A stretch of DNA of 64,000 nt from Tumebacillus lacus (lineage in GTDB: Bacteria; Bacillota; Bacilli; Tumebacillales; Tumebacillaceae), in the NCBI RefSeq assembly GCF_026410385.1, contig NZ_JAPMLT010000013.1:1-64000 (forward strand), read 5' to 3'. How positions within the stretch are numbered: position 1 is the first letter of the stretch; each line of letters starts with the position of its first letter. This document shows, piece after piece, positions 1 through 64,000 of this stretch. The notes below the pieces were generated by a model. The model saw nothing but the letters and a program-made list of their open reading frames with translations. It was not told the origin of the DNA and ran no database searches. The position numbers were made by a program, and so were the translations under genes.

Positions 1-30
1 GGGAGAGTTGACTTGATTCTCCCGTTTTTC
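1..30 (+). terminator. Rho-independent terminator-like hairpin at window edge
   Basis: A 6-bp stem (GGGAGA at 1-6, TCTCCC at 18-23) with an 11-nt loop is followed by a T-rich tract. It may be truncated on the left, and the gene it would terminate lies outside the window. Confidence 0.45.
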
Positions 31-114
31 CTTTTCTGAATTCGCTATGAACGCTCGGCCATATTATCCGTCAACCTTTGGACATTAGACGCAGTCAGTT
101 TTCGGACAATATAG

Positions 115-261
115 GGCGGTAATAACAACAAGTATAGCGAGATACATGAAAGGTATATGATAGGTCAAATCACCAAAGAGGAGTTTTTGGAATGGTATCG
201 AAATCCAAATAACTACAGACCGGAAAGCCCTTCAGCAAACCGAAGTCATAAATATGAATAA
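115..261 (+). pseudogene. C-terminal remnant of a GH-E/HNH-type polymorphic toxin nuclease
   Basis: One reading frame is open from just after a stop at 112-114 to the stop at 259-261, giving about 48 residues. It ends with a segment of the form T-K-E-E-F-L-E-W-Y-R-N-P-x-N-Y-x-P-E-x-P-S-A-N-R-S-H-K-Y-E. From memory this closely resembles the last part of GH-E (HNH/ENDO VII superfamily) toxin domains found at the C-termini of secreted polymorphic toxins. The upstream catalytic part and any delivery domain are missing or out of frame, so this is a cassette fragment, not a working toxin. It ends 15 bp before the ankyrin gene, the usual toxin-then-immunity order. The AT-rich composition differs from most of the window. 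No start codon or RBS is claimed. Confidence 0.55.
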
Positions 262-275
262 TATGGAGGTGGCTA

Positions 276-758
276 ATGCCTACAGAAAAGGCGGATATTT
301 TTACACTGGCTAGGTTTGGGAACTTGGAAACATTCAGGAGAACGCTTGATATTAGCGAAATAAATAAAAAGAGTGAGGGTGGTTCTAGCCTACTGCACTA
401 TGCTATCTCAGCTAGTAAGTTTGATATTGCGTCATTCCTTATTAATAATGGGATTGACTTAAACCTCACAAATTCTGATGAACAGACAGCACTCCATCTA
501 ATTTGTGTTAACCAAAGCATCTATGTTGCAAAAGAACTGTTGCAAAATAAGGTCGATATTAATATAAGGGATAGATTTGGTAATAACGCAATGTGGACGG
601 CTGTATTTAATTGCAAGGGCATGAACTATGAAATGGTAGAATTATTGATGACCTTTAATCCCGATGTTATGACCAAGAATAATGCGGGTAGGTCACCCTT
701 GGACTTTGCTATGCAAGTCGGCAATGAGAAATTGATAGATATTTTGCTAAAAAAATAA
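276..758 (+). CDS. Ankyrin-repeat protein, probable immunity protein
   Basis: This 160-aa protein consists mostly of ankyrin repeats; helix-turn-helix units recur roughly every 33 residues, for example the G-x-S-L-L-H-Y-A-I block near residue 37, Q-T-A-L-H-L near 71, and G-R-S-P-L-D-F-A near the C-terminus. There is no signal peptide or membrane segment, so it is cytoplasmic. A GGAGGTG Shine-Dalgarno lies a few bases before the ATG. Ankyrin proteins are a known class of immunity factor encoded next to GH-E and related nuclease toxins, and the remnant directly upstream fits that. The inferred role is binding and neutralising a nuclease toxin domain. It is clearly AT-rich against the GC-rich chromosome, suggesting transfer. 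The fold is secure; the immunity role rests on the neighbour. Confidence 0.8.
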   Translation: MPTEKADIFTLARFGNLETFRRTLDISEINKKSEGGSSLLHYAISASKFDIASFLINNGIDLNLTNSDEQTALHLICVNQSIYVAKELLQNKVDINIRDRFGNNAMWTAVFNCKGMNYEMVELLMTFNPDVMTKNNAGRSPLDFAMQVGNEKLIDILLKK

Positions 759-771
759 CGTTATTACCAGC

Positions 772-812
772 AACCTTGATTGGCTTCGCGCCTTTCAAGG
801 TTTCTTCTTTTC
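772..812 (+). terminator. Rho-independent terminator after the ankyrin gene
   Basis: An 8-bp stem, AACCTTGA (772-779) pairing with TCAAGGTT (795-802), is followed by a pyrimidine/T-rich tail. It sits 14 bp after the ankyrin stop codon. Confidence 0.65.
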
Positions 813-815
813 GTG

Positions 816-1090
816 GGGACTATCCAGTACCGAACGAACTCATCATTCAGCCATGAATACGTACAACGTCGCAAATCCACCGCAGACAGGGTGACTTTGA
901 ACGGGTGACGGACGTACTGGAAAAGATGCGGGCAGCAGTGTTTCAGGCTCTGGCAAAGCGGGGATCGAACGGTGAGTTCATCGTCGCGGCAAATGACTGT
1001 AAAGGGCCTTTTAATTGTGCTTAATCTGGAGGTTCGTTGTTGCAGGAGAATCTCGCGGGGCGGTCGAAATGGAACATGATGGATATCAAG
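816..1090 (+). other. Gene-free stretch, possibly degenerate coding sequence
   Basis: No intact gene is visible between the ankyrin terminator and the ATG at 1113. One + frame reads well for about 50 codons ending at the stop near 1020-1022, and the same frame resumes for a short stretch to about 1095, broken by stops. The composition is intermediate between the AT-rich left edge and the GC-rich chromosome. I do not recognise the peptide. It may be a decayed gene or chance. Confidence 0.25.
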
Positions 1091-1112
1091 CGGTAACAAT
1101 GGGGGTACGGGG

Positions 1113-1958
1113 ATGTTTGAGTCGTGGGGGAATGTGTCGTTGGCTGCCAGTTTGGGGTCAATGACGGTGGCGTTGTTGTTTTTGGTGTTGTCGTTGAAGT
1201 GGGGGAAGATGATCAAGGGCGGGCTTTGGATGTTGGCTTTGGCTCTGGTGTTTCTCGGTGGGGCGGTGTTGGATAAGGACAATCTGTTGACTGGGAAGCG
1301 GCCGGTGCAGGCGGCGGTGCAGACGCAACCGGTGGCGGTAGAAGAGCCGCCGAAGGAGGAGGCTCCGGCGGACCCCGCACCTCCGGCTCCGGCCCCGGCT
1401 GCGCCGGCAGCAGCCGAGCCGGTGACCACTCCGGCACCTGCTCCTGTTGCGCAACAGCCTGCGCCGCAACCGGCTCCACAACAGCAGGAAGCGCCGCAAC
1501 AAGCGATCGCGTCTGACAACATTACAGGGGATGAACCTCTCCAAAAAAATGAGAACGGCGTGTTCCGCGTCCGCAGAGGGCAGATGGGTGTGCTGGGCGA
1601 GTTTACAATTTACAATGGATATGGTGATCGGGTCGTGTATTATCCGGAGCGCGGGATCGGCTATTCGTTCAGCAAGGTGGTCGTAAACGGCCTCACCAAG
1701 GAAACGCGGGATCTCGCCAACCCGACCTACTCGGGCCCGATCAAGGAGCTCCGGGATGCGGAGGTGTCCGTGCCGCTGCTGGATCAGGTGCTGACCTTTT
1801 TGCCCGGCGAAGAGCATACGTTCCCGGTGCATCTGCAGGTCGCGCCGGAAGCACGCCTTGGCAAATATATGGCCTACGTGACGGTGAAACGGAAGCGGTC
1901 GGGTGATTTGGCGTTCGTTGAGAAGGAGATGCAGTTTGAGTTTGAGATCGTGGAATAA
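1113..1958 (+). CDS. Membrane-anchored protein with Pro/Ala-rich linker and extracytoplasmic domain
   Basis: This 281-aa protein is unrecognised at family level. Residues about 8-28 and 33-53 form two hydrophobic segments. A low-complexity Pro/Ala/Gln/Glu-rich linker follows at about 65-135, then a globular C-terminal half of about 145 residues. That half is rich in alternating hydrophobic beta strands and ends in a pattern like an Ig-like or intracellular-proteinase-inhibitor-like sandwich. The likely topology is a membrane hairpin with the C-terminal domain outside. The linker makes the opposite strand look open for long distances, but those frames are shadows. It is a single gene followed by a strong terminator. 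GC content is typical of the window. The domain assignment is a guess. Confidence 0.7.
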   Translation: MFESWGNVSLAASLGSMTVALLFLVLSLKWGKMIKGGLWMLALALVFLGGAVLDKDNLLTGKRPVQAAVQTQPVAVEEPPKEEAPADPAPPAPAPAAPAAAEPVTTPAPAPVAQQPAPQPAPQQQEAPQQAIASDNITGDEPLQKNENGVFRVRRGQMGVLGEFTIYNGYGDRVVYYPERGIGYSFSKVVVNGLTKETRDLANPTYSGPIKELRDAEVSVPLLDQVLTFLPGEEHTFPVHLQVAPEARLGKYMAYVTVKRKRSGDLAFVEKEMQFEFEIVE

Positions 1959-1972
1959 CAGATAGAAGAAGA

Positions 1973-2005
1973 GACCTCGGAGAAGTTTCCGAGGTCTTTT
2001 TTTTC
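1973..2005. terminator. Bidirectional terminator between the membrane protein gene and hcp
   Basis: A perfect 9-bp stem (GACCTCGGA at 1973-1981, TCCGAGGTC at 1988-1996) is followed by a run of eight T. It serves the + strand gene ending at 1958 and may also serve convergent hcp. Confidence 0.85.
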
Positions 2006-2009
2006 CTCT

Positions 2010-3302
2010 TTAGTTCAGCACCGGGAGCATTTCGACCATGTCGTCGTGGGCGTTGGTGATCAGTTTGAGGCCGAATTGCGCTTGGAGGACTTCCATGACG
2101 CCGGCGGAGACGAACTCCGGCGGTTTCGGGCCGATGCGGACGTCTTTGATGCCGAGGGAGAAGAGGCCGAGCAGGATGGCGACCGCTTTTTGTTCGAACC
2201 AGGACAGGACGATCGAGACCGGGAGATCGGCGACTTCGCAGCCGAGCGCGTCGGCGAGGCCCATCGCGATCTTGACGGTGGAGACGGAGTTGTTGCATTG
2301 ACCGAGGTCGATGTAACGCGGGATGGTGCCGTCGATGGTGCCGAAGTCGATGTCGTTAAAGCGAAATTTGCCGCAGGAGGTGGTCAGGATGACGGTGTCT
2401 TGCGGCAGGGACGATGCCAACTCGCGGTAGTAGTTGCCGCCCGGACCCGGTGCGTCGCAGCCTGCGATGACGAAGAAGCGGCGGATCTTGCCGTCTTTTA
2501 CCGCTTGCAGGATCTCGGGAGCGAGGCCGAGCACGGTCTCGTGGTGAAAGCCGGTGGTCAGGGTCAGTTCGGACGGGATGTCGACCGGAGCCAAGGACAG
2601 CGCTTTTTCGATCACCGGCGAGAAGTCGAGGTCGGTGATTTTCGCGACGCCTTCCAAACCGGCAGTCTCGTAGGTGAACATGCGGTCCGCATACGTGCCG
2701 CGAATCGGCATGACGCAGTTGGTGGTCGCGAGGATCGCACCCGGGAATTCTTCGAACAGGCGGCGTTGGTCAAACCAGGCTTTGCCGACGTTGCCTTTGA
2801 GGTGCGCGTATTTTTTCAACTGCGGATAGCCGTGAGCCGGGAGCATCTCGGAGTGGGTGTAGATGTTGATGCCTTTGCCTTCGGTCTGCTCCAGCAACGC
2901 TTCCAGTGCGTACAGGTTGTGACCGGTGACAAGGATGGAGCGGCCTTCGATTTTATTTTGCGAGACGGTGATCGGTTGCGGGATGCCAAGGTGCGTGGTG
3001 TGCGCTTTGTCGAGCAGTTCCATCACACGGATTGCAGCCGAGCCGACTTTCATCGCCATGTCGAGGTGTTCTTGCAGGTTGAAGTTGGAGTTGGTCAAGG
3101 TCAGGTAGAGCGCTTCGTGAGTGATCGCGTCGACTTCCGGGTCGATGTAGCCCAGTTGGCGAGCGTGCGTTGCGTAGGCTGCGATGCCTTTGAGCGCGAA
3201 GATGATGGTGTCTTGCAGGCTGGCGATCTCCTCATTTTTGCCGCAGACCCCGATGGTCTTGCAGCCGCCGTGCGGCGTTTGTTCGCATTGATGACAGAAC
3301 AT
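2010..3302 (-). CDS. hcp: Hybrid cluster protein (hydroxylamine reductase), class III
   Basis: This 430-aa protein starts with the Fe-S motif C-x2-C-x7-C-x5-C (Cys3, 6, 14, 20) and continues with typical Hcp blocks: an alpha-helical region, the G-H-N-L motif near residue 128, C-V-M-P-I near 197, G-C-D-A-P near 281, and T-T-S-C-G-K-F-R near 307. The Cys spacing plus the short length (430 rather than about 540 aa) fit class III Hcp. Hcp reduces NO and hydroxylamine and protects against nitrosative stress under low oxygen in the cytoplasm. An AGGGAGG Shine-Dalgarno precedes the ATG. No hcr reductase gene is adjacent, so the electron donor must be encoded elsewhere. Expression is probably regulated; see the upstream repeats. 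Confidence 0.95.
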   Translation of the reverse strand: MFCHQCEQTPHGGCKTIGVCGKNEEIASLQDTIIFALKGIAAYATHARQLGYIDPEVDAITHEALYLTLTNSNFNLQEHLDMAMKVGSAAIRVMELLDKAHTTHLGIPQPITVSQNKIEGRSILVTGHNLYALEALLEQTEGKGINIYTHSEMLPAHGYPQLKKYAHLKGNVGKAWFDQRRLFEEFPGAILATTNCVMPIRGTYADRMFTYETAGLEGVAKITDLDFSPVIEKALSLAPVDIPSELTLTTGFHHETVLGLAPEILQAVKDGKIRRFFVIAGCDAPGPGGNYYRELASSLPQDTVILTTSCGKFRFNDIDFGTIDGTIPRYIDLGQCNNSVSTVKIAMGLADALGCEVADLPVSIVLSWFEQKAVAILLGLFSLGIKDVRIGPKPPEFVSAGVMEVLQAQFGLKLITNAHDDMVEMLPVLN

Positions 3303-3341
3303 GTGTGATGCCTCCCTTTTTTCGTGCGATTTGATGTCTTC

Positions 3342-3411
3342 AGTATAGGAGGCAGGGAGGCACTTTCGATATCGGGAGATTCCCTGAATCGGGGAGGGGG
3401 TTTCCCTGAAT
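3342..3411 (-). promoter_or_regulatory. hcp promoter with a direct repeat upstream
   Basis: Read on the minus strand, TATACT (3347-3342) is a good -10 with no convincing -35. Upstream are two identical 10-mers, ATTCAGGGAA, at 3411-3402 and 3389-3380, with starts 22 bp apart. A weak -35 with repeats about two helical turns apart is what an activator-dependent promoter looks like. The regulator is unknown. Confidence 0.4.
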
Positions 3412-3413
3412 GT

Positions 3414-3438
3414 GAAAAAAGCCCCTAGAAGGGGCTTT
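3414..3438 (-). terminator. Terminator overlapping the end of the APH-like gene
   Basis: Minus-strand AAGCCCC and GGGGCTT arms form a 7-bp stem followed by TTTTTT. The TAG stop of the gene at 3425-4492 lies inside the hairpin. Confidence 0.8.
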
Positions 3439-4492
3439 CCAACTCGCGCAACAACAAGGGCAACCGCCGTTCCAATGCGGCACGGTCGCCGATGCGCAGG
3501 ACGGTCTCTTCGCTGATCTCGCCTTGGAGGAGTTTATAGTGTCCTTTGGCGAGAGACAGCAGGTGCAGATATGACTCGCCGAGAATCGCGCGACGCAGCT
3601 GCGCATCGCCGCCCGCATACCCGGCCAGATAGCCTTCCGCTGCGGCGGCGAGCACCGGGCGGTGCAGGTGAAAGTTGTGCTTCTGATAGCGCGGCGCGTC
3701 GTGGAGGAGCGGGAAGTAGACGCGGTAGAGATTGACCAGATGGCCCGCGAAGACAAGACCGCTGTAGAGATACGGGAAGGGGTCGATCACACCGACCCGG
3801 CCGTCGTGGAAGATCAGGTTTTCCGGTGAGACGTCGCGATTGGTCAGCGTGATCGGGTGCTGGTCGATGTTGCGCCGGGAGAGGACAGCGTGCAGGGTGG
3901 CAGAAACGCGCTCCCGGTCAAAGACGAGCGGAGAGCGCAGGAGGACTTCGAGTTCTTCGAGATGTTCCGCGTGCTCTTCGCGCAGGTTGTCGCGAGCGTC
4001 GCCTGTCAGCTTTCCTTGCAGGTAGGTGCCATTCCAAGTGATCGGGCCGAAGCCGGTCAGGTCGGTCGGGATCTCGTGCAGAGCGCGGAAAAAGTCACCG
4101 AGTTGCCGTCCGATCTCAAACGCCGACGCTTCCGTCCATTCGGAGAGGGGCAGGTGACGCCCGAGATAGGACTCGACGGTGTACGTCAGCTCCGGCGAGA
4201 CGCGGAAGTGGTAGTCTGCCGGGCAGATGCCAGGGCGGGCTTGATTGGCCGTTTGATAGAAGAGACCGACAGTTGCATAGTCACCAGTCAGTGTCTGCTC
4301 GTCATAGACAAAGGGCTTGCCGTATGAAACTTTCTTTGGAAATCGCACGACCAGCTGTCGGTTGTCTTGCAGGGTCGCCAAATACGCTTCGTGCCACGCG
4401 CCTTCACCTAAAAAGCGCACGGCATCAGGCCCTGCAAGCGCGGGAAATCCGCACTCTCGCAAGGCCGATTGGACATGATCATAGCGTGACAA
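3425..4492 (-). CDS. APH/choline-kinase-like phosphotransferase
   Basis: This 355-aa cytoplasmic protein has the aminoglycoside phosphotransferase fold. The N-lobe begins with an F-L-G-E-G-A-W-H-E-A-Y nucleotide loop near residue 28. The catalytic loop is N-R-D-V-S-P-E-N (around 216-223), in which Asp is the expected base and Asn binds metal, and G-V-I-D-P-F (around 233) supplies the second metal Asp. The usual His of the H-x-D loop is replaced by Asn-Arg. The TTG start is chosen because AGGAGG lies about 9 bases upstream. Members phosphorylate aminoglycosides, macrolides, homoserine, choline or similar alcohols, and the substrate here cannot be read. No resistance gene neighbours support an antibiotic role, although an MFS exporter is divergently encoded. 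Confidence 0.75.
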   Translation of the reverse strand: MSRYDHVQSALRECGFPALAGPDAVRFLGEGAWHEAYLATLQDNRQLVVRFPKKVSYGKPFVYDEQTLTGDYATVGLFYQTANQARPGICPADYHFRVSPELTYTVESYLGRHLPLSEWTEASAFEIGRQLGDFFRALHEIPTDLTGFGPITWNGTYLQGKLTGDARDNLREEHAEHLEELEVLLRSPLVFDRERVSATLHAVLSRRNIDQHPITLTNRDVSPENLIFHDGRVGVIDPFPYLYSGLVFAGHLVNLYRVYFPLLHDAPRYQKHNFHLHRPVLAAAAEGYLAGYAGGDAQLRRAILGESYLHLLSLAKGHYKLLQGEISEETVLRIGDRAALERRLPLLLRELESPF

Positions 4493-4614
4493 TCAATGAA
4501 ACCTCCTGAGGGACAGATCGAGTAACTGATCGGTGCATGCGGGGCGGGGAAAGCGGGCGGAACGCCAGCGGCAGCGATGAGTGCAGACAGGATGATCTTC
4601 TGGGTGCTGCTCAT
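4408..4614 (-). CDS. Possible 68-aa small protein overlapping the kinase start
   Basis: An ATG at 4614 with AGGAGG eight bases upstream opens a 68-codon frame. Its N-terminus has a short polar start followed by an Ala/Leu/Ile-rich stretch resembling a weak signal peptide. It runs about 85 bp into the start of the kinase gene in another frame. The strong RBS argues for translation, perhaps as a leader or coupling peptide. The long overlap and lack of any recognised family argue against a conserved gene. Confidence 0.35.
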   Translation of the reverse strand: MSSTQKIILSALIAAAGVPPAFPAPHAPISYSICPSGGFIDCHAMIMSNRPCESADFPRLQGLMPCAF

Positions 4615-4749
4615 ATGCTGCGCCTCCTGTAAGTAATTGGTTTTCTTATATCGAAAATCCTCCCATTGTATCTTGCCACTCTTTGGATGCATAATAAAAG
4701 CAGAGAGTCGAACGGTCAATTGATTGACTAGGAGAGGAGGAGTCCGAAT

Positions 4750-5979
4750 TTGCGCATCGAACCTTGGAAGCGAAATCTGTGGGTGCTGTGGGGTGCGGTG
4801 CTGATCGCCTCTTCCAGCTACACGCTCAGCGTGCCTTTTTTGCCGCTGTATCTGATGGAATTGGGCGTGCCGGAAACTCAATTGGAACTCTGGGCGGCGG
4901 TGTCGTTTTCGATCACGTTCCTCATCGGGGCTTTGCTCGCGCCGTACTGGGGAGCACGAGCGGATCGGGAGGGTCGTCGCCGGATGATCATCCGAGCCGG
5001 GCTGTCGCTTGCGGTGGTGTATTTTCTCGGTGGTCTCGTCCAAAACGAGTGGATGCTGCTCGGCGTGCGCGTCCTGCACGGGATCGCGTCCGGCTTTATC
5101 CCAGGGGCGTTTGCGCTCGTCTCGACGAACATGCCGGAGGAAAAGATGGGCTACTCGCTCGGCTTGCTTCAGACGGCAGGAGCGACGGGCGGCATCCTCG
5201 GTCCGCTGTTCGGCGGCATGTTGTCGCATGCGTTCGGGATACGGCTGGCGTTTTTCTGCGCCGGATGGATCATCCTCTTGGCGACGTTGCTCGTGTGGAA
5301 GTTTGTGACGGAAGAAAAGAAAGGCACGGGCAAGGCAAAAGGAAACATCTGGGCGGACGTGCGAAGGGCTTGGACGCATCGGCAGTTGCTCTATGTGCTG
5401 TCGATCACCTTGGTCGTGCAGATGTCGGTGATGGCGATCGAACCGCTGCTCACCTTGTACATCGCCGACCTGCAAGGGGCGGAGGGAGCCGCGCTCGCCG
5501 CCGGGTTCGTGTTTTCGGTCGGCGGGGTGGCGACGATCCTCGCGGCGCCGGTCTTTGGCCGGATCGGGCAGAAGATCGGGTACCGCCGCATTTTGTTTCC
5601 GGCGTTGTTTCTCGCCGGGGTGCTGACGGCGGCGCAGATGTGGACGGACGGGATCTGGACGCTGACCGTCGTGCGGTTTGTCACCGGGCTGTCCATCGCG
5701 GGGGTGATGCTGGCGGTCAACGCATCGATTGTGGAACACACCGACGCACAGTTTCGCGGGCGAGCATTCGGGCTGTCGACCAGCGCCAATCACCTCGGCC
5801 TGATGATCGGTCCGCTGTTTGGCGGAGTGCTCGGCGGGGTGTTGCCGATCCAGGGTGTCTTTTTGATCACCGGCGTCGTGCTCTGCGGATGGGCCGTCTT
5901 TGCGGCAGTGCGAACGCGGACTAAATATGTGCCTGTCCTCGGACACTCGTCCACACCGAATCCCAACCTTCCTTCATAA
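4750..5979 (+). CDS. MFS multidrug-type efflux transporter
   Basis: This 409-aa integral membrane protein has about 12 hydrophobic segments. The loop between the second and third carries the MFS signature (G-A-R-A-D-R-E-G-R-R, near residue 72). The repeat-like second half starts after a basic central loop (K-K-G-T-G-K-A-K, around 190), giving 6+6 helices. The length and the G-I-L-G-P-L-F-G-G segments near 153 and 360 fit the DHA1 drug:H+ antiporter group such as YfmO or TetA-like pumps. TTG is the start, preceded by AGGAGAGGAGGAG. It is divergent from the kinase-like gene and single. Substrate unknown. Confidence 0.85.
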   Translation: MRIEPWKRNLWVLWGAVLIASSSYTLSVPFLPLYLMELGVPETQLELWAAVSFSITFLIGALLAPYWGARADREGRRRMIIRAGLSLAVVYFLGGLVQNEWMLLGVRVLHGIASGFIPGAFALVSTNMPEEKMGYSLGLLQTAGATGGILGPLFGGMLSHAFGIRLAFFCAGWIILLATLLVWKFVTEEKKGTGKAKGNIWADVRRAWTHRQLLYVLSITLVVQMSVMAIEPLLTLYIADLQGAEGAALAAGFVFSVGGVATILAAPVFGRIGQKIGYRRILFPALFLAGVLTAAQMWTDGIWTLTVVRFVTGLSIAGVMLAVNASIVEHTDAQFRGRAFGLSTSANHLGLMIGPLFGGVLGGVLPIQGVFLITGVVLCGWAVFAAVRTRTKYVPVLGHSSTPNPNLPS

Positions 5980-6018
5980 GATAGAACAAACAGATGAAGT
6001 GAGAGGTGGAAGAACAAG

Positions 6019-6360
6019 ATGAAGAAAAAGCGTGTCACCGCAAAGCGTGCATCGCGCGCTGCGAAACGGGTGCACAAAATCGACGGGCATCAAGTCTTTG
6101 CGCCTTTCGGTGGGCTTGGCGGATTTGGCGGCATCGGCGCGGGCGTGGGCGTGGGTGTCGGGGTCGGGGTCGGGGTCGGAGCCGGCATCGGAACAGGTTT
6201 CGGATTTGGCGGCCCGTTCGGGTTTGGCGGCCCGTTTGGGTTTGGCGGTGTCGGAGTCGGAGTCGGCGCGGGTATCGGCTATGGAATCGGAACCGGATTT
6301 GGATTCGGAGCCCCGCTCGGCTTCGGATACCGCCGTCCGTACGGAAGATTTCTCTTCTAA
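6019..6360 (+). CDS. Glycine-rich low-complexity protein
   Basis: This 113-aa protein begins with a very basic segment (M-K-K-K-R-V-T-A-K-R, then K-R-V-H-K near 17-20). From about residue 31 it is almost only Gly, Val, Phe, Ile and Ala in G-V, G-F-G and G-I-G repeats, ending Y-R-R-P-Y-G-R-F-L-F. It has an AGAGGTGG RBS and its own terminator, so it is likely expressed. The alternating G-V and F-G-G repeats recall glycine-rich structural or spore-coat/exosporium-associated proteins and self-assembling peptides. No enzyme domain is visible. Function is unknown; a surface or spore-coat role is inference only. Confidence 0.6.
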   Translation: MKKKRVTAKRASRAAKRVHKIDGHQVFAPFGGLGGFGGIGAGVGVGVGVGVGVGAGIGTGFGFGGPFGFGGPFGFGGVGVGVGAGIGYGIGTGFGFGAPLGFGYRRPYGRFLF

Positions 6361-6390
6361 CAGGCACGGACAGAATGCAATGGCAAGCAG

Positions 6391-6430
6391 ATCACTCAGC
6401 CTCTGTAAAGAGGTTGGGTGATTTTGTTTT
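6391..6430 (+). terminator. Terminator after the glycine-rich gene
   Basis: A long imperfect stem (ATCACTCAGCCTCT against AGAGGTTGGGTGAT, with a 4-nt loop) is followed by TTTGTTTTT. It separates the glycine-rich gene from the biosynthetic operon. Confidence 0.8.
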
Positions 6431-6457
6431 TATTAACTGTTTGTATTTGTAACGTTG

Positions 6458-6487
6458 TTGACCAGGTGTATTCATCTAACTTATAAT
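6458..6487 (+). promoter_or_regulatory. Sigma-A-type promoter of the 6.5-25.1 kb operon
   Basis: TTGACC (6458-6463) and TATAAT (6482-6487) are separated by 18 bp. The start would lie near 6494, about 30 nt before the first start codon. No comparable promoter is evident inside the cluster, where gene gaps are mostly under 25 bp. Confidence 0.7.
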
Positions 6488-6524
6488 TATTTATAAAGTC
6501 ACTGGTTTGGGAGGGGGTGAAATT

Positions 6525-7673
6525 TTGTCAGTTCAGTTCTTGGATAATAAGTTATATAAAGAGATAAAGAAAATGCAATTAAATGCCGGCCTGCGATTTT
6601 TGGATCAGTATACGGTGCAAGTGATCTGCGATATCTTTTCGCGGCTCGATCTGTTTACAGACGGAGAGCGGCCGCACAGCATCGGCGAGGTGATCGCCTC
6701 CAAAGGGTATCAGGCAGAAGCGTCGACCAGACCGCTGGAGTTGATGTGCAAATGGCTGACATCGGCCGGTGTGCTGCGCGAGGAACTGCGAGGCGAGGTG
6801 CCTTGCTACGCGCCGGTGACCGAGATGCCAAGGCCCGATCTGGACAAGCTCGAGCAGCACATCATCGCACGCGGGTTCCCGGCGGGGACCAAGCTGTTGC
6901 GGATGGCGACGCAGCTTGCGGAGGCGGTATTTCGCGGCCAGAATGTCGGCGATCAGTTGTATGCGCCGGCGACGGTGCCCGACTGGCAGGCGTATTTCAG
7001 CCATCCGGGGATGCATATGCCGTCCAAGATCGCTGCACAGTATGTGACCGACCGACTGCGGAGGGGTGGCCGTCCGGTGCGGTTTCTGGAAGTCGGGGCC
7101 GGTTCGGCGTCGGGCACGCGGGCGCTGTACGAACTGCTCCGGGAACGGGGGGAACTCGATCTGGTCGAGCAGTTTGTCGTGACCGATGTGACAGACGGAT
7201 TTGTGGAAGGGTCGCGGACGATCCTGCAGGGTCTCTATGGAGAGCAGAAGCAGTTTGTCTTTCGCAAATTGGATCTCAACGCGCCGATCCTCTCGGAGAC
7301 TTTTGCGCCGGAGTCTGTCGATGTGATCCTTGGGGTGAACTGTCTGCACTATATCCGCGATGAGGGCGAGCAAGTGCCTCAACTCAAATCCTTGCTGCGC
7401 GAGGGCGGTCTGTTGATCTCCGCCGGGTTCCGCCGCAAGACGATGGACAAGCCGTTCCATATCGAGTTGCTCGGCAGTTTCTTCCGCGAGTACTGGGATG
7501 TGGTGATAGAGCCGGAGGTGCGCCCGGAGTTTGGCATCATGCCGCCGGGTCATTTTGCAAAGGGGCTCCAACACTTCGGATTCGCCGAGGTGGAGATCTG
7601 GCCGCAGCCGGACATGTGGGAACAGGAGTTGCCGCTGGATTTTTATTGCGGAGTTGTTGTTGGAAAAAACTAA
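6525..7673 (+). CDS. SAM-dependent methyltransferase, first gene of the PKS-like cluster
   Basis: This 382-aa protein has an N-terminal helical domain resembling a winged-helix/dimerisation module (about 15-90) and a class I Rossmann methyltransferase domain. Motif I is F-L-E-V-G-A-G-S-A-S-G near residue 187, an acidic motif II (V-T-D-V-T) follows, and a motif IV-like V-D-V-I-L-G-V-N-C-L-H-Y lies near 265. The architecture resembles methyltransferases of natural-product pathways, including PKS C-/O-methyltransferases. TTG at 6525 is chosen because GGGAGGGGGTG lies just upstream; an earlier in-frame TTG at 6507 would precede that RBS. The likely substrate is an ACP-bound intermediate or the finished product, which cannot be told from sequence. 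Confidence 0.8.
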   Translation: MSVQFLDNKLYKEIKKMQLNAGLRFLDQYTVQVICDIFSRLDLFTDGERPHSIGEVIASKGYQAEASTRPLELMCKWLTSAGVLREELRGEVPCYAPVTEMPRPDLDKLEQHIIARGFPAGTKLLRMATQLAEAVFRGQNVGDQLYAPATVPDWQAYFSHPGMHMPSKIAAQYVTDRLRRGGRPVRFLEVGAGSASGTRALYELLRERGELDLVEQFVVTDVTDGFVEGSRTILQGLYGEQKQFVFRKLDLNAPILSETFAPESVDVILGVNCLHYIRDEGEQVPQLKSLLREGGLLISAGFRRKTMDKPFHIELLGSFFREYWDVVIEPEVRPEFGIMPPGHFAKGLQHFGFAEVEIWPQPDMWEQELPLDFYCGVVVGKN

Positions 7674-7711
7674 AAATACAAAAAATAAAACGGGTAAAGG
7701 GGAAATTTAAA

Positions 7712-7987
7712 ATGACGCAAGTAATGGCTCTGGAAGAACAGGTAAAAGCAATGATCATCGAACGTCTCGGGCTTGAGGTCGACGCGAGCACGGTGGATGT
7801 CGACGCCCCGATCTTTTCTTCGTTTGACGCAGAGGGCGAGGGCCTTGGTCTCGACTCGATCGACGCGCTGGAATTGGTCGTCGCGCTGAACGAGACGTTC
7901 GACATCCAAGTGGGTGACGAGGACATGGCGGTGTTCCGCTCGATTCAGACGATCGCCGACTTTATCCGCGAGAAAAAAGGCGAGTAA
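7712..7987 (+). CDS. Acyl carrier protein
   Basis: This 91-aa protein has the four-helix ACP pattern with the phosphopantetheine site G-L-D-S-I-D-A, Ser49. The segment before the site (D-A-E-G-E-G-L) is longer and more acidic than in housekeeping AcpP, as is common for ACPs dedicated to type II PKS or amino-acyl pathways. The start is set by AAAGGGG upstream of the ATG. It is followed after 5 bp by the ketosynthase, with which it presumably works. It should carry the growing chain and later present it to the BtrH-like acyltransferases. No phosphopantetheinyl transferase is encoded in the cluster. Confidence 0.9.
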   Translation: MTQVMALEEQVKAMIIERLGLEVDASTVDVDAPIFSSFDAEGEGLGLDSIDALELVVALNETFDIQVGDEDMAVFRSIQTIADFIREKKGE

Positions 7988-7992
7988 GGGCG

Positions 7993-9219
7993 ATGGCGGC
8001 GTACAAGCATCGCGTTGTCTTGACGGGGCTTGGTGTTGTCGCTCCGAACGGAAACAACCGGGAGGCGTTTTACGAGGCCTTACGTGAGGGACGGTCAGGG
8101 CTTGGCGACGTGTCGCTGCTCGACATGTCTCTCTATCGGACGCAGATCGCCGGGGAAGTGGAATTGCAATTCTCCGAAGAGGTGGCGGCGACCGAACATA
8201 ACTTTGACCGCACCGTGTCGCTGGCGTTCCAAGCGCTTGATGAAGCGCTGCTGGACGCCGGTCTGACGCGTGACGATATTGAGGGGATGGGCAACCGGGC
8301 GGGGCTGGCATTTGCCACTTCGCTCGGGGGCAACTCCCGGATGATGGAGCATATCAAACAGGAGTTGGCAGGCGAGGCTCCAGCGCCGGAGTGGTTGTCT
8401 GATCTGAATTTCTTTACGAATTTTGTGGCGCGCAAGGCGGGGATTCAAGGCCCGGTGTCCACGACCGCTTCGGCGTGTGCAGCCGGTTCCGCCTCGGCGG
8501 GGGTGGCGCTCGATATGATCCGCTTCGGCCGCGCCGATCTGATGGTGCTGGGCGGGGCTGATCCGTTGACCGACCTCTCCATTGGCGGTTTTCACTCGCT
8601 GAAGTCGCTGTCTCCAAACGGCTCGAAGCCGTTTGACCGCAACCGCGACGGGCTGGTGATCGGCGAGGGCTCGGCGATGTTCGTGCTGGAGCGGCTCGAT
8701 CATGCGTTGGCGCGCGGGGCGCACATCTATGCGGAGATCCTCGGCTACGGCATCTCCAACGACGCCTATCACATCACGTCGCCGGACCCGGAGGGCGGCG
8801 GCGCGATCCGGGCGATGCGGATGGCGTTGGAAGATGCGGGCATTGAACCTGGCGATGTCGATTACATCAACGCGCATGGCACGTCGACGCTGGTCAATGA
8901 CAAGATGGAGCTCGGCGCGATCACGGAGGTGTTCGGCGAGCATGCGTACTCTGTTGCGATCTCGTCGACAAAATCGATGACCGGGCATTGCCTTGGGGCT
9001 GCCGGCTCGATTGAACTGGCGACGGCGATGCTGGCGATCGACCGCAATTTCCTGCCGCCGACGGCGACACTGGACGACCCGGAAGAGGCGTTTGAAGGTT
9101 ACAACCTGATCAAAAAGCAAGGGGAGGACGCACAAGTGCAAGTGGTGATGTCCAACTCGTTTGCTTTTGCCGGGAACGCGGCGTGTCTGATTCTCGCACG
9201 TCACGACAGGGGGAGATAG
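7993..9219 (+). CDS. Beta-ketoacyl-ACP synthase (KS), catalytically complete
   Basis: This 408-aa FabF-type condensing enzyme has all active-site residues: Cys162 in T-A-S-A-C-A-A-G, His295 in N-A-H-G-T-S-T, Lys327 and His332 in T-K-S-M-T-G-H. It catalyses decarboxylative Claisen condensation of malonyl-ACP with an acyl chain. Its length and motifs are those of FabF/type II PKS KS-alpha subunits. It sits 5 bp after the ACP gene. The probable partner is the residue-deficient homologue at 19586-20773, which would make this the KS of a KS-CLF pair rather than the housekeeping FabF. No malonyl-CoA:ACP transacylase is present here, so FabD is probably borrowed from fatty acid synthesis. Confidence 0.93.
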   Translation: MAAYKHRVVLTGLGVVAPNGNNREAFYEALREGRSGLGDVSLLDMSLYRTQIAGEVELQFSEEVAATEHNFDRTVSLAFQALDEALLDAGLTRDDIEGMGNRAGLAFATSLGGNSRMMEHIKQELAGEAPAPEWLSDLNFFTNFVARKAGIQGPVSTTASACAAGSASAGVALDMIRFGRADLMVLGGADPLTDLSIGGFHSLKSLSPNGSKPFDRNRDGLVIGEGSAMFVLERLDHALARGAHIYAEILGYGISNDAYHITSPDPEGGGAIRAMRMALEDAGIEPGDVDYINAHGTSTLVNDKMELGAITEVFGEHAYSVAISSTKSMTGHCLGAAGSIELATAMLAIDRNFLPPTATLDDPEEAFEGYNLIKKQGEDAQVQVVMSNSFAFAGNAACLILARHDRGR

Positions 9220-9220
9220 G

Positions 9221-10807
9221 ATGCGGGAGTTGGATGCGGACGTGATCGTAATCGGTTCCGGGATCGGCGGCCTGTCGTTTGGCGGCTCGATTGCCAATAA
9301 AGGCTATAAGGTGCTGGTCTTTGAGGCGAGCCATGTGCCGGGCGGCTACTGCCAGTCGTTCGGACGCAAGGGCTACCGATTTATTACGTCGGTGCATAAG
9401 ATCGGCGGGCACATCCCAAAGGAGATCATCAACCGTTACATGCGGACGGTCGGCGATGAGGAGCCGATTGACTGGTATGACTTTGACGAGTATCTGCGCG
9501 TGGGGCCGGAGTTTCGTGTCAACTCCGGCTCGCATGATTTGGAGCAGATCCTCATCGAGGCGTTCCCCCATGAGAAAGCCAACATCGTACGTTTTTTCAC
9601 CGACATGGATGTGTTTTTGAGCGAATTTTTGTATCTTCAGCGCTATAAGAATAACTTTTCCAATTTCAATCCGCGCCACATCCGCAATTTTATGAAATTT
9701 ACGCGGATCACAATGGAGCAGATGCTTGACCTGTATTTTGAAGATCCCAATCTGCGCGCCTGCGTGTACGCACTCGCCGATGGACGCCCCGGGCATTTTG
9801 CTTTGGAGATGGTCGTGACGCTGAAGTTTGGCGAAGGACCGGTGTCTGTGCCGGTCGGCGGGGTGGAAGTACTGCTGGAGCGCTTCTTGAAGATCATCGA
9901 GAAAAACGGAGGTCGCCTGCTCATGCGGTCGCCGGTGGAAAAGATCCTCGTCGAGGAAGGGCGAGCGGTCGGGGTCGAGGTGAACGGGCAAACGTATTAC
10001 TCCCGCTATGTCGTCTCGAATGCGGACATCCGCACGACCTATGCCGATCTGATCGGGGAAGAGCATCTGCCTGCTCCCTTTCTCAACAAACTGCTCAAAA
10101 AGTGGCGTCCGAGTTCGTCCTGCTTTGGCATCTGGCTCGGACTGGATTCCCCCATTGAGACGTTTGGATGGAGCGGGGAGAATGTGAACTATTTCCGTTC
10201 GTTTGACCGACTGTTTGAGCTGAAGGCCGATCTGATCAAGAACGGCGGGACGTTGCCAAGCGATACGGGGTGCTTTATCGGAACGTCGGCGTCGAAAGAT
10301 CCGCTGCTGACTCCGGCCGGGATGTCGCAGGTGACGATCGGGGTGCCGATCGCCAGCGATTATGAGAACGGCTGGGGTGTGGACGAGAACGGCAAGCGAG
10401 GGAAGCGGTACCGCGAGACGAAACAGCGCGTGGCCGACCGGTTGCTCGACGTGGCGGAGGACCTGTTGCCAGGTCTGCGCGATCACGTCTCGGTGATGGA
10501 GATCGGCACGCCGCTGACGTATGAGCGGTACTCGCGCAATCGAGGCGGGGCGTATCTCGGCTTCAGCGTGGTGCCCGATTTTTCGATGGACAAGGACCGC
10601 CCGGAGTCGCTGGGCAAACTGCCCGGTCTGTTTATCTCCAGCAACTGGAGCACGACAGGCGGCGGTGTGATCAACATCATGATGGAAGCGATGAAAGGTG
10701 TCGACACGCTGCTTCGGATGGACGGGCGTGACGACTTCTATGAGTTTGATGAACAGCAAGTGTTGCCAAAGCTCGAATCGGCGATGAAAGTCGCGGTTCC
10801 GCAGTAA
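9221..10807 (+). CDS. CrtI/RetSat-like FAD oxidoreductase (1 of 3)
   Basis: This 528-aa flavoprotein begins with a dinucleotide-binding fold (I-G-S-G-I-G-G-L-S-F-G, near residue 12) followed by E-A-S-H-V-P-G-G-Y. That layout is typical of phytoene desaturase (CrtI) and all-trans-retinol 13,14-reductase (RetSat). The C-terminal FAD-contact region near 480 (L-F-I-S-S-N-W-S-T-T-G-G-G) is also CrtI-like. Such enzymes desaturate, saturate or isomerise polyenes using FAD. It starts 1 bp after the KS stop, so translation is likely coupled. In a cluster without carotenoid genes the substrate is more likely an ACP-bound polyene or polyketide chain. The precise reaction is not readable. Confidence 0.85.
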   Translation: MRELDADVIVIGSGIGGLSFGGSIANKGYKVLVFEASHVPGGYCQSFGRKGYRFITSVHKIGGHIPKEIINRYMRTVGDEEPIDWYDFDEYLRVGPEFRVNSGSHDLEQILIEAFPHEKANIVRFFTDMDVFLSEFLYLQRYKNNFSNFNPRHIRNFMKFTRITMEQMLDLYFEDPNLRACVYALADGRPGHFALEMVVTLKFGEGPVSVPVGGVEVLLERFLKIIEKNGGRLLMRSPVEKILVEEGRAVGVEVNGQTYYSRYVVSNADIRTTYADLIGEEHLPAPFLNKLLKKWRPSSSCFGIWLGLDSPIETFGWSGENVNYFRSFDRLFELKADLIKNGGTLPSDTGCFIGTSASKDPLLTPAGMSQVTIGVPIASDYENGWGVDENGKRGKRYRETKQRVADRLLDVAEDLLPGLRDHVSVMEIGTPLTYERYSRNRGGAYLGFSVVPDFSMDKDRPESLGKLPGLFISSNWSTTGGGVINIMMEAMKGVDTLLRMDGRDDFYEFDEQQVLPKLESAMKVAVPQ

Positions 10808-10816
10808 GGCAGGAGG

Positions 10817-12163
10817 ATGCAGCCGATGTATGATGTGATCGTGTTGGGCTCGGGGTTGACCGGGCTTGCGGCAGCGGCGTTGCTGGCTCGGGATGGTCAG
10901 CGCGTGCTGCTGATCGGCGATGGGCAGGAAGCGGAGGCGGAGGCGTGCTTTCCGCTGTATCACAATGATGCCGAGCAAGGGGTGCTGGCGATGCTGCTCG
11001 ACCGATTGGGCGCGGACGTGACGCGCACGCCGTTGCCGGTGATCGACCGCATCCTGTTGCCGGGATCGGGTGTGGAACTGCGGCGTCCGCGTGTGTTTGC
11101 CGCGTATCGCGAGGAGTTGGAGCAGCGCTACCCGGAGGCGAGAGACGCGCTGGCGAAATACTTCGATGTCGTCGAAGGGCTCGGACGCGAGTGGCTGGGC
11201 GTGCTGGCGGGCGACCTGCGGATGGTGCCGCAGGATGTGCCGTATTGCATGCGCTATTTTTCGCTGACCTATGCCAAGTTTGTGCAGAAGACGTGCGGAG
11301 AGTACCCGCAGCTGGCCGCCGTGCTGTCGGCAGGATTGCCAACTGCCGATACGGCGTTGACGGTGATGGCGGGCTATCTGTATGGGCAGGTGTTCGATGC
11401 GTGTGTGCTCGATGGCGGATTGCCGGCTGTCAGGCGAGCGCTCGATGAGGTGCTGGAGAGGTACGGCTGCGAGCGGGTCACGACGCGGGAGCCTGTCGAG
11501 CTGTTGCCGGCAGCGGAGGGGCTCGGCGTGCGGTTCGCAGACGGGAGCGTCTGCCGGGCTGGCTGCCTGCTCGATACGCGCGGTGACGGGGAGGAGCCGG
11601 GTCCGGCCGATGCCAGGCTGTCGTTTTTCTCGGTGTTGATCGTGTTGCAGGAACCGATGACCCGGTTGCCGGGGGCGGAGGTGTGGCACGTGTTGCCTGA
11701 GAGGGATGTCAGCGGGATGCTCAGCGCTTTGGAAACGGGCGATCTGCCGGACGAGGTGCCGCTCGTGCTGTGGAACCCGGATGCCAGAGCGGGGCTCGCG
11801 GAAAAAAGGCGGTTGCGGATCGATGTGCCGGTCGCCGCGTTGGGGTCGGAGGCTGCGTACGATGAGCTGCTCGGGAAGGTGATGGCACAGGCGGAATCAT
11901 GCCTGCCCGGGCTCGGTGCACGCATCGCGTCAGTCACAGCGGTGACACCGGAGGAGCACGGACGGCAGACTGGCTGGGACGGCGGCAGCGGCACCCGCTG
12001 GGCGTTTTCGGTGAAGCGGGTGATGAAGGACCCGCTGAACATGGAAACGCAGCGGACACAGCTGTATGACACGAAACAATGGGGATTTGCTTGGTTTTCG
12101 GCGGCGTATGTCGCGGCCCGGCAGATCCGGCTGCAAGGGAACAGGCCGCTGGCCGAATCTTGA
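10817..12163 (+). CDS. CrtI-like FAD oxidoreductase (2 of 3), divergent
   Basis: This 448-aa protein starts with V-I-V-L-G-S-G-L-T-G-L-A-A-A-A-L-L-A, a clear FAD/NAD Rossmann motif. Overall size and segment order match the CrtI/RetSat superfamily, but the second FAD-contact motif (E-x-x-x-x-x-G-G) is replaced by a G-D-G-Q-E-A-E-A-E-A segment near residue 35. The C-terminal FAD-binding glycine cluster is weak too. Flavin binding may therefore be altered, or the protein may be a non-catalytic partner of one of the two better conserved paralogues. It lies 9 bp after the first flavoprotein gene. Codon use is very G-rich, like its neighbours. Confidence 0.7.
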   Translation: MQPMYDVIVLGSGLTGLAAAALLARDGQRVLLIGDGQEAEAEACFPLYHNDAEQGVLAMLLDRLGADVTRTPLPVIDRILLPGSGVELRRPRVFAAYREELEQRYPEARDALAKYFDVVEGLGREWLGVLAGDLRMVPQDVPYCMRYFSLTYAKFVQKTCGEYPQLAAVLSAGLPTADTALTVMAGYLYGQVFDACVLDGGLPAVRRALDEVLERYGCERVTTREPVELLPAAEGLGVRFADGSVCRAGCLLDTRGDGEEPGPADARLSFFSVLIVLQEPMTRLPGAEVWHVLPERDVSGMLSALETGDLPDEVPLVLWNPDARAGLAEKRRLRIDVPVAALGSEAAYDELLGKVMAQAESCLPGLGARIASVTAVTPEEHGRQTGWDGGSGTRWAFSVKRVMKDPLNMETQRTQLYDTKQWGFAWFSAAYVAARQIRLQGNRPLAES

Positions 12164-12182
12164 GAGGAAGGGATGTGCCCGC

Positions 12183-13418
12183 GTGCAATTGCAATTGGCG
12201 TTACGCAACCTGACGCGCCGCAAGAGCCGGACGATTCTCACCGCGATCACGATCATGCTCGGGGTGATGATGATGTTGCTGTCGATCGGCTACAACAATG
12301 GGATCGACAAGCAGATGACCGATCTGGTCACGCGCAATCTGACGGGCGATCTGCTCGTTCAGCCGCAGGATGCGAAGTTCTACGACGTGTTCAAACCGGC
12401 GAAAGCAAACGGTCCGGTGATCCCGTCGCTGGCAGACACCCGCAGCAAACTGGGTGCGGTCGAAGGCGTGGAGCAGGTCGCTCCGCGCAACCGTGTCGGC
12501 GGACTGATGCGCACGTCAGAGAGCGATGTCGGGCTGATCATGATCGGGGTGCTCGCAGATGCGGAGGCCGCATTTAACAAGCATCTGCAGGTGATCGAAG
12601 GCGAGAGTCTGTCCGCCTCGGCTCCGCAAGGCGTGTTGATCTCCGACACGATCGCAAAGGAGCAAAAATTGAAGGTCGGCGATACGGCCGTCTGGACGTC
12701 CAGTGACAAAAACGGCGCGATGCAGGAGAAGCAGCTGACGATTCGCGGCATCTATGAAGGCGATGCATACACGTCAAACCAACTCTTCGCCGGGATCGGT
12801 CTGTCGCAGCAAGTGCTGGGGCTGAAAGCGGACGAGGCGCAGGAACTGGCTGTGATCCTCAAAGAGAACAGCGATACAGAAGCGGCCAAGACGGCTGTGG
12901 CAGACGCCGCGAAGAGCGGGTCTCTGCCTGTGCAGGTCTTTACGTGGCAAGAAAAAGGCGGCTTTTTCTCCGGCATCGTCTTGGGCAATGGGGTGTCGTT
13001 TGGCGTAATGGTCGGAATTTTATTTGTCGCGATCATCTTTGGCCTGATGAACTCGGTGGTGATGACGATCAAGGAGCGCACCGGCGAGATCGGCGCGATG
13101 ATGGCGATGGGCACGCCGGGAGGGCAGATCCTGCGTCAACTGATGCTGGAGCAAACTTGGCTGACCGGGATCGCTGCTCTCATCGGCATCGGCCTCTCCT
13201 ACGGCCTGATCTCGTGGCTCGGTCAAGTCGGCATTCCGGCGCCCGCACCGGCCATCGAGTTTGCATTTGGCGGCAAGGCGCTGTATCTGACGATCAGTTG
13301 GGTACATCTCGCACTCACGTTTGTGACTGCGCTGGCGGTGGCTTTGCTGGCGACGTTGTTCTCGGGGTATAGCATCGTACGGATGAAGCCGGTCGATGCG
13401 CTGCGGGAACTTTCCTGA
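12183..13418 (+). CDS. FtsX/LolE-type ABC transporter permease (1 of 2)
   Basis: This 411-aa permease has the MacB/LolC/FtsX topology. A TM helix lies near residue 17-40 after a basic N-terminus (L-R-N-L-T-R-R-K-S-R-T), followed by a large extracytoplasmic domain (about 45-270) and three C-terminal TM helices (about 275-400). The cytoplasmic loop after TM2 carries K-E-R-T-G-E-I-G-A-M-M-A-M-G-T, a hallmark of the family. GTG at 12183 is chosen because GAGGAAGGGATG lies upstream; a longer frame would begin inside the previous gene. It pairs with the next permease and the ATPase at 15150. Family members extract lipids or lipopeptides from the membrane, or export them. Confidence 0.85.
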   Translation: MQLQLALRNLTRRKSRTILTAITIMLGVMMMLLSIGYNNGIDKQMTDLVTRNLTGDLLVQPQDAKFYDVFKPAKANGPVIPSLADTRSKLGAVEGVEQVAPRNRVGGLMRTSESDVGLIMIGVLADAEAAFNKHLQVIEGESLSASAPQGVLISDTIAKEQKLKVGDTAVWTSSDKNGAMQEKQLTIRGIYEGDAYTSNQLFAGIGLSQQVLGLKADEAQELAVILKENSDTEAAKTAVADAAKSGSLPVQVFTWQEKGGFFSGIVLGNGVSFGVMVGILFVAIIFGLMNSVVMTIKERTGEIGAMMAMGTPGGQILRQLMLEQTWLTGIAALIGIGLSYGLISWLGQVGIPAPAPAIEFAFGGKALYLTISWVHLALTFVTALAVALLATLFSGYSIVRMKPVDALRELS

Positions 13419-13431
13419 GGAGGAGTAGGAT

Positions 13432-14670
13432 TTGAGATCGATCATAGGGATGGCCTTTCGCAACATCTTCCGTCAGAAGCGTCGCACGTTCTTGCTGGGG
13501 ATCTCCATCGTGCTGGGCACGTTTGTGTTGATCCTCGGCCTGTCGTTTGTTGACGGGATACAAAAGCAACTGTTTGAAAATATGCTGGTGCAACAGACGG
13601 GGCACTTTGTCGTCCATCACGAGTCGCATCCGGTCGACTCGTCGCCGATGGCGAAACCGGACACCGATCTCGACCACGCGTTGAGCGATGATGCGGCTTT
13701 GGAAAAAGAGATCGCCGGGATGCCGGGCATCGAACGGGTGATCAAGCAGACGACGTTCGCCGGCTCGCTGGCGAACGAATCAGGGGTCTCGGCGGTGACG
13801 GTGATCGGTCAGTCGGGGATGAACGGTGAGCCGTTGGCCGACATCGTGAACGCGACGGCCGCGTCTTCCGATCCAAAAAGTGAAGGGCTGTATCTGCCGA
13901 AGTCGCTGAGCGAGGAACTGGACTTGTCTGTCGGCGATGAGGTGACGCTGTTTGTCCGCAACGACGCGGGCGAGATGCGGCAGGAATTATTTGCTGTCAA
14001 AGGGGTTTTCGACTCGGTGGCTCCGTGGCTGAGCAGCAACGCGTACATCTCGCTGGAGCGGGCTCAGCAAATGCTCGGCAGCGAAGGCAAGAGCATGGAG
14101 TGGCTGGTCTACGGTGAAAAGAGCGCGGACCTGGCAGCGCTGGAAGCGGCGCTCGACTCCAAAACGGCGGCGAAAAGCGGCTGGCAGGTCGCGACGGCTG
14201 AGGAAGCGGGCGGGTTTTACGCGGGGGCGACGCTGGGGTTTAAGGCGTTGCTGATCGTGAATCTCTCGTTGATTTTCATCGTCGTGGCGATGGGGATGAC
14301 CAACCTGATGCTGATGGCATCGCTGGAGCGCACCAAAGAGATCGGCACTCTGCTGGCTCTGGGCACTCCGCGTGCAAAAGTGGCATGGCTGCTGATCTTG
14401 GAAGCGTTGATCATCGCTCTGCTGGCGACGGCTGTCTCGGCGGTGCTCGGGGTGGCGACCGTTTCGTGGCTGGGGTCTGTCGGCATTGATCTGCAGGTGG
14501 AAGCGATGAAATACAGCATCGGCGGGACGAAAGTGTACCCGGTGCTGTCGGTGACCAATCTGCTGCTGACGCTCGGTGTCGTGACGGTCGTGATCTTCCT
14601 CGCGGCGCTGTATCCGGCGGTGAAAGCGTGCCGCTGGTCGCCGATCCGCGCGTTGCGCGGGCAGTATTAG
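13432..14670 (+). CDS. FtsX/LolE-type ABC transporter permease (2 of 2)
   Basis: This 412-aa paralogue of the preceding permease has the same layout: N-terminal R-N-I-F-R-Q-K-R-R-T then TM1, a long extracytoplasmic domain, and three C-terminal TMs. The loop E-R-T-K-E-I-G-T-L-L-A-L-G-T lies near residue 303. The start is TTG with GAGGAGGAG upstream. Two different permeases in one operon suggest a heterodimer as in LolC-LolE. The extracytoplasmic domains differ considerably between the two, as expected if each does a separate job. No MacA-like adaptor or outer-membrane partner is present, consistent with a Gram-positive cell. Confidence 0.85.
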   Translation: MRSIIGMAFRNIFRQKRRTFLLGISIVLGTFVLILGLSFVDGIQKQLFENMLVQQTGHFVVHHESHPVDSSPMAKPDTDLDHALSDDAALEKEIAGMPGIERVIKQTTFAGSLANESGVSAVTVIGQSGMNGEPLADIVNATAASSDPKSEGLYLPKSLSEELDLSVGDEVTLFVRNDAGEMRQELFAVKGVFDSVAPWLSSNAYISLERAQQMLGSEGKSMEWLVYGEKSADLAALEAALDSKTAAKSGWQVATAEEAGGFYAGATLGFKALLIVNLSLIFIVVAMGMTNLMLMASLERTKEIGTLLALGTPRAKVAWLLILEALIIALLATAVSAVLGVATVSWLGSVGIDLQVEAMKYSIGGTKVYPVLSVTNLLLTLGVVTVVIFLAALYPAVKACRWSPIRALRGQY

Positions 14671-14682
14671 GAGGGGTGACAG

Positions 14683-15135
14683 GTGTATCGACCGTTTGTG
14701 ATCGAGATCGTCCCGCGCTTTAGTGACACCGATGCGTATGGGGTGGTCCACCACAGCAATTATTACAAGTGGATCGAGGAAGCCCGCTTTGCGTTTACCC
14801 GCGAGGTGTTGCAGTTTGAGATGCAGGACTTCGAAGAGCGGGGCTTGCGTATTTTCGTGCTGGAGAGCTCCTGCAAGCATAAAGTTCCGGTGCGCTACGG
14901 TGACCGCCTGCGGGTCGAGTTGTTGATCACGATCAGCAAGGTGGCGAAGTGGGTGTTCCACTATCGCGTCGTCAACGCGGTGACCGGGCACCTGCATGCA
15001 GAAGCGATGACGTCGCACGCCTATGTGACGCCGGACGGCAAGATGCTGCTCAACCACCCGCAGTGGCTCTGGGAGCGGGTCGAGCGGGCGTTGGAGGAAG
15101 ATCCGGGCAAGTATGTGAAGGACGTGCAGCGGTGA
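14683..15135 (+). CDS. Hot-dog acyl-thioesterase (4HBT/YbgC type)
   Basis: This 150-aa single hot-dog domain carries the 4HBT signature F-S-D-T-D-A-Y-G-V-V-H-H-S-N-Y near residues 13-27, with the catalytic Asp position filled (D-A-Y-G). The family hydrolyses acyl-CoA or acyl-ACP thioesters. Thioesterases of this type are common in aryl polyene and other type II FAS-like clusters, where they release or edit chains. The GTG start follows AGGAGGGGTG. It is placed between the ABC permease and ATPase genes, 12 bp after one and 14 bp before the other, showing that transporter and assembly genes are interleaved. Release or proof-reading is the inferred role. Confidence 0.85.
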   Translation: MYRPFVIEIVPRFSDTDAYGVVHHSNYYKWIEEARFAFTREVLQFEMQDFEERGLRIFVLESSCKHKVPVRYGDRLRVELLITISKVAKWVFHYRVVNAVTGHLHAEAMTSHAYVTPDGKMLLNHPQWLWERVERALEEDPGKYVKDVQR

Positions 15136-15149
15136 GGGGAGAGACATCA

Positions 15150-15872
15150 ATGGCGAAGGCAGTCTTGAAAGTGGAAGATGTGAGAAAGGAATTTGTGCTC
15201 GGCTCTCATCGGCAGACGGTGCTCAAAGGGGTGAACATCGAGGTGCTTTCAGGTGAGTTCGTCGCGCTGGCCGGTCCGTCCGGATCGGGCAAGTCTACGC
15301 TGCTCAACCTGATCGGCTGCCTCGACGTGCCGGACGGCGGCTCCATCGAGATCGACGGGGTGGAGGTCGGCCGGCTCAGCGCGAAGGAGCAAGCGCGCAT
15401 CCGGCGGGAAAAGATCGGCTTTGTGTTCCAAAATTTCAATCTGCTGCCGGTCTTGACGGCTGCTGAAAACGTCGAGTACCCGCTGACTCTGCTCAAAGTG
15501 AGCGCAGCGGAACGCAAAGAGCGAGTGCGCAAAGCGCTCGATGTGGTCGGTCTCACGGAGCACATGCACAAGCGCCCGACGGAGATGAGCGGCGGGCAGC
15601 AGCAACGCGTCGCGATCGCCAGAGCACTGGTGACGGAACCGACGGTGATCCTCGCCGATGAGCCGACGTCGCATCTTGATCAGGAAAACAGCGAGATTGT
15701 CGTGCGCCTGATGCAGCGGCTCTCCCGGGAGGAAGGCGTGACGTTTCTGTTCACGACGCATGATCCGGGCGTGATGGCGGAGGCGAGTCGGGTGATTCGG
15801 CTGCGCGACGGGCTGATCGACGCTGGAGCAGCGTCCGAAGCGGCGGCTGCCTCTGCCGTAGACGGGAACTAG
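15150..15872 (+). CDS. LolD/MacB-type ABC transporter ATPase
   Basis: This 240-aa ATPase has Walker A G-P-S-G-S-G-K-S-T near residue 39, the Q-loop F-V-F-Q-N-F-N-L-L-P near 93, the signature M-S-G-G-Q-Q-Q-R-V-A near 146, and Walker B V-I-L-A-D-E-P-T-S-H-L-D. The switch His is in T-T-H-D. Length and the F-Q-x-F-N-L-L-P pattern place it in the LolD/FtsE/MacB group, which pairs with FtsX-fold permeases, and two such permeases lie just upstream. The usual Gly before L-D in the D-loop is replaced (T-S-H-L-D). The start is the ATG after GAGGGGAGAG. It presumably powers export or membrane extraction of the cluster product. Confidence 0.92.
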   Translation: MAKAVLKVEDVRKEFVLGSHRQTVLKGVNIEVLSGEFVALAGPSGSGKSTLLNLIGCLDVPDGGSIEIDGVEVGRLSAKEQARIRREKIGFVFQNFNLLPVLTAAENVEYPLTLLKVSAAERKERVRKALDVVGLTEHMHKRPTEMSGGQQQRVAIARALVTEPTVILADEPTSHLDQENSEIVVRLMQRLSREEGVTFLFTTHDPGVMAEASRVIRLRDGLIDAGAASEAAAASAVDGN

Positions 15873-15884
15873 GAGGCGGGATCG

Positions 15885-16919
15885 ATGAGCACACCGCGTT
15901 ATACCTTTCCCCGCCTGATTCAGTTCGGGCAGCCGACGGAACCTGTCTGGCTGAGCGGGGTGCGCAACAAATTGGCGGCGGACGGACTGATGCTCAGTTC
16001 GCCGCTGCTGCTGTTGCTCTGTCAAGGGCTGGATTTTTATTATCGCAGCGCGCGTTCCTTGCAGGCGCAGGAGGGACTGCTCGCCATCTCCGGCAAGAGC
16101 ACGATGCTGTGGGCCAATCTGTCCGCGACGCTCGGGTTTTATTTGGAGGACTACCGGATGCGGAACCTCGATCATTTACGAGAAGAGATCAACCGCAATG
16201 TGATGATGCGGGTGTCGCCGCCGATGATCGAAATGGACGGGGTGCTGATGCTGGCAGCCGGGCTGGCCGACGAAAAAGAGTCGGTGATGCTGATTCATCC
16301 TGAAAAGAATGAATATTTTAAAGTTTCCTACGAAGAACTGGGGAAGCGGGGGATCGAGACATCCCGTTTGCCAGGCAGCGAAGGGCAGACCGGGGTGCGA
16401 TGGCTGATGATCAATTCGCCGTCGTTTGCCAAGCCGGTCTTTCCGCCGCTGCATCAGGCGGTGCGGTCGGCGCTGGAAGTGTGGGCGCATCGCACGTTGC
16501 ACATGCCGGATCTGCCGGAGACGTTCCGTCTGACGGGGCGGCAGGCGTATGCGGTATGGGCAGAGGATCTGCGCGAACTGGCGACGGGCAAGGCGGGCTG
16601 GCAGCGGCAGGTGGAGCAGGTGCTGGCGATGTCGAGAGCGGATTTCGGCCCGGCATGGGGGCGCGATCTGTGGGCGGCCGCGTTGCGGGAAGCACAGTCG
16701 TTGATCGGGACAAGCCTGGAACCGGTGATTGCGAGCTATGAGCGGTCTGCGGACATGTGGGTGGAGTGGACGGCCCGACTGGCGGCGGTGGAGCAGGACG
16801 CACCGGAGCGGTTGGCCGAGGCGGCCGATCTGTTTGACGATCTCGCGTCGCGGGAACTGGAAGCGGCGGGGCTGCTGACCCTGATGCTGACCGGTGAAGA
16901 GTTGCGCGAGACGGTGTGA
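15885..16919 (+). CDS. BtrH-family homologue lacking catalytic residues
   Basis: This 344-aa protein is the first of three tandem paralogues. From its N-terminus to about residue 190 it follows the same order of segments as the two downstream proteins (a G-L-D-F-Y-Y-R block, L-G-F-Y-L-E-D-Y, then strands ending Y-F-K-V-S-Y-E-E-L). Aligned by eye, the catalytic Cys position is Val/Trp near residue 21-22, and the His and Asp positions are also changed (K-E-S-V-M-L-I region). It is therefore probably a non-catalytic scaffold or partner. The C-terminal half is helical, like the DUF4872 region of the family. The assignment rests on similarity to its neighbours, not on a direct family motif. Confidence 0.55.
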   Translation: MSTPRYTFPRLIQFGQPTEPVWLSGVRNKLAADGLMLSSPLLLLLCQGLDFYYRSARSLQAQEGLLAISGKSTMLWANLSATLGFYLEDYRMRNLDHLREEINRNVMMRVSPPMIEMDGVLMLAAGLADEKESVMLIHPEKNEYFKVSYEELGKRGIETSRLPGSEGQTGVRWLMINSPSFAKPVFPPLHQAVRSALEVWAHRTLHMPDLPETFRLTGRQAYAVWAEDLRELATGKAGWQRQVEQVLAMSRADFGPAWGRDLWAAALREAQSLIGTSLEPVIASYERSADMWVEWTARLAAVEQDAPERLAEAADLFDDLASRELEAAGLLTLMLTGEELRETV

Positions 16920-16943
16920 ATGGAGGAGAGGGGGCAAGGGTGG

Positions 16944-18056
16944 ATGGTGTTGCTGGAGGATTTTCAACATCGGCTCAGCGTGACGTGCCGAGCGGGAAAC
17001 ATCCGCGATGTGCTGGCTTATAAAGGCCACTCGATGTCGGAGGCGATGGTGTTTGGCGTCGCCAACTCGCTGTCGTTTTATTATGTGTTGCCTGACGAGA
17101 CTTTGGAGCGGTCGGAGTACGTGCTGATCTCGGGCAATTCACACCTCGGTCTCGAAGATGTGGCGAGCAATCTGTCGCTCAGCTACGAGACGTGGCTGCC
17201 GGAAAGCGAAGAGCAGAAGTGGAAGCATGTCCGCGAACTGCTGGAGGCGGGGCATCCGGTGTTTATGGACGCGGTGCTCTCGATGTACATGCACCATCTG
17301 CGGGCGACGCCGCTGTTTGGAATGGGCGGCAGTGCGGCGGAGCGAGAGGGGTTTGTCTCGAACTGGGACGACATGTTCTCCCGGCTGCAGATTCCGGCGG
17401 GGACGCATCTGGCGGTGGTGATCGGGCTGGATGAGGAGAAGGGCGAAGCGTATATCATCGAAAATAATTTGAGCGGCATCCAGACGGTGCCGATCCGCGT
17501 GCTGGCAGAGGCGAGCAATCCGAAGATGGATGTGACGCTGCATCCTCAGGGGCGATATTCCATCTACAACATCCCGCAAGAGCTGCCCGCGCTGGCTCAG
17601 ACGATCTCGCGAGCGATCCCGATGACGATGCAAAGCTTCCTTGGTGGTGACTTCCCGTGGCGGGGTATCGGCGCGCTGGATCGGCTGGCTCGCGATCTGC
17701 GGCATTGGCCGGAGATGTTGCCGATGGAGTTCGTGGAGAACTCCATGCACATGATCTATTACGTGTCGGAAGTGGCGAGCGGCGGCGGACTGTATCGCCG
17801 TCTGTACAGCCGCTATTTGAAAGAAGCGGCCGCGATCTGCGGTGATGACCGGCTTGCGGCCGTGTCGAAAGAGTATCAAGTGTTGGCGAAGCAGTGGCGC
17901 ACGTTTACGAAGGGGCTGTCAGACGGAGCGGGGAGAGCGGCGGAGACTTTGCGCTCGGAGTCGCTCAACGATCTGATCGGCGAGATCGCCGCACAGGAGC
18001 GCAAAGCGGCGGAGACGCTCGCGGAGTGGCTGCCGGGCGGGGAGTTGGCACGATGA
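16944..18056 (+). CDS. BtrH-like acyltransferase with Cys-His-Glu
   Basis: This 370-aa second paralogue starts at ATG 16944, which gives M-V-L-L-E-D-F and matches the M-K-R-L-D-D-F start of the next gene. It also lies 9 bases after an AGGAGAGGGGG RBS that overlaps an alternative ATG at 16920. Putative catalytic residues by alignment to the third paralogue are Cys15 (S-V-T-C-R-A-G), His155 (G-T-H-L-A-V-V-I-G) and Glu173 in place of Asp. BtrH_N-DUF4872 proteins are cysteine acyltransferases; BtrH moves a gamma-glutamyl-aminobutyryl unit from ACP BtrI to an aminoglycoside amine. A similar ACP-to-amine transfer is inferred here. It overlaps the next gene by 4 bp. Confidence 0.7.
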   Translation: MVLLEDFQHRLSVTCRAGNIRDVLAYKGHSMSEAMVFGVANSLSFYYVLPDETLERSEYVLISGNSHLGLEDVASNLSLSYETWLPESEEQKWKHVRELLEAGHPVFMDAVLSMYMHHLRATPLFGMGGSAAEREGFVSNWDDMFSRLQIPAGTHLAVVIGLDEEKGEAYIIENNLSGIQTVPIRVLAEASNPKMDVTLHPQGRYSIYNIPQELPALAQTISRAIPMTMQSFLGGDFPWRGIGALDRLARDLRHWPEMLPMEFVENSMHMIYYVSEVASGGGLYRRLYSRYLKEAAAICGDDRLAAVSKEYQVLAKQWRTFTKGLSDGAGRAAETLRSESLNDLIGEIAAQERKAAETLAEWLPGGELAR

Positions 18057-19087
18057 AGCGGTTGGACGATTTTATCGAAGTGAACCGGCTCGGTTCGCAT
18101 TGCGGGTCGTCCGCGTTGCGGGTGATCATGCAGGGCAACGGGTATGACTTGTCGGAGGATATGTGCCTCGGGCTCGGGAGCGGCCTCGGTTTTATTTATC
18201 AGCGTTATCTGACGGTGGACTATTACTTTTTCACCGGCCGCAACGAGAGCTTGCAGGAAAATCTGGCGGGGGTGCTCGGCGCTCGTCTGGAAGCAGGCCG
18301 CACAGATGACCCGGAGGTGGGCTGGTTGCAGGCGAAAGAGCTGGTCGACGCGGGCATTCCGGTGATGCTCGATCTCGACATGATGTACCTGCCCTATCTC
18401 GTGGAGCATGCCAAACTGGACAGGCCGTTTCATTTCGGCCTGCACAATGCGATCCTCGTCGGCTATGACCAGAGCAGAGGGACGGCTCTGTTGCTCGACT
18501 ATCTCTGGCGGGAACCGAAGGAAGTGCCGATGGAGCAACTGACCGCCGCCCGCAACTCGCAGACGGCGCCGATCAAGCCGGAAAACGCGTGGAAGGCGCT
18601 GATCATGCCGATGGAAAAGCGCGACCTGCACACGGCCGTTCGCGAGGCGATCGACTTGAACGTCCATCGGATGCGCTATCCGTTTGCGTTTAAGATGGGT
18701 CTGCCGGGACTGAAGATGTTTGCCCGGGAAATCAGGAAGTGGCCGGAGCAGATGACGCCGGATGAACTCATGAACAACGCCTACATGGCAGCCGAGTTGT
18801 TTGAGCGGATCGGCACGGGCGGGGGGAATTTCCGTCGGATGTATGCGCGGTTTTTGAAAGAGGTGTACTGGCTGACGGGACAGGAGATGTATCAGGATTG
18901 TTCTGCGGCGTATATGGAGTTGTTCCGCAGATGGCGTCGCGTCGGCAAGCTGTTCGAGGAGGCGGCTGCTGATCCCCGTCAAGGGATCTTTGCAGACGAT
19001 CCGGCTGTGGATGAGGAACTGCGTGAATTGGTCGATCTGGAGTATGCGGCGATCGATCGCTTGGAGTTGGCTGTTCGCTCTTACTAG
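18053..19087 (+). CDS. BtrH-like acyltransferase with intact Cys-His-Asp
   Basis: This 344-aa protein is the best match of the three to the butirosin BtrH N-terminal domain plus DUF4872. The N-terminal nucleophile is G-S-H-C-G-S-S-A-L-R (Cys17), followed by the glycine-rich L-G-L-G-S-G-L-G-F block (39-47), His131 in F-G-L-H-N-A-I-L-V-G and Asp149 in L-L-L-D-Y. The C-terminal half is helical. Known BtrH catalyses transfer from an ACP thioester to an amine, forming an amide. With a dedicated ACP and an aminotransferase in the same operon, the inferred role is to acylate an amine with the assembled chain. ATGA overlap couples it to the preceding paralogue. Confidence 0.8.
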   Translation: MKRLDDFIEVNRLGSHCGSSALRVIMQGNGYDLSEDMCLGLGSGLGFIYQRYLTVDYYFFTGRNESLQENLAGVLGARLEAGRTDDPEVGWLQAKELVDAGIPVMLDLDMMYLPYLVEHAKLDRPFHFGLHNAILVGYDQSRGTALLLDYLWREPKEVPMEQLTAARNSQTAPIKPENAWKALIMPMEKRDLHTAVREAIDLNVHRMRYPFAFKMGLPGLKMFAREIRKWPEQMTPDELMNNAYMAAELFERIGTGGGNFRRMYARFLKEVYWLTGQEMYQDCSAAYMELFRRWRRVGKLFEEAAADPRQGIFADDPAVDEELRELVDLEYAAIDRLELAVRSY

Positions 19088-19107
19088 ATCAAGGGGGTAA
19101 TCAGGGA

Positions 19108-19545
19108 ATGTTGGGTATGCAGGAAATCATGCGGGCCTTGCCGCACCGCCATCCGTTTCTGATGGTGGATCGCATTGTGGAAGCGGTACCGAACGAGCGA
19201 TCCGCCGGGTACAAGCACATTTCGGTCAACGAACCGTGGGCTGCCGGACATTTTCCGGACGAGCCGGTGTTTCCCGGCGTGCTGATCATCGAGACGATGG
19301 CGCAGATCGGCGGGTTTGTCTTTTGGACGGAGGAAGGCGGCACGAACCAACTGCGCGGCTATCTGAGCGGCGTGGACAAGGTCAAATTTTTGCGTCCGGT
19401 GCTGCCGGGTGACACGCTGCATGTCGAGGCCAAATTTGTCGCGCGCGTCGGGCAACTCGCACAGGTGAAATGCGAGGCAAAGGTCGGCGGTGAACTGGTG
19501 GCGTCTGCGGTGGTCTCCTATGCGTTCAAAGGGGCCGGAGCGTGA
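19108..19545 (+). CDS. 3-hydroxyacyl-ACP dehydratase, FabZ-like
   Basis: This 145-aa hot-dog dehydratase has the canonical FabZ residues: P-H-R-H-P-F-L-M-V-D-R-I (residues 12-23), catalytic His48 in A-G-H-F-P-D-E-P-V-F-P-G-V and Glu62 in I-I-E-T-M-A-Q. It converts 3-hydroxyacyl-ACP to trans-2-enoyl-ACP. No enoyl reductase is encoded in the cluster, so repeated KS-KR-DH cycles would leave double bonds and yield a polyene, as in highly reducing type II PKS and aryl polyene pathways. It lies between the BtrH-like genes and the CLF-like gene, and AAGGGGG serves as RBS. Confidence 0.93.
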   Translation: MLGMQEIMRALPHRHPFLMVDRIVEAVPNERSAGYKHISVNEPWAAGHFPDEPVFPGVLIIETMAQIGGFVFWTEEGGTNQLRGYLSGVDKVKFLRPVLPGDTLHVEAKFVARVGQLAQVKCEAKVGGELVASAVVSYAFKGAGA

Positions 19546-19585
19546 CGATGTGCGGGACGAATTTGATAAAAAAGGGGGATCAGTC

Positions 19586-20773
19586 ATGAAACGAGTGGTC
19601 GTGACGGGCATGGGTATACTCTCCAGCGCCGGGGTTGGCGTGGAGCAATTTTGGAACGCGCTGCTGACAGCCGGGCGGGGGATCGCGGAACCTGTGCGAA
19701 AGGTGGAGATCCCGCAGGTGTTGAAACCGGGGCTGGCGCGGCGGATGGACCGGTTTTCTTACATGACGCTGGCGGCGGGGAAAATGGCGCTGGAGGACAG
19801 CGGCATTTTGGCAGCGGAGCCGGATCTGAACCGGGTCGGCACGGTGTTCACCACCGCATATGGCGCGCTGGCGAGCAATGTGGAATTTGCCCGCAAGCTG
19901 CTGACGGCGGGGCCCAATCTGACGTCGCCGACGGTGTTTGCGTCGACGGTGGCGAACGCGTGCATCGGGCATACGTGCATGAACCTCGGCCTGAAAGGGG
20001 CAAGCACGATGTTGATGGGCTCGTCGGCGGTCGGATATGGATTTGATGTTCTTCGTGCCGGCCGAGCCGATGCACTGTTGGCGGGCGGGATCGAAGAGTA
20101 TCACGAGAGCGTGGAAACGTCGTTCCGGCAGAAGGGGTTCCTCGAAGCTGGTCTAGAGCCGGGCGTGGTCGTGTGCCGCCCGCTGGATAAAAACCGCCAA
20201 GGCGTCGCGTTGCGCGAAGGGGCGGCTGTGCTGGTGATGGAGACGCTGGAGCACGCAGAGGCGCGCGGGGCGAACATCCTCGGCGAAGTGCGCGGCTATG
20301 GCGGCGGATTTTCGGCGATCTCGCCGGAGCGGGCTGTCGAGCCGATCGACAGCAAATCGTTTGCGGATGCAATGCTGACGGCGTTGGCCGATGCACAGAT
20401 TACGCCGGAGCAGATCGACGCGGTGGTGATGGCGGCAGGCGGCTCTCGCGGCGGTGACTATGCGGAGGCGATGGCGCTGCATGATGTGTTTGGCGAGCGG
20501 GGCCGCACGATCCCGGTGACGACCAGCAAAGGTCTGACCGGCGAAGCGATGGGAGCGACTGCGTCGATGGGCATCGCGACGGCGATCCTTGCGGTGGCGC
20601 ATCAGACGTTGCCGCCGACGGCGGGCTATGCCGAGGCGGATGAGCGGCTGCAATTGAATGTGGTCGCTGGCACGCAGCTGTCCGGCGAGTACCGCTATGT
20701 GCTGGTCAACGGCTTTGACATCGGCGGGAACATCGCGTCGTTGGTCTTGGCAGCAAAGGAGGGGCAGGTATGA
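19586..20773 (+). CDS. Chain-length-factor-like ketosynthase homologue without active-site residues
   Basis: This 395-aa FabF-fold protein keeps the scaffold (V-V-V-T-G-M-G-I-L-S-S-A-G-V-G-V at the N-terminus, R-A-G-R-A-D-A-L-L-A-G-G near 158-168) but loses the catalytic set. The Cys position falls at Met142 in T-M-L-M-G-S-S. The N-A-H-G-T motif is replaced by A-A-G-G-S-R-G, and the second His is Glu in S-K-G-L-T-G-E. This is the pattern of KS-beta/CLF subunits, which dimerise with an active KS and set chain length. ATG at 19586 follows AAAGGGGG; a longer frame from 19490 would overlap fabZ. It overlaps the ketoreductase gene by ATGA. The partner KS is 10 kb upstream. Confidence 0.85.
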   Translation: MKRVVVTGMGILSSAGVGVEQFWNALLTAGRGIAEPVRKVEIPQVLKPGLARRMDRFSYMTLAAGKMALEDSGILAAEPDLNRVGTVFTTAYGALASNVEFARKLLTAGPNLTSPTVFASTVANACIGHTCMNLGLKGASTMLMGSSAVGYGFDVLRAGRADALLAGGIEEYHESVETSFRQKGFLEAGLEPGVVVCRPLDKNRQGVALREGAAVLVMETLEHAEARGANILGEVRGYGGGFSAISPERAVEPIDSKSFADAMLTALADAQITPEQIDAVVMAAGGSRGGDYAEAMALHDVFGERGRTIPVTTSKGLTGEAMGATASMGIATAILAVAHQTLPPTAGYAEADERLQLNVVAGTQLSGEYRYVLVNGFDIGGNIASLVLAAKEGQV

Positions 20774-21513
20774 AGCTGACAGGGAAAGTTGCGTTGGTCA
20801 CCGGCGGGTCTCGAGGCATCGGCCGTGCCATCGCCGAGCGATTTGCCAAGGAAGGCGCGACGGTCGCGTTGACCTACGTGCATGGCGAAGCGGCTGCGGC
20901 AGATGCGGTGGCGGCGATCACGGCAGCGGGAGGCACTGCCCGCGCCTATCAGGTGGACATCGCTGACGAGGAGCAGGTGCGGATGCTGATGAAGGCGGTC
21001 GCTGATGATTTTGGCCGCATCGACATCCTCGTGAACAACGCTGGGGTGACGGCAGACTCCTATCTGATGATGATGAGCAAGACCAACTGGGACAAGGTAC
21101 TCGACACCAATCTTGGCGGCATTTTCAACGCCTGCAAGCAAGTTCTGCCGCTGATGCTCCGTCAAAAGGGCGGCAGTATCGTCAATGTCACCTCCGTATC
21201 CGGTCTCGTCGGCACGCCAGGGCAGACCAACTACTCGGCAGCGAAACACGGGATCATCGGCCTGACCAAATCTCTGGCGCGGGAGATCTCCGGCAAAAAC
21301 ATCCGGGTCAATGCGATTGCCCCCGGATACATCGAGACCGACATGCTGAGCAAAGTGCCGGAGAAGATGCGAGACGAGTATGTGACGCGCGTCCCGGCCA
21401 AACGGTTCGGCCAGCCGGATGAGGTGGCAAAAGCGGCAGCGTTCCTCGCGTCGGATGAAGCGAGCTATATCATCGGACAGACCCTCGTCGTGGACGGCGG
21501 GCTGCTCAGCTAA
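20770..21513 (+). CDS. 3-ketoacyl-ACP reductase, FabG-like
   Basis: This 247-aa short-chain dehydrogenase has T-G-G-S-R-G-I-G-R-A-I (cofactor loop, residues 11-21), N-N-A-G-V near 89, and catalytic Ser near 142, Tyr155 and Lys159 (Y-S-A-A-K). Length and motifs fit FabG, which reduces 3-ketoacyl-ACP with NADPH. It is translationally coupled to the CLF-like gene. Together with KS-CLF, ACP and dehydratase it completes a minimal elongation cycle minus enoyl reduction. The housekeeping fabG is probably elsewhere, since no other core fab genes are adjacent. Confidence 0.92.
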   Translation: MKLTGKVALVTGGSRGIGRAIAERFAKEGATVALTYVHGEAAAADAVAAITAAGGTARAYQVDIADEEQVRMLMKAVADDFGRIDILVNNAGVTADSYLMMMSKTNWDKVLDTNLGGIFNACKQVLPLMLRQKGGSIVNVTSVSGLVGTPGQTNYSAAKHGIIGLTKSLAREISGKNIRVNAIAPGYIETDMLSKVPEKMRDEYVTRVPAKRFGQPDEVAKAAAFLASDEASYIIGQTLVVDGGLLS

Positions 21514-21525
21514 GGAGGGCTCGTG

Positions 21526-22269
21526 ATGCAACAGGCAGGAAAGACGACGTTGATCACCGGTGCTGCGGGCGGTCTTGGCGCGGCCTGCGCCCGGTTGTTT
21601 GCGGCGCAAGGGGGCAATGTGGTTCTGTTCGACCGCTCGTTGGATGTGAGGCAGGTCGCGGAGGAACTGGGTGATTGTGCCGTCGCGTTCGTTGGCGATG
21701 TGATGAAGGTGGAAGATCTGGAGAGCTGCGTCCAAGCGGGCATCGAGCGATTCGGCCGCATCGACAACCTGATCGCGTGCTCCGGTATCGTCCGTTCCGG
21801 CACGGTGACGGAGACGGCGTTGGAGGACTGGCAGCATGTGATCGATGTGAATCTCACCGGCGTCTTTCTCAGTTGTCAGGCGGTGTTGCCTGTGATGGTG
21901 GAGCAAAAATACGGCCGCATCGTCACTGTATCCTCGCATTTCGGACTGGTCGGCGCGACGAAACTGGCCGCGTACTGCGCAGCGAAGGGCGGCGTGATCC
22001 AACTGACCAAGTCGATCGCGCTCGACTACGGGCGGGTCGGCATCCGCGCCAACTGTCTCGCGCCCGGCATGATGCAGACGAACATGCTCAACGAGATCAT
22101 GAGTCAAGTCGGGATGTCGACCGACTGGGTGGCGATGATGCGCGGACTGCCGACCGGCATCCCGAAGCCGGAGCAGGTGGCGCAGTCGGCGCTTTATCTC
22201 GTCTCGGATGCGACCGAGTCGATGACCGGCTCCGTGTTGACGGTCGACGGCGGCTACACGGCGCGCTAA
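21526..22269 (+). CDS. Second short-chain dehydrogenase of the cluster
   Basis: This 247-aa SDR has T-G-A-A-G-G-L-G-A-A near residue 10 and the catalytic Y-C-A-A-K near 151. The usual N-N-A-G is changed to A-C-S-G-I. An Asp at the end of the second strand (L-F-D-R-S, near 36) suggests a preference for NAD(H). It is only distantly like the adjacent FabG, so it probably acts on a different substrate, for example oxidising an alcohol to a ketone or aldehyde that the adjacent aminotransferase could then aminate. That pairing is an inference from position. ATG 21526 is preferred over GTG 21523 for spacing from AAGGAGGG. Confidence 0.85.
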   Translation: MQQAGKTTLITGAAGGLGAACARLFAAQGGNVVLFDRSLDVRQVAEELGDCAVAFVGDVMKVEDLESCVQAGIERFGRIDNLIACSGIVRSGTVTETALEDWQHVIDVNLTGVFLSCQAVLPVMVEQKYGRIVTVSSHFGLVGATKLAAYCAAKGGVIQLTKSIALDYGRVGIRANCLAPGMMQTNMLNEIMSQVGMSTDWVAMMRGLPTGIPKPEQVAQSALYLVSDATESMTGSVLTVDGGYTAR

Positions 22270-22281
22270 GGGGGAGAGCTT

Positions 22282-23688
22282 GTGCCAGAACAAGGGCAAG
22301 GGAAAGGGAAAGGGAAAGGAAAGGTCACGCGTCAGGATGCAGCGGCGGTCTGGCATTGTTGGAATCAGATGGAAGTCTATCTCCAGCAGATGTTTACGGT
22401 GATCGACGATGCGGAAGGTGTGGAGATGACCGATCAGGACGGAAAAGTTTATCTCGACGCGAACTCCTCGCTGTGGAATGTGAACATCGGGCATCGCAAT
22501 CAAAAGGTGATCCATGCGATCACCGAGCAATTTCAACGGCTCGATCATGCGTCGTTATTTTTGTCCACGAACTCGCCAGCCGTCCATCTCGCAAAGAAGT
22601 TGAAAGAGATGACCGGGGATCGGTACGGGCACGTCTTCTATACAAACAGCGGCTCGGAGGCGACCGACACGGCGATCAAGATCGCCCGGCAGTATTTCTA
22701 CAATCGAGGGGAGACGGAGCGGTACAAAGTGATCTCGCTGCATCGCGGGTATCATGGCAGCACACTCGGGGCGATAAGCGCCTGCGGGATTCCCTATGAC
22801 AAGCGGGCGTTTGGGCCGTTGATGCCCGGTTTTTTCCAAGCGGTGGTGCCAGATCCTTTCGATGCGCCGGAGGGCATGACGGCCGATGAGTGGGCAGAGG
22901 TTTGCCTGGAGGAGTTGCGGCTGTTGATCGAGCAGGAAGGCCCGGAGACGGTCAGCGCGTTCATCGCCGAACCGGTGCAGGGCTCGGAAGGCGTGTGCGT
23001 GATCCCGGACTCGTACTGGCGCGGGGTGCGCGAACTGTGCGACCGCACGGGCATCTTGTGGATCAGCGATGAGATCGCGACCGGATTTGGCCGCACGGGG
23101 CGGATGTTTGCGGCCGAGCACAGCGGGATCTGGCCCGATCTGATGCTGCTCGCCAAAGGGATCACATCAGGCTATCTGCCGCTTGGGGCGGTGTTGGTGC
23201 CGAAGATTGTCTTTGACGAATTTCTCGGCTCGGTTAAATTGGAGCGCGAGTTTGTCCACGGCTTCACGACCAGCGGGCATCCGGTGGCGTGTGCTGCTGC
23301 TCTGGCAAACATCGAAGTGATCGAGGAAGAGGGACTTGTCGCCAACTCGGCAGCGGCAGGGTCGTATTTGTTGGAAGGGATGCTCGCATTGAAAGAGAGG
23401 TTCCCGAGCATCGTCGATGTGCAGGGGAAAGGGCTGCTGCTCGGCATCCGGCTGGCGAAGTGGACAGGCAAATCGCCGATGACGGCAGAGTGGCCGCCTG
23501 CGATGCTGGCGATGAATTTTCTGGCCAAGCGCGGGCTGATCACGCACGCGGCCGGAACCCATGCGGTGGTGCTGGCTCCGTCGCTGACGTTTACCGCCGA
23601 ACACTGCGACCGCGTGTTGCAGGCGTTCGCACAGGTGTTGACCACGCTGGAGAAGATCTGGGGGCGAGAGAAATATGTCTCAACTTGA
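22282..23688 (+). CDS. Class III PLP-dependent aminotransferase
   Basis: This 468-aa aminotransferase has N-S-G-S-E-A-T near residue 122, Y-H-G-S-T near 157, the PLP-ring Asp in S-D-E-I-A-T-G-F-G-R-T-G (Asp263), and the Schiff-base lysine in L-L-A-K-G-I-T-S-G-Y (Lys292). This is the omega-aminotransferase type (BioA, taurine/putrescine-pyruvate and similar). Residues 4-14 form a short Gly-Lys run from a GGGAAA DNA repeat, probably disordered. GTG is the start after AAGGGGGAG. It could supply an amine at the chain terminus or make a small amine acceptor for the BtrH-like enzymes. It overlaps the next gene by 14 bp. Confidence 0.9.
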   Translation: MPEQGQGKGKGKGKVTRQDAAAVWHCWNQMEVYLQQMFTVIDDAEGVEMTDQDGKVYLDANSSLWNVNIGHRNQKVIHAITEQFQRLDHASLFLSTNSPAVHLAKKLKEMTGDRYGHVFYTNSGSEATDTAIKIARQYFYNRGETERYKVISLHRGYHGSTLGAISACGIPYDKRAFGPLMPGFFQAVVPDPFDAPEGMTADEWAEVCLEELRLLIEQEGPETVSAFIAEPVQGSEGVCVIPDSYWRGVRELCDRTGILWISDEIATGFGRTGRMFAAEHSGIWPDLMLLAKGITSGYLPLGAVLVPKIVFDEFLGSVKLEREFVHGFTTSGHPVACAAALANIEVIEEEGLVANSAAAGSYLLEGMLALKERFPSIVDVQGKGLLLGIRLAKWTGKSPMTAEWPPAMLAMNFLAKRGLITHAAGTHAVVLAPSLTFTAEHCDRVLQAFAQVLTTLEKIWGREKYVST

Positions 23689-25129
23689 TGTTATCGTGAT
23701 CGGCGGCGGCATCGCCGGGCTGGCGAGCGGCGCACGGCTCGCGGATGAAGGGTATCGGGTGCGGGTGTTGGAGCAAAGTGAGAGCGTCGGTGGCTATGCG
23801 GGGTGTTTTGAGCGCGGTGGCTACCGGTTCGACACCGGTGCTCATCATATCGGGGGCTTAGCGGAAGGAGATGTGCTCGACCGTCTGCTCACGCGGCTCG
23901 GCGTGCGGGAGGAGATCGAAGCGATCCCGTCGCCGCCGTTGCAGGCGACGTTTGGAGGCGAGACGGTGCCTGTGCCGTTCTCGATGGAGGAGTTGCTCCG
24001 CGTCTTGACCGAAGCCGCGCCCGGTGATCGGACGGCTCTGCTGGGGATCACAGAGGAGATCCGTGCTTTTTCGCGGGCATTGATCTCGAGCGATGGCAAC
24101 GCGATCTATGAGTTCTTTAAAAAATGGAGCTCGGTCACGTGGGGCGCGTACCTGGCTGACCGGATCACCTCTTTGCAGGCGCTCGGCATCCTGTCTGCGC
24201 TTGGTCCCGGATATGGCGGCATCACAGCAAACGGTTCCGCTTTGGCGATGGCGAGTCTGTTGGCGACGTATCATGAGGGCGCCTTTTATATCAAAGGCGG
24301 GACTCATCGCCTTCCCGACCTGTTAGCCGCCGCAATTGAACAGCGCGGCGGCGAGGTTTGGACCGAGGCGTCGGCGGAGCAGATCCTCGTCGAGGACAAG
24401 CGCGTCACCGGAGTCGTGTGCCGCCGCGGGGAGGACGTGGTGGAGATGCGAGCACCTGTCGTGCTCGTCGCGTCTTCGCTCCGGTCGGCGTATCAGATGA
24501 TCGATCCGGCTGCGATCGGCGACCGTTTCAAACAGCGGCTCGGGCAGATGAAAGTCGGGCCATCCGCGTTTCGTTTGTATCTGTCTGCGAAGGAAGGGTA
24601 CAAGCCTGTGGGCAACGATCTGCTCTATTTCCCGGGGTGGGATGCCCGCCAATGGGATGACGATGTCTTCTACAGCACGTTCCGCCACAGCGACGAGCGG
24701 ATGCCTGCGACGCTGGTCTGCTTCCCTTCGATGGTCGACCGGTCGCTCGCCCCGCCGGATGCACATGTGATGTTCATGACGATCCTCACGCACGAGACGG
24801 AGCAGACGGCAACGCCGGAGTTGCAAGAGCGGATGCTTCAGATCGCCGAGCGGATGGCGCCTGGCATTCGCGGTGCAGCTCTGCATTACGAAATCGCCGT
24901 GCCGCAGACGTTCCATCGCCGCACGCGCAACGACCGCGGCTCGGTATTCGGCTGGGAACGCTCACCGGAGCAGAGCCTGCGCACCAACGCGCTGGCACCG
25001 AAAGGCGCGCTGTCAGGCCTGTATGTCGCCGGACAATGGGGCCCGAACAACGGCATCTACGGCGGGGCACTGACCGCTGAAGCAGCGGCGGTCGCGATTC
25101 TCAGCGAGCGAGCCAAACTCGCTCTGTAA
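23675..25129 (+). CDS. CrtI-like FAD oxidoreductase (3 of 3), last gene of the cluster
   Basis: This 484-aa flavoprotein has V-I-G-G-G-I-A-G-L-A-S-G-A near residue 7 and E-Q-S-E-S-V-G-G-Y-A-G near 31, the full CrtI/RetSat N-terminal FAD signature. The C-terminal FAD-contact segment L-Y-V-A-G-Q-W-G-P-N-N-G-I-Y-G-G lies near 450. It is better conserved than the second flavoprotein and only moderately like the first, so the three are not recent duplicates. The predicted activity is FAD-dependent desaturation, saturation or isomerisation of an unsaturated chain. It overlaps the aminotransferase gene. No terminator is obvious after it before the small gene at 25219. Confidence 0.85.
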   Translation: MSQLDVIVIGGGIAGLASGARLADEGYRVRVLEQSESVGGYAGCFERGGYRFDTGAHHIGGLAEGDVLDRLLTRLGVREEIEAIPSPPLQATFGGETVPVPFSMEELLRVLTEAAPGDRTALLGITEEIRAFSRALISSDGNAIYEFFKKWSSVTWGAYLADRITSLQALGILSALGPGYGGITANGSALAMASLLATYHEGAFYIKGGTHRLPDLLAAAIEQRGGEVWTEASAEQILVEDKRVTGVVCRRGEDVVEMRAPVVLVASSLRSAYQMIDPAAIGDRFKQRLGQMKVGPSAFRLYLSAKEGYKPVGNDLLYFPGWDARQWDDDVFYSTFRHSDERMPATLVCFPSMVDRSLAPPDAHVMFMTILTHETEQTATPELQERMLQIAERMAPGIRGAALHYEIAVPQTFHRRTRNDRGSVFGWERSPEQSLRTNALAPKGALSGLYVAGQWGPNNGIYGGALTAEAAAVAILSERAKLAL

Positions 25130-25218
25130 GTCGCTTTGTAACTCGCTCTGTACTGTTCCTGCCACTCTCGACATATATGGTATCCGAAAGACGATACGAT
25201 TTACGGGAGGGGACGCAC

Positions 25219-25497
25219 ATGAGCGAACAACAGAAGCGCGGTCTCGGTTGGTATTCCCGATTTGTCTACCCGTTGCTCGTCTTGATCTTCGCCTTTGTCT
25301 TTGCCTATTTTGAACGCCTGCGCCTAGATGTGGGCAACCAGCAGATCCCGCGCGAACAGTATATCGCCGATCATCAAGCGATCGCCCAAGACTTTTACAT
25401 CTGGGGCGGCGCGATCTTGATCGTCGGCATCATCTGGGCGATCTGTGTGGCGCGGGACAAGAAAAAGTATCCGGAAAAGTACAAACGCTATTTATAA
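25219..25497 (+). CDS. Small two-helix membrane protein
   Basis: This 92-aa protein has a basic N-terminus, a TM helix at about 13-30 (V-Y-P-L-L-V-L-I-F-A-F-V-F-A), a polar stretch containing N-Q-Q-I-P-R-E-Q-Y, a second TM at about 57-74, and a basic K-K-K-Y-P-E-K tail. ATG at 25219 follows GGGAGGGG. It is separated from the PKS-like cluster by about 90 bp, so membership is uncertain. No family recognised. Confidence 0.6.
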   Translation: MSEQQKRGLGWYSRFVYPLLVLIFAFVFAYFERLRLDVGNQQIPREQYIADHQAIAQDFYIWGGAILIVGIIWAICVARDKKKYPEKYKRYL

Positions 25498-26085
25498 ATA
25501 GCGGGATTCGAGCAGGGCGTACGCTTTTTGCAACGCTTTGAACCACTGCGGGTCGCCGCCTTTGTCCGGGTGGTGGCGCGCAGCGAGGGAGCGGTAGGCG
25601 GCGCGGATGTCGGCCCATCTCGCGCTGGCGGTCATTCCCAGCACTTCGTAGGCCAGATGCTCCGACTCTTTGCGGTCATCCCATGGCGTGGAGGCGCGGC
25701 GGACTTCGGTCAATTTCATCGCCGACCGCAGATCGTCCAGCCGCTGTGCTCGGGTGTCCGACGTCATCTGCGCCCAGAGCCGGACGACGTTCGGGTCTTC
25801 GATGTCGAGGAGGATCAACAGCGGCGTGTACTGCGGCGCACCCTGCAACACCTGCGGGGTGAGCCGCGCTCCTTTGAGCAGGAGCCGGATCGTCCGCATG
25901 TCCTCCGGCGGCATCGCCTTCCACCATTTGGCGGCACGCTCCCACGCGACATCGGCGGTCAGCGCGTCGAACTGCCCCCGGGCGTTTTGCAGTCCGTCGT
26001 GGAGTGCCGCCAGCTCCGTTTCGGACAAGGCGGCGAGGTCGAGCGATTGCAGGCGGCGGATGATCTCGTCAAGGCCGGACAGCAT
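25492..26085 (-). CDS. J-domain protein with C-terminal DnaJ domain
   Basis: This protein of about 197 aa ends in a J domain (about 145-195) with the H-P-D signature in A-A-R-H-H-P-D-K-G-G-D. It is followed by F-K-A-L-Q-K-A-Y-A-L-L, so it should stimulate a DnaK-type Hsp70. The N-terminal 140 residues are helical with no known client domain. The start is the ATG at 26085, preceded on the minus strand by AAAGGGGTG; the longer open frame upstream lacks an RBS. It converges with the small membrane gene, the two overlapping by 6 bp at their stops. The usual N-terminal position of J domains is reversed here, as in some specialised J-proteins. Confidence 0.75.
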   Translation of the reverse strand: MLSGLDEIIRRLQSLDLAALSETELAALHDGLQNARGQFDALTADVAWERAAKWWKAMPPEDMRTIRLLLKGARLTPQVLQGAPQYTPLLILLDIEDPNVVRLWAQMTSDTRAQRLDDLRSAMKLTEVRRASTPWDDRKESEHLAYEVLGMTASARWADIRAAYRSLAARHHPDKGGDPQWFKALQKAYALLESRYL

Positions 26086-26237
26086 GGCTGACACCCCTTT
26101 CCAAAATTGGTCTCTTTGCGATGATCTTAGCATTTTCGTCACGCAAACTACAAATTTGCCAATGAAAGAGTCTTGCGTCGGCAAGTCTTTTTTTTTATGT
26201 TAAGAAGAGACGTTTTTGCTAGAGAGAAGGTCGAGAG

Positions 26238-27146
26238 ATGAATCGATGGTTAAAAGGGTTGGCGATTGCGGCGACACTGATCATGTTTCTGGTGATGATC
26301 GCCGGATCTCTGGTGACAAAGACAGAATCGGGCATGGGTTGCGGCAGTGATTGGCCGCTCTGCAACGGCAAGTTTGTACCGGAATATACGCTTGAATCGA
26401 TGATCGAATACAGTCACCGCCTCGTGACCGGCGTCGCCGGGATCGTCGTGCTGGTGTTTGCGGTCGCCTCGTGGTGGACGCACCGGGGCAACAAAGAGGT
26501 GCTCGCGACCGCGTGGTTTGCCGGGTTTTTTATCATTTTGGAATCGATCCTCGGCGCGTCGGCCGTCATCTGGCCGCAGTCGTCGTCGGTGCTGGCGTTG
26601 CACTTTGGTTTCTCGCTGCTGGCCTACTCCGGGGTGTTCCTGCTGACGGCGTTTATCCTCCAGCGGGACCGGACGAAGAAAATGGTCAAGGCGGCCGTTT
26701 CGAAGGGGCTGCGCATCTACGTGTGGCTGTTGGCTCTCTACGCATACGGCGTCGTCTATCTCGGCGCGTATGTGCGCCACACTGACTCGTCGCTGGCATG
26801 CTACTCCTGGCCGACCTGCCGACCGGGCGAGCTGATCCCGCCGCTCACCGGCGGCATGGAGATCCAGATGGCGCACCGGTTGGCGGCGATGCTGTTCTTC
26901 TTCCTCGTGGCCGGGTTGTGGTTTAAAGTGCTGGAGTTGAAAGAGACGCGACGCGATCTCTTCATCGGCACCACGACGGTGTTGGTGCTCGTCGTGCTTC
27001 AGATCTTCAGCGGGGCGCTGGTGGTGTGGTCGGAACTGCATCTGTACTACACGATCCTGCATTCGGCGATCATCACGATCCTGTTCGGGGTGTTGTGCTA
27101 TCTGTGCGTGCAGGTGTTGAAGAAGCCGGAATCGAATAGGAAATAA
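26238..27146 (+). CDS. ctaA: Heme A synthase CtaA
   Basis: This 302-aa membrane protein has eight predicted TM helices. The two loop Cys pairs of the Bacillus-type enzyme are present: G-M-G-C-G-S-D-W-P-L-C near residue 32 and S-L-A-C-Y-S-W-P-T-C near 189. The heme-ligand His residues are also present (I-E-Y-S-H-R near 55, A-L-H-F near 119, Q-M-A-H-R near 213, and one in L-Y-Y-T-I-L-H-S-A near 274). It oxidises the C8 methyl of heme O to a formyl group, giving heme A for aa3-type terminal oxidases. GAGAGAAGG is the RBS. The usual neighbour ctaB is not adjacent. Confidence 0.95.
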   Translation: MNRWLKGLAIAATLIMFLVMIAGSLVTKTESGMGCGSDWPLCNGKFVPEYTLESMIEYSHRLVTGVAGIVVLVFAVASWWTHRGNKEVLATAWFAGFFIILESILGASAVIWPQSSSVLALHFGFSLLAYSGVFLLTAFILQRDRTKKMVKAAVSKGLRIYVWLLALYAYGVVYLGAYVRHTDSSLACYSWPTCRPGELIPPLTGGMEIQMAHRLAAMLFFFLVAGLWFKVLELKETRRDLFIGTTTVLVLVVLQIFSGALVVWSELHLYYTILHSAIITILFGVLCYLCVQVLKKPESNRK

Positions 27147-27153
27147 GAAAACC

Positions 27154-27185
27154 AGACAGGCTCATACGGGAGCCTGTCTTTTTCA
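27154..27185 (+). terminator. Terminator after ctaA
   Basis: A perfect 10-bp stem (AGACAGGCTC at 27154-27163, GAGCCTGTCT at 27170-27179) is followed by TTTTT. Confidence 0.85.
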
Positions 27186-27215
27186 TAGCAGGAGAGGCAA
27201 AGGGGGACGGAGGCA

Positions 27216-27671
27216 GTGCCGAGGATCGAGCGGGAGTTTTTGATTCGAGCGCCGATCGAGGTCTGTTTTGATCTGGCTCGGAGTATCGACATACATATGG
27301 ATTCCACGGCGCAGACCCGGGAGCGTGCTGTCGGCGGCCGCACGTCCGGGCTGATCGAGCTCGGGGAGTCGGTGACGTGGGAAGCGGTGCACTTTGGGAT
27401 ACGCCAGCGGTTGACCGCCCGGATCACGGAGATGGAGCGACCCTTTCGATTTGTGGATGAGATGGTCAGCGGCGCGTTTCATTCGTTCTATCATGTCCAT
27501 GAGTTTTACGAGGTGGAGGAGGGTACGCGGATGGTCGATATTTTTGAATATCGATCACCGTACGGGTGGCTCGGCGTGCTCGCCGACCGGCTGTTTCTAA
27601 CCGCGTATATGGACCGCTTTTTAACGCAGCGCAACCTGCATATCAAACGTGTGGCGGAGGCGAAGGAATGA
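27216..27671 (+). CDS. SRPBCC (START-like) family protein
   Basis: This 151-aa single-domain protein starts with a strand reading E-F-L-I-R-A-P-I-E-V-C-F-D-L-A and has the central F-V-D-E-M-V-S-G-A-F and H-E-F-Y-E-V strands of the SRPBCC/polyketide cyclase-like helix-grip fold, a lipid- or ligand-binding cavity. GTG at 27216 follows GGACGGAGG. It overlaps the DUF418 gene by 4 bp (ATGA), so the two are co-translated. Ligand unknown. Members near membrane proteins are often annotated only as cyclase/dehydrase-like. Confidence 0.75.
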   Translation: MPRIEREFLIRAPIEVCFDLARSIDIHMDSTAQTRERAVGGRTSGLIELGESVTWEAVHFGIRQRLTARITEMERPFRFVDEMVSGAFHSFYHVHEFYEVEEGTRMVDIFEYRSPYGWLGVLADRLFLTAYMDRFLTQRNLHIKRVAEAKE

Positions 27672-28870
27672 GTCAGATGATGGAGCCGATCCGGACAGAA
27701 GAGCGGATCGGCGCGGTCGATATGATGCGCGGGTTTTTCATTTTGTGGATCTTGGTGGTGAACATGCTGTTGTACGGCGCTCCCTATGAACTCTCGGGAC
27801 AGTGGGAGTGGGCGTGGAGCGGCGATGTGTACGCGGAGATGTTCATCGAGGTCTTTGCGGCGGGGAAGAGCATCACGATGCTGTCGTTCCTGTTTGGCTT
27901 TGGGATGATCATCATGAAAGAGCGGGCGGATGCGCGGGGGACGGCTTTTTTCCCGGTCTATGCCCGGCGGATGCTGGCGTTGCTGCTGTTTGGAGCGACG
28001 CATGCGTTTTTGATCTGGTACGGGGACATCTTGCTGTTCTACGGGATGCTCGGGATCGTGATGTTGCTGTTCTTTTCCGGTCGCACGGCTCAGACTTTGC
28101 TGATCTGGGCGCTGGTGCTCACGGGGCTGACCGTGGTGGTGCTGTTGCTGTTCACGGTGATCTGGTTGGCGATGATGGCGCTGGCGGGCGGTGAGCTGGA
28201 GGACAGTCTCAACCAGACGTCCGATCAGGTTCAGCTGTTGATCTCGGCTTACAGCGGCGGGTCGTGGAGTGAGATCTTCGCGGCACGCTACGAGGAATGG
28301 GTGACGTCTTTCGGCACGGCGATGATCTATCTGCCGGAACTGCTGGTGATGATGCTGCTCGGCGCATGGACGGCGAAGAAAGGAATTTTGCACAACGCCG
28401 CGGAGCATCTCGGCTTTTTCCGCAAGGTGCGGCTGTGGAGCTTGTTGGTCGGCGGGGTGTTGACGCTGTTGCCGGTCCTGTTGTATGTCCTGGCCGATGC
28501 GGGGGAACAGGGTGTGTTGCTCGCCCGGTTCTGGTCGACGATGATCGGCTCGCCGCTGATCGGACTGGTCTACGGCACGACGCTGGTGTTGCTGTGGCAG
28601 CGCGGTGTGTTCCGGCGGGGACTGCGCGTGCTGGCACGGGTGGGGCGGATGGCGTTCTCCGTGTACATCCTGCAATCGCTGCTGGCGACGACGCTGTTTT
28701 ACTCGTATGGATTTGGGCTGTACGGCTCGATTGGACCGGCGAAAGGGCTGTTGATCACGCTGGCGTTTTACGCGGTGCTGATCCCGTTTGCCGTCTGGTG
28801 GACGGGGCGGTTTCGTTATGGTCCGCTGGAGTGGCTGTGGCGGACGATGACGTACGGGAAGAGACCGTAG
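27668..28870 (+). CDS. DUF418-type polytopic membrane protein
   Basis: This 400-aa membrane protein has about eight to ten TM helices. The N-terminal R-I-G-A-V-D-M-M-R-G-F-F-I-L-W-I-L segment and the C-terminal domain ending R-F-R-Y-G-P-L-E-W-L-W-R are typical of YeiB/DUF418 proteins, which also carry the conserved F-S-V-Y-I-L-Q-S block near residue 335. The ATG at 27668 is chosen by coupling to the preceding gene; the longer open frame is not needed. YeiB-like proteins are related to membrane acyltransferase-fold proteins, but no activity is established for DUF418. A strong terminator follows. Confidence 0.85.
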   Translation: MSQMMEPIRTEERIGAVDMMRGFFILWILVVNMLLYGAPYELSGQWEWAWSGDVYAEMFIEVFAAGKSITMLSFLFGFGMIIMKERADARGTAFFPVYARRMLALLLFGATHAFLIWYGDILLFYGMLGIVMLLFFSGRTAQTLLIWALVLTGLTVVVLLLFTVIWLAMMALAGGELEDSLNQTSDQVQLLISAYSGGSWSEIFAARYEEWVTSFGTAMIYLPELLVMMLLGAWTAKKGILHNAAEHLGFFRKVRLWSLLVGGVLTLLPVLLYVLADAGEQGVLLARFWSTMIGSPLIGLVYGTTLVLLWQRGVFRRGLRVLARVGRMAFSVYILQSLLATTLFYSYGFGLYGSIGPAKGLLITLAFYAVLIPFAVWWTGRFRYGPLEWLWRTMTYGKRP

Positions 28871-28885
28871 AGCATAGACGAGCAT

Positions 28886-28917
28886 GACCTCCTTGATTCT
28901 TGGGGAGGTCTTTTTTT
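28886..28917 (+). terminator. Terminator after the DUF418 gene
   Basis: GACCTCC (28886-28892) pairs with GGAGGTC (28904-28910), followed by seven T. Confidence 0.85.
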
Positions 28918-29003
28918 ATAAAAAGTTGGTCTGATCGAGTTGCTAGACTCATATGAATCCCTGGTAAAGGACGAGAACGTGACTGGACAGGGAGGTTGCC
29001 GAT

Positions 29004-30128
29004 ATGAGTCAGTGGATGCGATTGGCACAGATGGTGGCTTTGGTTTTGGTATTGGTGCTGTCTTGTTTCTCTTCGGCGTTTGCAGGGGCGAGCGGGCAGT
29101 TTGTGAGGGTCGGGCTCAATGACCGGCTGTTGCAGTTCCCGGATGCGAAGGCGGAGATGATCAACGGCAGCACGTATTTGCCGATCCGGTATTTGGCACA
29201 GGAGGCCGGGTGGGGGTTGGAGTGGGATGCGTTGACGAATGAAGTGACGGTGAGTGAAAAAAACAGGGGTATTTCCTTGGAAATAAATCGGACGAGTCCC
29301 CTGCTGACATATTTGAAAGACGATCGGACGATGGTGCCGTTTCGCTGGGTGAGCGAGAAGTTTGGCTATGAGGTGTCGTATCTGGAAGATGGCCCGGTGG
29401 CGAGGGCGAAGGATGCGAGCGCGGAGTTGAGCGATGAGCAATTTTATGAAAAATACAGAGCGGTGATCGAGGAAGAGAAGGCACGGCAGGAGCCTGCACC
29501 GCCGCCGTTGCGGGAGGAGCCGGCGAAGGTCGCGTATCTGACGTTCGATGACGGGCCGAACGGGTATACGGAGGAGATCCTCGATATCTTGCAGAGCAGA
29601 GGTGTGGAGGGGACGTTCTTTATGCTGTCGGGACAGGTGCAGGCGCATGCGGACATTGTGAAGCGCATTCATGCGGAGGGGCACTCGATGGGACTGCACG
29701 GGGTGACGCACGATGCTGACCGAGTCTATGCGTCGCCGCAAGCGGTGGTGAACGAGATGAACGCGGCCCAGGAGGCGGTGGCGGCCGTGACGGGGGTGCG
29801 GACGAAGTTGATTCGCGTGCCGTACGGGAGCAAGCCCTATATGAAGCAGGGCTACCGCGATGCGGTGGTGAGCGCGGGATACAAGATGTGGGACTGGAAC
29901 GTGGACAGCATGGACTCCCGAGCGGCGTCCGTCCCGGCGGATCGCATCATCGCGCAGGTGAAGCAGCAGGTGTCAGGCAAAGACCGCGCCGTCGTGCTGT
30001 TCCACGACAAAAAGACGACCGTGCAGGCGTTGCCCGTGCTGGTGGACTGGCTGCTGGCGAGCGGGTACGAACTGATCGGACTGGAAGAGCATTTCACGCC
30101 GCATAACTTTTGGGGCGATACGAGGTAA
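29004..30128 (+). CDS. Secreted polysaccharide deacetylase with copper-amine-oxidase-like N-domain
   Basis: This 374-aa protein has a signal peptide or membrane anchor (about 1-28, L-V-L-V-L-V-L-S-C-F-S-S-A-F-A), a stalk domain of the copper-amine-oxidase N-terminal type (about 30-130; the Y-L-P-I-R-Y-L-A and M-V-P-F-R-W-V-S repeats are typical), a charged linker, and a NodB domain (about 168-365). NodB motifs are T-F-D-D-G-P-N, H-S-M-G-L-H-G-V-T-H (metal His residues), R-V-P-Y-G-S, W-N-V-D-S and V-L-F-H-D. It should deacetylate an N-acetylated wall glycan such as peptidoglycan outside the cell. It is a single gene with terminators on both sides. Confidence 0.93.
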   Translation: MSQWMRLAQMVALVLVLVLSCFSSAFAGASGQFVRVGLNDRLLQFPDAKAEMINGSTYLPIRYLAQEAGWGLEWDALTNEVTVSEKNRGISLEINRTSPLLTYLKDDRTMVPFRWVSEKFGYEVSYLEDGPVARAKDASAELSDEQFYEKYRAVIEEEKARQEPAPPPLREEPAKVAYLTFDDGPNGYTEEILDILQSRGVEGTFFMLSGQVQAHADIVKRIHAEGHSMGLHGVTHDADRVYASPQAVVNEMNAAQEAVAAVTGVRTKLIRVPYGSKPYMKQGYRDAVVSAGYKMWDWNVDSMDSRAASVPADRIIAQVKQQVSGKDRAVVLFHDKKTTVQALPVLVDWLLASGYELIGLEEHFTPHNFWGDTR

Positions 30129-30134
30129 AAAGGG

Positions 30135-30170
30135 AAAGGACCCCTTGCACAGGCGAGAGGTCCTTTTGTC
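30135..30170. terminator. Terminator between convergent deacetylase and SDR genes
   Basis: AAAGGACC (30135-30142) pairs with GGTCCTTT (30159-30166), followed by TT; A and T flanks allow use from both sides. Confidence 0.7.
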
Positions 30171-30183
30171 ATTTTGCGAGGGC

Positions 30184-30951
30184 TTACAGATCCGACGTGA
30201 TGCCGACGTGCGAGGTGATGCCGCCGTCGATGACGTAGGAGGAGCCGTTGATGTAGCCGCCGTGCGGGCCGACGAGGTGGCGGACGAGGGCGGCGATCTC
30301 TTCCGGTTTGGCGATGCGTTTGACCGGGCTTTTGGCGAGGACGCGCTGCATGTAGTCGCTGATCTTGTCGGTCTGCACACCGAGCGCGGTGTCGACGTAG
30401 CCAGGGCAGATCGCGTTGCAGGTGATGCCGTGCTCGCCCCATTCAGCGGCGATCGTCTTGGTGTAGCCGATCATGCCGTGCTTGGACGCCACGTAGGTCG
30501 AGGAGTGAGCCGAGCCGTACAAGCCTTGGATCGAGGCGATGTTGACGATGCGGCCGAAGCCCTGCTCTTTCATCTTCGGCAGCAGGTTGCGGGTGAAGAG
30601 AAAGACGCTTTTTAAATTGGTGTTCATGATCCACTCCCACTCGTCGTCGCTGACTTGGTCGACGCGGTGGAACGGGCCGCCGACACCGGCGTTGTTGACG
30701 AGGATGGTGATCGGGCCGAATTCCTTTTCAACGGTGGAGATGGCATTCTCCACGTCTTCGCGCAGACCGACGTCGCATTTCAGGGCGAGGGCTTGGTAGC
30801 CGGCATCGCGGATCTGCTGGGCGACCGCTTCCGCTTCGTCGAGCAGTACGTCGAGCACGCCGACGGCGACGCCTTCCGAAGCGAGCATTTTGGCTGTGGC
30901 CGCGCCGATGCCGCGACCGGCGCCGGAGATGAGGGCGACATGTTTGTCCAT
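30184..30951 (-). CDS. SDR oxidoreductase, second gene of an SDR pair
   Basis: This 255-aa classical SDR has S-G-A-G-R-G-I-G-A-A near residue 10, a V-L-D-V acidic strand end near 35 that favours NAD(H), N-N-A-G-V-G near 89, and catalytic Y-V-A-S-K near 155. Overall it is like 3-oxoacyl-ACP reductase or acetoacetyl-CoA reductase-type proteins. It lies 14 bp downstream of the other SDR on the same strand and is probably in one operon with it. Substrate cannot be assigned; the sequence alone does not distinguish FabG-like from polyol dehydrogenase roles. Confidence 0.85.
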   Translation of the reverse strand: MDKHVALISGAGRGIGAATAKMLASEGVAVGVLDVLLDEAEAVAQQIRDAGYQALALKCDVGLREDVENAISTVEKEFGPITILVNNAGVGGPFHRVDQVSDDEWEWIMNTNLKSVFLFTRNLLPKMKEQGFGRIVNIASIQGLYGSAHSSTYVASKHGMIGYTKTIAAEWGEHGITCNAICPGYVDTALGVQTDKISDYMQRVLAKSPVKRIAKPEEIAALVRHLVGPHGGYINGSSYVIDGGITSHVGITSDL

Positions 30952-30965
30952 ATGTATGAGTCCTC

Positions 30966-31676
30966 CTACAGAACGCCCTTGGGGGGCAGGATCTTCACTT
31001 CGTCGATGCGGACGTGCAGCGGACGGCGGGCGATGTCGAGCACCGTCTCCGCGACGTCCTCGGGCTTGAGCATGTCGGCCGGGTCAAATCCTTCGCGGCC
31101 GTCCCAGATCTCCGTCCAGACCGCACCGGGCGAGACGGTGGAGATGCGGATGTTGTGGTGCTTGCCCTCTTCGTTGAGGATGTCGGAAAAGCCGCGCACC
31201 GCATATTTGGAAGCGCCGTATGCGCCGTTTTCTTGAATCGGGATGTAGCCGGAGACGGAGGCGATGTTGATGATGCGACCGCCGCCTTGGGTCTGCATGC
31301 GCTTAAACGCTTCTTTGGTGCAGAGGAAAAGGCCGGTCAGGTTGGTCTTCATGATCCATTCCCATTCCTCCAGCGTGGTGTCGACGACCGATTTGAACAC
31401 GCCGACGCCGGCGTTGTTGACCAGCACGTCGACCCGGCCGTACGCTTCATCAGCGGCAAGGAACAGGTCACGGACGGAAGACTCGTCGGTGATCTCCAGA
31501 CGGACTTCGCGGACTTCACCCGGCTTTGCGGCCTCCTGTGCGGACGGCTGCGGTCCTTTGCGCGAGGTGACCCAGACGGCCGCCCCTTCGCGGGCCATGT
31601 ACTCTGCCATCGTCTTGCCGAGGCCGCGTGCGCCGCCGGTGATGATGACGATTTTGCCTGTCATAGAGCCTTGCAT
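30966..31676 (-). CDS. SDR oxidoreductase, first gene of an SDR pair
   Basis: This 236-aa SDR has T-G-G-A-R-G-L-G-K-T near residue 13, S-R near 37 (typical of an NADP preference), N-N-A-G-V-G near 92 and Y-G-A-S-K near 153. It is close in style to YohF/3-ketoacyl reductase-type SDRs. The start ATG is at 31676, with a second in-frame ATG five codons later that could also serve; AGGGAGC is the upstream RBS. It diverges from the GntR-type regulator at 31845. The predicted cofactor differs from the second SDR, which could fit a redox pair on one substrate, but that is speculation. Confidence 0.85.
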   Translation of the reverse strand: MQGSMTGKIVIITGGARGLGKTMAEYMAREGAAVWVTSRKGPQPSAQEAAKPGEVREVRLEITDESSVRDLFLAADEAYGRVDVLVNNAGVGVFKSVVDTTLEEWEWIMKTNLTGLFLCTKEAFKRMQTQGGGRIINIASVSGYIPIQENGAYGASKYAVRGFSDILNEEGKHHNIRISTVSPGAVWTEIWDGREGFDPADMLKPEDVAETVLDIARRPLHVRIDEVKILPPKGVL

Positions 31677-31745
31677 GGTGTCAGCTCCCTTCTGTGTGTC
31701 TGTCTAGTATTGTACCTCAAAGGGGAGGGGAAGGGAAAATCTTGG

Positions 31746-31774
31746 TTGACGATTGGAAAATAACGGGTTATGAT
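31746..31774 (+). promoter_or_regulatory. Promoter of the GntR-ABC operon
   Basis: TTGACG (31746-31751) and TATGAT (31769-31774) are separated by exactly 17 bp, a good sigma-A match. The operator-like repeat lies immediately downstream, where a bound repressor would block initiation. Confidence 0.75.
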
Positions 31775-31786
31775 TTCAGTGTGATA

Positions 31787-31811
31787 AGTGTACTGTTTGA
31801 TATAGTACACA
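31787..31811 (+). promoter_or_regulatory. YtrA-type operator
   Basis: AGTGTA (31787-31792) and TACACA (31806-31811) are separated by 13 bp, inside a perfect 7-bp inverted repeat GTGTACT/AGTACAC. As I recall, the Bacillus YtrA box is AGTGTA-N13-TACACT, so this differs only in the last base. Its place between promoter and gene suggests autorepression by the GntR protein encoded next. Confidence 0.65.
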
Positions 31812-31844
31812 TAGTACGGTTTTATGTGAAAGGGGGAGCGGGAT

Positions 31845-32252
31845 TTGTGGTATGACGTCGACCCGAGGTCGAGCGTGCCGATCTATCAGCAGTTGGTGCA
31901 AAACGCAAAGGGTGCGGTGGCCAAGGGCGTGTTGATGCCGGGGGATAAGTTGCCTTCGGTGCGGGAGTTGGCCGCCCTGATCACGATCAATCACAACACG
32001 ATCGCCAAAGCGTATCAGGAACTCGAGCGCGAAGGCGTGATCGAGACTCTGCGCGGGCGCGGCACATTTGTCGCAGCCCGGCCGGAGTCGGAGGCGATCT
32101 GGAAGGGAGAGGAGCGGAGGAAGATGATCCGGGAGATGATGAACCAGATTCTCGTCGAGGCGTTTTATATGAAGATGGAGGAAGATGAGCTGGTCGAGCT
32201 GCTGGAAGAGACGGTGCGCGACTGGTATCAGGAGAGGAGGGATGGGAAGTGA
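31845..32252 (+). CDS. GntR-family repressor, YtrA subfamily
   Basis: This 135-aa regulator has a winged helix-turn-helix at the N-terminus (S-V-P-I-Y-Q-Q-L-V, P-G-D-K-L-P-S-V-R-E-L-A, N-H-N-T-I-A-K-A-Y-Q-E-L-E, then G-R-G-T-F-V). Only a short helical C-terminal region of about 60 residues follows, which defines the YtrA subfamily. Members repress adjacent ABC transporter operons and often respond to cell-wall-active antibiotics. TTG start after AGGGGGAGCG. The gene overlaps the ABC ATPase (GTGA), and the operator upstream fits autoregulation. The DNA-binding half is unambiguous; the inducer is unknown. Confidence 0.9.
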   Translation: MWYDVDPRSSVPIYQQLVQNAKGAVAKGVLMPGDKLPSVRELAALITINHNTIAKAYQELEREGVIETLRGRGTFVAARPESEAIWKGEERRKMIREMMNQILVEAFYMKMEEDELVELLEETVRDWYQERRDGK

Positions 32253-33322
32253 GTCGAGGGAGTCAGGATGGAGAGGGACTGGCAGAATCGGTGAAAAGAC
32301 AAAGCAGTGGGGGTCCGAATCGGCAGTGCGATGAGAGTACGAGCGGGCGGAGCAGGGCCTTGCATGCGGCCGGTTTGGATGGCGTGGCTGATCGTGTTGG
32401 GCTCGCGATTGAAACGTTTGGATTGCGCAAGGAGTTCGACGGGGATGTGGCAGTCGACAGCGTGAGCCTTTCGGTGCCGGAGGGGAGTATCTTTGGGCTG
32501 ATGGGGCCGAATGGGGCGGGGAAAAGCACGTTGATCGGTATGCTGCTCGGGATGTTGCAGCCGACGGCGGGCAGCGGGGCGATCCTGGGGCGGTCGATCA
32601 CCGATCCGAGCGGTGCCGTGCGAGCGCAGGTCGGGTATGTGACGGACGCGCAGCATCTCTATCCGTATTACCGCATCGCGCAGGTGTTGGAACTCTGCTC
32701 ACGTGTCTATCCGCATTGGGATGCCAAGCGGTGTGCCGCTCTCATGAAGGCGTTCGGACTGCCGCAGCAAAAATGGGTCTGGTCGCTGTCCAAAGGGATG
32801 CGCACGCAGTTGGCGCTGGTGATCGCGCTGTCGGTCAAGCCTCGAGTCCTGATTCTCGATGAACCGACTTCCGGGCTCGACCCGGTGATGAAGCAAGCGT
32901 TCAAGCAGTTGATCTTGGAGGAGGCTGCGACCGGCGACACGACCGTCTTTTTCTCGACCCACCATCTGCACGATCTGGAACGGATGGCCGATCACGTCGC
33001 GGTGATGATGGAGGGACGCGTTCTCTTTTCCAAAGGGCTCGACGAAGTGAAGGAAAATGCGCGGAAGATCCAAGCCGTATTTCCAGACGGACTGCCGGAG
33101 GAGATCAGGACGATGCGGGAGGTCTTGAAGGTAGAAGGGCAAGGGCGCGTGTATGCGATCACCGTCAGCGATCATTTCCACGAGGTGTTTGCGCGGGTGA
33201 AAGCGATGCAGCCGATCTATATCGAATCGGTCGACCTCGGCCTCGAAGAACTGTTCATCCACACGGTGGGAAAGGAGGGCTACTCCCTTGAACTCTTTGC
33301 AGAATCTGTTTCCGCTCAATAG
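32249..33322 (+). CDS. ABC transporter ATPase of the YtrA-type operon, with N-terminal extension
   Basis: This 357-aa ABC ATPase has Walker A G-P-N-G-A-G-K-S-T near residue 86, the signature L-S-K-G-M-R-T-Q-L near 177, and Walker B V-L-I-L-D-E-P-T-S-G-L-D-P. The ABC domain begins only near residue 52; the first 50 residues are a polar, Ser/Arg/Gly-rich extension with no fold I can see. The GTG start is supported by GGAGAGGAGGGATGGG and by coupling to the GntR stop. An internal TTG or GTG closer to the domain cannot be excluded. It works with the permease that overlaps its 3-prime end. Confidence 0.88.
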   Translation: MSRGSQDGEGLAESVKRQSSGGPNRQCDESTSGRSRALHAAGLDGVADRVGLAIETFGLRKEFDGDVAVDSVSLSVPEGSIFGLMGPNGAGKSTLIGMLLGMLQPTAGSGAILGRSITDPSGAVRAQVGYVTDAQHLYPYYRIAQVLELCSRVYPHWDAKRCAALMKAFGLPQQKWVWSLSKGMRTQLALVIALSVKPRVLILDEPTSGLDPVMKQAFKQLILEEAATGDTTVFFSTHHLHDLERMADHVAVMMEGRVLFSKGLDEVKENARKIQAVFPDGLPEEIRTMREVLKVEGQGRVYAITVSDHFHEVFARVKAMQPIYIESVDLGLEELFIHTVGKEGYSLELFAESVSAQ

Positions 33323-34319
33323 GGCGTTGCTGTGGAAGGAATGGATGCCGTTTCGCGGCTGGTACGTCGCTGCGTTTGTCTTGTGGTCGCTGTCGGTGAT
33401 CCTGTACCCGCTGGGGCTGTCGATCTATCATTTGTTCATATGGTGGGGAGATAGGTCGATCGTCTATTACTGGTCACAGGATCTCGCGCAGATGATGGAA
33501 CATAATGAGGGCTCCTCCGTCGTCCTCGTCGGGATGCTCCTCACCGTCGTGCTCGGAGTGCTTCCGCTGGCTTCGGAGCGGTCGCCGAACACGATGCCGT
33601 TCCTCACCGCGATGCCCGTCTCCAGACGCGAGGTGCTGGCGGCGAAGTATCTGGTCAATGCGGCATTTTTGGTCGGATCGATGACGGTGATGTTTCTGAT
33701 GATGGTGGCGTATTTGCTGGTGTTCCCGGATGTGCAGTATCAGGCATGGAAGATCTTGCCGTTCTTTGTTTTGACGACGAGTGTGTTTCTGCTGATGTAC
33801 ACGATCACGTTTTTCCTCGCCACAGTCGCGGGCAATCTGCTGTCAGCGATTCTATTGGCGGTGACAGCTCTATACGCACCGTGGGTGTGGTTTTACAATT
33901 CCGGGATGTCTCATGACATCTTCAATGGCTGGTGGACCGACTATGCGGTGCAGGCAGTGATCTTGCCGTGTTACAACGGGTTTGGCTGTGAATCGTATAC
34001 GGCGGTTCATGCGCCTTATCTCAGTTCGCTCGGGTTGCTGGCGGTGACGATCGCTCTCTATGTGTGGTCGGTCCGCCTGTTCGAGCAAAATCAGATGGAG
34101 CACAACGGCCGTCTGCTGATGTTCACGAGCCTGACTAGGTGGTTGCTGCGCTTCGCTCCGGTGTTGATCGGGCTGGCGGCGGGCGTCGGCATCGCGGGAG
34201 ACAGCCATTCGTTCCTTTTGGGGGTCCTGTCGTTCGTCGGCATCATGGTGGGGGTCTATGCCGGGATCGGCGGATTGCAACGCTTTTTGCGGCGTGCGGG
34301 CATACGAGTGAAATCATGA
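33288..34319 (+). CDS. ABC-2-type permease of the YtrA-type operon
   Basis: This 343-aa membrane protein has about six main TM segments: near 25-48, 75-95 (V-V-L-V-G-M-L-L-T-V-V-L-G-V-L-P-L-A-S-E), 123-145, 158-180, then two or three near the C-terminus. The P-V-S-R-R-E-V-L-A-A-K-Y loop near 116 is the usual ABC-2 coupling helix. The TTG start lies 35 bp inside the ATPase gene. It forms the membrane part of a putative efflux pump, probably for a cell-envelope-active compound, as in other YtrA-controlled operons. Confidence 0.85.
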   Translation: MNSLQNLFPLNRALLWKEWMPFRGWYVAAFVLWSLSVILYPLGLSIYHLFIWWGDRSIVYYWSQDLAQMMEHNEGSSVVLVGMLLTVVLGVLPLASERSPNTMPFLTAMPVSRREVLAAKYLVNAAFLVGSMTVMFLMMVAYLLVFPDVQYQAWKILPFFVLTTSVFLLMYTITFFLATVAGNLLSAILLAVTALYAPWVWFYNSGMSHDIFNGWWTDYAVQAVILPCYNGFGCESYTAVHAPYLSSLGLLAVTIALYVWSVRLFEQNQMEHNGRLLMFTSLTRWLLRFAPVLIGLAAGVGIAGDSHSFLLGVLSFVGIMVGVYAGIGGLQRFLRRAGIRVKS

Positions 34320-34324
34320 CGGAA

Positions 34325-34352
34325 AAGGCCGCGATCTGCGGTCTTCTTTTTT
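34325..34352 (+). terminator. Terminator after the ABC permease gene
   Basis: GGCCGC and GCGGTC form a 6-bp stem around a GATCT loop, followed by TTCTTTTTTT. Confidence 0.7.
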
Positions 34353-34412
34353 TGGAAAGGGATTCCGTCGGCAAGCGCGAATACATGTTCCATCGAATTT
34401 GGGGGTGGGAGT

Positions 34413-35684
34413 ATGTCTTCTTTTCGTTTTTTGCATGCGGCCGATCTGCATCTGGACAGCCCGTTCCGGGGGTTGGCCGGGCAGTTGCCGGAGCGGATCG
34501 CGCGGGAGGTGCGGCGGTCGACGTTTGCGGCGTATGAGCGGCTGGTCGAACTGGCGATCTCGGAGCGCGTCGACTTTGTGATCGTGGCGGGGGATGTATA
34601 CGATCTGGCCGACCGGTCGCTGACGGCACAGGTCGCGTTTTTGCGCGGCTTGGAGAAGCTTGCGGAGCACGGCATCCGGGCGTATGTGTCGCACGGCAAC
34701 CACGACCCGCTGGACGGAGCGCAGGCGCGGTTGAAATGGCCGGAGACGGTGCACATCTTTTCCGGGGAAACGGTGGAGTCGGTTCCTTTTGTGCGGGAGG
34801 GTGTGGAACTGGCCCGCGTGTACGGGCGGAGTTATCCGACGGCGAAATTTAAAGAGCGGATCCACCGCGATTATGTGCGGGAGGTGGATGTGCCGTTTGC
34901 CATCGGGGTGCTGCACACCAACCTCGACGGCGACAGCGGGCACGAAGCGTATGCGCCGTCCTCGCGGGCGGAGCTGGCAGCGGGCGGAATGGACTACTGG
35001 GCGCTCGGTCATATACACAAGCGGGCTGTGATTCAAGAGCGGCCGCACATCGTCTATCCGGGCAACCTGCAAGGGCGCAGTCGTAAGGAGACCGGAGCGA
35101 AAGGCTGCTACCTCGTTGAAGTGTCGCAAGGCAAGGTGGACGGGTGTGTCTTTCACGAGTTGGCTCCGATCCGCTGGGAGAAGGTCGAGGTCGATCTGAC
35201 CGGCGTGACGGAGGAGGCGGACGCGCTGGAGCGGGCGGAGGAACAGATCTTGCTCGCACGGGAAAACGGTGGGCTGCGGCCGCTGCTCGTGGCTGTGGAA
35301 GTCACCGGCCACACGGAGTTGCACCGCAGCTTGAAGCGGGTCGAGGGCCGGGACGAATGGACACAAGCTCTGCAAGAGATCGCGGATGACCTGCGCCCGT
35401 GGGTGTGGATCGAGTCGGTCGAGGTGCGCACGCGGGAGGAGATCGACCGCGACGCATGGCGGGAGAGCGACCCGTTTCTCGGCGATTTTCTGCGACTCGT
35501 CGAGGAGATGCGGGAGAGCCCGGAGTTGCGCAGCGAGTTGGAAGAGCTGCTCGGCACGGTGTACAAGCACCCGAAATGGAAAAAGCATCTCGGGACTCCG
35601 GGGGATGAGCGGCTGACGGAACTGCTCGAAGAGGCGGAAGATCTGGTGCTGGCACTGTTTGCAGAGAGGAGGGACGCGCTGTGA
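34413..35684 (+). CDS. yhaO: Mre11/SbcD-like DNA repair exonuclease (YhaO type)
   Basis: This 423-aa calcineurin-like phosphoesterase has all metal motifs in order: D-L-H-L-D near residue 11, G-D-V-Y-D near 59, G-N-H-D near 97, the His in L-H-T-N near 165, and G-H-I-H near 196. A C-terminal helical region follows. The family includes SbcD/Mre11; linkage to a large Rad50-like ATPase by a GTGA overlap marks it as the YhaO-YhaN pair of Bacillales. It acts on DNA in the cytoplasm, probably nuclease processing of damaged ends. GGGGTGGGAG is the RBS. Confidence 0.9.
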   Translation: MSSFRFLHAADLHLDSPFRGLAGQLPERIAREVRRSTFAAYERLVELAISERVDFVIVAGDVYDLADRSLTAQVAFLRGLEKLAEHGIRAYVSHGNHDPLDGAQARLKWPETVHIFSGETVESVPFVREGVELARVYGRSYPTAKFKERIHRDYVREVDVPFAIGVLHTNLDGDSGHEAYAPSSRAELAAGGMDYWALGHIHKRAVIQERPHIVYPGNLQGRSRKETGAKGCYLVEVSQGKVDGCVFHELAPIRWEKVEVDLTGVTEEADALERAEEQILLARENGGLRPLLVAVEVTGHTELHRSLKRVEGRDEWTQALQEIADDLRPWVWIESVEVRTREEIDRDAWRESDPFLGDFLRLVEEMRESPELRSELEELLGTVYKHPKWKKHLGTPGDERLTELLEEAEDLVLALFAERRDAL

Positions 35685-38600
35685 GGATCGAGCGGGTGCA
35701 GGTGTACGGATTTGGCGAATGGCAGGATGTCGAGTGGCAGTTTGAGCCAGGACTGAACGTGATCTTGGGTCGCAATGAAGCGGGCAAGACGACGGTGATG
35801 GCGTTTGTGCGGGCGGTGCTGTTCGGATTTGAGCGGCGGTCTGCGCAGGCGTTGCATCTGCGCTATGAGCCGCGCGGCGGCGGAGGCTACGGCGGAGCGG
35901 TGACGCTCGTCGATGCGGCCGGGGCGCGGTATCGCATCGAGCGCACGGGGACGTCGCGGTCGGCGGGCGATGTGCGCGTATATCTGCCGGACGGGACGAC
36001 GGGCGGCGAAGAGCAGGTGCACCTGTTGCTCGGCAAGATGAACGACAAGGTGTTTAAAAATATCTTCGCTTTCGGCCTGACCGAACTGCAACAACTGGAG
36101 ACCCTGCAGACGGAAGAGGTGAACGGATTTCTCTACCGGGCCGGGACGGGATCGGGATTGTCCATTTTGCAGGTGCAGAAAAAGCTCGAAGGGCTGGAGG
36201 AGTCGTATTTCAAAAAAGGCGGCAAGAGCAAGCAGTTAAAATTGCTCACCACCGGCAAAAGTCTCGAACGCGAGCAAGACACGATCCTTGACTTGCAGCG
36301 GGAAAACGAGACGTACAACCGCTGCGTCCGCGACCTGCAGGCGGTGGAGGGTCGAATCGACGAGCAGACCCGGCTCGTCGAAGCGGGCGAGGAGCGGGTG
36401 AAGCGGCAGGACGTCCTTCTCCAGCAGGAGGAGACCTACGAGGCATGGAGGGAACAGGAGCGGCGGTTGCAGGCGTTGCCTGTGATCGCGGAGTTTCCGC
36501 AGGACGGTGTGGCGCGGCTGGAGCAGTTGCTGGAGCGGCGTCGCGAGGTGGAAGCGGAGATCGAAGGGCTGACGGCGAGGGAGCGGAAGGAGTCGGCGGT
36601 GCTCGACGGGCTGGTCGTGCGCGAAGACGTGCTGGCGGCACAGGAGCAGATCCTGCGGCTGCGGGATCAGGTGCCGCTGGTGCGGGACCGGGTGCAGTCG
36701 CTGCGGGAACAGAGCGTGCGGATCGAGGCGTTGGACGGAGCGTTGGCCCAATTTCGGCGGGTGACCGGACTGGATTGGGAGGAGGAGCGGATCGCCGCGT
36801 TCGATTTCTCCTTTGCGCACAAGCAGGCGCTGCAAGAGCAGGCGGAGCAAGAGCGCTCCTTGCGTGAAGCGGGCAACGGATGGGCGTTGCGCGAACGGGA
36901 GCTGCGGGAAAAAGCGGAGGACCTGCAAAAGCGGGAAGGCGAACTGCTGGAGCGGCAGGAGGCGTTGCCCAAAGTCATGTCCGACGAGGAGCGGGTACAG
37001 GCGGAGGACGCGCTGAACTGGCTCCGGGAGCAGTTGCCGCGGGCGGAGTCGCTGCGACAAAGTCAGGAGCATCTGGCGGAGCAGATCTCCCGGGATGAGG
37101 AACTGCTCGGCGGGACAGGGCGTACGGCGGCGAAATCAACGTTTCGAATGGGGCAGTCCGGGCGGTCGGATGCGAAACCATCGTTTGCGATGGAAAAATG
37201 GGTGCTGGCCGCGTTGGCTGTTTTGTTGCCGCTGATCCTGCTGGTGCTGGGGTCTTTGCTGCCGGCTCTGATCGTCTTTCTCGTGCTCGGTGCGCTGGCG
37301 GCTTTGAAATGGCGGACCCCTGCGCCTGGAAAAGCGTCGTCAGGGGACAGAGCCAGCATGCTGCGCGAGACGCTCGCGGGCAACCGCGCTCACTTCGAAC
37401 GCCTGCGCCGTGAACAAGATGACCTGCAAGCGCAGGCCGCACGCCTGCTCGCACCGCACGGGCTCGCGTTCGTCCGAGAGAGTCTGCGCACACTCGAAGA
37501 GCGTCTGCGCCGCGATGACGAGCGGCGGCAAGATCGCCAGCGATGGGAAGAGCAATGGCGAGACTTGATCCGCGACCAAGACGTGCAGGACCTCGCCGTC
37601 GCACGGCTGAACCGCGACAAGGACGCGCACCGGCGAGAACGGGATGCGTGGCAAGCGAGCTGGACTTCGTGGCTGTCGGAGCGAGGGTTGCCCACCGAGT
37701 GGACACCTTCTCTGACTGAGCAGACGTTGCCGGAGATCGAAAAAGCGCGGGATGCGGTGCGCCAAAAGCGGGAAGGAGCCAAATTGGCCGCCGGATGGCG
37801 CGATTTTGTGGACAACCTCGAACGGGAAGCGCGCACGCTCGCCGAACGGCTTGGGGATAAAGCGGCGTTCTCCACAGATCTGTCCGCCATTATCCACAAA
37901 CTCAGCAGTTGTCTACAGGACGAGGAACGGAAAGCGTCGCAAAGGGCTCATCTGACCGACAAGTTATCCACAGTTCGCGACGCGTTGCAGGAAAAACAGA
38001 ACCTGTTGCGTGCGCACCTCGACGCGCAGGCACAGTTGTTCCGCTCAGCGGATGCAGCCGACGAAGAGACGTTTCGCCGCCGGGCTGCTCAGTTTGCCGA
38101 GCGCACACGCCGGCTCGACGAGCGGGACCGGCTCCACGCGATCCTGCTCCGTTCGGCGGGCGGTGAGGCGGCATGGGTGAAATTCTGCGCCGAGATGGAA
38201 GCGGCCGACGCCGATCAGCGGCGGGAAGCTTTGACTGCGGAAAAGGTGCGGCTCGCGGAGCTTCGAGCCGTGTTGCAGGGATTGCAAGAGGAGAAAGGCA
38301 GCCTCAAGCAAAAATTGAGCTCCCTCGAAACGAGTGAACGACTCTCCGAGGCCCGGCAGAACCACCGTCAATTGACCGCGAGGCTGGAGCGGGAGGCGGA
38401 CGAATGGTCGGTCTACGCGGTGGCCCGGCACCTGCTCCAGCGGACGATGGGCATCTACGAAAGAGAAAAGCAACCCGCCGTGATCAAGCGGGCGGCCGAC
38501 TATTTCCGCCGCCTGACGGAAGGCCGCTACACCGGCGTCTACGTCCCGCTCGGCGACAAGCGGATCGAAGTCGAGCGGCAGGACGGGCACCGCTTCGAAC

Positions 38601-38899
38601 CGGCGTATCTCAGCCGGGGCACGGTGGAACAGCTCTACCTCGCGATGCGATTCGCCCTCGTCCACGAGTACCGGCAGAGCGTCGCCCTGCCGCTCGTGCT
38701 CGACGACATCTTTGTCAACTTTGACCCGGAGCGCACCAAGGCGGCTCTGCGCACCTTGGTCGAGATCGCCGGGGAGCAGCAGATTCTCTTTTTCACCTGC
38801 CATCCGCATATATCCGGCTGCCTGCGGGAGATGCGGGCGGAGCATCATCTTTTGTCGTTCGAGTCTTCCGAGCATGCCAAAACCCCCTACTCTGTATAG
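35681..38899 (+). CDS. yhaN: Rad50/SMC-like ATPase with central membrane hairpin (YhaN type)
   Basis: This 1072-aa protein has Walker A G-R-N-E-A-G-K-T-T near residue 29 and long coiled coils at about 165-490 and 560-930. A hydrophobic hairpin lies near 504-547 (K-W-V-L-A-A-L-A-V-L-L-P-L-I-L-L), with the signature S-R-G-T-V-E-Q-L near 985 and Walker B P-L-V-L-D-D-I-F-V-N-F-D near 1005. Rad50/SbcC relatives have a zinc hook where this has membrane helices; that swap defines YhaN and suggests a membrane-attached repair complex with YhaO. GTG start, coupled to yhaO. The stop codon lies inside the terminator loop. Base composition drifts from G-rich to C-rich within the gene near 37.3 kb. Confidence 0.9.
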   Translation: MRIERVQVYGFGEWQDVEWQFEPGLNVILGRNEAGKTTVMAFVRAVLFGFERRSAQALHLRYEPRGGGGYGGAVTLVDAAGARYRIERTGTSRSAGDVRVYLPDGTTGGEEQVHLLLGKMNDKVFKNIFAFGLTELQQLETLQTEEVNGFLYRAGTGSGLSILQVQKKLEGLEESYFKKGGKSKQLKLLTTGKSLEREQDTILDLQRENETYNRCVRDLQAVEGRIDEQTRLVEAGEERVKRQDVLLQQEETYEAWREQERRLQALPVIAEFPQDGVARLEQLLERRREVEAEIEGLTARERKESAVLDGLVVREDVLAAQEQILRLRDQVPLVRDRVQSLREQSVRIEALDGALAQFRRVTGLDWEEERIAAFDFSFAHKQALQEQAEQERSLREAGNGWALRERELREKAEDLQKREGELLERQEALPKVMSDEERVQAEDALNWLREQLPRAESLRQSQEHLAEQISRDEELLGGTGRTAAKSTFRMGQSGRSDAKPSFAMEKWVLAALAVLLPLILLVLGSLLPALIVFLVLGALAALKWRTPAPGKASSGDRASMLRETLAGNRAHFERLRREQDDLQAQAARLLAPHGLAFVRESLRTLEERLRRDDERRQDRQRWEEQWRDLIRDQDVQDLAVARLNRDKDAHRRERDAWQASWTSWLSERGLPTEWTPSLTEQTLPEIEKARDAVRQKREGAKLAAGWRDFVDNLEREARTLAERLGDKAAFSTDLSAIIHKLSSCLQDEERKASQRAHLTDKLSTVRDALQEKQNLLRAHLDAQAQLFRSADAADEETFRRRAAQFAERTRRLDERDRLHAILLRSAGGEAAWVKFCAEMEAADADQRREALTAEKVRLAELRAVLQGLQEEKGSLKQKLSSLETSERLSEARQNHRQLTARLEREADEWSVYAVARHLLQRTMGIYEREKQPAVIKRAADYFRRLTEGRYTGVYVPLGDKRIEVERQDGHRFEPAYLSRGTVEQLYLAMRFALVHEYRQSVALPLVLDDIFVNFDPERTKAALRTLVEIAGEQQILFFTCHPHISGCLREMRAEHHLLSFESSEHAKTPYSV

Positions 38900-38916
38900 A
38901 GCAGGGGGTATTTTTT
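38882..38916. terminator. Terminator shared by yhaN and the convergent SDR gene
   Basis: CCCCCT-A-CTCT pairs with AGAG-C-AGGGGG (38883-38908), followed by TATTTTTT. The yhaN stop TAG is within the loop. Confidence 0.85.
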
Positions 38917-39670
38917 AGCCTTTAAACGCAGCCAGGCCGTCATCGACCATCACGACGCTGCCGTTGATCCCGTCCGCATCGGAAGAGGCGAGGAAGGCGA
39001 CGACGTTGGCGACCTGCTCCGGCTCCAGCAGGTGGCGGCGCATGTGGTGACGCTTCATGTTCTCCTCCAGACCCATGTCTTTGTACCCTTGGATGATCGG
39101 CGTGTTGACGCCGCCCGGTGCCACCGCGACGACGCGGATGCCGTACGGAGCCAGTTCCAGCGCGGCCGACTGAGTCATCATCTTCACCGCGCCCTTGGCG
39201 GCGTGGTAGGAAAATACGCCCGGGCTCGCCAGATAGCTGTAGACGGATGCGGTATTGATGATCGTGCCTTTGATCTGCAGGTCCCGCATCTTGCGTCCCG
39301 CTGCGAGGATGCCGTAGTAGACGCCGTGCTGGTTGACCTGGACGACGCACTCGTAGTCTTTTGGTTCATGATCGAGCAACGGCGCGAAATGGCCGATCCC
39401 CGCGTTGTTAAACATCACGTCCAGCCGCCCGTACGTGTCGACCGCGACGTTGACCGCCGTCTCCACCTGAGCAAAATCGGATACATCGGTGCGGACAAAT
39501 GTCGCCTCGCCGCCTGCCGCCTCAATCAAATTCACCGTCTCGCGCCCGGTGTCTTCGTTGTACTCGGCGATGACCACCCGCGCCCCTTCACGGGCAAATT
39601 TCAAAGCGGTTGCCCGTCCGATACCGCTGCCGCCGCCGGTGATGACCGCGACCGTTCCTTGCAAATTCAT
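38915..39670 (-). CDS. SDR oxidoreductase (glucose 1-dehydrogenase-like)
   Basis: This 251-aa classical SDR has T-G-G-G-S-G-I-G-R-A near residue 11, N-N-A-G-I-G near 89, and Y-H-A-A-K near 155. It ends with the G-x-N-G-S-V-V-M-V-D-D-G-L motif of glucose 1-dehydrogenase and 3-alpha-hydroxysteroid dehydrogenase-like SDRs. It is a single gene, convergent with yhaN and divergent from the flavoprotein gene at 39924. The substrate is unknown and the glucose dehydrogenase label reflects only general similarity. Confidence 0.85.
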   Translation of the reverse strand: MNLQGTVAVITGGGSGIGRATALKFAREGARVVIAEYNEDTGRETVNLIEAAGGEATFVRTDVSDFAQVETAVNVAVDTYGRLDVMFNNAGIGHFAPLLDHEPKDYECVVQVNQHGVYYGILAAGRKMRDLQIKGTIINTASVYSYLASPGVFSYHAAKGAVKMMTQSAALELAPYGIRVVAVAPGGVNTPIIQGYKDMGLEENMKRHHMRRHLLEPEQVANVVAFLASSDADGINGSVVMVDDGLAAFKG

Positions 39671-39923
39671 CGAGATCCCTCGCTTTCTCAGTCGAATAAA
39701 CTGTCAATTCCAGTATCTGCTTCATAAGGTGAGTCAGTCAATACTCATTCTTTAAAATGGTATAAGTACAATGTAACAAAATGTCTTCTTTTGTCGTAAA
39801 AAAATTTAATGAATATTGCGTTTTTAGGTTTATTTTCCTATTCTTATCCGTTATAATACGGGAAAGGCGTCTCGGGGAGGCCTTTTGGGGTAGGGCAGAT
39901 TTCCTACTAGGAGGAGACTGCTG
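39671..39923. promoter_or_regulatory. Divergent intergenic region with a TATAAT -10
   Basis: TATAAT at 39852-39857 (+) is a good -10 for the flavoprotein gene, but no clear -35 lies 17 bp upstream. A hairpin with AAAGG/CCTTT arms in the 39863-39886 leader precedes the AGGAGGAG RBS. The left part is AT-rich, and I see no conserved riboswitch in it. Confidence 0.4.
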
Positions 39924-41177
39924 ATGATGATGAACAACAAAATGTTTGATGCGATTGTGGTGGGCGCTCGTTGCGCCGGGTCGAACACGGCGACCCGTTT
40001 GGCTCAGGCCGGTTTTGAAGTGTTGCTGGTCGACCGCTCGTTTTTCCCGAGCGACGTGATCTCCACTCACACGATTTTCAACAATACGGTGCATTGCCTG
40101 CGTGAGATCGGCGTGCTGGACAAATTGCTGGAGACCGACACTCCGGCGATGACGCACTGCCGTTTGCAGCATGACGATGTGGTCATCGAGGGCGTCATGC
40201 CCTCCTATCAGGGCGAGAGCAACAGCTACTGCTTCCGCCGCACCCATTTTGACAAGATCCTGCTCGACCATGCGATCAGCCATGACAACGTCACGGCGGT
40301 CGAAGGATTCCGCGTCACCGAGCTGATCCGCGAAGGCGACAAGATCGTCGGCATCCGCGGACGCGACCGCGAAAACAACGTCAGCGAGTATTACGGCAAG
40401 ATCGTGATCGGCGCGGACGGCCGCACCTCGACGATTCGTCGCGAGGCGGGCGCGGTGCAGAAGACGGCGACCCCGACCGAGTGGGCGACTTACTACGGCT
40501 ACTTCGAAGGCGTGCACAACTTCGACCACATCCAGTTTGAGATCTCCACCAACAGCGAGTACCGCGCCTACGTCTTCCCGACATCCGACAAGCAACACGT
40601 CATCGTCGCGAACGTGCCGCTGAAAGACACGCGTTGGATGAACGGCTTCAAGACCGAGCCGGAGCAGGCGATCCGCGAACTGTACGCCGAGTATTTCCCG
40701 CGTCAGGCGGAGCGCATCGCCGACAGCGTGCTGGTCGAACCGATGAAGGGCATCATCGCCTATGACAACTACTGGTACGAAGGCATGGGAGACGGGTTTG
40801 CGTTGGTCGGCGACGCTGTCTGCTTCAAAGACCCGGGCCTTGGCCAAGGCATGCACGACGCCGTCTTCGGCGCGAAGATCCTCGCCGAAGTCCTGATCAA
40901 ACACCGCGACCGCGGCTGGGACAAGTCCTGGAGCGAGATGGCAGCCGAGTATCAGTCGACCCTCGAGGACGAATTTATGGCGCGCTACGAGGTGGCCTGC
41001 AGCCTGACCAAGGTGACCAGCCACACGCCGGAAGAGCTGGAGATGTACCGTCAGATCAAAGGCGATGAGGTGGCCAAGGAAAAGTACCTCGGCTTCTACA
41101 ACTACACCGCCGATCACAACGACCTGACGCTGGCTTTGACCCGAGAGAACAATCAAGAGCACCAAGCTGTTTCCTAG
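39924..41177 (+). CDS. FAD-dependent oxidoreductase, geranylgeranyl-reductase/monooxygenase-like
   Basis: This 417-aa flavoprotein begins with V-V-G-A-R-C-A-G-S-N-T-A near residue 12, the G-x-R-x-A-G-x form seen in the FixC/geranylgeranyl reductase and PHBH-like groups. G-A-D-G-R-T-S near 167 (the DG motif) and V-G-D-A-V-C-F-K-D-P near 294 (second FAD motif) follow. These classify it as a group A monooxygenase or reductase rather than CrtI-like. Three ATGs open the gene, and AGGAGGAG precedes them. It is a single gene with its own terminator. It is about 15 kb from the PKS-like cluster, so there is no evidence for joint action. Confidence 0.85.
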   Translation: MMMNNKMFDAIVVGARCAGSNTATRLAQAGFEVLLVDRSFFPSDVISTHTIFNNTVHCLREIGVLDKLLETDTPAMTHCRLQHDDVVIEGVMPSYQGESNSYCFRRTHFDKILLDHAISHDNVTAVEGFRVTELIREGDKIVGIRGRDRENNVSEYYGKIVIGADGRTSTIRREAGAVQKTATPTEWATYYGYFEGVHNFDHIQFEISTNSEYRAYVFPTSDKQHVIVANVPLKDTRWMNGFKTEPEQAIRELYAEYFPRQAERIADSVLVEPMKGIIAYDNYWYEGMGDGFALVGDAVCFKDPGLGQGMHDAVFGAKILAEVLIKHRDRGWDKSWSEMAAEYQSTLEDEFMARYEVACSLTKVTSHTPEELEMYRQIKGDEVAKEKYLGFYNYTADHNDLTLALTRENNQEHQAVS

Positions 41178-41200
41178 AACGGTATGAGAATGCTATCCTG

Positions 41201-41232
41201 ACGGCAGAGTCCTCGCGGCTCTGCCGTTTTTT
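41201..41232 (+). terminator. Terminator after the flavoprotein gene
   Basis: A perfect 9-bp stem (ACGGCAGAG at 41201-41209, CTCTGCCGT at 41219-41227) is followed by TTTTT. Confidence 0.9.
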
Positions 41233-41298
41233 GTGCAGGAAGTGGCAGGAGCTTTGTAGAACAGATACAGGTACGAGGGAGAGGATAGGAGGTTTCCC

Positions 41299-41616
41299 AT
41301 GCGTGACTTCCAGCAGAAAGACATGGACATCGCGAAGAACATTCGCATGATCGAATGGTTAAAAGCGGAGTTGCTCGACAGCGTGTCGGGACTCTATCGC
41401 GGCTTTTTGAAGGGCAGCGAAACGGTGCTGCTCGACTCGATTTCCAACATCGTCGTCTTTGCGTACGTGCTCGCACGGCGCTGCGGCATCCAATTTCATG
41501 AACTCGACCGATCGGTGCTGTCGAAAGTGGAAAAGAGCATCGAACTCGGACATCAGGCGGAAGAGTGGTACGGAGACCTGTCCGGACTGCGCGACCATAT
41601 CAAGCGCAAGAAGTGA
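41299..41616 (+). CDS. MazG-like family protein
   Basis: This 105-aa all-helical protein has the pattern of the short Bacillales MazG-like family: K-N-I-R-M-I-E-W-L-K-A-E-L-L near the N-terminus, then S-I-S-N-I-V-V-F-A-Y-V-L-A-R-R-C-G-I near residue 47. MazG proteins hydrolyse nucleotide triphosphates, but this short form lacks a full E-x-x-E-x-x-D metal site, so catalysis is doubtful. A GATAGGAGG RBS and a following terminator mark it as a single gene just before rplI. Confidence 0.75.
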   Translation: MRDFQQKDMDIAKNIRMIEWLKAELLDSVSGLYRGFLKGSETVLLDSISNIVVFAYVLARRCGIQFHELDRSVLSKVEKSIELGHQAEEWYGDLSGLRDHIKRKK

Positions 41617-41641
41617 GCAGACTGGTACCTTGTACGGGCAA

Positions 41642-41677
41642 AACCCTTCGCGGGAGACGCCTGTCAGGGTTTTTTCT
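41642..41677 (+). terminator. Terminator before the rplI operon
   Basis: AAAACCCT (41642-41649) pairs with AGGGTTTT (41668-41675), ending in a T run. Confidence 0.75.
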
Positions 41678-41763
41678 GCATAGGACTCACTGATTTGTCA
41701 ACACTTTCAATGCCGAAATAGACTAAAATCATGGTATAACTGATAGAAACGGAGGGTTTACTC

Positions 41764-42210
41764 ATGAAGGTAGTATTCCTGCAAGACGTCAAAGGGCAAG
41801 GCAAAAAAGGTGAAGTCAAGGAAGTGTCCGCGGGCTACGCGCAAAACTTCCTTTTTAAAAAAGGTGTCGCTGTCGAGGCGACCGCTGAAAACGTAAACAA
41901 ACTCAAGCAAGCGGAAGCGGGCGAAGCGCGCAAAGCGGCTGCCGTGCTGGCCGAAGCAAAAGAGCTGGCAGCGGTGATCAAAGAGACGACCGTCATCGTC
42001 AAGACCAAGTCGGGCGAAGGCGGCCGCGTGTTTGGCGCCGTCTCCTCCAAGCAGATCGCCGATGCGTTGAAAGAGCAAAAGAAGCTCAACATCGACAAAC
42101 GAAAAATTCTCCTGGACGACGCGATCAAATCGCTCGGTACGACCGTGGTGCCGGTAAAACTCCACCCGGAAGTGACCACCGAACTGCGCGTGCAGGTAGT
42201 ATCGGAGTAA
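41764..42210 (+). CDS. rplI: 50S ribosomal protein bL9
   Basis: This 148-aa protein has the L9 N-domain ([18 protein letters not shown], then G-Y-A-Q-N-F-L), a long connecting helix and a C-domain with G-A-V-S-S-K-Q-I. It is full length for the family and binds 23S rRNA. A likely extended -10 promoter (TGGTATAAC near 41731) and a GGAGGG RBS precede it. It heads a block with the Lon gene 6 bp behind and dnaB after that. The rplI-dnaB pairing is widely conserved in Bacillota. Confidence 0.97.
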
Positions 42211-42216
42211 TCACAC

Positions 42217-44160
42217 ATGCTGAAGAAACTGCTTAAGAAACTGAACAAAATACCTGGCAGTAAGCTGCACGAAAAGTTGGAAAACGAAGAGGCGGTCCGC
42301 CGTCAGGTCACCGCATTGTTTGGCGTTCTGAGCAGTCTTTATGGACCAGACAAACTGGTGTTGCGGGCGGGCAAGCTGGAGGCACTCTCCCTGATGCGCT
42401 CCTCCTCGGTCGAGGACCGCATCATGGCTTTGCAGCGCATCGTCTTTGAAAACCCGGCGATCGAAGAGCGTCCGACCCCGGACCGCATCCCGGAGATTCT
42501 CAACGAGGTGGAAGAGCAGATTGCCAACACGCTTGCCAGAAAGAGCGTCGAGGAAGAGCTGGAACGCCGCGTGAACGACCGCATGCAGGAAAAGCATGAA
42601 GACTATATCAAAGAGATCCGCGGGCAACTGGTCAAGGAAAATGCCGGACCGGAAAACGCCCAGACTCTGAAAAAGTACGCCAAACTGGAAAAGCTCGACA
42701 CGATCAAGCTGTCCAAATCGACCTATGAACTGGTGCGTCCGACCGAGATGGACCAGATCGTCGGGCAAGAGCAGTCCAAACGTGCGCTGCTCTCCAAACT
42801 GGCCAGCCCGTACCCGCAGCACATCCTGATCTACGGCCCGCCCGGCGTCGGCAAGACGACGGCAGCCCGGATCGCGCTGCAGGAAGCGGTCAAGCTCGGC
42901 TCGTCCCCGTTTGCCAAGGAAGCGCCGTTTGTCGAAGTCGACGGCACGACCCTGCGCTGGGACCCGCGCGACATCACCAACCCGCTGCTCGGGTCGGTGC
43001 ATGATCCGATCTATCAAGGTGCGCGCCGCGATCTCGCGGACACCGCCGTGCCGGAGCCAAAGCCGGGACTGGTCACCGACGCGCACGGAGGTATTTTATT
43101 TATTGACGAGATCGGCGAACTCGATCCGGTGTTGCAGAACAAACTTTTGAAAGTGCTGGAGGACAAGCGCGTCTCCTTCGAATCGCCGTATTACGATCCG
43201 GACGATGCGAACGTTCCGAAGTACATTCAAAAGCTGTTCAACGAGGGAGCACCGGCCGACTTCATCCTGATCGGCGCGACCACGCGTGACCCGTCGGAGA
43301 TCAATCCAGCACTGCGTTCCCGCTGTGCGGAGATCTTCTTTGAGCCGCTGGTGCCCGATCAGGTGGAGACGATCGTCAACGGCGCGGCCGACCGCCTCGG
43401 CGTGCAGATCGAAGGGGAAGTGGCGAAGACCATCTCGCAATACACCATCGAAGGCCGCAAAGCGGTCAACCTGCTGGCCGACGCGCACGGCCTCGCCGTG
43501 TACAAGACGCAAGGAGAGCTGGAAAACGTCACGATTGGGCAGGACGATATCGAAGAAGTCCTGCGCATGAACCGCCTCGTGCCGTATGTCAAAGAAAAGA
43601 CGGAAGAGGTCAGCGAGCTGACCGGCAAGATCCACGGTCTTGCGGTCGCCGGATTTATGGGCTCGGTGCTGGAGATCGAAGCGGTGGCGTACCCGGCTGC
43701 AGAGGCGGGTAAAGGCCGTCTGCGCTTTAACGACACGGCAGGCTCGATGTGGAAAGACTCGATCTTTAACGCATCGGCCGTGCTGCGCCGGATCACGGGC
43801 AAAGACATCGCCGACTACGACATCCACGTCAACGCGGTGGGCGGCGGCAAGATCGACGGCCCGTCCGCAGGCGTGGCGATCACGCTGGCGATCTACAGCG
43901 CTCTGACGGAAAAGCCGATTCCGCAAAACCTCGCCATCACCGGCGAGATCTCGATCCAAGGCCGGGTGAAGCCGGTCGGCGGCGTGTTCGAAAAGATCTT
44001 CGGCGCGCGTCAAGCCGGCATCACCAAAGTCCTCGTTCCGCACGACAACCGCCGCGACGTCCCGGCCAATTTGGAAGACGTCGAGGTGCATTGCGTGCAG
44101 ACGATCGATGAAGTGCTGAACATCGTGTTTGAATCGCAACAGGCGTTCGTTGCCAGCTAA
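42217..44160 (+). CDS. lonC: Sporulation-associated Lon-family protease, LonC type
   Basis: This 647-aa protein lacks the LonA N-terminal substrate domain. It has a helical N-terminal region (1-170), an AAA+ module with Walker A G-P-P-G-V-G-K-T-T near 206 and Walker B I-L-F-I-D-E-I-G-E near 292, and an S16 protease domain with Ser550 (D-G-P-S-A-G-V-A) and Lys585 (G-R-V-K-P-V-G-G) as the dyad. LonB of Bacillus is about 550 aa; this longer form in the rplI-lon-dnaB position fits the LonC group of spore formers. It degrades cytoplasmic proteins with ATP, probably in the developing spore. A LonB assignment remains possible. Confidence 0.85.
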   Translation: MLKKLLKKLNKIPGSKLHEKLENEEAVRRQVTALFGVLSSLYGPDKLVLRAGKLEALSLMRSSSVEDRIMALQRIVFENPAIEERPTPDRIPEILNEVEEQIANTLARKSVEEELERRVNDRMQEKHEDYIKEIRGQLVKENAGPENAQTLKKYAKLEKLDTIKLSKSTYELVRPTEMDQIVGQEQSKRALLSKLASPYPQHILIYGPPGVGKTTAARIALQEAVKLGSSPFAKEAPFVEVDGTTLRWDPRDITNPLLGSVHDPIYQGARRDLADTAVPEPKPGLVTDAHGGILFIDEIGELDPVLQNKLLKVLEDKRVSFESPYYDPDDANVPKYIQKLFNEGAPADFILIGATTRDPSEINPALRSRCAEIFFEPLVPDQVETIVNGAADRLGVQIEGEVAKTISQYTIEGRKAVNLLADAHGLAVYKTQGELENVTIGQDDIEEVLRMNRLVPYVKEKTEEVSELTGKIHGLAVAGFMGSVLEIEAVAYPAAEAGKGRLRFNDTAGSMWKDSIFNASAVLRRITGKDIADYDIHVNAVGGGKIDGPSAGVAITLAIYSALTEKPIPQNLAITGEISIQGRVKPVGGVFEKIFGARQAGITKVLVPHDNRRDVPANLEDVEVHCVQTIDEVLNIVFESQQAFVAS

Positions 44161-44177
44161 TAGAGGGGGTCAAGATC

Positions 44178-45524
44178 TTGATAGAGGAACAGGTAGAGCA
44201 ACGGGTCCCGCCGCAGAATATTGAGGCGGAGCAAGCCGTCCTCGGCGCGATCTTGATCGAGGCGGATGCACTGACCACGGTCAGCGAACTGTTGCAGACG
44301 GAAGACTTTTACCGCAAGACGCATCAGATGATTTTTGAAGCGATCTTGAAAACGGCAAACAACGGCGATCCGGTCGACTTGGTCACGGTGACGGCCGCGT
44401 TGCAAAATGAAGGGCAGATCGATGATGTGGGCGGGGTCGCGTACCTCGCTCATCTTGCGAACGCTGTCCCGACGGCTGCCAACGTCGAGTATTACGCGAC
44501 GCTGGTGCGGGAAAAATCGGTCCTGCGCCGACTGATCAACACGGCGACCAAGATCGCGTCTACCGGCTATGAGACGGGCGTGGACGTCGAGGACATGCTC
44601 GGCGACGCGGAGAAGCGGATCTTGGAGATCTCGCAGCAGGGCGCGCTTGGCAAGGGCTTTACCCCGATCAAGGACGTGCTGCTCGGGACGTTTGAGCGGA
44701 TCGAGTTTTTGTTTAACAACAAAGGCAACGTCACCGGCATTCCGTCCGGCTATCCGGACTTGGATAAAATGACGAACGGATTTAACCGCTCCGACCTGAT
44801 CATCCTCGCGGCCCGTCCGGCCGTTGGCAAGACGGCGTTTGCGTTGAACATCGCACAGAACATCGCGGTCCGTGCGCGGGAGACCGTCGCGATCTTTTCG
44901 CTTGAGATGGGTGCCGAGCAGTTGGTGCAACGGATGCTCTGTGCGGAGGCAAACATCGATGCAGGGAAGATGCGGAGCGGTTTTCTCGACGAGGATGACT
45001 GGCCGAAGTTGACGATGGCGGTCGGTACGCTTTCTGAAGCGCCGATCTATATCGATGACACGCCGGGCATCACCGTGCAGGATATCCGTGCGAAGTGCCG
45101 CCGTCTGAAGGCGGAGCACGGGATCGGCTTGATCATGATCGACTATCTGCAACTGATTCAAGGACGCGGCAAAGGGGACAACCGACAGCAGGAGGTCTCC
45201 GAGATCTCGCGTACGCTGAAGTTGATCGCCCGTGAATTGAACGTGCCGGTCATCGCATTGTCGCAGCTGTCTCGTTCTGTTGAGTCGCGTCAGGACAAGC
45301 GACCGATGATGTCCGACCTTCGTGAGTCCGGCTCCATCGAGCAGGACGCCGATATCGTTTCGTTCCTGTACCGTGACGACTACTACAACCCGGAGTCGGA
45401 GCGCAAAAACATCGTCGAATTTATCATCGCGAAACAGCGTTCCGGTCCGACGGGCACCGTAGAGCTCGTCTTTCTGAAAAACTTCAACAAATTCGTCTCC
45501 TTGGAGAGAGCGCCCGGAGCTTAA
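44178..45524 (+). CDS. dnaB: Replicative DNA helicase DnaB
   Basis: This 448-aa protein has the DnaB N-terminal domain (A-V-L-G-A-I-L near residue 17) and a RecA-like C-terminal domain with Walker A A-R-P-A-V-G-K-T-A near 213, F-S-L-E-M-G near 240, Walker B L-I-M-I-D-Y-L-Q near 320, and the arginine-finger region near the C-terminus. It is called DnaC in Bacillus subtilis. It unwinds DNA at the replication fork. TTG start with AGAGGGGGTC 6 bases upstream. Full length, and synteny with rplI and purA agrees. Confidence 0.97.
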   Translation: MIEEQVEQRVPPQNIEAEQAVLGAILIEADALTTVSELLQTEDFYRKTHQMIFEAILKTANNGDPVDLVTVTAALQNEGQIDDVGGVAYLAHLANAVPTAANVEYYATLVREKSVLRRLINTATKIASTGYETGVDVEDMLGDAEKRILEISQQGALGKGFTPIKDVLLGTFERIEFLFNNKGNVTGIPSGYPDLDKMTNGFNRSDLIILAARPAVGKTAFALNIAQNIAVRARETVAIFSLEMGAEQLVQRMLCAEANIDAGKMRSGFLDEDDWPKLTMAVGTLSEAPIYIDDTPGITVQDIRAKCRRLKAEHGIGLIMIDYLQLIQGRGKGDNRQQEVSEISRTLKLIARELNVPVIALSQLSRSVESRQDKRPMMSDLRESGSIEQDADIVSFLYRDDYYNPESERKNIVEFIIAKQRSGPTGTVELVFLKNFNKFVSLERAPGA

Positions 45525-45529
45525 GGATC

Positions 45530-46435
45530 ATGAGTGAAGACCTGAAAGACACCGCCTGGGAACTCGGCATGGAACTGCCCAGCCGAAAACTGACCCACGG
45601 CAAGAAAAAGAAACAAAAAGATAAACCACAAGCAAAAAAGATCCAAATCGAAGCATCACCGACCACAACCGAACGCGTCCAACAACCGGACGTGACTGCG
45701 AGATCAAAAGAACTCGCTCAACAACCTGAAGCGACTGCGAGATCAACCGAACTCGCTCAACAACCGGACGTGACTGCGAGATCAAAAGAACTCGCTCAAC
45801 AACCGGACGTGACTGCGAGATCAACGGAACTCACTCAGCAAACGGACTTGACTGCGAGATCAATAGAACTCACTCAGCAAACGGACTTGACTGCGAGATC
45901 ATTTGAACTCGCTAAGCAGCCGGAAGCATCTTTGAGATCAACCGAACGCGTGCAGCAGTCTGATCTGGCCCCTTCTGAGGCATTGGGGTTGCGTGCCGTT
46001 CCGGCGGGGGCGGAGGTGCCTGTGGTCTCTTTGCCTGTGTCTGAGGCGAGCACCGAGGAACCGGACACGGTCGTCGAAGAAGACGAAGCCCGCCCTTTTT
46101 ACAGCCGTTGGCAGTGGGCGTTGCTGATGTTCTTCACCCCGGCGGTGATCCTGCTCACGCTGGCCTACGGACGGCTCGGCTACGTCCATGATGTGCCGGA
46201 CCACGTGCGCTCGGAGGTGCCTGCCTACCAACAGGGCGAGGCCTTCCTCGTGCTCAAACCGTGGTGGTTCGGCCCGCCGATCTTCACCCTCGATGACTAC
46301 AAAGTTCCGTCGTCCGACTATCCCTTGTCCCGGGCCGACTATTTTGCCCGCTACAAGATCGAACTGGGCGACTACGCCCGCATCGTCGACGGCCCGCGCG
46401 TCCTCTGGACGTTCCGGCAGGATCTGCTCAACTAA
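45530..46435 (+). CDS. Membrane protein with 13-residue tandem repeats
   Basis: This 301-aa protein has a Lys-rich start (about 20-42), then seven 13-residue repeats of the form E-L-A-Q-Q-P-D-V-T-A-R-S-K plus a partial eighth (about 48-146). An acidic spacer follows, then a single TM helix near 190-212 (W-A-L-L-M-F-F-T-P-A-V-I-L-L-T-L-A-Y) and an outside domain of about 90 residues rich in Tyr, Asp and Pro. The repeats are predicted to be cytoplasmic and disordered. It begins 6 bp after dnaB and its RBS lies in the end of that gene, so the two are probably co-transcribed. No family recognised. Confidence 0.7.
   Translation: MSEDLKDTAWELGMELPSRKLTHGKKKKQKDKPQAKKIQIEASPTTTERVQQPDVTARSKELAQQPEATARSTELAQQPDVTARSKELAQQPDVTARSTELTQQTDLTARSIELTQQTDLTARSFELAKQPEASLRSTERVQQSDLAPSEALGLRAVPAGAEVPVVSLPVSEASTEEPDTVVEEDEARPFYSRWQWALLMFFTPAVILLTLAYGRLGYVHDVPDHVRSEVPAYQQGEAFLVLKPWWFGPPIFTLDDYKVPSSDYPLSRADYFARYKIELGDYARIVDGPRVLWTFRQDLLN
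45671..45967 (+). repeat. 39-bp tandem repeat array inside the coding sequence
   Basis: Seven 39-bp units (each 13 codons) run in frame from 45671 to 45943, with a partial eighth to 45967. Units 3 and 4 differ at only two bases in the last codon, and others differ at a few sites, which implies recent expansion. Confidence 0.9.
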
Positions 46436-46446
46436 ACGGATATACA

Positions 46447-46475
46447 AAAAAGCACCCTCGACAAGGGTGCTTTTT
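46447..46475. terminator. Bidirectional terminator between the repeat protein and nitrilase genes
   Basis: AGCACCCT (46451-46458) pairs with AGGGTGCT (46464-46471), flanked by A and T runs on both sides. Confidence 0.85.
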
Positions 46476-46497
46476 CGATGTCTGCTCTTGCAACCGC

Positions 46498-47523
46498 TTA
46501 CTCTTTCGCAGCGGCCGCTTCCTGCTCAAACGAGCCGACCGCGACATGTTTATGCGCATCCGGCGTCAGATCTTCATCCACAAAATCAACCGGACGTTGA
46601 GTCGCTTTGTTGACCGTGATGTTGATCAGGTCCGGACGCGAATAGTGACCGGCCGTATCACAGATCATTTTCGCAAACGAGATCAGCTGCAGGTTGATGT
46701 CTTGGTAGAAGATACCCGCCTCATGCTCATCCGGCACTTGCATCAACGGAATCCCGTTCGGTGCAAACACCTGCGCATACCCGCCGCCCGTATGGAACAG
46801 CTGATGGTCGCGCTCGGTCACGTTGACGATATCGACGACCTCTTGCGTGATGACCGTCGCCGCATTGACGACGAAAGACTGGGTGCGGATCGCGTACGAC
46901 TGCGCCATCGCAGCGTTCGCTTGCAGACCCAGCGAGAAATCCAACTCCAGGCAGAACGACGGCCATGCCGCAAAGTGAACCTGCTCGCCTTGCGCGCAGA
47001 ACGCACCGTCCAGACCCGGCATCGTGTGCTCCCAGCAGAGATGTCCGCCGAGGACGCCCACGTTGTCCGTTTTGACGACCGTCAGGCACGCGCCGTCGCC
47101 TTGACCCCAGACCATGCGCTCAGCGCCGGTCGGCTTGATCTTGCGTCGTACGAGCGGGATGCGCCCTTTGTCGTCGATAAACAGCAGGGAATTATACAGC
47201 GTGCCCCCGTCTTTTTCATTGATGCCCATCACGACGTGAATGTTGTTGTCTCGAGCTGCCCGGCACAATTTCTGCGTTTCCCGGCTCTTGATCGTCAAGC
47301 TGTTCTCCACCAGGCGCGCCGTCAGCGGCATCGAGTCCGGCACCGCACGGAGCCAGACCCAGAAGGGGTAACCCGGCAACCAAGACTCGCCGAAATAGAC
47401 CACTTTCGCACCATTTTTGGCTGCGTCTGCAATCAGTTCGCAGGCCTTTTCCAGAGAGGCTTGAAGATCAAGGTAAACAGGGGGGGCAGTGACGATTGCT
47501 ATGCGATACGGGGCCGTTGCCAT
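46498..47523 (-). CDS. Nitrilase (carbon-nitrogen hydrolase)
   Basis: This 341-aa enzyme has the nitrilase catalytic triad: Glu46 (V-V-Y-F-G-E-S-W-L-P-G-Y-P-F), Lys130 (R-R-K-I-K-P-T-G-A-E-R-M-V-W-G) and Cys163 (L-G-G-H-L-C-W-E-H). The R-K-x-K-P-T-x-x-E-R motif and the C-W-E-H box are those of true nitrilases and cyanide hydratases, not amidases or beta-ureidopropionases. It converts an organic nitrile to acid and ammonia, or hydrates cyanide. It is cytoplasmic, and the family often forms helical oligomers. It is opposite in strand to its core neighbours, which suggests insertion between dnaB and purA. AGGAGGAG is the RBS. Confidence 0.92.
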   Translation of the reverse strand: MATAPYRIAIVTAPPVYLDLQASLEKACELIADAAKNGAKVVYFGESWLPGYPFWVWLRAVPDSMPLTARLVENSLTIKSRETQKLCRAARDNNIHVVMGINEKDGGTLYNSLLFIDDKGRIPLVRRKIKPTGAERMVWGQGDGACLTVVKTDNVGVLGGHLCWEHTMPGLDGAFCAQGEQVHFAAWPSFCLELDFSLGLQANAAMAQSYAIRTQSFVVNAATVITQEVVDIVNVTERDHQLFHTGGGYAQVFAPNGIPLMQVPDEHEAGIFYQDINLQLISFAKMICDTAGHYSRPDLINITVNKATQRPVDFVDEDLTPDAHKHVAVGSFEQEAAAAKE

Positions 47524-47729
47524 GTGTACTCCTCCTCAAAAAACCATGTTCAAATTAGCAGTATTGAAACGAACCTATAAACAGAATTATCTCATATAAA
47601 CACTCTTGGGTAAATATGCCCAAATAGTTATTTTGCCAGCATTTCAAGTAACATTCATTCTCTCCGCAAATACGCTTTCCTCCCGGCATTTCAATTTTAG
47701 GGGTAAGACCAAAGTCATTTCGCAGATCA

Positions 47730-47774
47730 AAAAGCGAACATAAAACTCATATTTTAAACCCAATGTTCGGTTTT
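47730..47774 (+). promoter_or_regulatory. PurR box pair upstream of purA
   Basis: The right box, read on the minus strand at 47774-47762, matches the Bacillus PurBox A-W-W-W-CCGAAC-W-W-T perfectly. The left box (47730-47742, +) matches except G for the first C and A at the last position. The GAAC cores face each other 25 bp apart, and the pair ends just upstream of the -35. PurR repression relieved by PRPP is the expected control. Confidence 0.75.
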
Positions 47775-47777
47775 TTA

Positions 47778-47806
47778 TTGACAGGAAGCGGAAAACTTGC
47801 TACACT
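47778..47806 (+). promoter_or_regulatory. purA promoter
   Basis: A consensus -35 TTGACA (47778-47783), 17-bp spacer, and TACACT -10 (47801-47806). The leader to the ATG is about 55 nt. Confidence 0.85.
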
Positions 47807-47866
47807 TCTTTTGCTTGGCTAACCTTGCCTACGGGCGGGTATGTTAACAGTTGGAGGTGTTGCTGC

Positions 47867-49159
47867 ATGGCAACGGTAGTCGTCGTCGGCACCCAATGGG
47901 GCGACGAAGGAAAAGGTAAAATTACCGACTTTCTGGCAGAAAAAGCTGGCGTAGTGGCTCGTTATCAAGGCGGGAACAACGCTGGGCATACGATCTGGAT
48001 CAAAGGTATCGAATATAAATTGCATCTGATTCCGTCCGGTATTTTCTATCCGGAGAAAATCTGCGTCGTCGGCAACGGCATGGTCGTCAACCCGGCTGCG
48101 CTGGTGAAAGAGCTGGAGTACCTGAAAGACAAGGGTGTCTCCACCGAAGGGCTTCGCATCTCCGACCGCGCGCACCTCGTGCTGCCGTATCACCTCAAGC
48201 TCGACGAGCTCGAAGAGGAGAGCAAAGGCGATGCGAAGATCGGCACCACCAAAAAGGGCATCGGCCCGGCGTACATGGACAAGGCTGCCCGCATCGGCAT
48301 CCGCATGATCGACCTGATCGACGAGGAAGAGTTTGCTGCGGCACTCAAGCGCAACCTCGCGCTGAAAAACGATCTGCTCGTCAAACTGTACGGCGCAGAA
48401 CCGTTTGACTTTGACGCGATCCTCACCGAGTACATGGGCTACGCAGAGACTCTGCGCCCGTACATCACCGACACCTCGGTCGTGCTCAACGACGAGATCG
48501 ACCGCGGCACCGACATCCTCTTCGAAGGCGCACAAGCTTCGATGCTGGACATCGACCAAGGCACCTACCCGTACGTCACCTCCTCCAACCCGGCGGCAGG
48601 CGGCGTCACCATCGGCGCCGGCGTCGGCCCGACCAAGATCGACAAGGTCGTCGGCGTTGTCAAAGCGTACAGCACCCGCGTCGGCGACGGTCCGTTCCCG
48701 ACCGAGCTGCTCGACGAGACCGGCGACTTCATCCGTGAAGCGGGCCGCGAGTACGGCACCACCACGGGTCGTCCGCGCCGTTGCGGCTGGTTTGACGCGC
48801 TGGTCGTCCGCCACGCGCGCCGCGTATCGGGTCTGAGCGGCATGGCGCTGACCCGCCTCGACATCCTCACCGGGATGCCGGAGCTGAAAGTCTGCGTCGC
48901 CTACACCCTGAACGGCGAGACGGTGCGTGAGTTCCCGACCTCGCTCAAGGCGTTGGCACAATGCCAGCCGGTCTACGAAACGCTGCCGGGCTGGACCGAA
49001 GACATCTCCGGCGTCCGCAACTTCGACGAACTCCCGGAAAACGCCAAAGCGTACATCCGCAAAATCGAAGAGGTCACCAACGTACCGCTGGCGATCCTCT
49101 CCGTCGGCCCGGGCCGTGAGCAAACCATCCCGGTCGTCGAACTGTACGAGAGCAAGTAA
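47867..49159 (+). CDS. purA: Adenylosuccinate synthetase
   Basis: This 430-aa enzyme has the N-terminal [11 protein letters not shown] (catalytic Asp and P-loop), Q-G-G-N-N-A-G-H-T near residue 34, the [11 protein letters not shown] block near 220, G-V-G-P near 250 and [10 protein letters not shown] near 300. It joins IMP and aspartate with GTP to make adenylosuccinate, the first committed step to AMP. ATG at 47867 follows GGAGGTG; an earlier in-frame start is unsupported. C-ending codons dominate, as in highly expressed genes. It is a single gene with a terminator, under a PurR-type operator. Confidence 0.98.
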
Positions 49160-49173
49160 TCGCAAACAACACA

Positions 49174-49211
49174 TCAAAAAGCCCGCTGTCCTCACGACAG
49201 CGGGCTTTTTC
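49174..49211 (+). terminator. Terminator after purA
   Basis: A perfect 10-bp stem (GCCCGCTGTC at 49181-49190, GACAGCGGGC at 49196-49205) with A and T runs on each side. Confidence 0.92.
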
Positions 49212-49233
49212 TGATGAAGGTCTTTCTTTACGT

Positions 49234-49665
49234 CTAATGATGCCCCCCGCACTTCTCGATCACTTTCAGGGCGCGTTCGACCTCGTTTTTCCCTACGATG
49301 GCGACCAGTTGGAAGTTGCGTCCCGTCACCATCTGCATGTCGCCGTCGCTCATCCCGGACACCACCGGGCTCGCCCCGAGCAGGATACCGGAGCCGCGCG
49401 AAGAGAGATCGTTCTCGCCGCCGACGATCGTCGCGTGCGAGGAGATCTCACCTGTGATCGGGTTGGAGATCACATCGTTGCCGTCGCCGGTGCCGGTGAC
49501 CGAGTTGAACTGATCGATCTTCAGATTCTCTTGGGAGAGATTCATCGACTCTTTCAATTCCTTCGCCGCCTTCTCCGCATCGGACGCCGACTTGAAATAG
49601 GCGAGGATCGCCTGCTCATTTTGCCCCACCGCTTGGGTGCTCGCTTCTTTGTTGTTCAACTGCAA
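49234..49665 (-). CDS. General-stress-type small protein (GSP17M/YflT-like)
   Basis: This 143-aa protein has a start resembling the YflT/general stress protein 17M fold: I-L-A-Y-F-K-S-A-S-D-A-E-K-A-A-K-E-L-K near residue 20. A Gly/Ser-rich loop region follows in the middle (S-S-R-G-S-G-I-L-L-G-A near 88), then a second helix ending K-C-G-G-H-H. The predicted fold is a ferredoxin-like alpha/beta sandwich. Soluble, no catalytic motif. The final C-G-G-H-H could bind metal. It is divergent from walR. The family label is tentative. Confidence 0.6.
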   Translation of the reverse strand: MQLNNKEASTQAVGQNEQAILAYFKSASDAEKAAKELKESMNLSQENLKIDQFNSVTGTGDGNDVISNPITGEISSHATIVGGENDLSSRGSGILLGASPVVSGMSDGDMQMVTGRNFQLVAIVGKNEVERALKVIEKCGGHH

Positions 49666-49742
49666 GATCCCTCCTTTTCCTGTGACTTAGTGTGTCTCGC
49701 AGGAGAGTGCGTGATACAATAACGAGTAAAGGAGTGATGACC

Positions 49743-50435
49743 ATGACCTACGAACAGAAGATCCTCGTCGTCGACGACGAGCTTCCGATTGCTGATATAT
49801 TGAAATTTTCGCTCGAAAAAGAAGGCTACCACGTCGTGCTCGCCCACGACGGCGAAGAAGCGGTGGACAAAGCGACCGCCGAAAAGCCCGACCTGATCCT
49901 GCTCGACATCATGCTCCCCAAAAAAGACGGCTACGCAGTCTGCCGCGAGATCCGCACCTTCTCGCAGACGCCGATCATCATGCTCACCGCCCGCGACACC
50001 GAGATCGACAAAGTGCTCGGCCTTGAGATCGGCGCGGACGACTACGTGACCAAGCCGTTCTCCACCCGCGAGCTGCTGGCCCGCGTCAAAGCCAACCTGC
50101 GCCGCCAAGTGCCGGAGCAAAAAGGCGAGCAAAAGCCCAAATACACCGTCGGCCAACTGGTCGTCGACACCGCTACCTACGAAGTCACCAAGCGGGACAA
50201 AACGCTCGACCTCACCCACCGCGAGTTTGAACTGCTCGTCTACCTGATCAAACATCGCGGCACCGTGCTCACCCGCGAGCAACTGCTCCAGGAAGTGTGG
50301 GGTTACGACTATTTTGGCGACGTTCGCACCGTCGACGTCACGATCCGCCGCCTGCGCGAGAAGATCGAGGACGACCCGAGCTCGCCGGAGTACATCATGA
50401 CCCGACGCGGCGTCGGCTACACCTTGAAGAGGTAG
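49743..50435 (+). CDS. walR: WalR response regulator
   Basis: This 230-aa OmpR-family regulator has a receiver domain with the acidic pair D-D-E near residue 11, phospho-acceptor Asp in L-L-D-I-M-L-P near 54, Thr in M-L-T-A-R near 81 and Lys in V-T-K-P-F near 103. A winged-helix C-domain follows ([15 protein letters not shown] near 198). Its place at the head of walK-yycH-yycI-yycJ-htrA identifies it as the essential cell-wall regulator WalR (YycF). ATG 49743 is preferred to the ATG two codons earlier because AAAGGAG lies 8 bases upstream. It acts on autolysin and wall genes. Confidence 0.96.
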
Positions 50436-50441
50436 CGGACG

Positions 50442-52220
50442 TTGCTGAAAAGTATTCAGTGGAAACTCGTCATGCTCTACCTGCTCGTCATCCTCGTCGC
50501 GATGCAGGTGATCGGTTTTTATTTTATTCAGAAGGTCAACGCCCACTTCCTCAATTCCTTCCAAGAAAAGATCACCGGCCAAGTGCAGGTGCTCACCGAC
50601 GTCCTGCCGCCGTACCTCGCGCAGACGGGGGAGAAGAAAGACCAGCAAGGCGATCTGACCTACCTCGCCGAATCGTTTGCCAACGTCGCCGGTGCGGAGA
50701 TCAACATCGTCAACGCCAACTCCGTGCTCGTCGCCACCTCGGGCAACATGGCGTTCCTGCACCAAAAGTCGGTGCAGTCGGAAGTCACCCGGGCCCTGCT
50801 CGGCGCGACCGTCGAGACGATCAAGGAAGACCCGAAGAGCGGACAGCGATATCTCTACCTCGCCTTGCCGGTCAAGCAGGGCAACCAGACGCTCGGGGTG
50901 GTCTATTGCAGCGCCACGCTGTCGTCCGTCTACCAGACGATCCGCGACATCACCGTGATCTTTTACACGGGCACCGCGCTCGCTCTGCTCCTCACCGCCG
51001 TGCTGATCATCTTCCTCTCGCGCACGATCACCAACCCCATCGTCGAGATCACCAAAAAAGCGGCGGCGATGGCCCGCGGTGATTTTGATCAGGAAGTCGA
51101 AGTACGGGGGGACGACGAGATCGGGCAGCTCGCCGTGATGTTCAACACGCTGCGGCACCGCCTCCGTCATGCCCTCACCGAAAACGAGCAGGAAAAAGAA
51201 AAGATCGAAGCGATCCTCCAGACGATGTCGGACGGCGTGATCGCCGTCGACGCCGCGCACCGCATCCTGCTCGTCAACCCGGCGGCGGCCAAGCTGCTCG
51301 GCACCGACGAGACCGAGGGGCTGCTGGATCGTCCCATCGAGACGATGATGATCCTCCAGGACGACGACGAAAGCCTGTCGCTCGTCGCCTCCACGCACGA
51401 ATTTACGCTGGAGAGCTCGTCGGGTCGCATCCTGCACGCCTACTCGACGCCGTTTCGCGGTGACACCGAAGAGGAGCGGGGTGCGGTCATCGTCCTGCGC
51501 GACATCACCGATCAGGAGCGGGAGGACCGGGCGAGACGGGACTTTGTCGCCAACGTCTCCCACGAGATCCGCACGCCGCTGACGACCGTCAAAAGCTACA
51601 TCGAAGCGTTGGAAGACGGCGCCATCGAGTCGCCCGACCATGCCAAGCGGTTTCTCTCCGTCATCTCCGGCGAGACCGACCGCATGGTGCGCCTCGTCAC
51701 CGACCTGCTCCAACTGTCGCGCCTCGATGCCCAGCGCGAGTCGTGGGCGATCGCCCCGCATTCCTTGCGAGACCTCGTGCAAAAAGCGTCGTTCCGATTT
51801 ACCATGCAGTTGCAACGGCAAAAAGTCGCCCTGTCCTTCGAGGTGCCGAACAACCTCGTCGTCAACGTCGACCCGGACAAACTGGATCAGGTCTTTGACA
51901 ACCTGATCTCCAACGCGATCAAATACACCCCGGAAGACGGCCGCATCTCGATCACCGCCGCCCGCGTCTCCGGCAAACACGTGCTCGTCCAGATCACCGA
52001 CACCGGCGTCGGCATCCCCAAATCGGATCTGCCGCAAATCTTTGACCGATTTTACCGCGTCGACAAAGCCCGCTCCCGACAGGCGGGCGGCACAGGACTT
52101 GGGCTGTCAATCGCCCGCGGCATCATTGAAAAACACGGCGGTCAGATCCGCATCGACAGCGAAGAAGGGCAGGGCACAGCCGTCTCCTTCACCTTGCCTG
52201 TCGCGACAGGAGGTGCGTAA
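50442..52220 (+). CDS. walK: WalK sensor histidine kinase
   Basis: This 592-aa kinase has TM1 (about 10-30), an extracytoplasmic Cache/PAS-like sensor (about 35-175), and TM2 (about 180-200). HAMP (about 200-255), PAS (about 260-365), HisKA with His374 in N-V-S-H-E-I-R-T-P-L, and HATPase_c with N-A-I-K-Y-T-P, D-T-G-V-G-I-P and G-G-T-G-L-G-L-S-I follow. This order is that of WalK (YycG). It senses wall or lipid II status at the septum and phosphorylates WalR. A TTG start 6 bp after walR, weak RBS, suggests coupling. Confidence 0.96.
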   Translation: MLKSIQWKLVMLYLLVILVAMQVIGFYFIQKVNAHFLNSFQEKITGQVQVLTDVLPPYLAQTGEKKDQQGDLTYLAESFANVAGAEINIVNANSVLVATSGNMAFLHQKSVQSEVTRALLGATVETIKEDPKSGQRYLYLALPVKQGNQTLGVVYCSATLSSVYQTIRDITVIFYTGTALALLLTAVLIIFLSRTITNPIVEITKKAAAMARGDFDQEVEVRGDDEIGQLAVMFNTLRHRLRHALTENEQEKEKIEAILQTMSDGVIAVDAAHRILLVNPAAAKLLGTDETEGLLDRPIETMMILQDDDESLSLVASTHEFTLESSSGRILHAYSTPFRGDTEEERGAVIVLRDITDQEREDRARRDFVANVSHEIRTPLTTVKSYIEALEDGAIESPDHAKRFLSVISGETDRMVRLVTDLLQLSRLDAQRESWAIAPHSLRDLVQKASFRFTMQLQRQKVALSFEVPNNLVVNVDPDKLDQVFDNLISNAIKYTPEDGRISITAARVSGKHVLVQITDTGVGIPKSDLPQIFDRFYRVDKARSRQAGGTGLGLSIARGIIEKHGGQIRIDSEEGQGTAVSFTLPVATGGA

Positions 52221-52223
52221 CCG

Positions 52224-53594
52224 ATGCGGGAGAAATTGAAATCCGGTCTGCTCACCCTCCTCGTCCTGCTGTCCCTGACCTTGTCGCTCGGCATCTGGCG
52301 CACGACGCCGCAGTTCGAGGCGATCGACGGCCCGCAGTACCTCAGCAATGGCGTCACCGACCCGATCTACCAGCGCACCTTGCAGAGCGTGCTGCACCCG
52401 CGTCTGTTGGTCGTCCATTTCGGGGAGCAGCGACACACCGTATTATTTCCCGGGGAAAATGCGTATCAGGACGGCGTCGATCTGCTGCGCGACGCCTCCT
52501 TCTTCGACATCCGCATCACCACCGACTACGGCGAAGAAGAGTGGGCCGACATCGTGGGCAGAGGCCCGAGCCTCCAATACGAATTTGACGTCGCCATGTC
52601 GGCACCGACCATCGAACAGTCGAAGTTGATCAACTTCACGTCCAACCTCGACCCGTCGATGCAGGCGAAAACGATCTACCTGTTCCGCGCCCCGGAGGAC
52701 AACGACTGGCGTGCCCTCTTCCACGGCGGGCCGGACAACCGCATGTACATATCCCGCGTCGTCCTGCCGAACGACCGGCCGAGCAAGCTGTTTGCCGATG
52801 TACAGGGAGGCGTGTTGTACGACCTGTTCGGGCAGAGCTTGCATAAAAATTTCTACCTGCCTGCCCAGCGGCGTCCGGTCGCGCTGTACACGGCGGAGAT
52901 CAACGAAGCGCCGAATACCAAGCGGCTGATCGACACCTTCTTTGCCGACAGATCGCTGACCCGCCGCGTGCTCGAACGGGACGGCTCCCAGATCGTCACC
53001 GACGGCTCCCGCTCCGTGCGCGTCGGCAAAGCGGACGGTGAGATCATCTACCGCAACATCGCCGCCAACCGTCGCACCGCCCGTCAGGACGGCGACTCCG
53101 GCGTCGTGCAGGCGCTGAACTTTGCCAATGAACACGGCGGATTTTCCTCCACCGTCATACTTGCTCATGAACTGCGCAGCTTCCCGTTGAACAACGGCAT
53201 CGAGGGACGTGTGTTCGATTTCCGTCAGCACATCACCGGCATCCCGGTGATCAGCGACATCTCGACGATCTACGTGCGCATCGTCGATCAGGAAGTCGGC
53301 GGCATGAAGCGCTCCCAGTCCACACTCGGCAAACCGTATCGCACCCGCGACGCGGATGTGCTGTCCGGACGCGAGCTGATCGAGCGGGCGACGGCGGACG
53401 GCGTGCTGATCGACCGCAACCGCATCACCGACGTCTACCTCGCCTATCTGGCCCGCAACGCGCGCGGAGAGCTCGTCGACCTCTACCCGGTCTACGTCAT
53501 CGAACAGGCCGGCGAGCGGCGCAGCGCCGTCTTTGACGCGGTCACCGGAGAACAACTGCTGATCGAGGAGGGGAACCTGCGTGGATTGGAGTAA
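52224..53594 (+). CDS. yycH: WalK accessory protein YycH
   Basis: This 456-aa protein is anchored by one N-terminal TM (about 5-25, L-L-T-L-L-V-L-L-S-L-T-L-S-L) with the rest outside. The family has two related beta-rich domains and a central linker; I see no enzyme motif. YycH with YycI forms a complex with WalK in the membrane and modulates its activity, negatively in Bacillus. It starts 3 bp after walK and overlaps yycI by 14 bp. Identification rests mainly on location, topology and size, with weak family-like segments. Confidence 0.88.
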   Translation: MREKLKSGLLTLLVLLSLTLSLGIWRTTPQFEAIDGPQYLSNGVTDPIYQRTLQSVLHPRLLVVHFGEQRHTVLFPGENAYQDGVDLLRDASFFDIRITTDYGEEEWADIVGRGPSLQYEFDVAMSAPTIEQSKLINFTSNLDPSMQAKTIYLFRAPEDNDWRALFHGGPDNRMYISRVVLPNDRPSKLFADVQGGVLYDLFGQSLHKNFYLPAQRRPVALYTAEINEAPNTKRLIDTFFADRSLTRRVLERDGSQIVTDGSRSVRVGKADGEIIYRNIAANRRTARQDGDSGVVQALNFANEHGGFSSTVILAHELRSFPLNNGIEGRVFDFRQHITGIPVISDISTIYVRIVDQEVGGMKRSQSTLGKPYRTRDADVLSGRELIERATADGVLIDRNRITDVYLAYLARNARGELVDLYPVYVIEQAGERRSAVFDAVTGEQLLIEEGNLRGLE

Positions 53595-54444
53595 AGCCAA
53601 AACCTATCTGATCGTCGCCTTTCTCCTCCTCGACATCCTGCTCGGCTGGCAATACTACGCCGCCCAGCAGCAAGAGGCAGGCTACGTCCAGTCGTTTTCC
53701 ACCCAACTGCAAGAGCTGCGCAGCCTGCTCGCCGAACGCCGGATCACCCTGCAGGCCGACATCCCTCGCGAGACGCCGGGCATGCGCTTCCTGCAGGTCT
53801 CCTCGCCGTCGCAGCCCGTGCCGGTCATCGTGCAGGAGACGCAGCGTCGGCCGCAGCTCGTCGAGGACGACAAAAGCAAAGGCACCGTCGTCTACCGCAC
53901 CGCCGACGGCGACTTTCAGACCACGGCGGACGGATTTTTCCGCGTCCGCTATCTGCCGCCGGTCAAACTGGACGGGGGAGGCCCGGCCAAGGCCAGCGAC
54001 AAGATCCTGCAAAAGATCGGGAACACCGTCTGGCGCAGCAGCCTCTACAGCGAAGACCTGATCCTCTCGGACGACGGTCTGCACCGCTTTTACCAGCACC
54101 ACCAGAAACGACCGGTGTTCTCCGCTTCCCTCGAAGTGGAACTTCAAAATTCGGAGATCATCGGCTATAATCAAAAGGCGCTGGAGATCGGCGGCGAAGA
54201 CGACATCGAACGCCGCGTCCTGTCAGCGGTGAGCGCCATGCGCTCGATGGTCGAGACCCTCGACCCGAAGACATTCCCCGCTGAAGGGGACGTCATCCGC
54301 GACATTCGCCTCGGCTACTACAGCCCCAACTATGACGATGCCGACGTGTGGTATCTCGCGCCCGTCTGGCGCATCGTCACCGACCGTACGGTCTACTATG
54401 TCAACGCCTTCACCGGTTCGGTGGAGAACGGGGACACGCAATAG
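53581..54444 (+). CDS. yycI: WalK accessory protein YycI
   Basis: This 287-aa protein has one N-terminal TM (about 8-27) preceded by M-D-W-S-K-A-K-T-Y, a start seen in YycI proteins. The extracytoplasmic part is beta-rich and ends with W-R-I-V-T-D-R-T-V-Y-Y-V-N-A-F-T-G, a typical YycI C-terminal strand pair. It works with YycH on WalK. GTG start with GAGGAGGGG inside the end of yycH, so translation is coupled. Confidence 0.9.
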   Translation: MDWSKAKTYLIVAFLLLDILLGWQYYAAQQQEAGYVQSFSTQLQELRSLLAERRITLQADIPRETPGMRFLQVSSPSQPVPVIVQETQRRPQLVEDDKSKGTVVYRTADGDFQTTADGFFRVRYLPPVKLDGGGPAKASDKILQKIGNTVWRSSLYSEDLILSDDGLHRFYQHHQKRPVFSASLEVELQNSEIIGYNQKALEIGGEDDIERRVLSAVSAMRSMVETLDPKTFPAEGDVIRDIRLGYYSPNYDDADVWYLAPVWRIVTDRTVYYVNAFTGSVENGDTQ

Positions 54445-54458
54445 AAGGAGGAACCGCG

Positions 54459-55262
54459 TTGATTCGCTTTAGCGTACTTTGCAGCGGGAGCACGGGCAAC
54501 GCGATCTATGTGGAGTCGGAAGAAGCCAAAGTCCTGATCGACGCCGGAGTCAGCGGCAAACAGATCGCCGCCGCGATGGAAGAGATCGGCGTGACGGCAG
54601 ACGGACTCGACGCGTTGCTCGTCACCCATGAGCACTCCGACCACGTCAAAGGGGTCGGCGTCATGGCCCGCAAATACAAAAACCTCCCCGTCTACGCCAC
54701 CGCAGGCACCTGGGCGGGCATGGAAAAATACGTCGGCGACATCGCCGTGGAGCAACAACACACCTTTGCCATCCAGGACTCGCTGTCCTTTGGCGACCTG
54801 AAGATCGAACCGTTCCCGATCTCCCACGACGCGAGAGAGCCGGTCGGATTCAACTTCTTTCAAAATGAGACCAAACTCACCCTCGCCACCGACCTCGGCT
54901 ACGTCAGCGACCGCGTCAAAACGGCGATCCAAGGCGCAGACGCCTATATCTTTGAGTCGAACCACGACGTCGAGATGCTCCGTGTCGGTCCGCACCCGTG
55001 GACCGTCAAAAAGCGCATCCTCGGCGACAAAGGCCACCTGTCCAATGAGATGGCAGGGGACGCGCTGACCGAAGTGCTCAGCGGCGATTCCAAAGACGTC
55101 TACCTCGCGCATCTCTCCCCGGACAACAACATGCCGGAGATCGCCGAGATCACCGTGCGCGGCATCCTGATGCAAAACGGATTTGACGTCGGTCGGGAAG
55201 TCGTCCTCCACGACACCTACCGGGACAAGCCAACGCCCTTGAAAGCGATCAAAAGAGTCTAA
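54459..55262 (+). CDS. walJ: Metallo-beta-lactamase-fold exonuclease YycJ/WalJ
   Basis: This 267-aa cytoplasmic hydrolase has the metal motif V-T-H-E-H-S-D-H near residue 57, further ligands in D-L-G-Y near 150 and the C-terminal H-L-S-P-D-N-N. It is the standard last gene of the wal operon and belongs to a family with 5-prime to 3-prime exonuclease activity implicated in coordinating division with replication. TTG at 54459 follows AGGAGG; a longer frame from 54348 would overlap yycI. Downstream terminator present. Confidence 0.93.
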   Translation: MIRFSVLCSGSTGNAIYVESEEAKVLIDAGVSGKQIAAAMEEIGVTADGLDALLVTHEHSDHVKGVGVMARKYKNLPVYATAGTWAGMEKYVGDIAVEQQHTFAIQDSLSFGDLKIEPFPISHDAREPVGFNFFQNETKLTLATDLGYVSDRVKTAIQGADAYIFESNHDVEMLRVGPHPWTVKKRILGDKGHLSNEMAGDALTEVLSGDSKDVYLAHLSPDNNMPEIAEITVRGILMQNGFDVGREVVLHDTYRDKPTPLKAIKRV

Positions 55263-55280
55263 GTGCATACGAAATAAAAA

Positions 55281-55318
55281 AAGGGCCCATCTCAGATTCC
55301 GTGCGAGATGGGCTTTCA
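55281..55318 (+). terminator. Terminator at the end of the wal operon
   Basis: GCCCATCTC (55285-55293) pairs with GAGATGGGC (55305-55313), followed by a T-rich tail. Confidence 0.8.
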
Positions 55319-55361
55319 ATTTAGAGAAGGGGGAGACAAAAAAAGCAAGCTGGCTTGCAGC

Positions 55362-55577
55362 TCAGTTGGCATACAGCGAACGATCCGACTCCAGAGAGAG
55401 ATCCACGTCGAGCTGCCGGGCTTTCTGAATCACCTCTTGGCGGGTGAGCAGCCCCTTTTCCACGAGCAACTCCACCAGCGCCGTGACGACGAGCGTGTTC
55501 TTGTAGTCGACTTCCTTCAGATCGGCCAATTGCGCGACCACATCGACCCCGCCCGGCAGTTCCTTCAAACGTTTCAT
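55362..55577 (-). CDS. Small helical protein of unknown function
   Basis: This protein of about 71 aa begins M-K-R-L-K-E-L-P-G-G-V-D. A central helix L-V-V-T-A-L-V-E-L-L-V-E-K-G-L-L-T-R-Q-E-V follows, then a short acidic/polar end. AGGAGGG is 7 bases upstream of this ATG; an ATG one codon earlier is also possible. Soluble, no metal or catalytic motif. The L-T-R-Q-E-V style helix-turn-helix could be DNA- or subunit-binding, but no family is recognised. It is inserted against the strand of the wal-htrA block. Confidence 0.6.
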   Translation of the reverse strand: MKRLKELPGGVDVVAQLADLKEVDYKNTLVVTALVELLVEKGLLTRQEVIQKARQLDVDLSLESDRSLYAN

Positions 55578-55737
55578 CATGATCCCTCCTGAACCTGTGC
55601 GGCGCGTTTCTGTGCCTGCCATGCTTATAGTTTGCTCCTTTTGTGGCAAAATAAACCTGCGGATCGCGAAAAACAATTACTGTGAAGAATTTTCAAACAA
55701 TTTGCTTGAACGATTTGTGACAGACAGGGCTTCCCAG

Positions 55738-55767
55738 TTGTGAGGGCTGATTCGTCCTTTGTATAAT
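55738..55767 (+). promoter_or_regulatory. htrA promoter
   Basis: TTGTGA (55738-55743), 18-bp spacer, TATAAT (55762-55767). It shows that htrA can be transcribed apart from the wal operon. A WalR box (two TGTWAH units) was not clearly visible. Confidence 0.65.
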
Positions 55768-55830
55768 AGGGATACCAGCACAGATACTCAACATACTCGA
55801 TATGTTTATCTAAATAGGAGGTCACTGACT

Positions 55831-57009
55831 ATGGGATTCTATGATGATTTTGAAACCAAACCGAAACGCCAAAAGAGCAACATGGCATCTTGGATCGCCG
55901 TGGCGGTCGTCTCCGCGCTGATCGGCTCCGGCACGACGGCAGCCCTCGTGCCGACCCTGATCAAGTCCAACGTCATCGAAGTCAACTCCGGCTCCACCGG
56001 CGGCGACAACGTCGTCCAGGCAGCGGAACAGATCAACGTCAACGTCCAATCGGGCGTCGTCGAAGCGGTCAACAAGATCAAACCGGCCGTCGTCGGCGTA
56101 CTCAACCTGCAAAAGACCCAAGACTTCTTTGGCCGCACCAGCGCGGAACAGACGGCGGGCACAGGCTCTGGCGTCATCTATGACAAAGAAGGCTACATCA
56201 TCACCAACAACCACGTCGTCGAAGGCGCAGACAACGTCGAAGTCGCCATGCCCGACGGCGAGCACGTCAAGGCGAAAGTCATCGGCACCGACCCGCTGAC
56301 CGACCTCGCCGTCATCAAAGTGGAAGCGGACGATGTCAAAGACATCACCCCGGCTGTGTTTGGCAACTCCGACTCGCTCAACATCGGCGAACCGGCCATC
56401 GCCATCGGCAACCCGCTGGGCCTGAAATTTGCCCAATCGGTCACCGTCGGCGTCATCTCCGCCACCAAGCGCGAGATGCCGATCGAAGACCCGCAGACCG
56501 GCCAGACCGTCTTTACCGAGACCGTCCTGCAGACCGACGCCGCGATCAACCCGGGCAACTCCGGCGGTGCCCTCGTCAACATCAAGGGCGAGCTCGTCGG
56601 CATCAACTCCGCGAAGATCGCCACCACCGGCGTCGAAGGCATCGGCTTTGCGATCCCGATCAACGAAGCACAGCCGATCGTCAAGCAACTCATGGACTCC
56701 GGCAAAGTCGAACGCCCGGCCATCGGCATCGGCGGCGTGTCGCTGCAAGGCCTGTCGATGCGCGAACGCCCGGAAGTCCCGGTCGAGGAGGGCATCGTCA
56801 TCGCAGAGGTGCAGGAGAACGCGAAAAACGCGGGCCTGCAAAAGCTCGACGTCATCACCAAGATCGATGACCAAAAAGTCACCGACCTGATCGACCTGCG
56901 CAAAGTCCTGTTCAAGAAAAAGCCGGGCGACAAAGTCACCGTCGAGTTCTACCGCGAGAAAGAAGTGAAAACGGTAGAAGTCACCTTGACCAAACTGAGC
57001 GGCGAGTAA
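55831..57009 (+). CDS. htrA: HtrA/DegP-like serine protease (wal-linked, HtrC/YycK type)
   Basis: This 392-aa protease has a short cytoplasmic N-terminus with K-P-K-R-Q-K, a TM anchor (about 19-40), a trypsin-like domain with triad His128 (T-N-N-H-V-V), Asp158 (L-T-D-L-A) and Ser244 (G-N-S-G-G-A-L), and one C-terminal PDZ domain (about 300-390). It degrades misfolded exported proteins outside the membrane. ATG 55831 follows GGAGGT; an earlier in-frame start lies before the promoter -10 and can be excluded. It is the usual gene after walJ in Bacillales. Confidence 0.95.
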   Translation: MGFYDDFETKPKRQKSNMASWIAVAVVSALIGSGTTAALVPTLIKSNVIEVNSGSTGGDNVVQAAEQINVNVQSGVVEAVNKIKPAVVGVLNLQKTQDFFGRTSAEQTAGTGSGVIYDKEGYIITNNHVVEGADNVEVAMPDGEHVKAKVIGTDPLTDLAVIKVEADDVKDITPAVFGNSDSLNIGEPAIAIGNPLGLKFAQSVTVGVISATKREMPIEDPQTGQTVFTETVLQTDAAINPGNSGGALVNIKGELVGINSAKIATTGVEGIGFAIPINEAQPIVKQLMDSGKVERPAIGIGGVSLQGLSMRERPEVPVEEGIVIAEVQENAKNAGLQKLDVITKIDDQKVTDLIDLRKVLFKKKPGDKVTVEFYREKEVKTVEVTLTKLSGE

Positions 57010-57021
57010 GAGGATCTAGAG

Positions 57022-57057
57022 AAAAGGCGACCCGTCCACCGGGCCGCCTTTTTTTTT
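57022..57057. terminator. Terminator between convergent htrA and deaminase genes
   Basis: AAAGGCG-A-CCCG pairs with CGGG-C-CGCCTTT, followed by a nine-T run. It also lies at the end of the deaminase gene on the minus strand. Confidence 0.88.
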
Positions 57058-57616
57058 ATCGTGTGAGCAACTTCTCATTCAACTCCGCCACATTGCTCAT
57101 TAAGATCGCCCGCGACAGATCGCGCAGCTCCTCCGAGCAGCGAGCGGCTGCGAAGATCTGCGGCTTCATCATCTTCTGCCACACCGGCGGCAACAGATGT
57201 TTGTTCCGCACCATCCCGCCCTCCAGATCGTCGGCCACATGCAGCACCACACTGACCCCGGAGCAGATCAGCCGCGTCATGCACATCGGACACGACTCCA
57301 GCGACGTATACAGCCGGTAGCCGTCCATCGAAGTGACCCCCGGATGCTTGACTTCGAACCGATCCATCACCACCATCTCGCCATGCGCACCGCTCCGAAA
57401 CAGCGGCACCCCGTCAGCCCGGCAAAACACCTCGTTAAACCCCTGTTCGACGAGTGAGCCATCTGGACCCACCAACACGCACCCGATCCCGAAATTGCCC
57501 TTCTCCACGGCCTCCAGCGCCAACAGCAGGGTCAGCCGCGCCACTTCATCATCCGGATACCGCTCCAGATCCGGCCGATACGACGCCAGCCTCGATTTGA
57601 TCTCTTCCAACTTCAA
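57056..57616 (-). CDS. Zinc-dependent nucleoside/deoxycytidylate deaminase-like protein
   Basis: This 186-aa protein has the cytidine deaminase-fold zinc site: H-G-E in S-G-A-H-G-E-M-V near residue 78 and P-C-M-x2-C-type S-C-P-M-C near 109. The proton-shuttling Glu is present. The H-G-E variant (rather than H-A-E) and a longer C-terminal helical tail set it apart from plain CDA and TadA. Substrate not clear: guanine, cytosine or another aminated base. It is convergent with htrA; AAGGGGATTT precedes the start. Confidence 0.82.
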   Translation of the reverse strand: MKLEEIKSRLASYRPDLERYPDDEVARLTLLLALEAVEKGNFGIGCVLVGPDGSLVEQGFNEVFCRADGVPLFRSGAHGEMVVMDRFEVKHPGVTSMDGYRLYTSLESCPMCMTRLICSGVSVVLHVADDLEGGMVRNKHLLPPVWQKMMKPQIFAAARCSEELRDLSRAILMSNVAELNEKLLTR

Positions 57617-57704
57617 ATCCCCTTACCTCCTCTGCATAGATTTGTACAAAACCGGGAGAGACTGCTAGTATAGAGACACAACCCAAATGAGGTGGTCTAA
57701 CACC

Positions 57705-57875
57705 ATGTATGTAGTATGCAAAGAACACGTAGAAATCGCCCTCGACGAATTCGTCGACGAATACGAAGGCCAAGCCCCCGACGTCTACCTGCTGAAGGAC
57801 GTCTCCTTCACCGCCTGGAACGCACCGGCAACGTGCGACCACTGCGACCAAGAGCCCAAGTATCTGATCGTCTAG
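57705..57875 (+). CDS. yyzF: CxxH/CxxC zinc-finger-like protein YyzF
   Basis: This 56-aa protein has Cys-x2-His at the start (M-Y-V-V-C-K-E-H) and Cys-x2-Cys near the end (A-T-C-D-H-C-D), forming a predicted small zinc site. This is the YyzF family found just upstream of rlmH in Bacillales, as here (16 bp). ATG 57705 is chosen because AATGAGGTGG is upstream; a longer start is not needed. Function unknown. Confidence 0.85.
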
Positions 57876-57891
57876 GGGAGGAACCGGGATC

Positions 57892-58371
57892 ATGCAAATC
57901 AACCTGCTTGCCGTCGGCAAGCTCAAAGAAAAATACTGGAAAGGAGCCGTCGAGGAGTACTCGAAGCGGCTCTCTTCGTATTGTAAAGTGAACGTGGTGG
58001 AAGTAGCCGATGAACCGACGCCTGACAATGCGTCTGCGGCGCAGGAAGAACAGATTAAGAAGAAGGAAGCGGAGAAACTGCTGGCGAAGATCGGGGACCG
58101 CGACTATGTGATCGCACTGGCGATCCAAGGCAAAAACCTGACGTCAGAGGAATTCGCCGACCATCTGGACAAGATGGCCAGTTCCGGCTACAGCACCTTC
58201 ACCTTCATCATCGGCGGGTCTCTGGGGTTGCACGAGACGGTGCTGCAGCGCGCCAATCACAAGCTAAGCTTCTCCAAGTTCACGTTTCCGCACCAAATGG
58301 TGAGGGTGATCCTGCTGGAGCAGGTGTATCGAGCGTTTCGGATTCAGCGGGGGGAACCTTACCACAAGTAA
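57892..58371 (+). CDS. rlmH: 23S rRNA (pseudouridine1915-N3)-methyltransferase
   Basis: This 159-aa SPOUT-fold enzyme has F-I-I-G-G-S-L-G-L near residue 102 (SAM-binding knot), the [16 protein letters not shown] motif near 124, and the conserved C-terminal Y-R-A-F-R-I-x-R-G-E-P-Y-H-K. RlmH methylates pseudouridine 1915 in helix 69 of 23S rRNA as a dimer. Full length. GGGGAGGAACC is the RBS. It closes the conserved origin-proximal block. Within this gene the + strand changes from near-balanced to G-rich composition at about 57.95 kb. Confidence 0.97.
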
Positions 58372-58495
58372 GAACAAACTTTCCGAGCCCCACGATTTTT
58401 TAAACAATTTGAGATCCGGTTGGATTCAAAATCCGGATGGAAATCCAATTCAAATTAACTGCAAGAGAAACAAAATGGATGAGTAGTGGTAGCAT

Positions 58496-58520
58496 GGCCG
58501 AGTTTCGGTCTTGTTTTTTT
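58496..58520 (+). terminator. Terminator downstream of rlmH
   Basis: GGCCGA (58496-58501) and TCGGTC (58505-58510) form a 6-bp stem with a 3-nt loop, followed by TTGTTTTTTT. The 125 bp between rlmH and this hairpin contain only short inverted repeats (ATCCGG/CCGGAT, TTGGATT/AATCCAA) and no gene. Confidence 0.7.
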
Positions 58521-58576
58521 ATCAAATAGTGGGAAGATTTGCAAGACATATGATTGCAATTGAAGGAGTTGGACAA

Positions 58577-59428
58577 GTGAGAGAGACAAGGACAAAGTTG
58601 ATGCAGGACTTGCAAAGATTGGAGAAGGAGCGTTACCAGCTTCACGAAGGTGAGAGCTTGCAGGATTACGTAACTCCGATGCTGCAATATATCGGCGATC
58701 CGCAACCCGAATTGCGGGATGAACTGATCTTTTCGACATTCTATGAATGGATTTGCGTAGAAAACAAGTTTACTGAATTGGAATTGCGCAACCTCCTCAC
58801 GGTTCTAACTGATGAGCAACATCTGTTTTACGGGATCGGCAACGCGGGTGATCAGACCGTATTTACAAGGACGTTCTCTGTCTTGCCTATCGCCTTGCTT
58901 GTATGGCGTCACAGGCAGCAGCCATTTTTGGATCGCGCTGATTTCCAGCACCTGAAGCATTCGCTGCTCCGTTATTACAAGGAGGAGAAGGACCTGCGCG
59001 GCTATCTGCCCGAAGGCGGTTGGGCTCACGGAGCAGCCCATGGTGCGGACGCATTGTTGGAATTGGTGCAGTGCCCGGAGAGCGATGCCGCGGTGCAACT
59101 TGAGGTTCTTGTAGCAATTCAAGGGATGTTGCATAACGGGGCATTCATTTTCAGCGAGGAAGAAGATGAGCGGATCGCTAGCATCGTGGATGCCATGATC
59201 GACCAGGAACTGCTTCCTCAGCAGGAAATCGCGGACTGGATAAGCGGTTTGGCACAATGCGCCGACTGGCCGAGAAGCCGTGTTCAGGTGATTGCCCGGG
59301 TGAACAGCAAAAACCTTCTGCGAAGCCTCTATTTCAGAAGGGCGCAGGAGTGCCGCGCAAATGCTCTTGCTGCCGCCATTCTTGCCGCCGAAGCGAAAGT
59401 GAACAAGTTTGTGGCAAGCAAGGTATGA
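58577..59428 (+). CDS. DUF2785-family protein
   Basis: This 283-aa all-helical protein has the DUF2785 layout: D-P-Q-P-E-L-R-D near residue 39, W-I-C near 55, the hallmark D-L-R-G-Y-L-P-E-G-G-W-A-H-G-A-A-H-G-A-D near 140, then W-P-R-S-R-V near 247. The H-G-A-A-H-G-A-D motif is reminiscent of a metal-binding or ligand site, but no activity is known to me for this family. GTG 58577 with AAGGAG 8 bases upstream is the best start; an earlier ATG at 58511 overlaps the terminator hairpin region. Composition is less GC-rich than the core block. Confidence 0.85.
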   Translation: MRETRTKLMQDLQRLEKERYQLHEGESLQDYVTPMLQYIGDPQPELRDELIFSTFYEWICVENKFTELELRNLLTVLTDEQHLFYGIGNAGDQTVFTRTFSVLPIALLVWRHRQQPFLDRADFQHLKHSLLRYYKEEKDLRGYLPEGGWAHGAAHGADALLELVQCPESDAAVQLEVLVAIQGMLHNGAFIFSEEEDERIASIVDAMIDQELLPQQEIADWISGLAQCADWPRSRVQVIARVNSKNLLRSLYFRRAQECRANALAAAILAAEAKVNKFVASKV

Positions 59429-59515
59429 TTGCATTCAAATGATTGTGTTCATCGCACATATAAGTAAGCACAAGCTAGCCTCAGCCTGTTGTTCTTCATG
59501 TGTTAGAATAATGAT

Positions 59516-59592
59516 GCAAGGGTGTCGGCTCAAATGGTATTCATGGGAAATAGATCGCGAGCGCCAACTCAAAGGGCGATCTATTTCTTTTT
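59516..59592 (+). ncRNA. Candidate antisense antitoxin RNA of a type I toxin-antitoxin locus
   Basis: An extended -10 promoter (TG-T-TAGAAT, 59501-59509) would start a + strand RNA near 59516 that ends at the strong terminator at 59547-59592, about 75 nt. It converges on the holin-like toxin gene and overlaps its 3-prime end and stop codon, so the two RNAs could pair, as with txpA/RatA-type systems. The -35 is not convincing. Prediction only. Confidence 0.45.
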
Positions 59593-59595
59593 GTC
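59547..59595 (+). terminator. Terminator shared with the toxin 3-prime end
   Basis: A perfect 12-bp stem, GAAATAGATCGC (59547-59558) pairing with GCGATCTATTTC (59576-59587), is followed by TTTTTG on the + strand. The right arm encodes the last codons and stop of the minus-strand toxin. Confidence 0.85.
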
Positions 59596-59718
59596 TTGAT
59601 TGTCAATCATATGTTTCATGATCGTCACGACCAATGTTAAAGCTGCTACGAGGAACAACCCGAACTGGAGCATGAGCGAGATGATTTCATGTGTCGATAT
59701 TCTTTCATCCCCATTCAT
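59581..59718 (-). CDS. Holin-like small hydrophobic peptide, probable type I toxin
   Basis: This 45-aa peptide has a polar N-terminus, I-S-T-H-E-I-I-S-L-M near residues 7-16, one TM helix (about 15-34, L-Q-F-G-L-F-L-V-A-A-L-T-L-V-V) and a charged D-K-K-K tail. This is the plan of the putative holin-like toxin family (BsrG/TxpA/YonT relatives: S-T-x-E-x-x-x-L-M then a TM then Lys tail). Such peptides damage the membrane when their antisense RNA is lost. The nearest GGAG is 14 bases upstream of the ATG, unusually far; poor initiation is plausible for a toxin. The opposite-strand frame at 59600-59785 is a shadow of it. Confidence 0.6.
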   Translation of the reverse strand: MNGDERISTHEIISLMLQFGLFLVAALTLVVTIMKHMIDNQDKKK

Positions 59719-59881
59719 CAGGGTTCTCGTTTCTCCTCTAGAACCATGTGACTCTTTTGAATTGATCGGTTGTTGCGCGATCTGATATTATTAATTTGCT
59801 GTCCCGATAGACGCTTGCAATCACATTTTAAAAGTCTGAATAATCAAACGACGCGCGCACACAATGACGAGGAGTGGAGTT

Positions 59882-60544
59882 ATGAAATTATTGCTTACAT
59901 CTGCAGGCATCAATAACCAAAGCATTCATGACGCGTTGGTTGACATGCTGGACAAACCGATTGCCGAGTGTAGCGCCCTCGGCATATCCACTGCGTCGTA
60001 CGCAATACCCGGTGGTGCAGCCAGGGCATTTGAGTTCTTCAGTGGACAAGCCGGCGCACCGATGTGTGAGCTGGGCTGGAAGTCCCTGGGGGTGCTGGAG
60101 CTCACGGCGCTGCCCAGCATTGATAAAGAGCTTTGGGTTCCGATGGTCAAGGAGACTGAGGTTTTACTCGTGAATGGCGGTGACCCGTTGTATCTGTGTT
60201 ACTGGATGCAGCAGTCCGGACTGGCAGACCTCTTGCCGTCGCTGCGTTCCGTCTACGTGGGAATGAGTGCTGGGAGCATGGTGATGGCACCTAACATCGG
60301 GGAATACTTCGTTGGCTGGACTCCACCCACCGGTGGTGATAAAACGCTGGGTCTGGTCGATTTTGCAATGTTCCCGCATCTGGATCACGAGATGCTGCCG
60401 TATAACACGATGACCGCTGCAGAGAGATGGGCCGCCGGGATGCAGGGACCGGCGTATGCAGTTGATGATCAAACCGCCATCAAAGTGATCGATGGAGCGG
60501 TCGAAGTTGTATCCGAAGGGCATTGGAAACTGTTTACGTCTTGA
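59882..60544 (+). CDS. Peptidase S51 (dipeptidase E)-like protein
   Basis: This 220-aa protein has the S51/glutamine amidotransferase-like fold: L-L-L-T-S-A-G-I-N-N near the N-terminus, N-G-G-D-P-L-Y-L near residue 98, the nucleophile elbow G-M-S-A-G-S with Ser129, and His166/His169 in F-P-H-L-D-H-E. Peptidase E cleaves N-terminal Asp dipeptides; close relatives include cyanophycinase. ATG 59882 follows GAGGAGTGGAG; the longer frame from 59864 starts before that RBS. Single gene. Assigned activity is by motif only. Confidence 0.85.
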   Translation: MKLLLTSAGINNQSIHDALVDMLDKPIAECSALGISTASYAIPGGAARAFEFFSGQAGAPMCELGWKSLGVLELTALPSIDKELWVPMVKETEVLLVNGGDPLYLCYWMQQSGLADLLPSLRSVYVGMSAGSMVMAPNIGEYFVGWTPPTGGDKTLGLVDFAMFPHLDHEMLPYNTMTAAERWAAGMQGPAYAVDDQTAIKVIDGAVEVVSEGHWKLFTS

Positions 60545-61023
60545 TCTTACTATGCTGCTAGCTTCTTGTGTGCAATCTCGAATGCACCGAGTACTTCAGA
60601 TCAATGTTGAGGTATTCATAGGGATTCCGTTCAAGTACCAATGGCGGAGAAAACAGGTACATCGAGGTTTTCTAAAAATATTTTGCCATAGAAGAACCGA
60701 GAAGGAGCGTTCGTTCTTAAGATTGATATAAAAACTTTACTGGTTGGCGCTGTCAAAGGTGGAGATGATCGAACACATCAGGTTCCCCACACCCCCAATT
60801 AGCACGAGACTCTCCGAGCGCCCTTGAGGAAAACCGTATCATCGCGAAATGAGAAATAGGCAATCGAGAGGAGACCTCCCCCACATCTACATCTTGTTGG
60901 CGAGGTCTTCTTGTGTTTGTGCTTTCTTGCGTAAGGGTTTCCTTTTCTTTCGGGGTAAAATCTATTCATTCCATCTGCCACGAGCTATAATTTTCAGTAT
61001 GGATAAAACGAGGGGAGAACATC
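60545..61023. other. Gene-free region with promoter for the two-component operon
   Basis: These 479 bp hold no convincing gene. Short open frames on both strands (for example minus 60799-60981) lack RBS support. An imperfect hairpin with AGACCTC/GAGGTCT arms near 60880-60910 is not followed by a T run. Near the right end TATAAT at 60986-60991 with a weak TATTCA -35 (17 bp) probably drives the response regulator gene. Confidence 0.5.
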
Positions 61024-61737
61024 ATGCCGCAAAACATATTGCTGATCGAGGACGATACGCAAATCGTCGAAATGTTGCAAAATTATCTAGTCAAAGAAGG
61101 CTACGACGTCTCGGCGGCGTTTAACGGACTGGACGGAATCTCCCTATTTCGGCAAAGCGCTTTCGATATCGTCATTGTCGATCTTATGATGCCGAAGTTG
61201 GACGGTATCGAAGTGATGAAGTTGATCCGAGAAAACAGTTCCGTGCCGATCCTCATCATGTCGGCGAAGGACAGCGACATCGACAAGGCGATCGGGCTCG
61301 GATTTGGTGCCGACGATTACATTGCGAAACCGTTTTCCCTCATTGAAATGTCTGCCCGGATCAAAGCGGCGATTCGCCGCGCCACGACGTATTCGAATGC
61401 CGGATCGGCAGCAGATCAGGTGCCTTCGGCGGCCAAGGTGCTGACGTTTGATGCGCTGCGCATCGATTTGGACAATTTTTCAGCGCGGAAAAACGATGTC
61501 GATCTGAGGCTGACGGCCAAAGAATTCGAAATCCTGAAGCTGTTCGCTACGAACCCGCATCGCGTGTTCACGAAGGCGCAGTTGTACAGTCTCATATGGA
61601 ACGATGAATATTACGGCGACGAGAACGTCATTAACGTCCATATTCGCCGGTTGCGTGAAAAAATTGAAGATTTGCCGTCCAAGCCCCGGTATATCAAGAC
61701 GTTGTGGGGTATCGGCTACAAGTGGGAAGGACAATGA
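61024..61737 (+). CDS. OmpR-family response regulator of a BcrAB-like transporter locus
   Basis: This 237-aa regulator has a receiver domain with L-L-I-E-D-D near residue 6, phospho-Asp in I-V-D-L-M-M-P near 54, M-S-A-K-D near 79 and A-K-P-F near 102. The winged helix contains R-L-T-A-K-E-F-E-I near 160 and [11 protein letters not shown] near 203. It is distinct from WalR. Followed at 1 bp by the kinase and then an ABC transporter, the layout of peptide-antibiotic or lantibiotic resistance modules. AGGGGAG RBS. Confidence 0.93.
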   Translation: MPQNILLIEDDTQIVEMLQNYLVKEGYDVSAAFNGLDGISLFRQSAFDIVIVDLMMPKLDGIEVMKLIRENSSVPILIMSAKDSDIDKAIGLGFGADDYIAKPFSLIEMSARIKAAIRRATTYSNAGSAADQVPSAAKVLTFDALRIDLDNFSARKNDVDLRLTAKEFEILKLFATNPHRVFTKAQLYSLIWNDEYYGDENVINVHIRRLREKIEDLPSKPRYIKTLWGIGYKWEGQ

Positions 61738-61738
61738 C

Positions 61739-62680
61739 ATGGTGATCGCTCTCGCTGTGCTCGTCTTAATTTTGCTTGTCGTGATTGCGTTCCAATACCG
61801 TGCAAATCGAGCAAGAAGCTCCAATCTGGAGCAAATTCATAACAAATTACACGAAATTATCGTGGAGGGCACCAGCGAGAAGTTACTCGTTTTTACGGAA
61901 GATCGCGCCTTGATACCAGTCTTGATTGAAATCAATCATTTGCTGGAGCACAATCAGCAAAGGGCAGCGAATTATCTGAAGATGGAGCAATCGATGCGGA
62001 AAATGATCTCAAATATTTCGCACGATTTAAAGACGCCGCTTACCGTCGTGCTTGGGTATCTCGAAACGATCAATCTAGACCCGGATATGAACGTGGAGGA
62101 AAGAATGGTTCTGTTGTCCAAGGTGTACACCAAGGCAAACGAGGTGCTGGAGCTGATCCGTCAGTTTTTTGATTTGGCGAGACTCGAATCGGGGGACAGG
62201 CCGATTCCGCTATCCCGGATTCACATGAACGATATCTGCGGGAAAAATATGCTGGCCTTCTACGACACGCTGACGGGCAAAGGTTTCGACGTCGCCATCG
62301 AGATCCCGGATAAGCCGCTGCTTGCGTGGGGGAACGAGGAAGCGCTGGACCGCGTCCTGAGCAATTTGATTGCAAATGCAATTCAGCATGGCGGGGAGGG
62401 AATGGCGGTCGGATTCACATTGCGTTGCGATGACGAGTTTGTGTACATGGATGTATGGGACAGAGGCAAGGGGATCGACGAACTTCATCAGGACCGGGTG
62501 TTCGAGCGGATGTACACGCTGGAGGACTCCCGCAACAAATCGTATCAGGGCAGTGGTCTCGGGCTGACGATTACGAAAAGGCTGGTTGAAGCGCAAGAGG
62601 GGACAATCAACATCCATAGCAAGCCTTACGAAAAAACGGTGTTTACAGTCAAGCTAAAACGAGTTGCCTTCACAGCTTAA
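61739..62680 (+). CDS. Membrane histidine kinase with minimal sensor
   Basis: This 313-aa kinase has a single N-terminal TM (about 2-21, V-I-A-L-A-V-L-V-L-I-L-L-V-V-I-A) and essentially no extracytoplasmic domain. HisKA follows, with S-N-I-S-H-D-L-K-T-P-L near 97, and HATPase_c with N-A-I-Q-H, D-R-G-K-G-I and G-S-G-L-G-L. Kinases with so little outside sequence usually sense through the membrane or a partner transporter. ATG 61739 lies 1 bp after the regulator stop; an earlier in-frame ATG inside that gene is rejected. It phosphorylates the preceding regulator. Confidence 0.9.
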   Translation: MVIALAVLVLILLVVIAFQYRANRARSSNLEQIHNKLHEIIVEGTSEKLLVFTEDRALIPVLIEINHLLEHNQQRAANYLKMEQSMRKMISNISHDLKTPLTVVLGYLETINLDPDMNVEERMVLLSKVYTKANEVLELIRQFFDLARLESGDRPIPLSRIHMNDICGKNMLAFYDTLTGKGFDVAIEIPDKPLLAWGNEEALDRVLSNLIANAIQHGGEGMAVGFTLRCDDEFVYMDVWDRGKGIDELHQDRVFERMYTLEDSRNKSYQGSGLGLTITKRLVEAQEGTINIHSKPYEKTVFTVKLKRVAFTA

Positions 62681-62763
62681 GGAATTTGTAAGAATCGGGT
62701 AAGAAAAAAGCAAAGTTCGATGCTTACAATAAAACTTGTAACGAACGAAGGAGGCATCGAACG

Positions 62764-63687
62764 ATGACGCATATCGTAAGAACGAAGCAGCTGACTCGGG
62801 CATACCGGGGCAAGGAAGTTGTTTCGAACGTAAATCTAAACATCAAACAGGGTGAAATATACGGCATGCTGGGTCCGAATGGAGCAGGCAAAACAACGGT
62901 CATGAAAATGATCACCAACTTGGTGAAGCCGACGGCTGGTGAAATCGAAATTTTTGGCGAACGGTTGACCGATACGTCGTTCCAACTGCTGGCGCGGATG
63001 GGCACGATCATCGAAAGACCGATTTTTTACGAAAAGTTGACGGCCCGTGAAAATTTGGAGTTGCACTGCGAATATATGGGCTACCATAACAAAAAGTCGA
63101 TTGATGAGGCGTTTGAGCTGGTGAACTTAAAAGGGATCGAAAAGAAAGCGGTCAAGGAGTTTTCACTTGGGATGAAGCAACGGCTTGGCATCGCGCGGGC
63201 GATCACGACGAAACCGGAGCTGCTGATTCTCGATGAGCCGATTAATGGTCTCGATCCGATAGGCATCAAGGAGCTTCGCGATCTGTTCAAAATGCTATGC
63301 AAGCATTATGGGATCACGATTCTCATTTCGAGCCATATTCTTGGGGAAGTCGAGCTGATCGCAGACACGATCGCAGTCATGAACGATGGCAAACTGCTGC
63401 AGGAGGTTTCGATGGACCATGTCGCCAAGCAAACGGCGGAATATATCGAAATCACAACGAACGAAAGCAGTAAAGCTGCTTTTGTGCTTGAAAAACACTT
63501 GCATATCTCCAATGTTCGCATTACCGACGAAGGCCAAATCCGCATCTACGATTGCCCCATTCCGCAAAGCGAGCTGATGAAGGTTTTGGTGCTGCAAGAT
63601 GTCGCGATCGAAGCGGTACATAAGAAAAAAGGGTCGCTTGAGGATTACTTCCTGTCCATCTTGAACGGAGGTGGCATCGTTGCTTAA
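62764..63687 (+). CDS. BcrA-like ABC transporter ATPase
   Basis: This 307-aa ATPase has Walker A G-P-N-G-A-G-K-T-T near residue 39, a BcrA-type signature F-S-L-G-M-K-Q-R-L near 135, and Walker B L-L-I-L-D-E-P-I-N-G-L-D-P. The S-L-G-M-K-Q signature and length are those of bacitracin/lantibiotic-type exporters (BcrA, NisF, SpaF). AAGGAGG RBS. It overlaps the permease gene by 8 bp. Coupled with the upstream two-component pair it probably forms an inducible resistance or immunity system for a membrane-active peptide. Inference from family and layout. Confidence 0.92.
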   Translation: MTHIVRTKQLTRAYRGKEVVSNVNLNIKQGEIYGMLGPNGAGKTTVMKMITNLVKPTAGEIEIFGERLTDTSFQLLARMGTIIERPIFYEKLTARENLELHCEYMGYHNKKSIDEAFELVNLKGIEKKAVKEFSLGMKQRLGIARAITTKPELLILDEPINGLDPIGIKELRDLFKMLCKHYGITILISSHILGEVELIADTIAVMNDGKLLQEVSMDHVAKQTAEYIEITTNESSKAAFVLEKHLHISNVRITDEGQIRIYDCPIPQSELMKVLVLQDVAIEAVHKKKGSLEDYFLSILNGGGIVA

Positions 63688-64000
63688 GCTCATAAAGCTC
63701 GAAATGCGAAAGTTTCGCATCATGTCTTATATTCGGGCGGCGATGATCGCCAACGTCGTGATATTAGGTTTAATCTGCTTTATCAGCCTGAACACGGAAG
63801 CAAAGGACGAGATGCTTTTTTCGAGCTACGACATGGTGTTCTCCATCATTGATACTCTTGTTCGGGGTACGTATATCGTGTTCGCTTCGGTGCTCATTTC
63901 GCGACTTGTCATTGACGAGTTCCGCGAAAGATCGATCACGGTGCTGTTTATGTACCCGATCCCTCGAAAAAAGCTCATCGCGGCCAAGCTGCTCGTCGTC
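63680..64000 (+). CDS. ABC-2/BcrB-like permease, truncated by window end
   Basis: A TTG start at 63680 opens a frame that stays open to the window edge (107 codons seen). It begins L-L-K-L-I-K-L-E-M-R-K-F-R, followed by a TM near residues 20-38 and a second near 62-80. The ABC-2 style loop I-D-E-F-R-E-R-S-I-T-V-L near 85 leads to Y-P-I-P-R-K-K-L-I-A-A-K-L, the usual start of the coupling region. GGAGGTGG is the RBS. The rest lies to the right. Confidence 0.85.
   Translation, partial: MLKLIKLEMRKFRIMSYIRAAMIANVVILGLICFISLNTEAKDEMLFSSYDMVFSIIDTLVRGTYIVFASVLISRLVIDEFRERSITVLFMYPIPRKKLIAAKLLVV

Follow-up and report, generated by a model that had tools for sequence, protein, structure and literature searches.

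Three adjacent BtrH-family genes, with Cys-His-Asp, Cys-His-Glu and no catalytic triad, inside a type II FAS/PKS gene set

BtrH-type enzymes determine what a chain bound to an acyl carrier protein (ACP) becomes attached to. A locus in the window, the 64,000-nucleotide stretch of Bacillota DNA analysed here, raises the question of what three such genes might do side by side when one of them lacks every residue of the catalytic triad. The initial annotation had placed three tandem genes of one family at 15885-19087; its coordinates are right, and the Pfam and profile scores agree. The genes, called here copies A, B and C, are adjacent, same-strand members of the BtrH_N/DUF4872 family:

15885 to 16919, forward strand: BtrH copy A, 344 aa (Pfam, alignments, model)
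16944 to 18056, forward strand: BtrH copy B, 370 aa (378 from ATG 16920), with an insertion before His155
18053 to 19087, forward strand: BtrH copy C, 344 aa (Pfam, conserved columns, model)

Copy A begins 12 bases after the ABC gene upstream, and the first ATG of copy B directly follows the stop codon of A. The likely start of B is ATG 16944, which is preceded by GGAGGAGAGGGGGCAAGG and makes its catalytic cysteine Cys15; counted from ATG 16920, the same residue is Cys23. The open reading frame of copy C is listed from GTG 17894, and its likeliest start is ATG 18053, which overlaps the stop codon of B.

All three proteins score above the Pfam cut-off of 28 bits for DUF4872 (A 37.1, B 97.4, C 110.9). 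For BtrH_N, with a cut-off of 29.7, B and C lie above it (64.5 and 107.2) and A below (17.3). We also scored copy A against a full-length profile of 26 homologues that contained none of the three copies. It reached 61.6 bits, as against 5.3 for the best of 2000 shuffles of its own sequence and 2.9 for the best other open reading frame of at least 100 aa in the window. On the DUF4872 score and the shuffle control we reject the possibility, named as a refutation in the initial annotation, that A belongs to an unrelated family.

The catalytic residues differ from copy to copy. Checked by script, the triad is Cys17/His131/Asp149 in copy C and, numbered from ATG 16944, Cys15/His155/Glu173 in copy B, exactly as first annotated. 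In family alignments, copy A carries Val21, Val120 and His138 at the Cys, His and Asp columns, so that the loss of Cys and His noted earlier extends to the Asp. Two poorer alignments place the middle of A differently, giving Val/Glu/Ile (three rows) or gap/Lys/Tyr (one other class only), and none of these alternatives brings back Cys, His or Asp. The rest of its catalytic N-domain is degenerate too, and the segment holding the family Leu113 and Tyr115 is absent. A frameshift hiding the Cys can be ruled out, because no other reading frame of 15600-16950 encodes the family N-terminus. On the best model, copy A would be catalytically dead and unable to carry out the Cys/His acyl-transfer chemistry.

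Copy B is a different case. Relative to C it has Glu for Asp and 26 additional residues between Cys and His, and it has lost the conserved His that precedes the Cys. However, CcbD/LmbD work with a Cys-His-Glu triad, according to the accessible part of PMC12945683. We therefore rejected the Glu alone as proof of lost function: B need not be impaired, and need not represent a step of loss.

How strongly does the family conserve these positions? Among the aligned homologues, Cys and Asp are present in 44/44 and His in 43/44, a set that includes near-identical rows and one homologue, L007, with Tyr instead of His. Of 34 loci offered as a source of rows, 27 had a tblastn match, and L027 was excluded. 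One further homologue, L040, is in the 26-row profile and was left out of the 44 because its N-terminus is not colinear; it has Leu at the Cys column, and counting it would make Cys 44/45. Of 29 conserved columns, C retains 28, B 18 and A 12. Those kept by A fall more often in the helical domain (8/13) than in the catalytic domain (4/16), although the contrast is small. Copy A also retains four of the five fully invariant helical-domain residues: Gly218, Arg260, Trp292 and Glu324 are kept while the whole triad is replaced. The family Arg is present in 47/47 rows, copy A included.

The trio is not freshly copied: identities of 20-25% and the trees led us to reject a recent duplication. Pairwise identity among A, B and C is 20.2-24.7% (B versus C 24.7%), while C and a homologue from another family of the phylum share 34%; the three are no closer to one another than to homologues elsewhere. 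A single A+B+C clade is weakly disfavoured (p-AU 0.038, with long branches), and a B+C grouping was neither shown nor rejected by the trees, the second of which omitted copy A and nine near-identical Bacilli rows. The longest of the three branches leads to copy A (5.21; the other two measure 2.85 and 1.68). The earlier proposal of a tandem triplication with graded decay and stepwise loss of the triad therefore stands in part. Divergence is indeed graded (28, 18 and 12 of 29 columns), but stepwise loss and decay are unsupported, given a functional Glu in CcbD/LmbD, the low identities and the disfavoured clade. Copy A itself is a full-length open reading frame with AGGAGG before its start and codon-position GC similar to that of its neighbours. 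We found no homologue of it elsewhere, and a tblastn search against plasmids gave no match.

Tandem BtrH genes are not unique to this window. In another class, at least 15 of 155 genomes carry arrays of two or three copies, and every one of the 33 copies making up those 15 arrays is intact (the partial second match G1241:C96 is not included, and five of the 33 are also among the 44 aligned homologues), implying that an array does not require a dead copy. In the two arrays compared, the copies are 61-69% identical. Elsewhere, a three-row profile search of genome contigs returned two loci and no more, both of them single-copy, and viral contigs yielded none.

Structure prediction places copy C with known enzymes. 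Its model has a pLDDT of 76.2, which falls below 50 on either side of the Cys, at residues 10-17 and 19-23. By VIA it matches one chain from the AziU2-U3 complex with Z 18.3 and rmsd 5.8 over 289 residues, CtaG with Z 15.4-16.1 and CcbD with Z 15.5-15.6; these matches span 265-289 residues at high rmsd (4.8-5.8), and the next rows are partial, with Z no higher than 13.7. The model thus predicts that C shares the two-domain fold of the CtaG/CcbD/AziU class. By sequence, profile searches of solved structures reached none of AziU, CtaG and CcbD. PDB titles name the variants C11A, H128A and D144N for CtaG and C19S for CcbD. AziU3/U2 belongs to the azinomycin pathway. For copy A the same structural families rank top (the AziU2-U3 chain by VIA, CtaG by Foldseek, E 1.7e-5), from a model of pLDDT 54.7 built with the paralogues in the alignment and with Z values of 10.0-12.9, within the tool's warning range for helical proteins.

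The trio sits inside a type II FAS/PKS gene set of about 18.6 kb (6507-25129), whose other features are:

6389 to 6487, forward strand: terminator-like hairpin (6389-6424), then a promoter-like site (6458-6487, 11/12), preceding the gene set, from a consensus scan
6507 to 7673, forward strand: methyltransferase
7712 to 7987, forward strand: ACP (GLDSIDALE)
7993 to 9219, forward strand: ketosynthase KS1, with Cys162-His295-His332 present
9221 to 10807, forward strand: FAD oxidoreductase, CrtI/CrtISO-like
10817 to 12163, forward strand: FAD oxidoreductase, all matches weak
12183 to 13418 and 13432 to 14670, forward strand: two FtsX/MacB-type (LolCE-like) permeases
14683 to 15135, forward strand: 4HBT thioesterase (YbgC/FadM-type)
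15150 to 15872, forward strand: ABC ATPase (DevA/LolD-like)
19108 to 19545, forward strand: FabZ dehydratase
19586 to 20773, forward strand: KS2, a CLF-like ketosynthase homologue without the Cys-His-His triad
20770 to 21513 and 21523 to 22269, forward strand: two FabG/SDR reductases
22282 to 23688, forward strand: class III aminotransferase
23675 to 25129, forward strand: CrtD/CrtI-like FAD oxidoreductase

We infer that the gene set is a single operon. The consensus scan found 4 promoter-like sites against 4.7 expected, and 24 terminator-like sites against 15.5 expected. The aryl-polyene/dar core is present (KS with a CLF-like partner, ACP, KR and DH), and the scanned genes of 6507-25129 include no aryl-starter gene (AMP-ligase, ammonia-lyase or chorismate lyase). 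Similar neighbours recur around BtrH genes in another phylum: within the same 15-20 kb, the first eight loci have an ABC ATPase in 7/8 and a KS in 7/8. Among seven Bacillota-side BtrH loci, a KS occurs in one and an ABC ATPase in three; neither KS nor ACP was seen at six annotated plasmid loci, and no BtrH match lies beside the related FAS core in three sister species.

These data lead us to a tentative model, to which we give somewhat less than an even chance, in which B and C are carrier-protein-dependent acyltransferases and A is a dedicated pseudoenzyme partner of C and/or B. A reduced or polyene acyl chain would be built on the gene set's own ACP by KS1/KS2, FabG, FabZ and the CrtI-like enzymes. 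In C, and probably in B, both of which would have the papain-like BtrH/CtaG/CcbD fold, the active-site Cys would take over the acyl chain in thioester linkage from the ACP. His, paired with Asp in C or Glu in B, would activate an amine or hydroxyl acceptor for the acyl transfer. The product would then exit through the LolCDE/MacB-like ABC exporter. Its remodelled pocket probably gives B a different acyl or acceptor preference. Copy A would pair with C and/or B through the conserved helical domain, making a hetero-oligomer of the three plausible. Such a dead partner is favoured by the presence, within the gene set, of a KS pair of which one lacks its triad. A may even lend Arg260 to its partner's acceptor pocket, much as, in the accessible account of CcbD, the neighbouring monomer supplies Arg263'/Asp264'; equating Arg263' with the family Arg is a positional guess, there being no sequence match. 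A stricter version, which we consider doubtful, holds that BtrH acyltransferases work as dimers, the helical domain of each subunit completing the active site of the other. Copy A would then be an obligate dead "acceptor-pocket factor" split from such a dimer, an acyltransferase counterpart of the chain-length factor, in a hetero-oligomer with Asp- and Glu-type active subunits. With its complete, Asp-to-Glu and triad-less copies, this single gene set would offer a natural test of homo- versus hetero-dimers, and would also allow a test of the helical domain acting in trans.

The trio might instead form no complex at all, B and C being separate acyltransferases for different acceptors or steps and A a former acyltransferase reused as a stand-alone binding protein. 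The low identity of B to C, the insertion, Glu and altered pocket columns of B, the long branch of A, and arrays elsewhere whose copies are intact and 61-69% identical (in the two compared), as for parallel enzymes, all fit this reading; the tight packing of A between its neighbours and its retained invariant helical-domain residues do not, and we regard it as unlikely, if a serious contender. Ongoing decay after a tandem triplication, with A functionless and on its way to loss, would explain both the graded columns and the lack of any orthologue of A. It is nevertheless improbable, because A has remained full-length and stop-free with normal codon-position GC despite very deep divergence, and because its losses are uneven, the whole triad being replaced and the four helical-domain residues kept.

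The AziU2-U3 chain, the best VIA match of both the A and C models, suggests a further alternative, in which some or all of the three copies form a hetero-complex for ring closure or another substitution or elimination, with a dispensable Cys; AziU3/U2 is functionally an aziridine synthase in the accessible part of PMC12559475. B and C nevertheless retain the Cys and His that nearly all homologues share, the gene set has no sulfotransferase match, and CtaG and CcbD are almost equally good matches, CtaG being the top Foldseek match for A. We think this chemistry very improbable here.

Several known systems resemble parts of this arrangement. KS-CLF and AmcF-AmcG share the principle of an active and an inactive partner, with a different fold, so that the resemblance is one of principle only. 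In the hetero-complex AziU3/U2, the fold of the C model occurs in one of the subunits or in both; the reaction differs in forming an aziridine. We dropped the idea that the two subunits, AziU2 and AziU3, are related, since the structural match list does not show relatedness, and this slightly lowers the odds of the hetero-oligomer readings. CtaG (closthioamide) has the fold and the Cys-His-Asp arrangement of C, its triad being judged from the mutants in PDB titles, but it is a single gene of an NRPS-like pathway; the accessible literature proposes that it transfers an acyl group between two carrier proteins. CcbD/LmbD, the lincosamide condensing enzymes, have the fold of the C model and the Cys-His-Glu of B and are likewise carrier-protein-dependent, CcbD working by a ping-pong mechanism in which adjacent-monomer residues take part (PMC12945683, accessible part). 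They differ in that no sequence similarity is detectable, that their substrates are amino acids and sugars, and that a single gene is involved.

Similar in gene content are the dialkylresorcinol/aryl-polyene clusters, where BtrH adjoins an ABC exporter, KS and ACP, as here (loci L106-L113; PMC3949708, whose accessible part lists a "BtrH-like peptidase"). NCBIfam calls DarH an acyltransferase; against its model (NF053550, cut-off 300), C scores 128.6 and B 92 bits, below equivalog level, and A gives no match. In the accessible literature we found no assigned reaction for BtrH-type enzymes of FAS/PKS-type pigment/lipid clusters. The Azoarcus dar cluster (darE) has the same neighbours, with one BtrH copy in its listing; unlike the dar/aryl-polyene clusters, the present gene set has no aryl-starter genes. 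Finally, BtrH of butirosin (PF14399 and PF16169), an acyltransferase in the accessible accounts, has the same domain order, the Cys-His-Asp of C and a carrier-protein context. Unlike that enzyme in its aminoglycoside cluster, the genes described here number three, are divergent, include one devoid of triad residues and lie within a FAS/PKS gene set.

Three consecutive genes encode proteins of the BtrH family (BtrH_N/DUF4872), here called A, B and C:

15885-16919, + strand, A, BtrH family
16944-18056 (alternatively from the ATG at 16920), + strand, B, BtrH family
18053-19087, + strand, C, BtrH family

Mechanical calling opens the C reading frame at 17894; homology begins at the ATG at 18053, which overlaps the stop codon of B. 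All three proteins exceed the Pfam cut-off for DUF4872 (28 bits), with 37.1 bits for A, 97.4 for B and 110.9 for C. For BtrH_N (cut-off 29.7 bits), B and C score 64.5 and 107.2, and only A, at 17.3, falls below. Against a profile of 26 homologues built without A, B or C, A scored 61.6 bits, compared with at most 5.3 bits for 2000 shuffles of A and at most 2.9 for any other window ORF of at least 100 aa. The DUF4872 match and the family profile thus place A, by its sequence, in the BtrH family rather than in an unrelated one.

The initial annotation had read the catalytic triad of C as Cys17, His131 and Asp149, and that of B (numbered from the ATG at 16944) as Cys15, His155 and Glu173; both sets match exactly. 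It had also stated that A has lost the Cys and His. Indeed, profile alignments, a five-row alignment and a 47-row alignment (the trio plus 44 homologues) place Val21 and Val120 in these columns, and the Asp column is changed as well, to His138. Two poorer alignments position the middle of A differently, and neither restores Cys, His or Asp; the other reading frames across A yield no N-terminus of the family type. The 44 homologues, which include several near-identical rows, have Cys in 44, His in 43 and Asp in 44; among the 47 rows, A alone lacks the Cys and B alone has Glu for Asp. These substitutions make it very probable that A is catalytically dead as an acyltransferase. The earlier observation is confirmed, and its interpretation is partly supported. 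A single BtrH copy in a sister species (G010; L053/L007) has Tyr at the catalytic His and keeps Cys and Asp.

The structure model of C (pLDDT 76.2, from a four-row alignment, with residues 10-17 and 19-23 near the Cys below 50) aligned with one chain (AziU2 or AziU3) of the AziU2-U3 complex at VIA Z 18.3 and rmsd 5.8 over 289 residues, with CtaG at Z 15.4-16.1 and with CcbD at Z 15.5-15.6. The next matches were partial (Z 13.7 and less), helical bundles matching the C-terminal domain and C39-like peptidases the N-terminal domain. PDB titles list the CtaG variants C11A, H128A and D144N and the CcbD variant C19S. The poor model of A (pLDDT 54.7) also had the AziU2-U3, CtaG and CcbD families on top (VIA Z 12.9, 11.6 and 10.2; Foldseek E 1.7e-5 for CtaG), a result that may have been steered by the paralogues in its alignment.

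With its complete triad, C is probably an active acyltransferase. The Glu of B, read earlier as part of a stepwise triad loss, is not clearly a step of decay: Cys-His-Glu is the triad with which CcbD, which has the fold of the C model, and LmbD carry out a ping-pong reaction that depends on a carrier protein (PMC12945683). By this analogy, B may be fully active. The altered specificity also proposed for B fits its missing conserved His ahead of the Cys, its Cys-to-His spacing, 26 residues longer than in C, and its retention of 9 of 16 conserved catalytic-domain columns (C keeps 15, A 4). We slightly favor a B that would be active with altered specificity.

What, then, might A do? In CcbD, the carrier protein hands the chain to the Cys, the neighboring monomer contributes Arg263' and Asp264' to the acceptor pocket, and Arg312, Arg316, Gln319, Arg323 and Arg324 contact the carrier protein (PMC12945683). 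A helical-domain Arg (Arg261 in C, inside the motif GTGGGxxR) is present in 47 of 47 rows; A keeps it, having lost two of the three glycines scored as conserved in the motif. Eight columns are identical across the 44 homologues: three fall in the catalytic domain, where A differs in every one, and five in the helical domain, where it still has four (Gly218, Arg260, Trp292 and Glu324). Absence of the triad combined with retention of the Arg and these columns is the pattern expected of a partner that would lend its helical domain to B or C. From position only, we guess that the family Arg is the counterpart of CcbD Arg263'. The 30 residues around the invariant Trp have a negative net charge in A (-5) and a positive one in C (+1) and B (+2); because the acyl carrier protein (ACP) is very acidic (-15), A may not dock it, although this is suggestive only. 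That A is a hetero-partner of B or C remains a tentative reading, at a little under even chances.

The trio had been attributed to tandem triplication, which the divergence does not favor. Pairwise identities are 21.1% (A-B), 20.2% (A-C) and 24.7% (B-C), and C is closer (34%) to a protein from a Bacillota MAG of another family; the copies of a comparison triplet in genome G1008 are 62.5-69.2% identical. In a 36-row tree (terminal branches 1.68 for C, 2.85 for B and 5.21 for A), a single A+B+C clade was weakly disfavored (p-AU 0.038, not firm given the long branch of A), and a B+C clade was not rejected (p-AU 0.267). Without A, B and C grouped with support of only 63/27. On this sequence evidence, either the trio is ancient or its members have different origins.

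A DUF4872 search of 398 genomes from the class, 398 from the phylum (overlapping samples) and 14 of the order found no tandem copies besides those in the window's own genome. DUF4872 occurs in 45 of 345 genomes of another phylum and in 67 of 155 of the class of G1008, at least 15 of these 155 having tandem arrays. The 15 arrays analyzed, three of three copies and twelve of two, hold 33 proteins (five also among the 44 homologues), and none of the 33 lacks Cys, His, Asp or the helical-domain Arg; G1241, a sixteenth candidate with a partial second match, lies outside this set. Tandem BtrH genes are thus already known from other genomes, and by sequence A is the only triad-less copy encountered. 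A literature search, which did not reach the AziU3/U2 and CtaG structure papers, found no report of a triad-less BtrH protein. Arrays of two or three intact genes lie at L106, L107 and L116-L128 (another phylum); that at L106 is interleaved with ORFs of 127 and 136 aa that match no Pfam family. In G351 (L023/L028), a DUF4872 gene comes in two pieces, has an internal stop codon and is apparently broken.

A, B and C sit centrally in a closely spaced gene set of uniform orientation, in which neighbors overlap or leave only short gaps:

6507-25129, first half: methyltransferase, ACP, ketosynthase KS1, two FAD enzymes, two LolCE/MacB-like permeases, 4HBT thioesterase, ABC ATPase
6507-25129, second half: A, B, C, FabZ, ketosynthase-type KS2, two FabG/SDR, class III aminotransferase, CrtD-like FAD enzyme

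Upstream lies a terminator-like hairpin, together with a promoter-like site that matches at 11 of 12 positions, although promoter-like sites are overall no commoner than in shuffles. We infer that the set is one operon. KS1 has Cys162, His295 and His332; KS2 lacks Cys, His and His, and in this absence resembles a chain-length factor. Three sister species have a related core (FabZ, KS2-type, FabG, two ACPs, KS1-type and 4HBT); across the 19.5 kb scanned per locus, nothing matched A, B or C. DUF4872 has no match in two of these genomes and one, on a different contig, in the third. The window's own genome has a second type II FAS/PKS locus (L068, contig C21, about 303-311 kb) with FabG, FabZ, a CrtI-like enzyme and a KS pair, one member with Gln for the active Cys. 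It also encodes a further BtrH_N protein (L070:2893-3906, C21 near 80.5 kb; 337 aa, 50.7 bits), beside which we read by eye a PIG-L-type deacetylase fused to an ACP and a DegT-type aminotransferase, a neighborhood that recalls aminoglycoside clusters; a fourth place above the BtrH_N cut-off lies inside a 2712-aa ORF on contig C12.

At the first eight loci of the other phylum, the 15-20 kb around the BtrH gene held an ABC ATPase in seven and a KS in seven; L106 adjoins an ABC-2 permease and a lipid-A-type acyltransferase, and L107 an MMPL-methyltransferase, an ACP, a KS and a second partial KS match. Seven other loci, mostly Bacillota, had a KS in one and an ABC ATPase in three, and the neighbors at annotated plasmid BtrH loci were of other kinds (P450, fatty acid-CoA ligase or tryptophan genes), so the partnership with KS and ABC genes is not universal. 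On a 9.3-kb contig (L050, G620), a BtrH-type protein adjoins a KS fragment and a stretch that we read by eye as YcaO-like; the N-terminus of its ORF does not align colinearly with the family. In the Azoarcus dar cluster, ABC, ACP and KS genes accompany a 'BtrH-like peptidase' (PMC3949708). Given its own context and that of such relatives, the gene set of the window appears to be a Bacillota representative of the FAS-like type II PKS systems for aryl polyenes and dialkylresorcinols, although it lacks aryl-starter genes.
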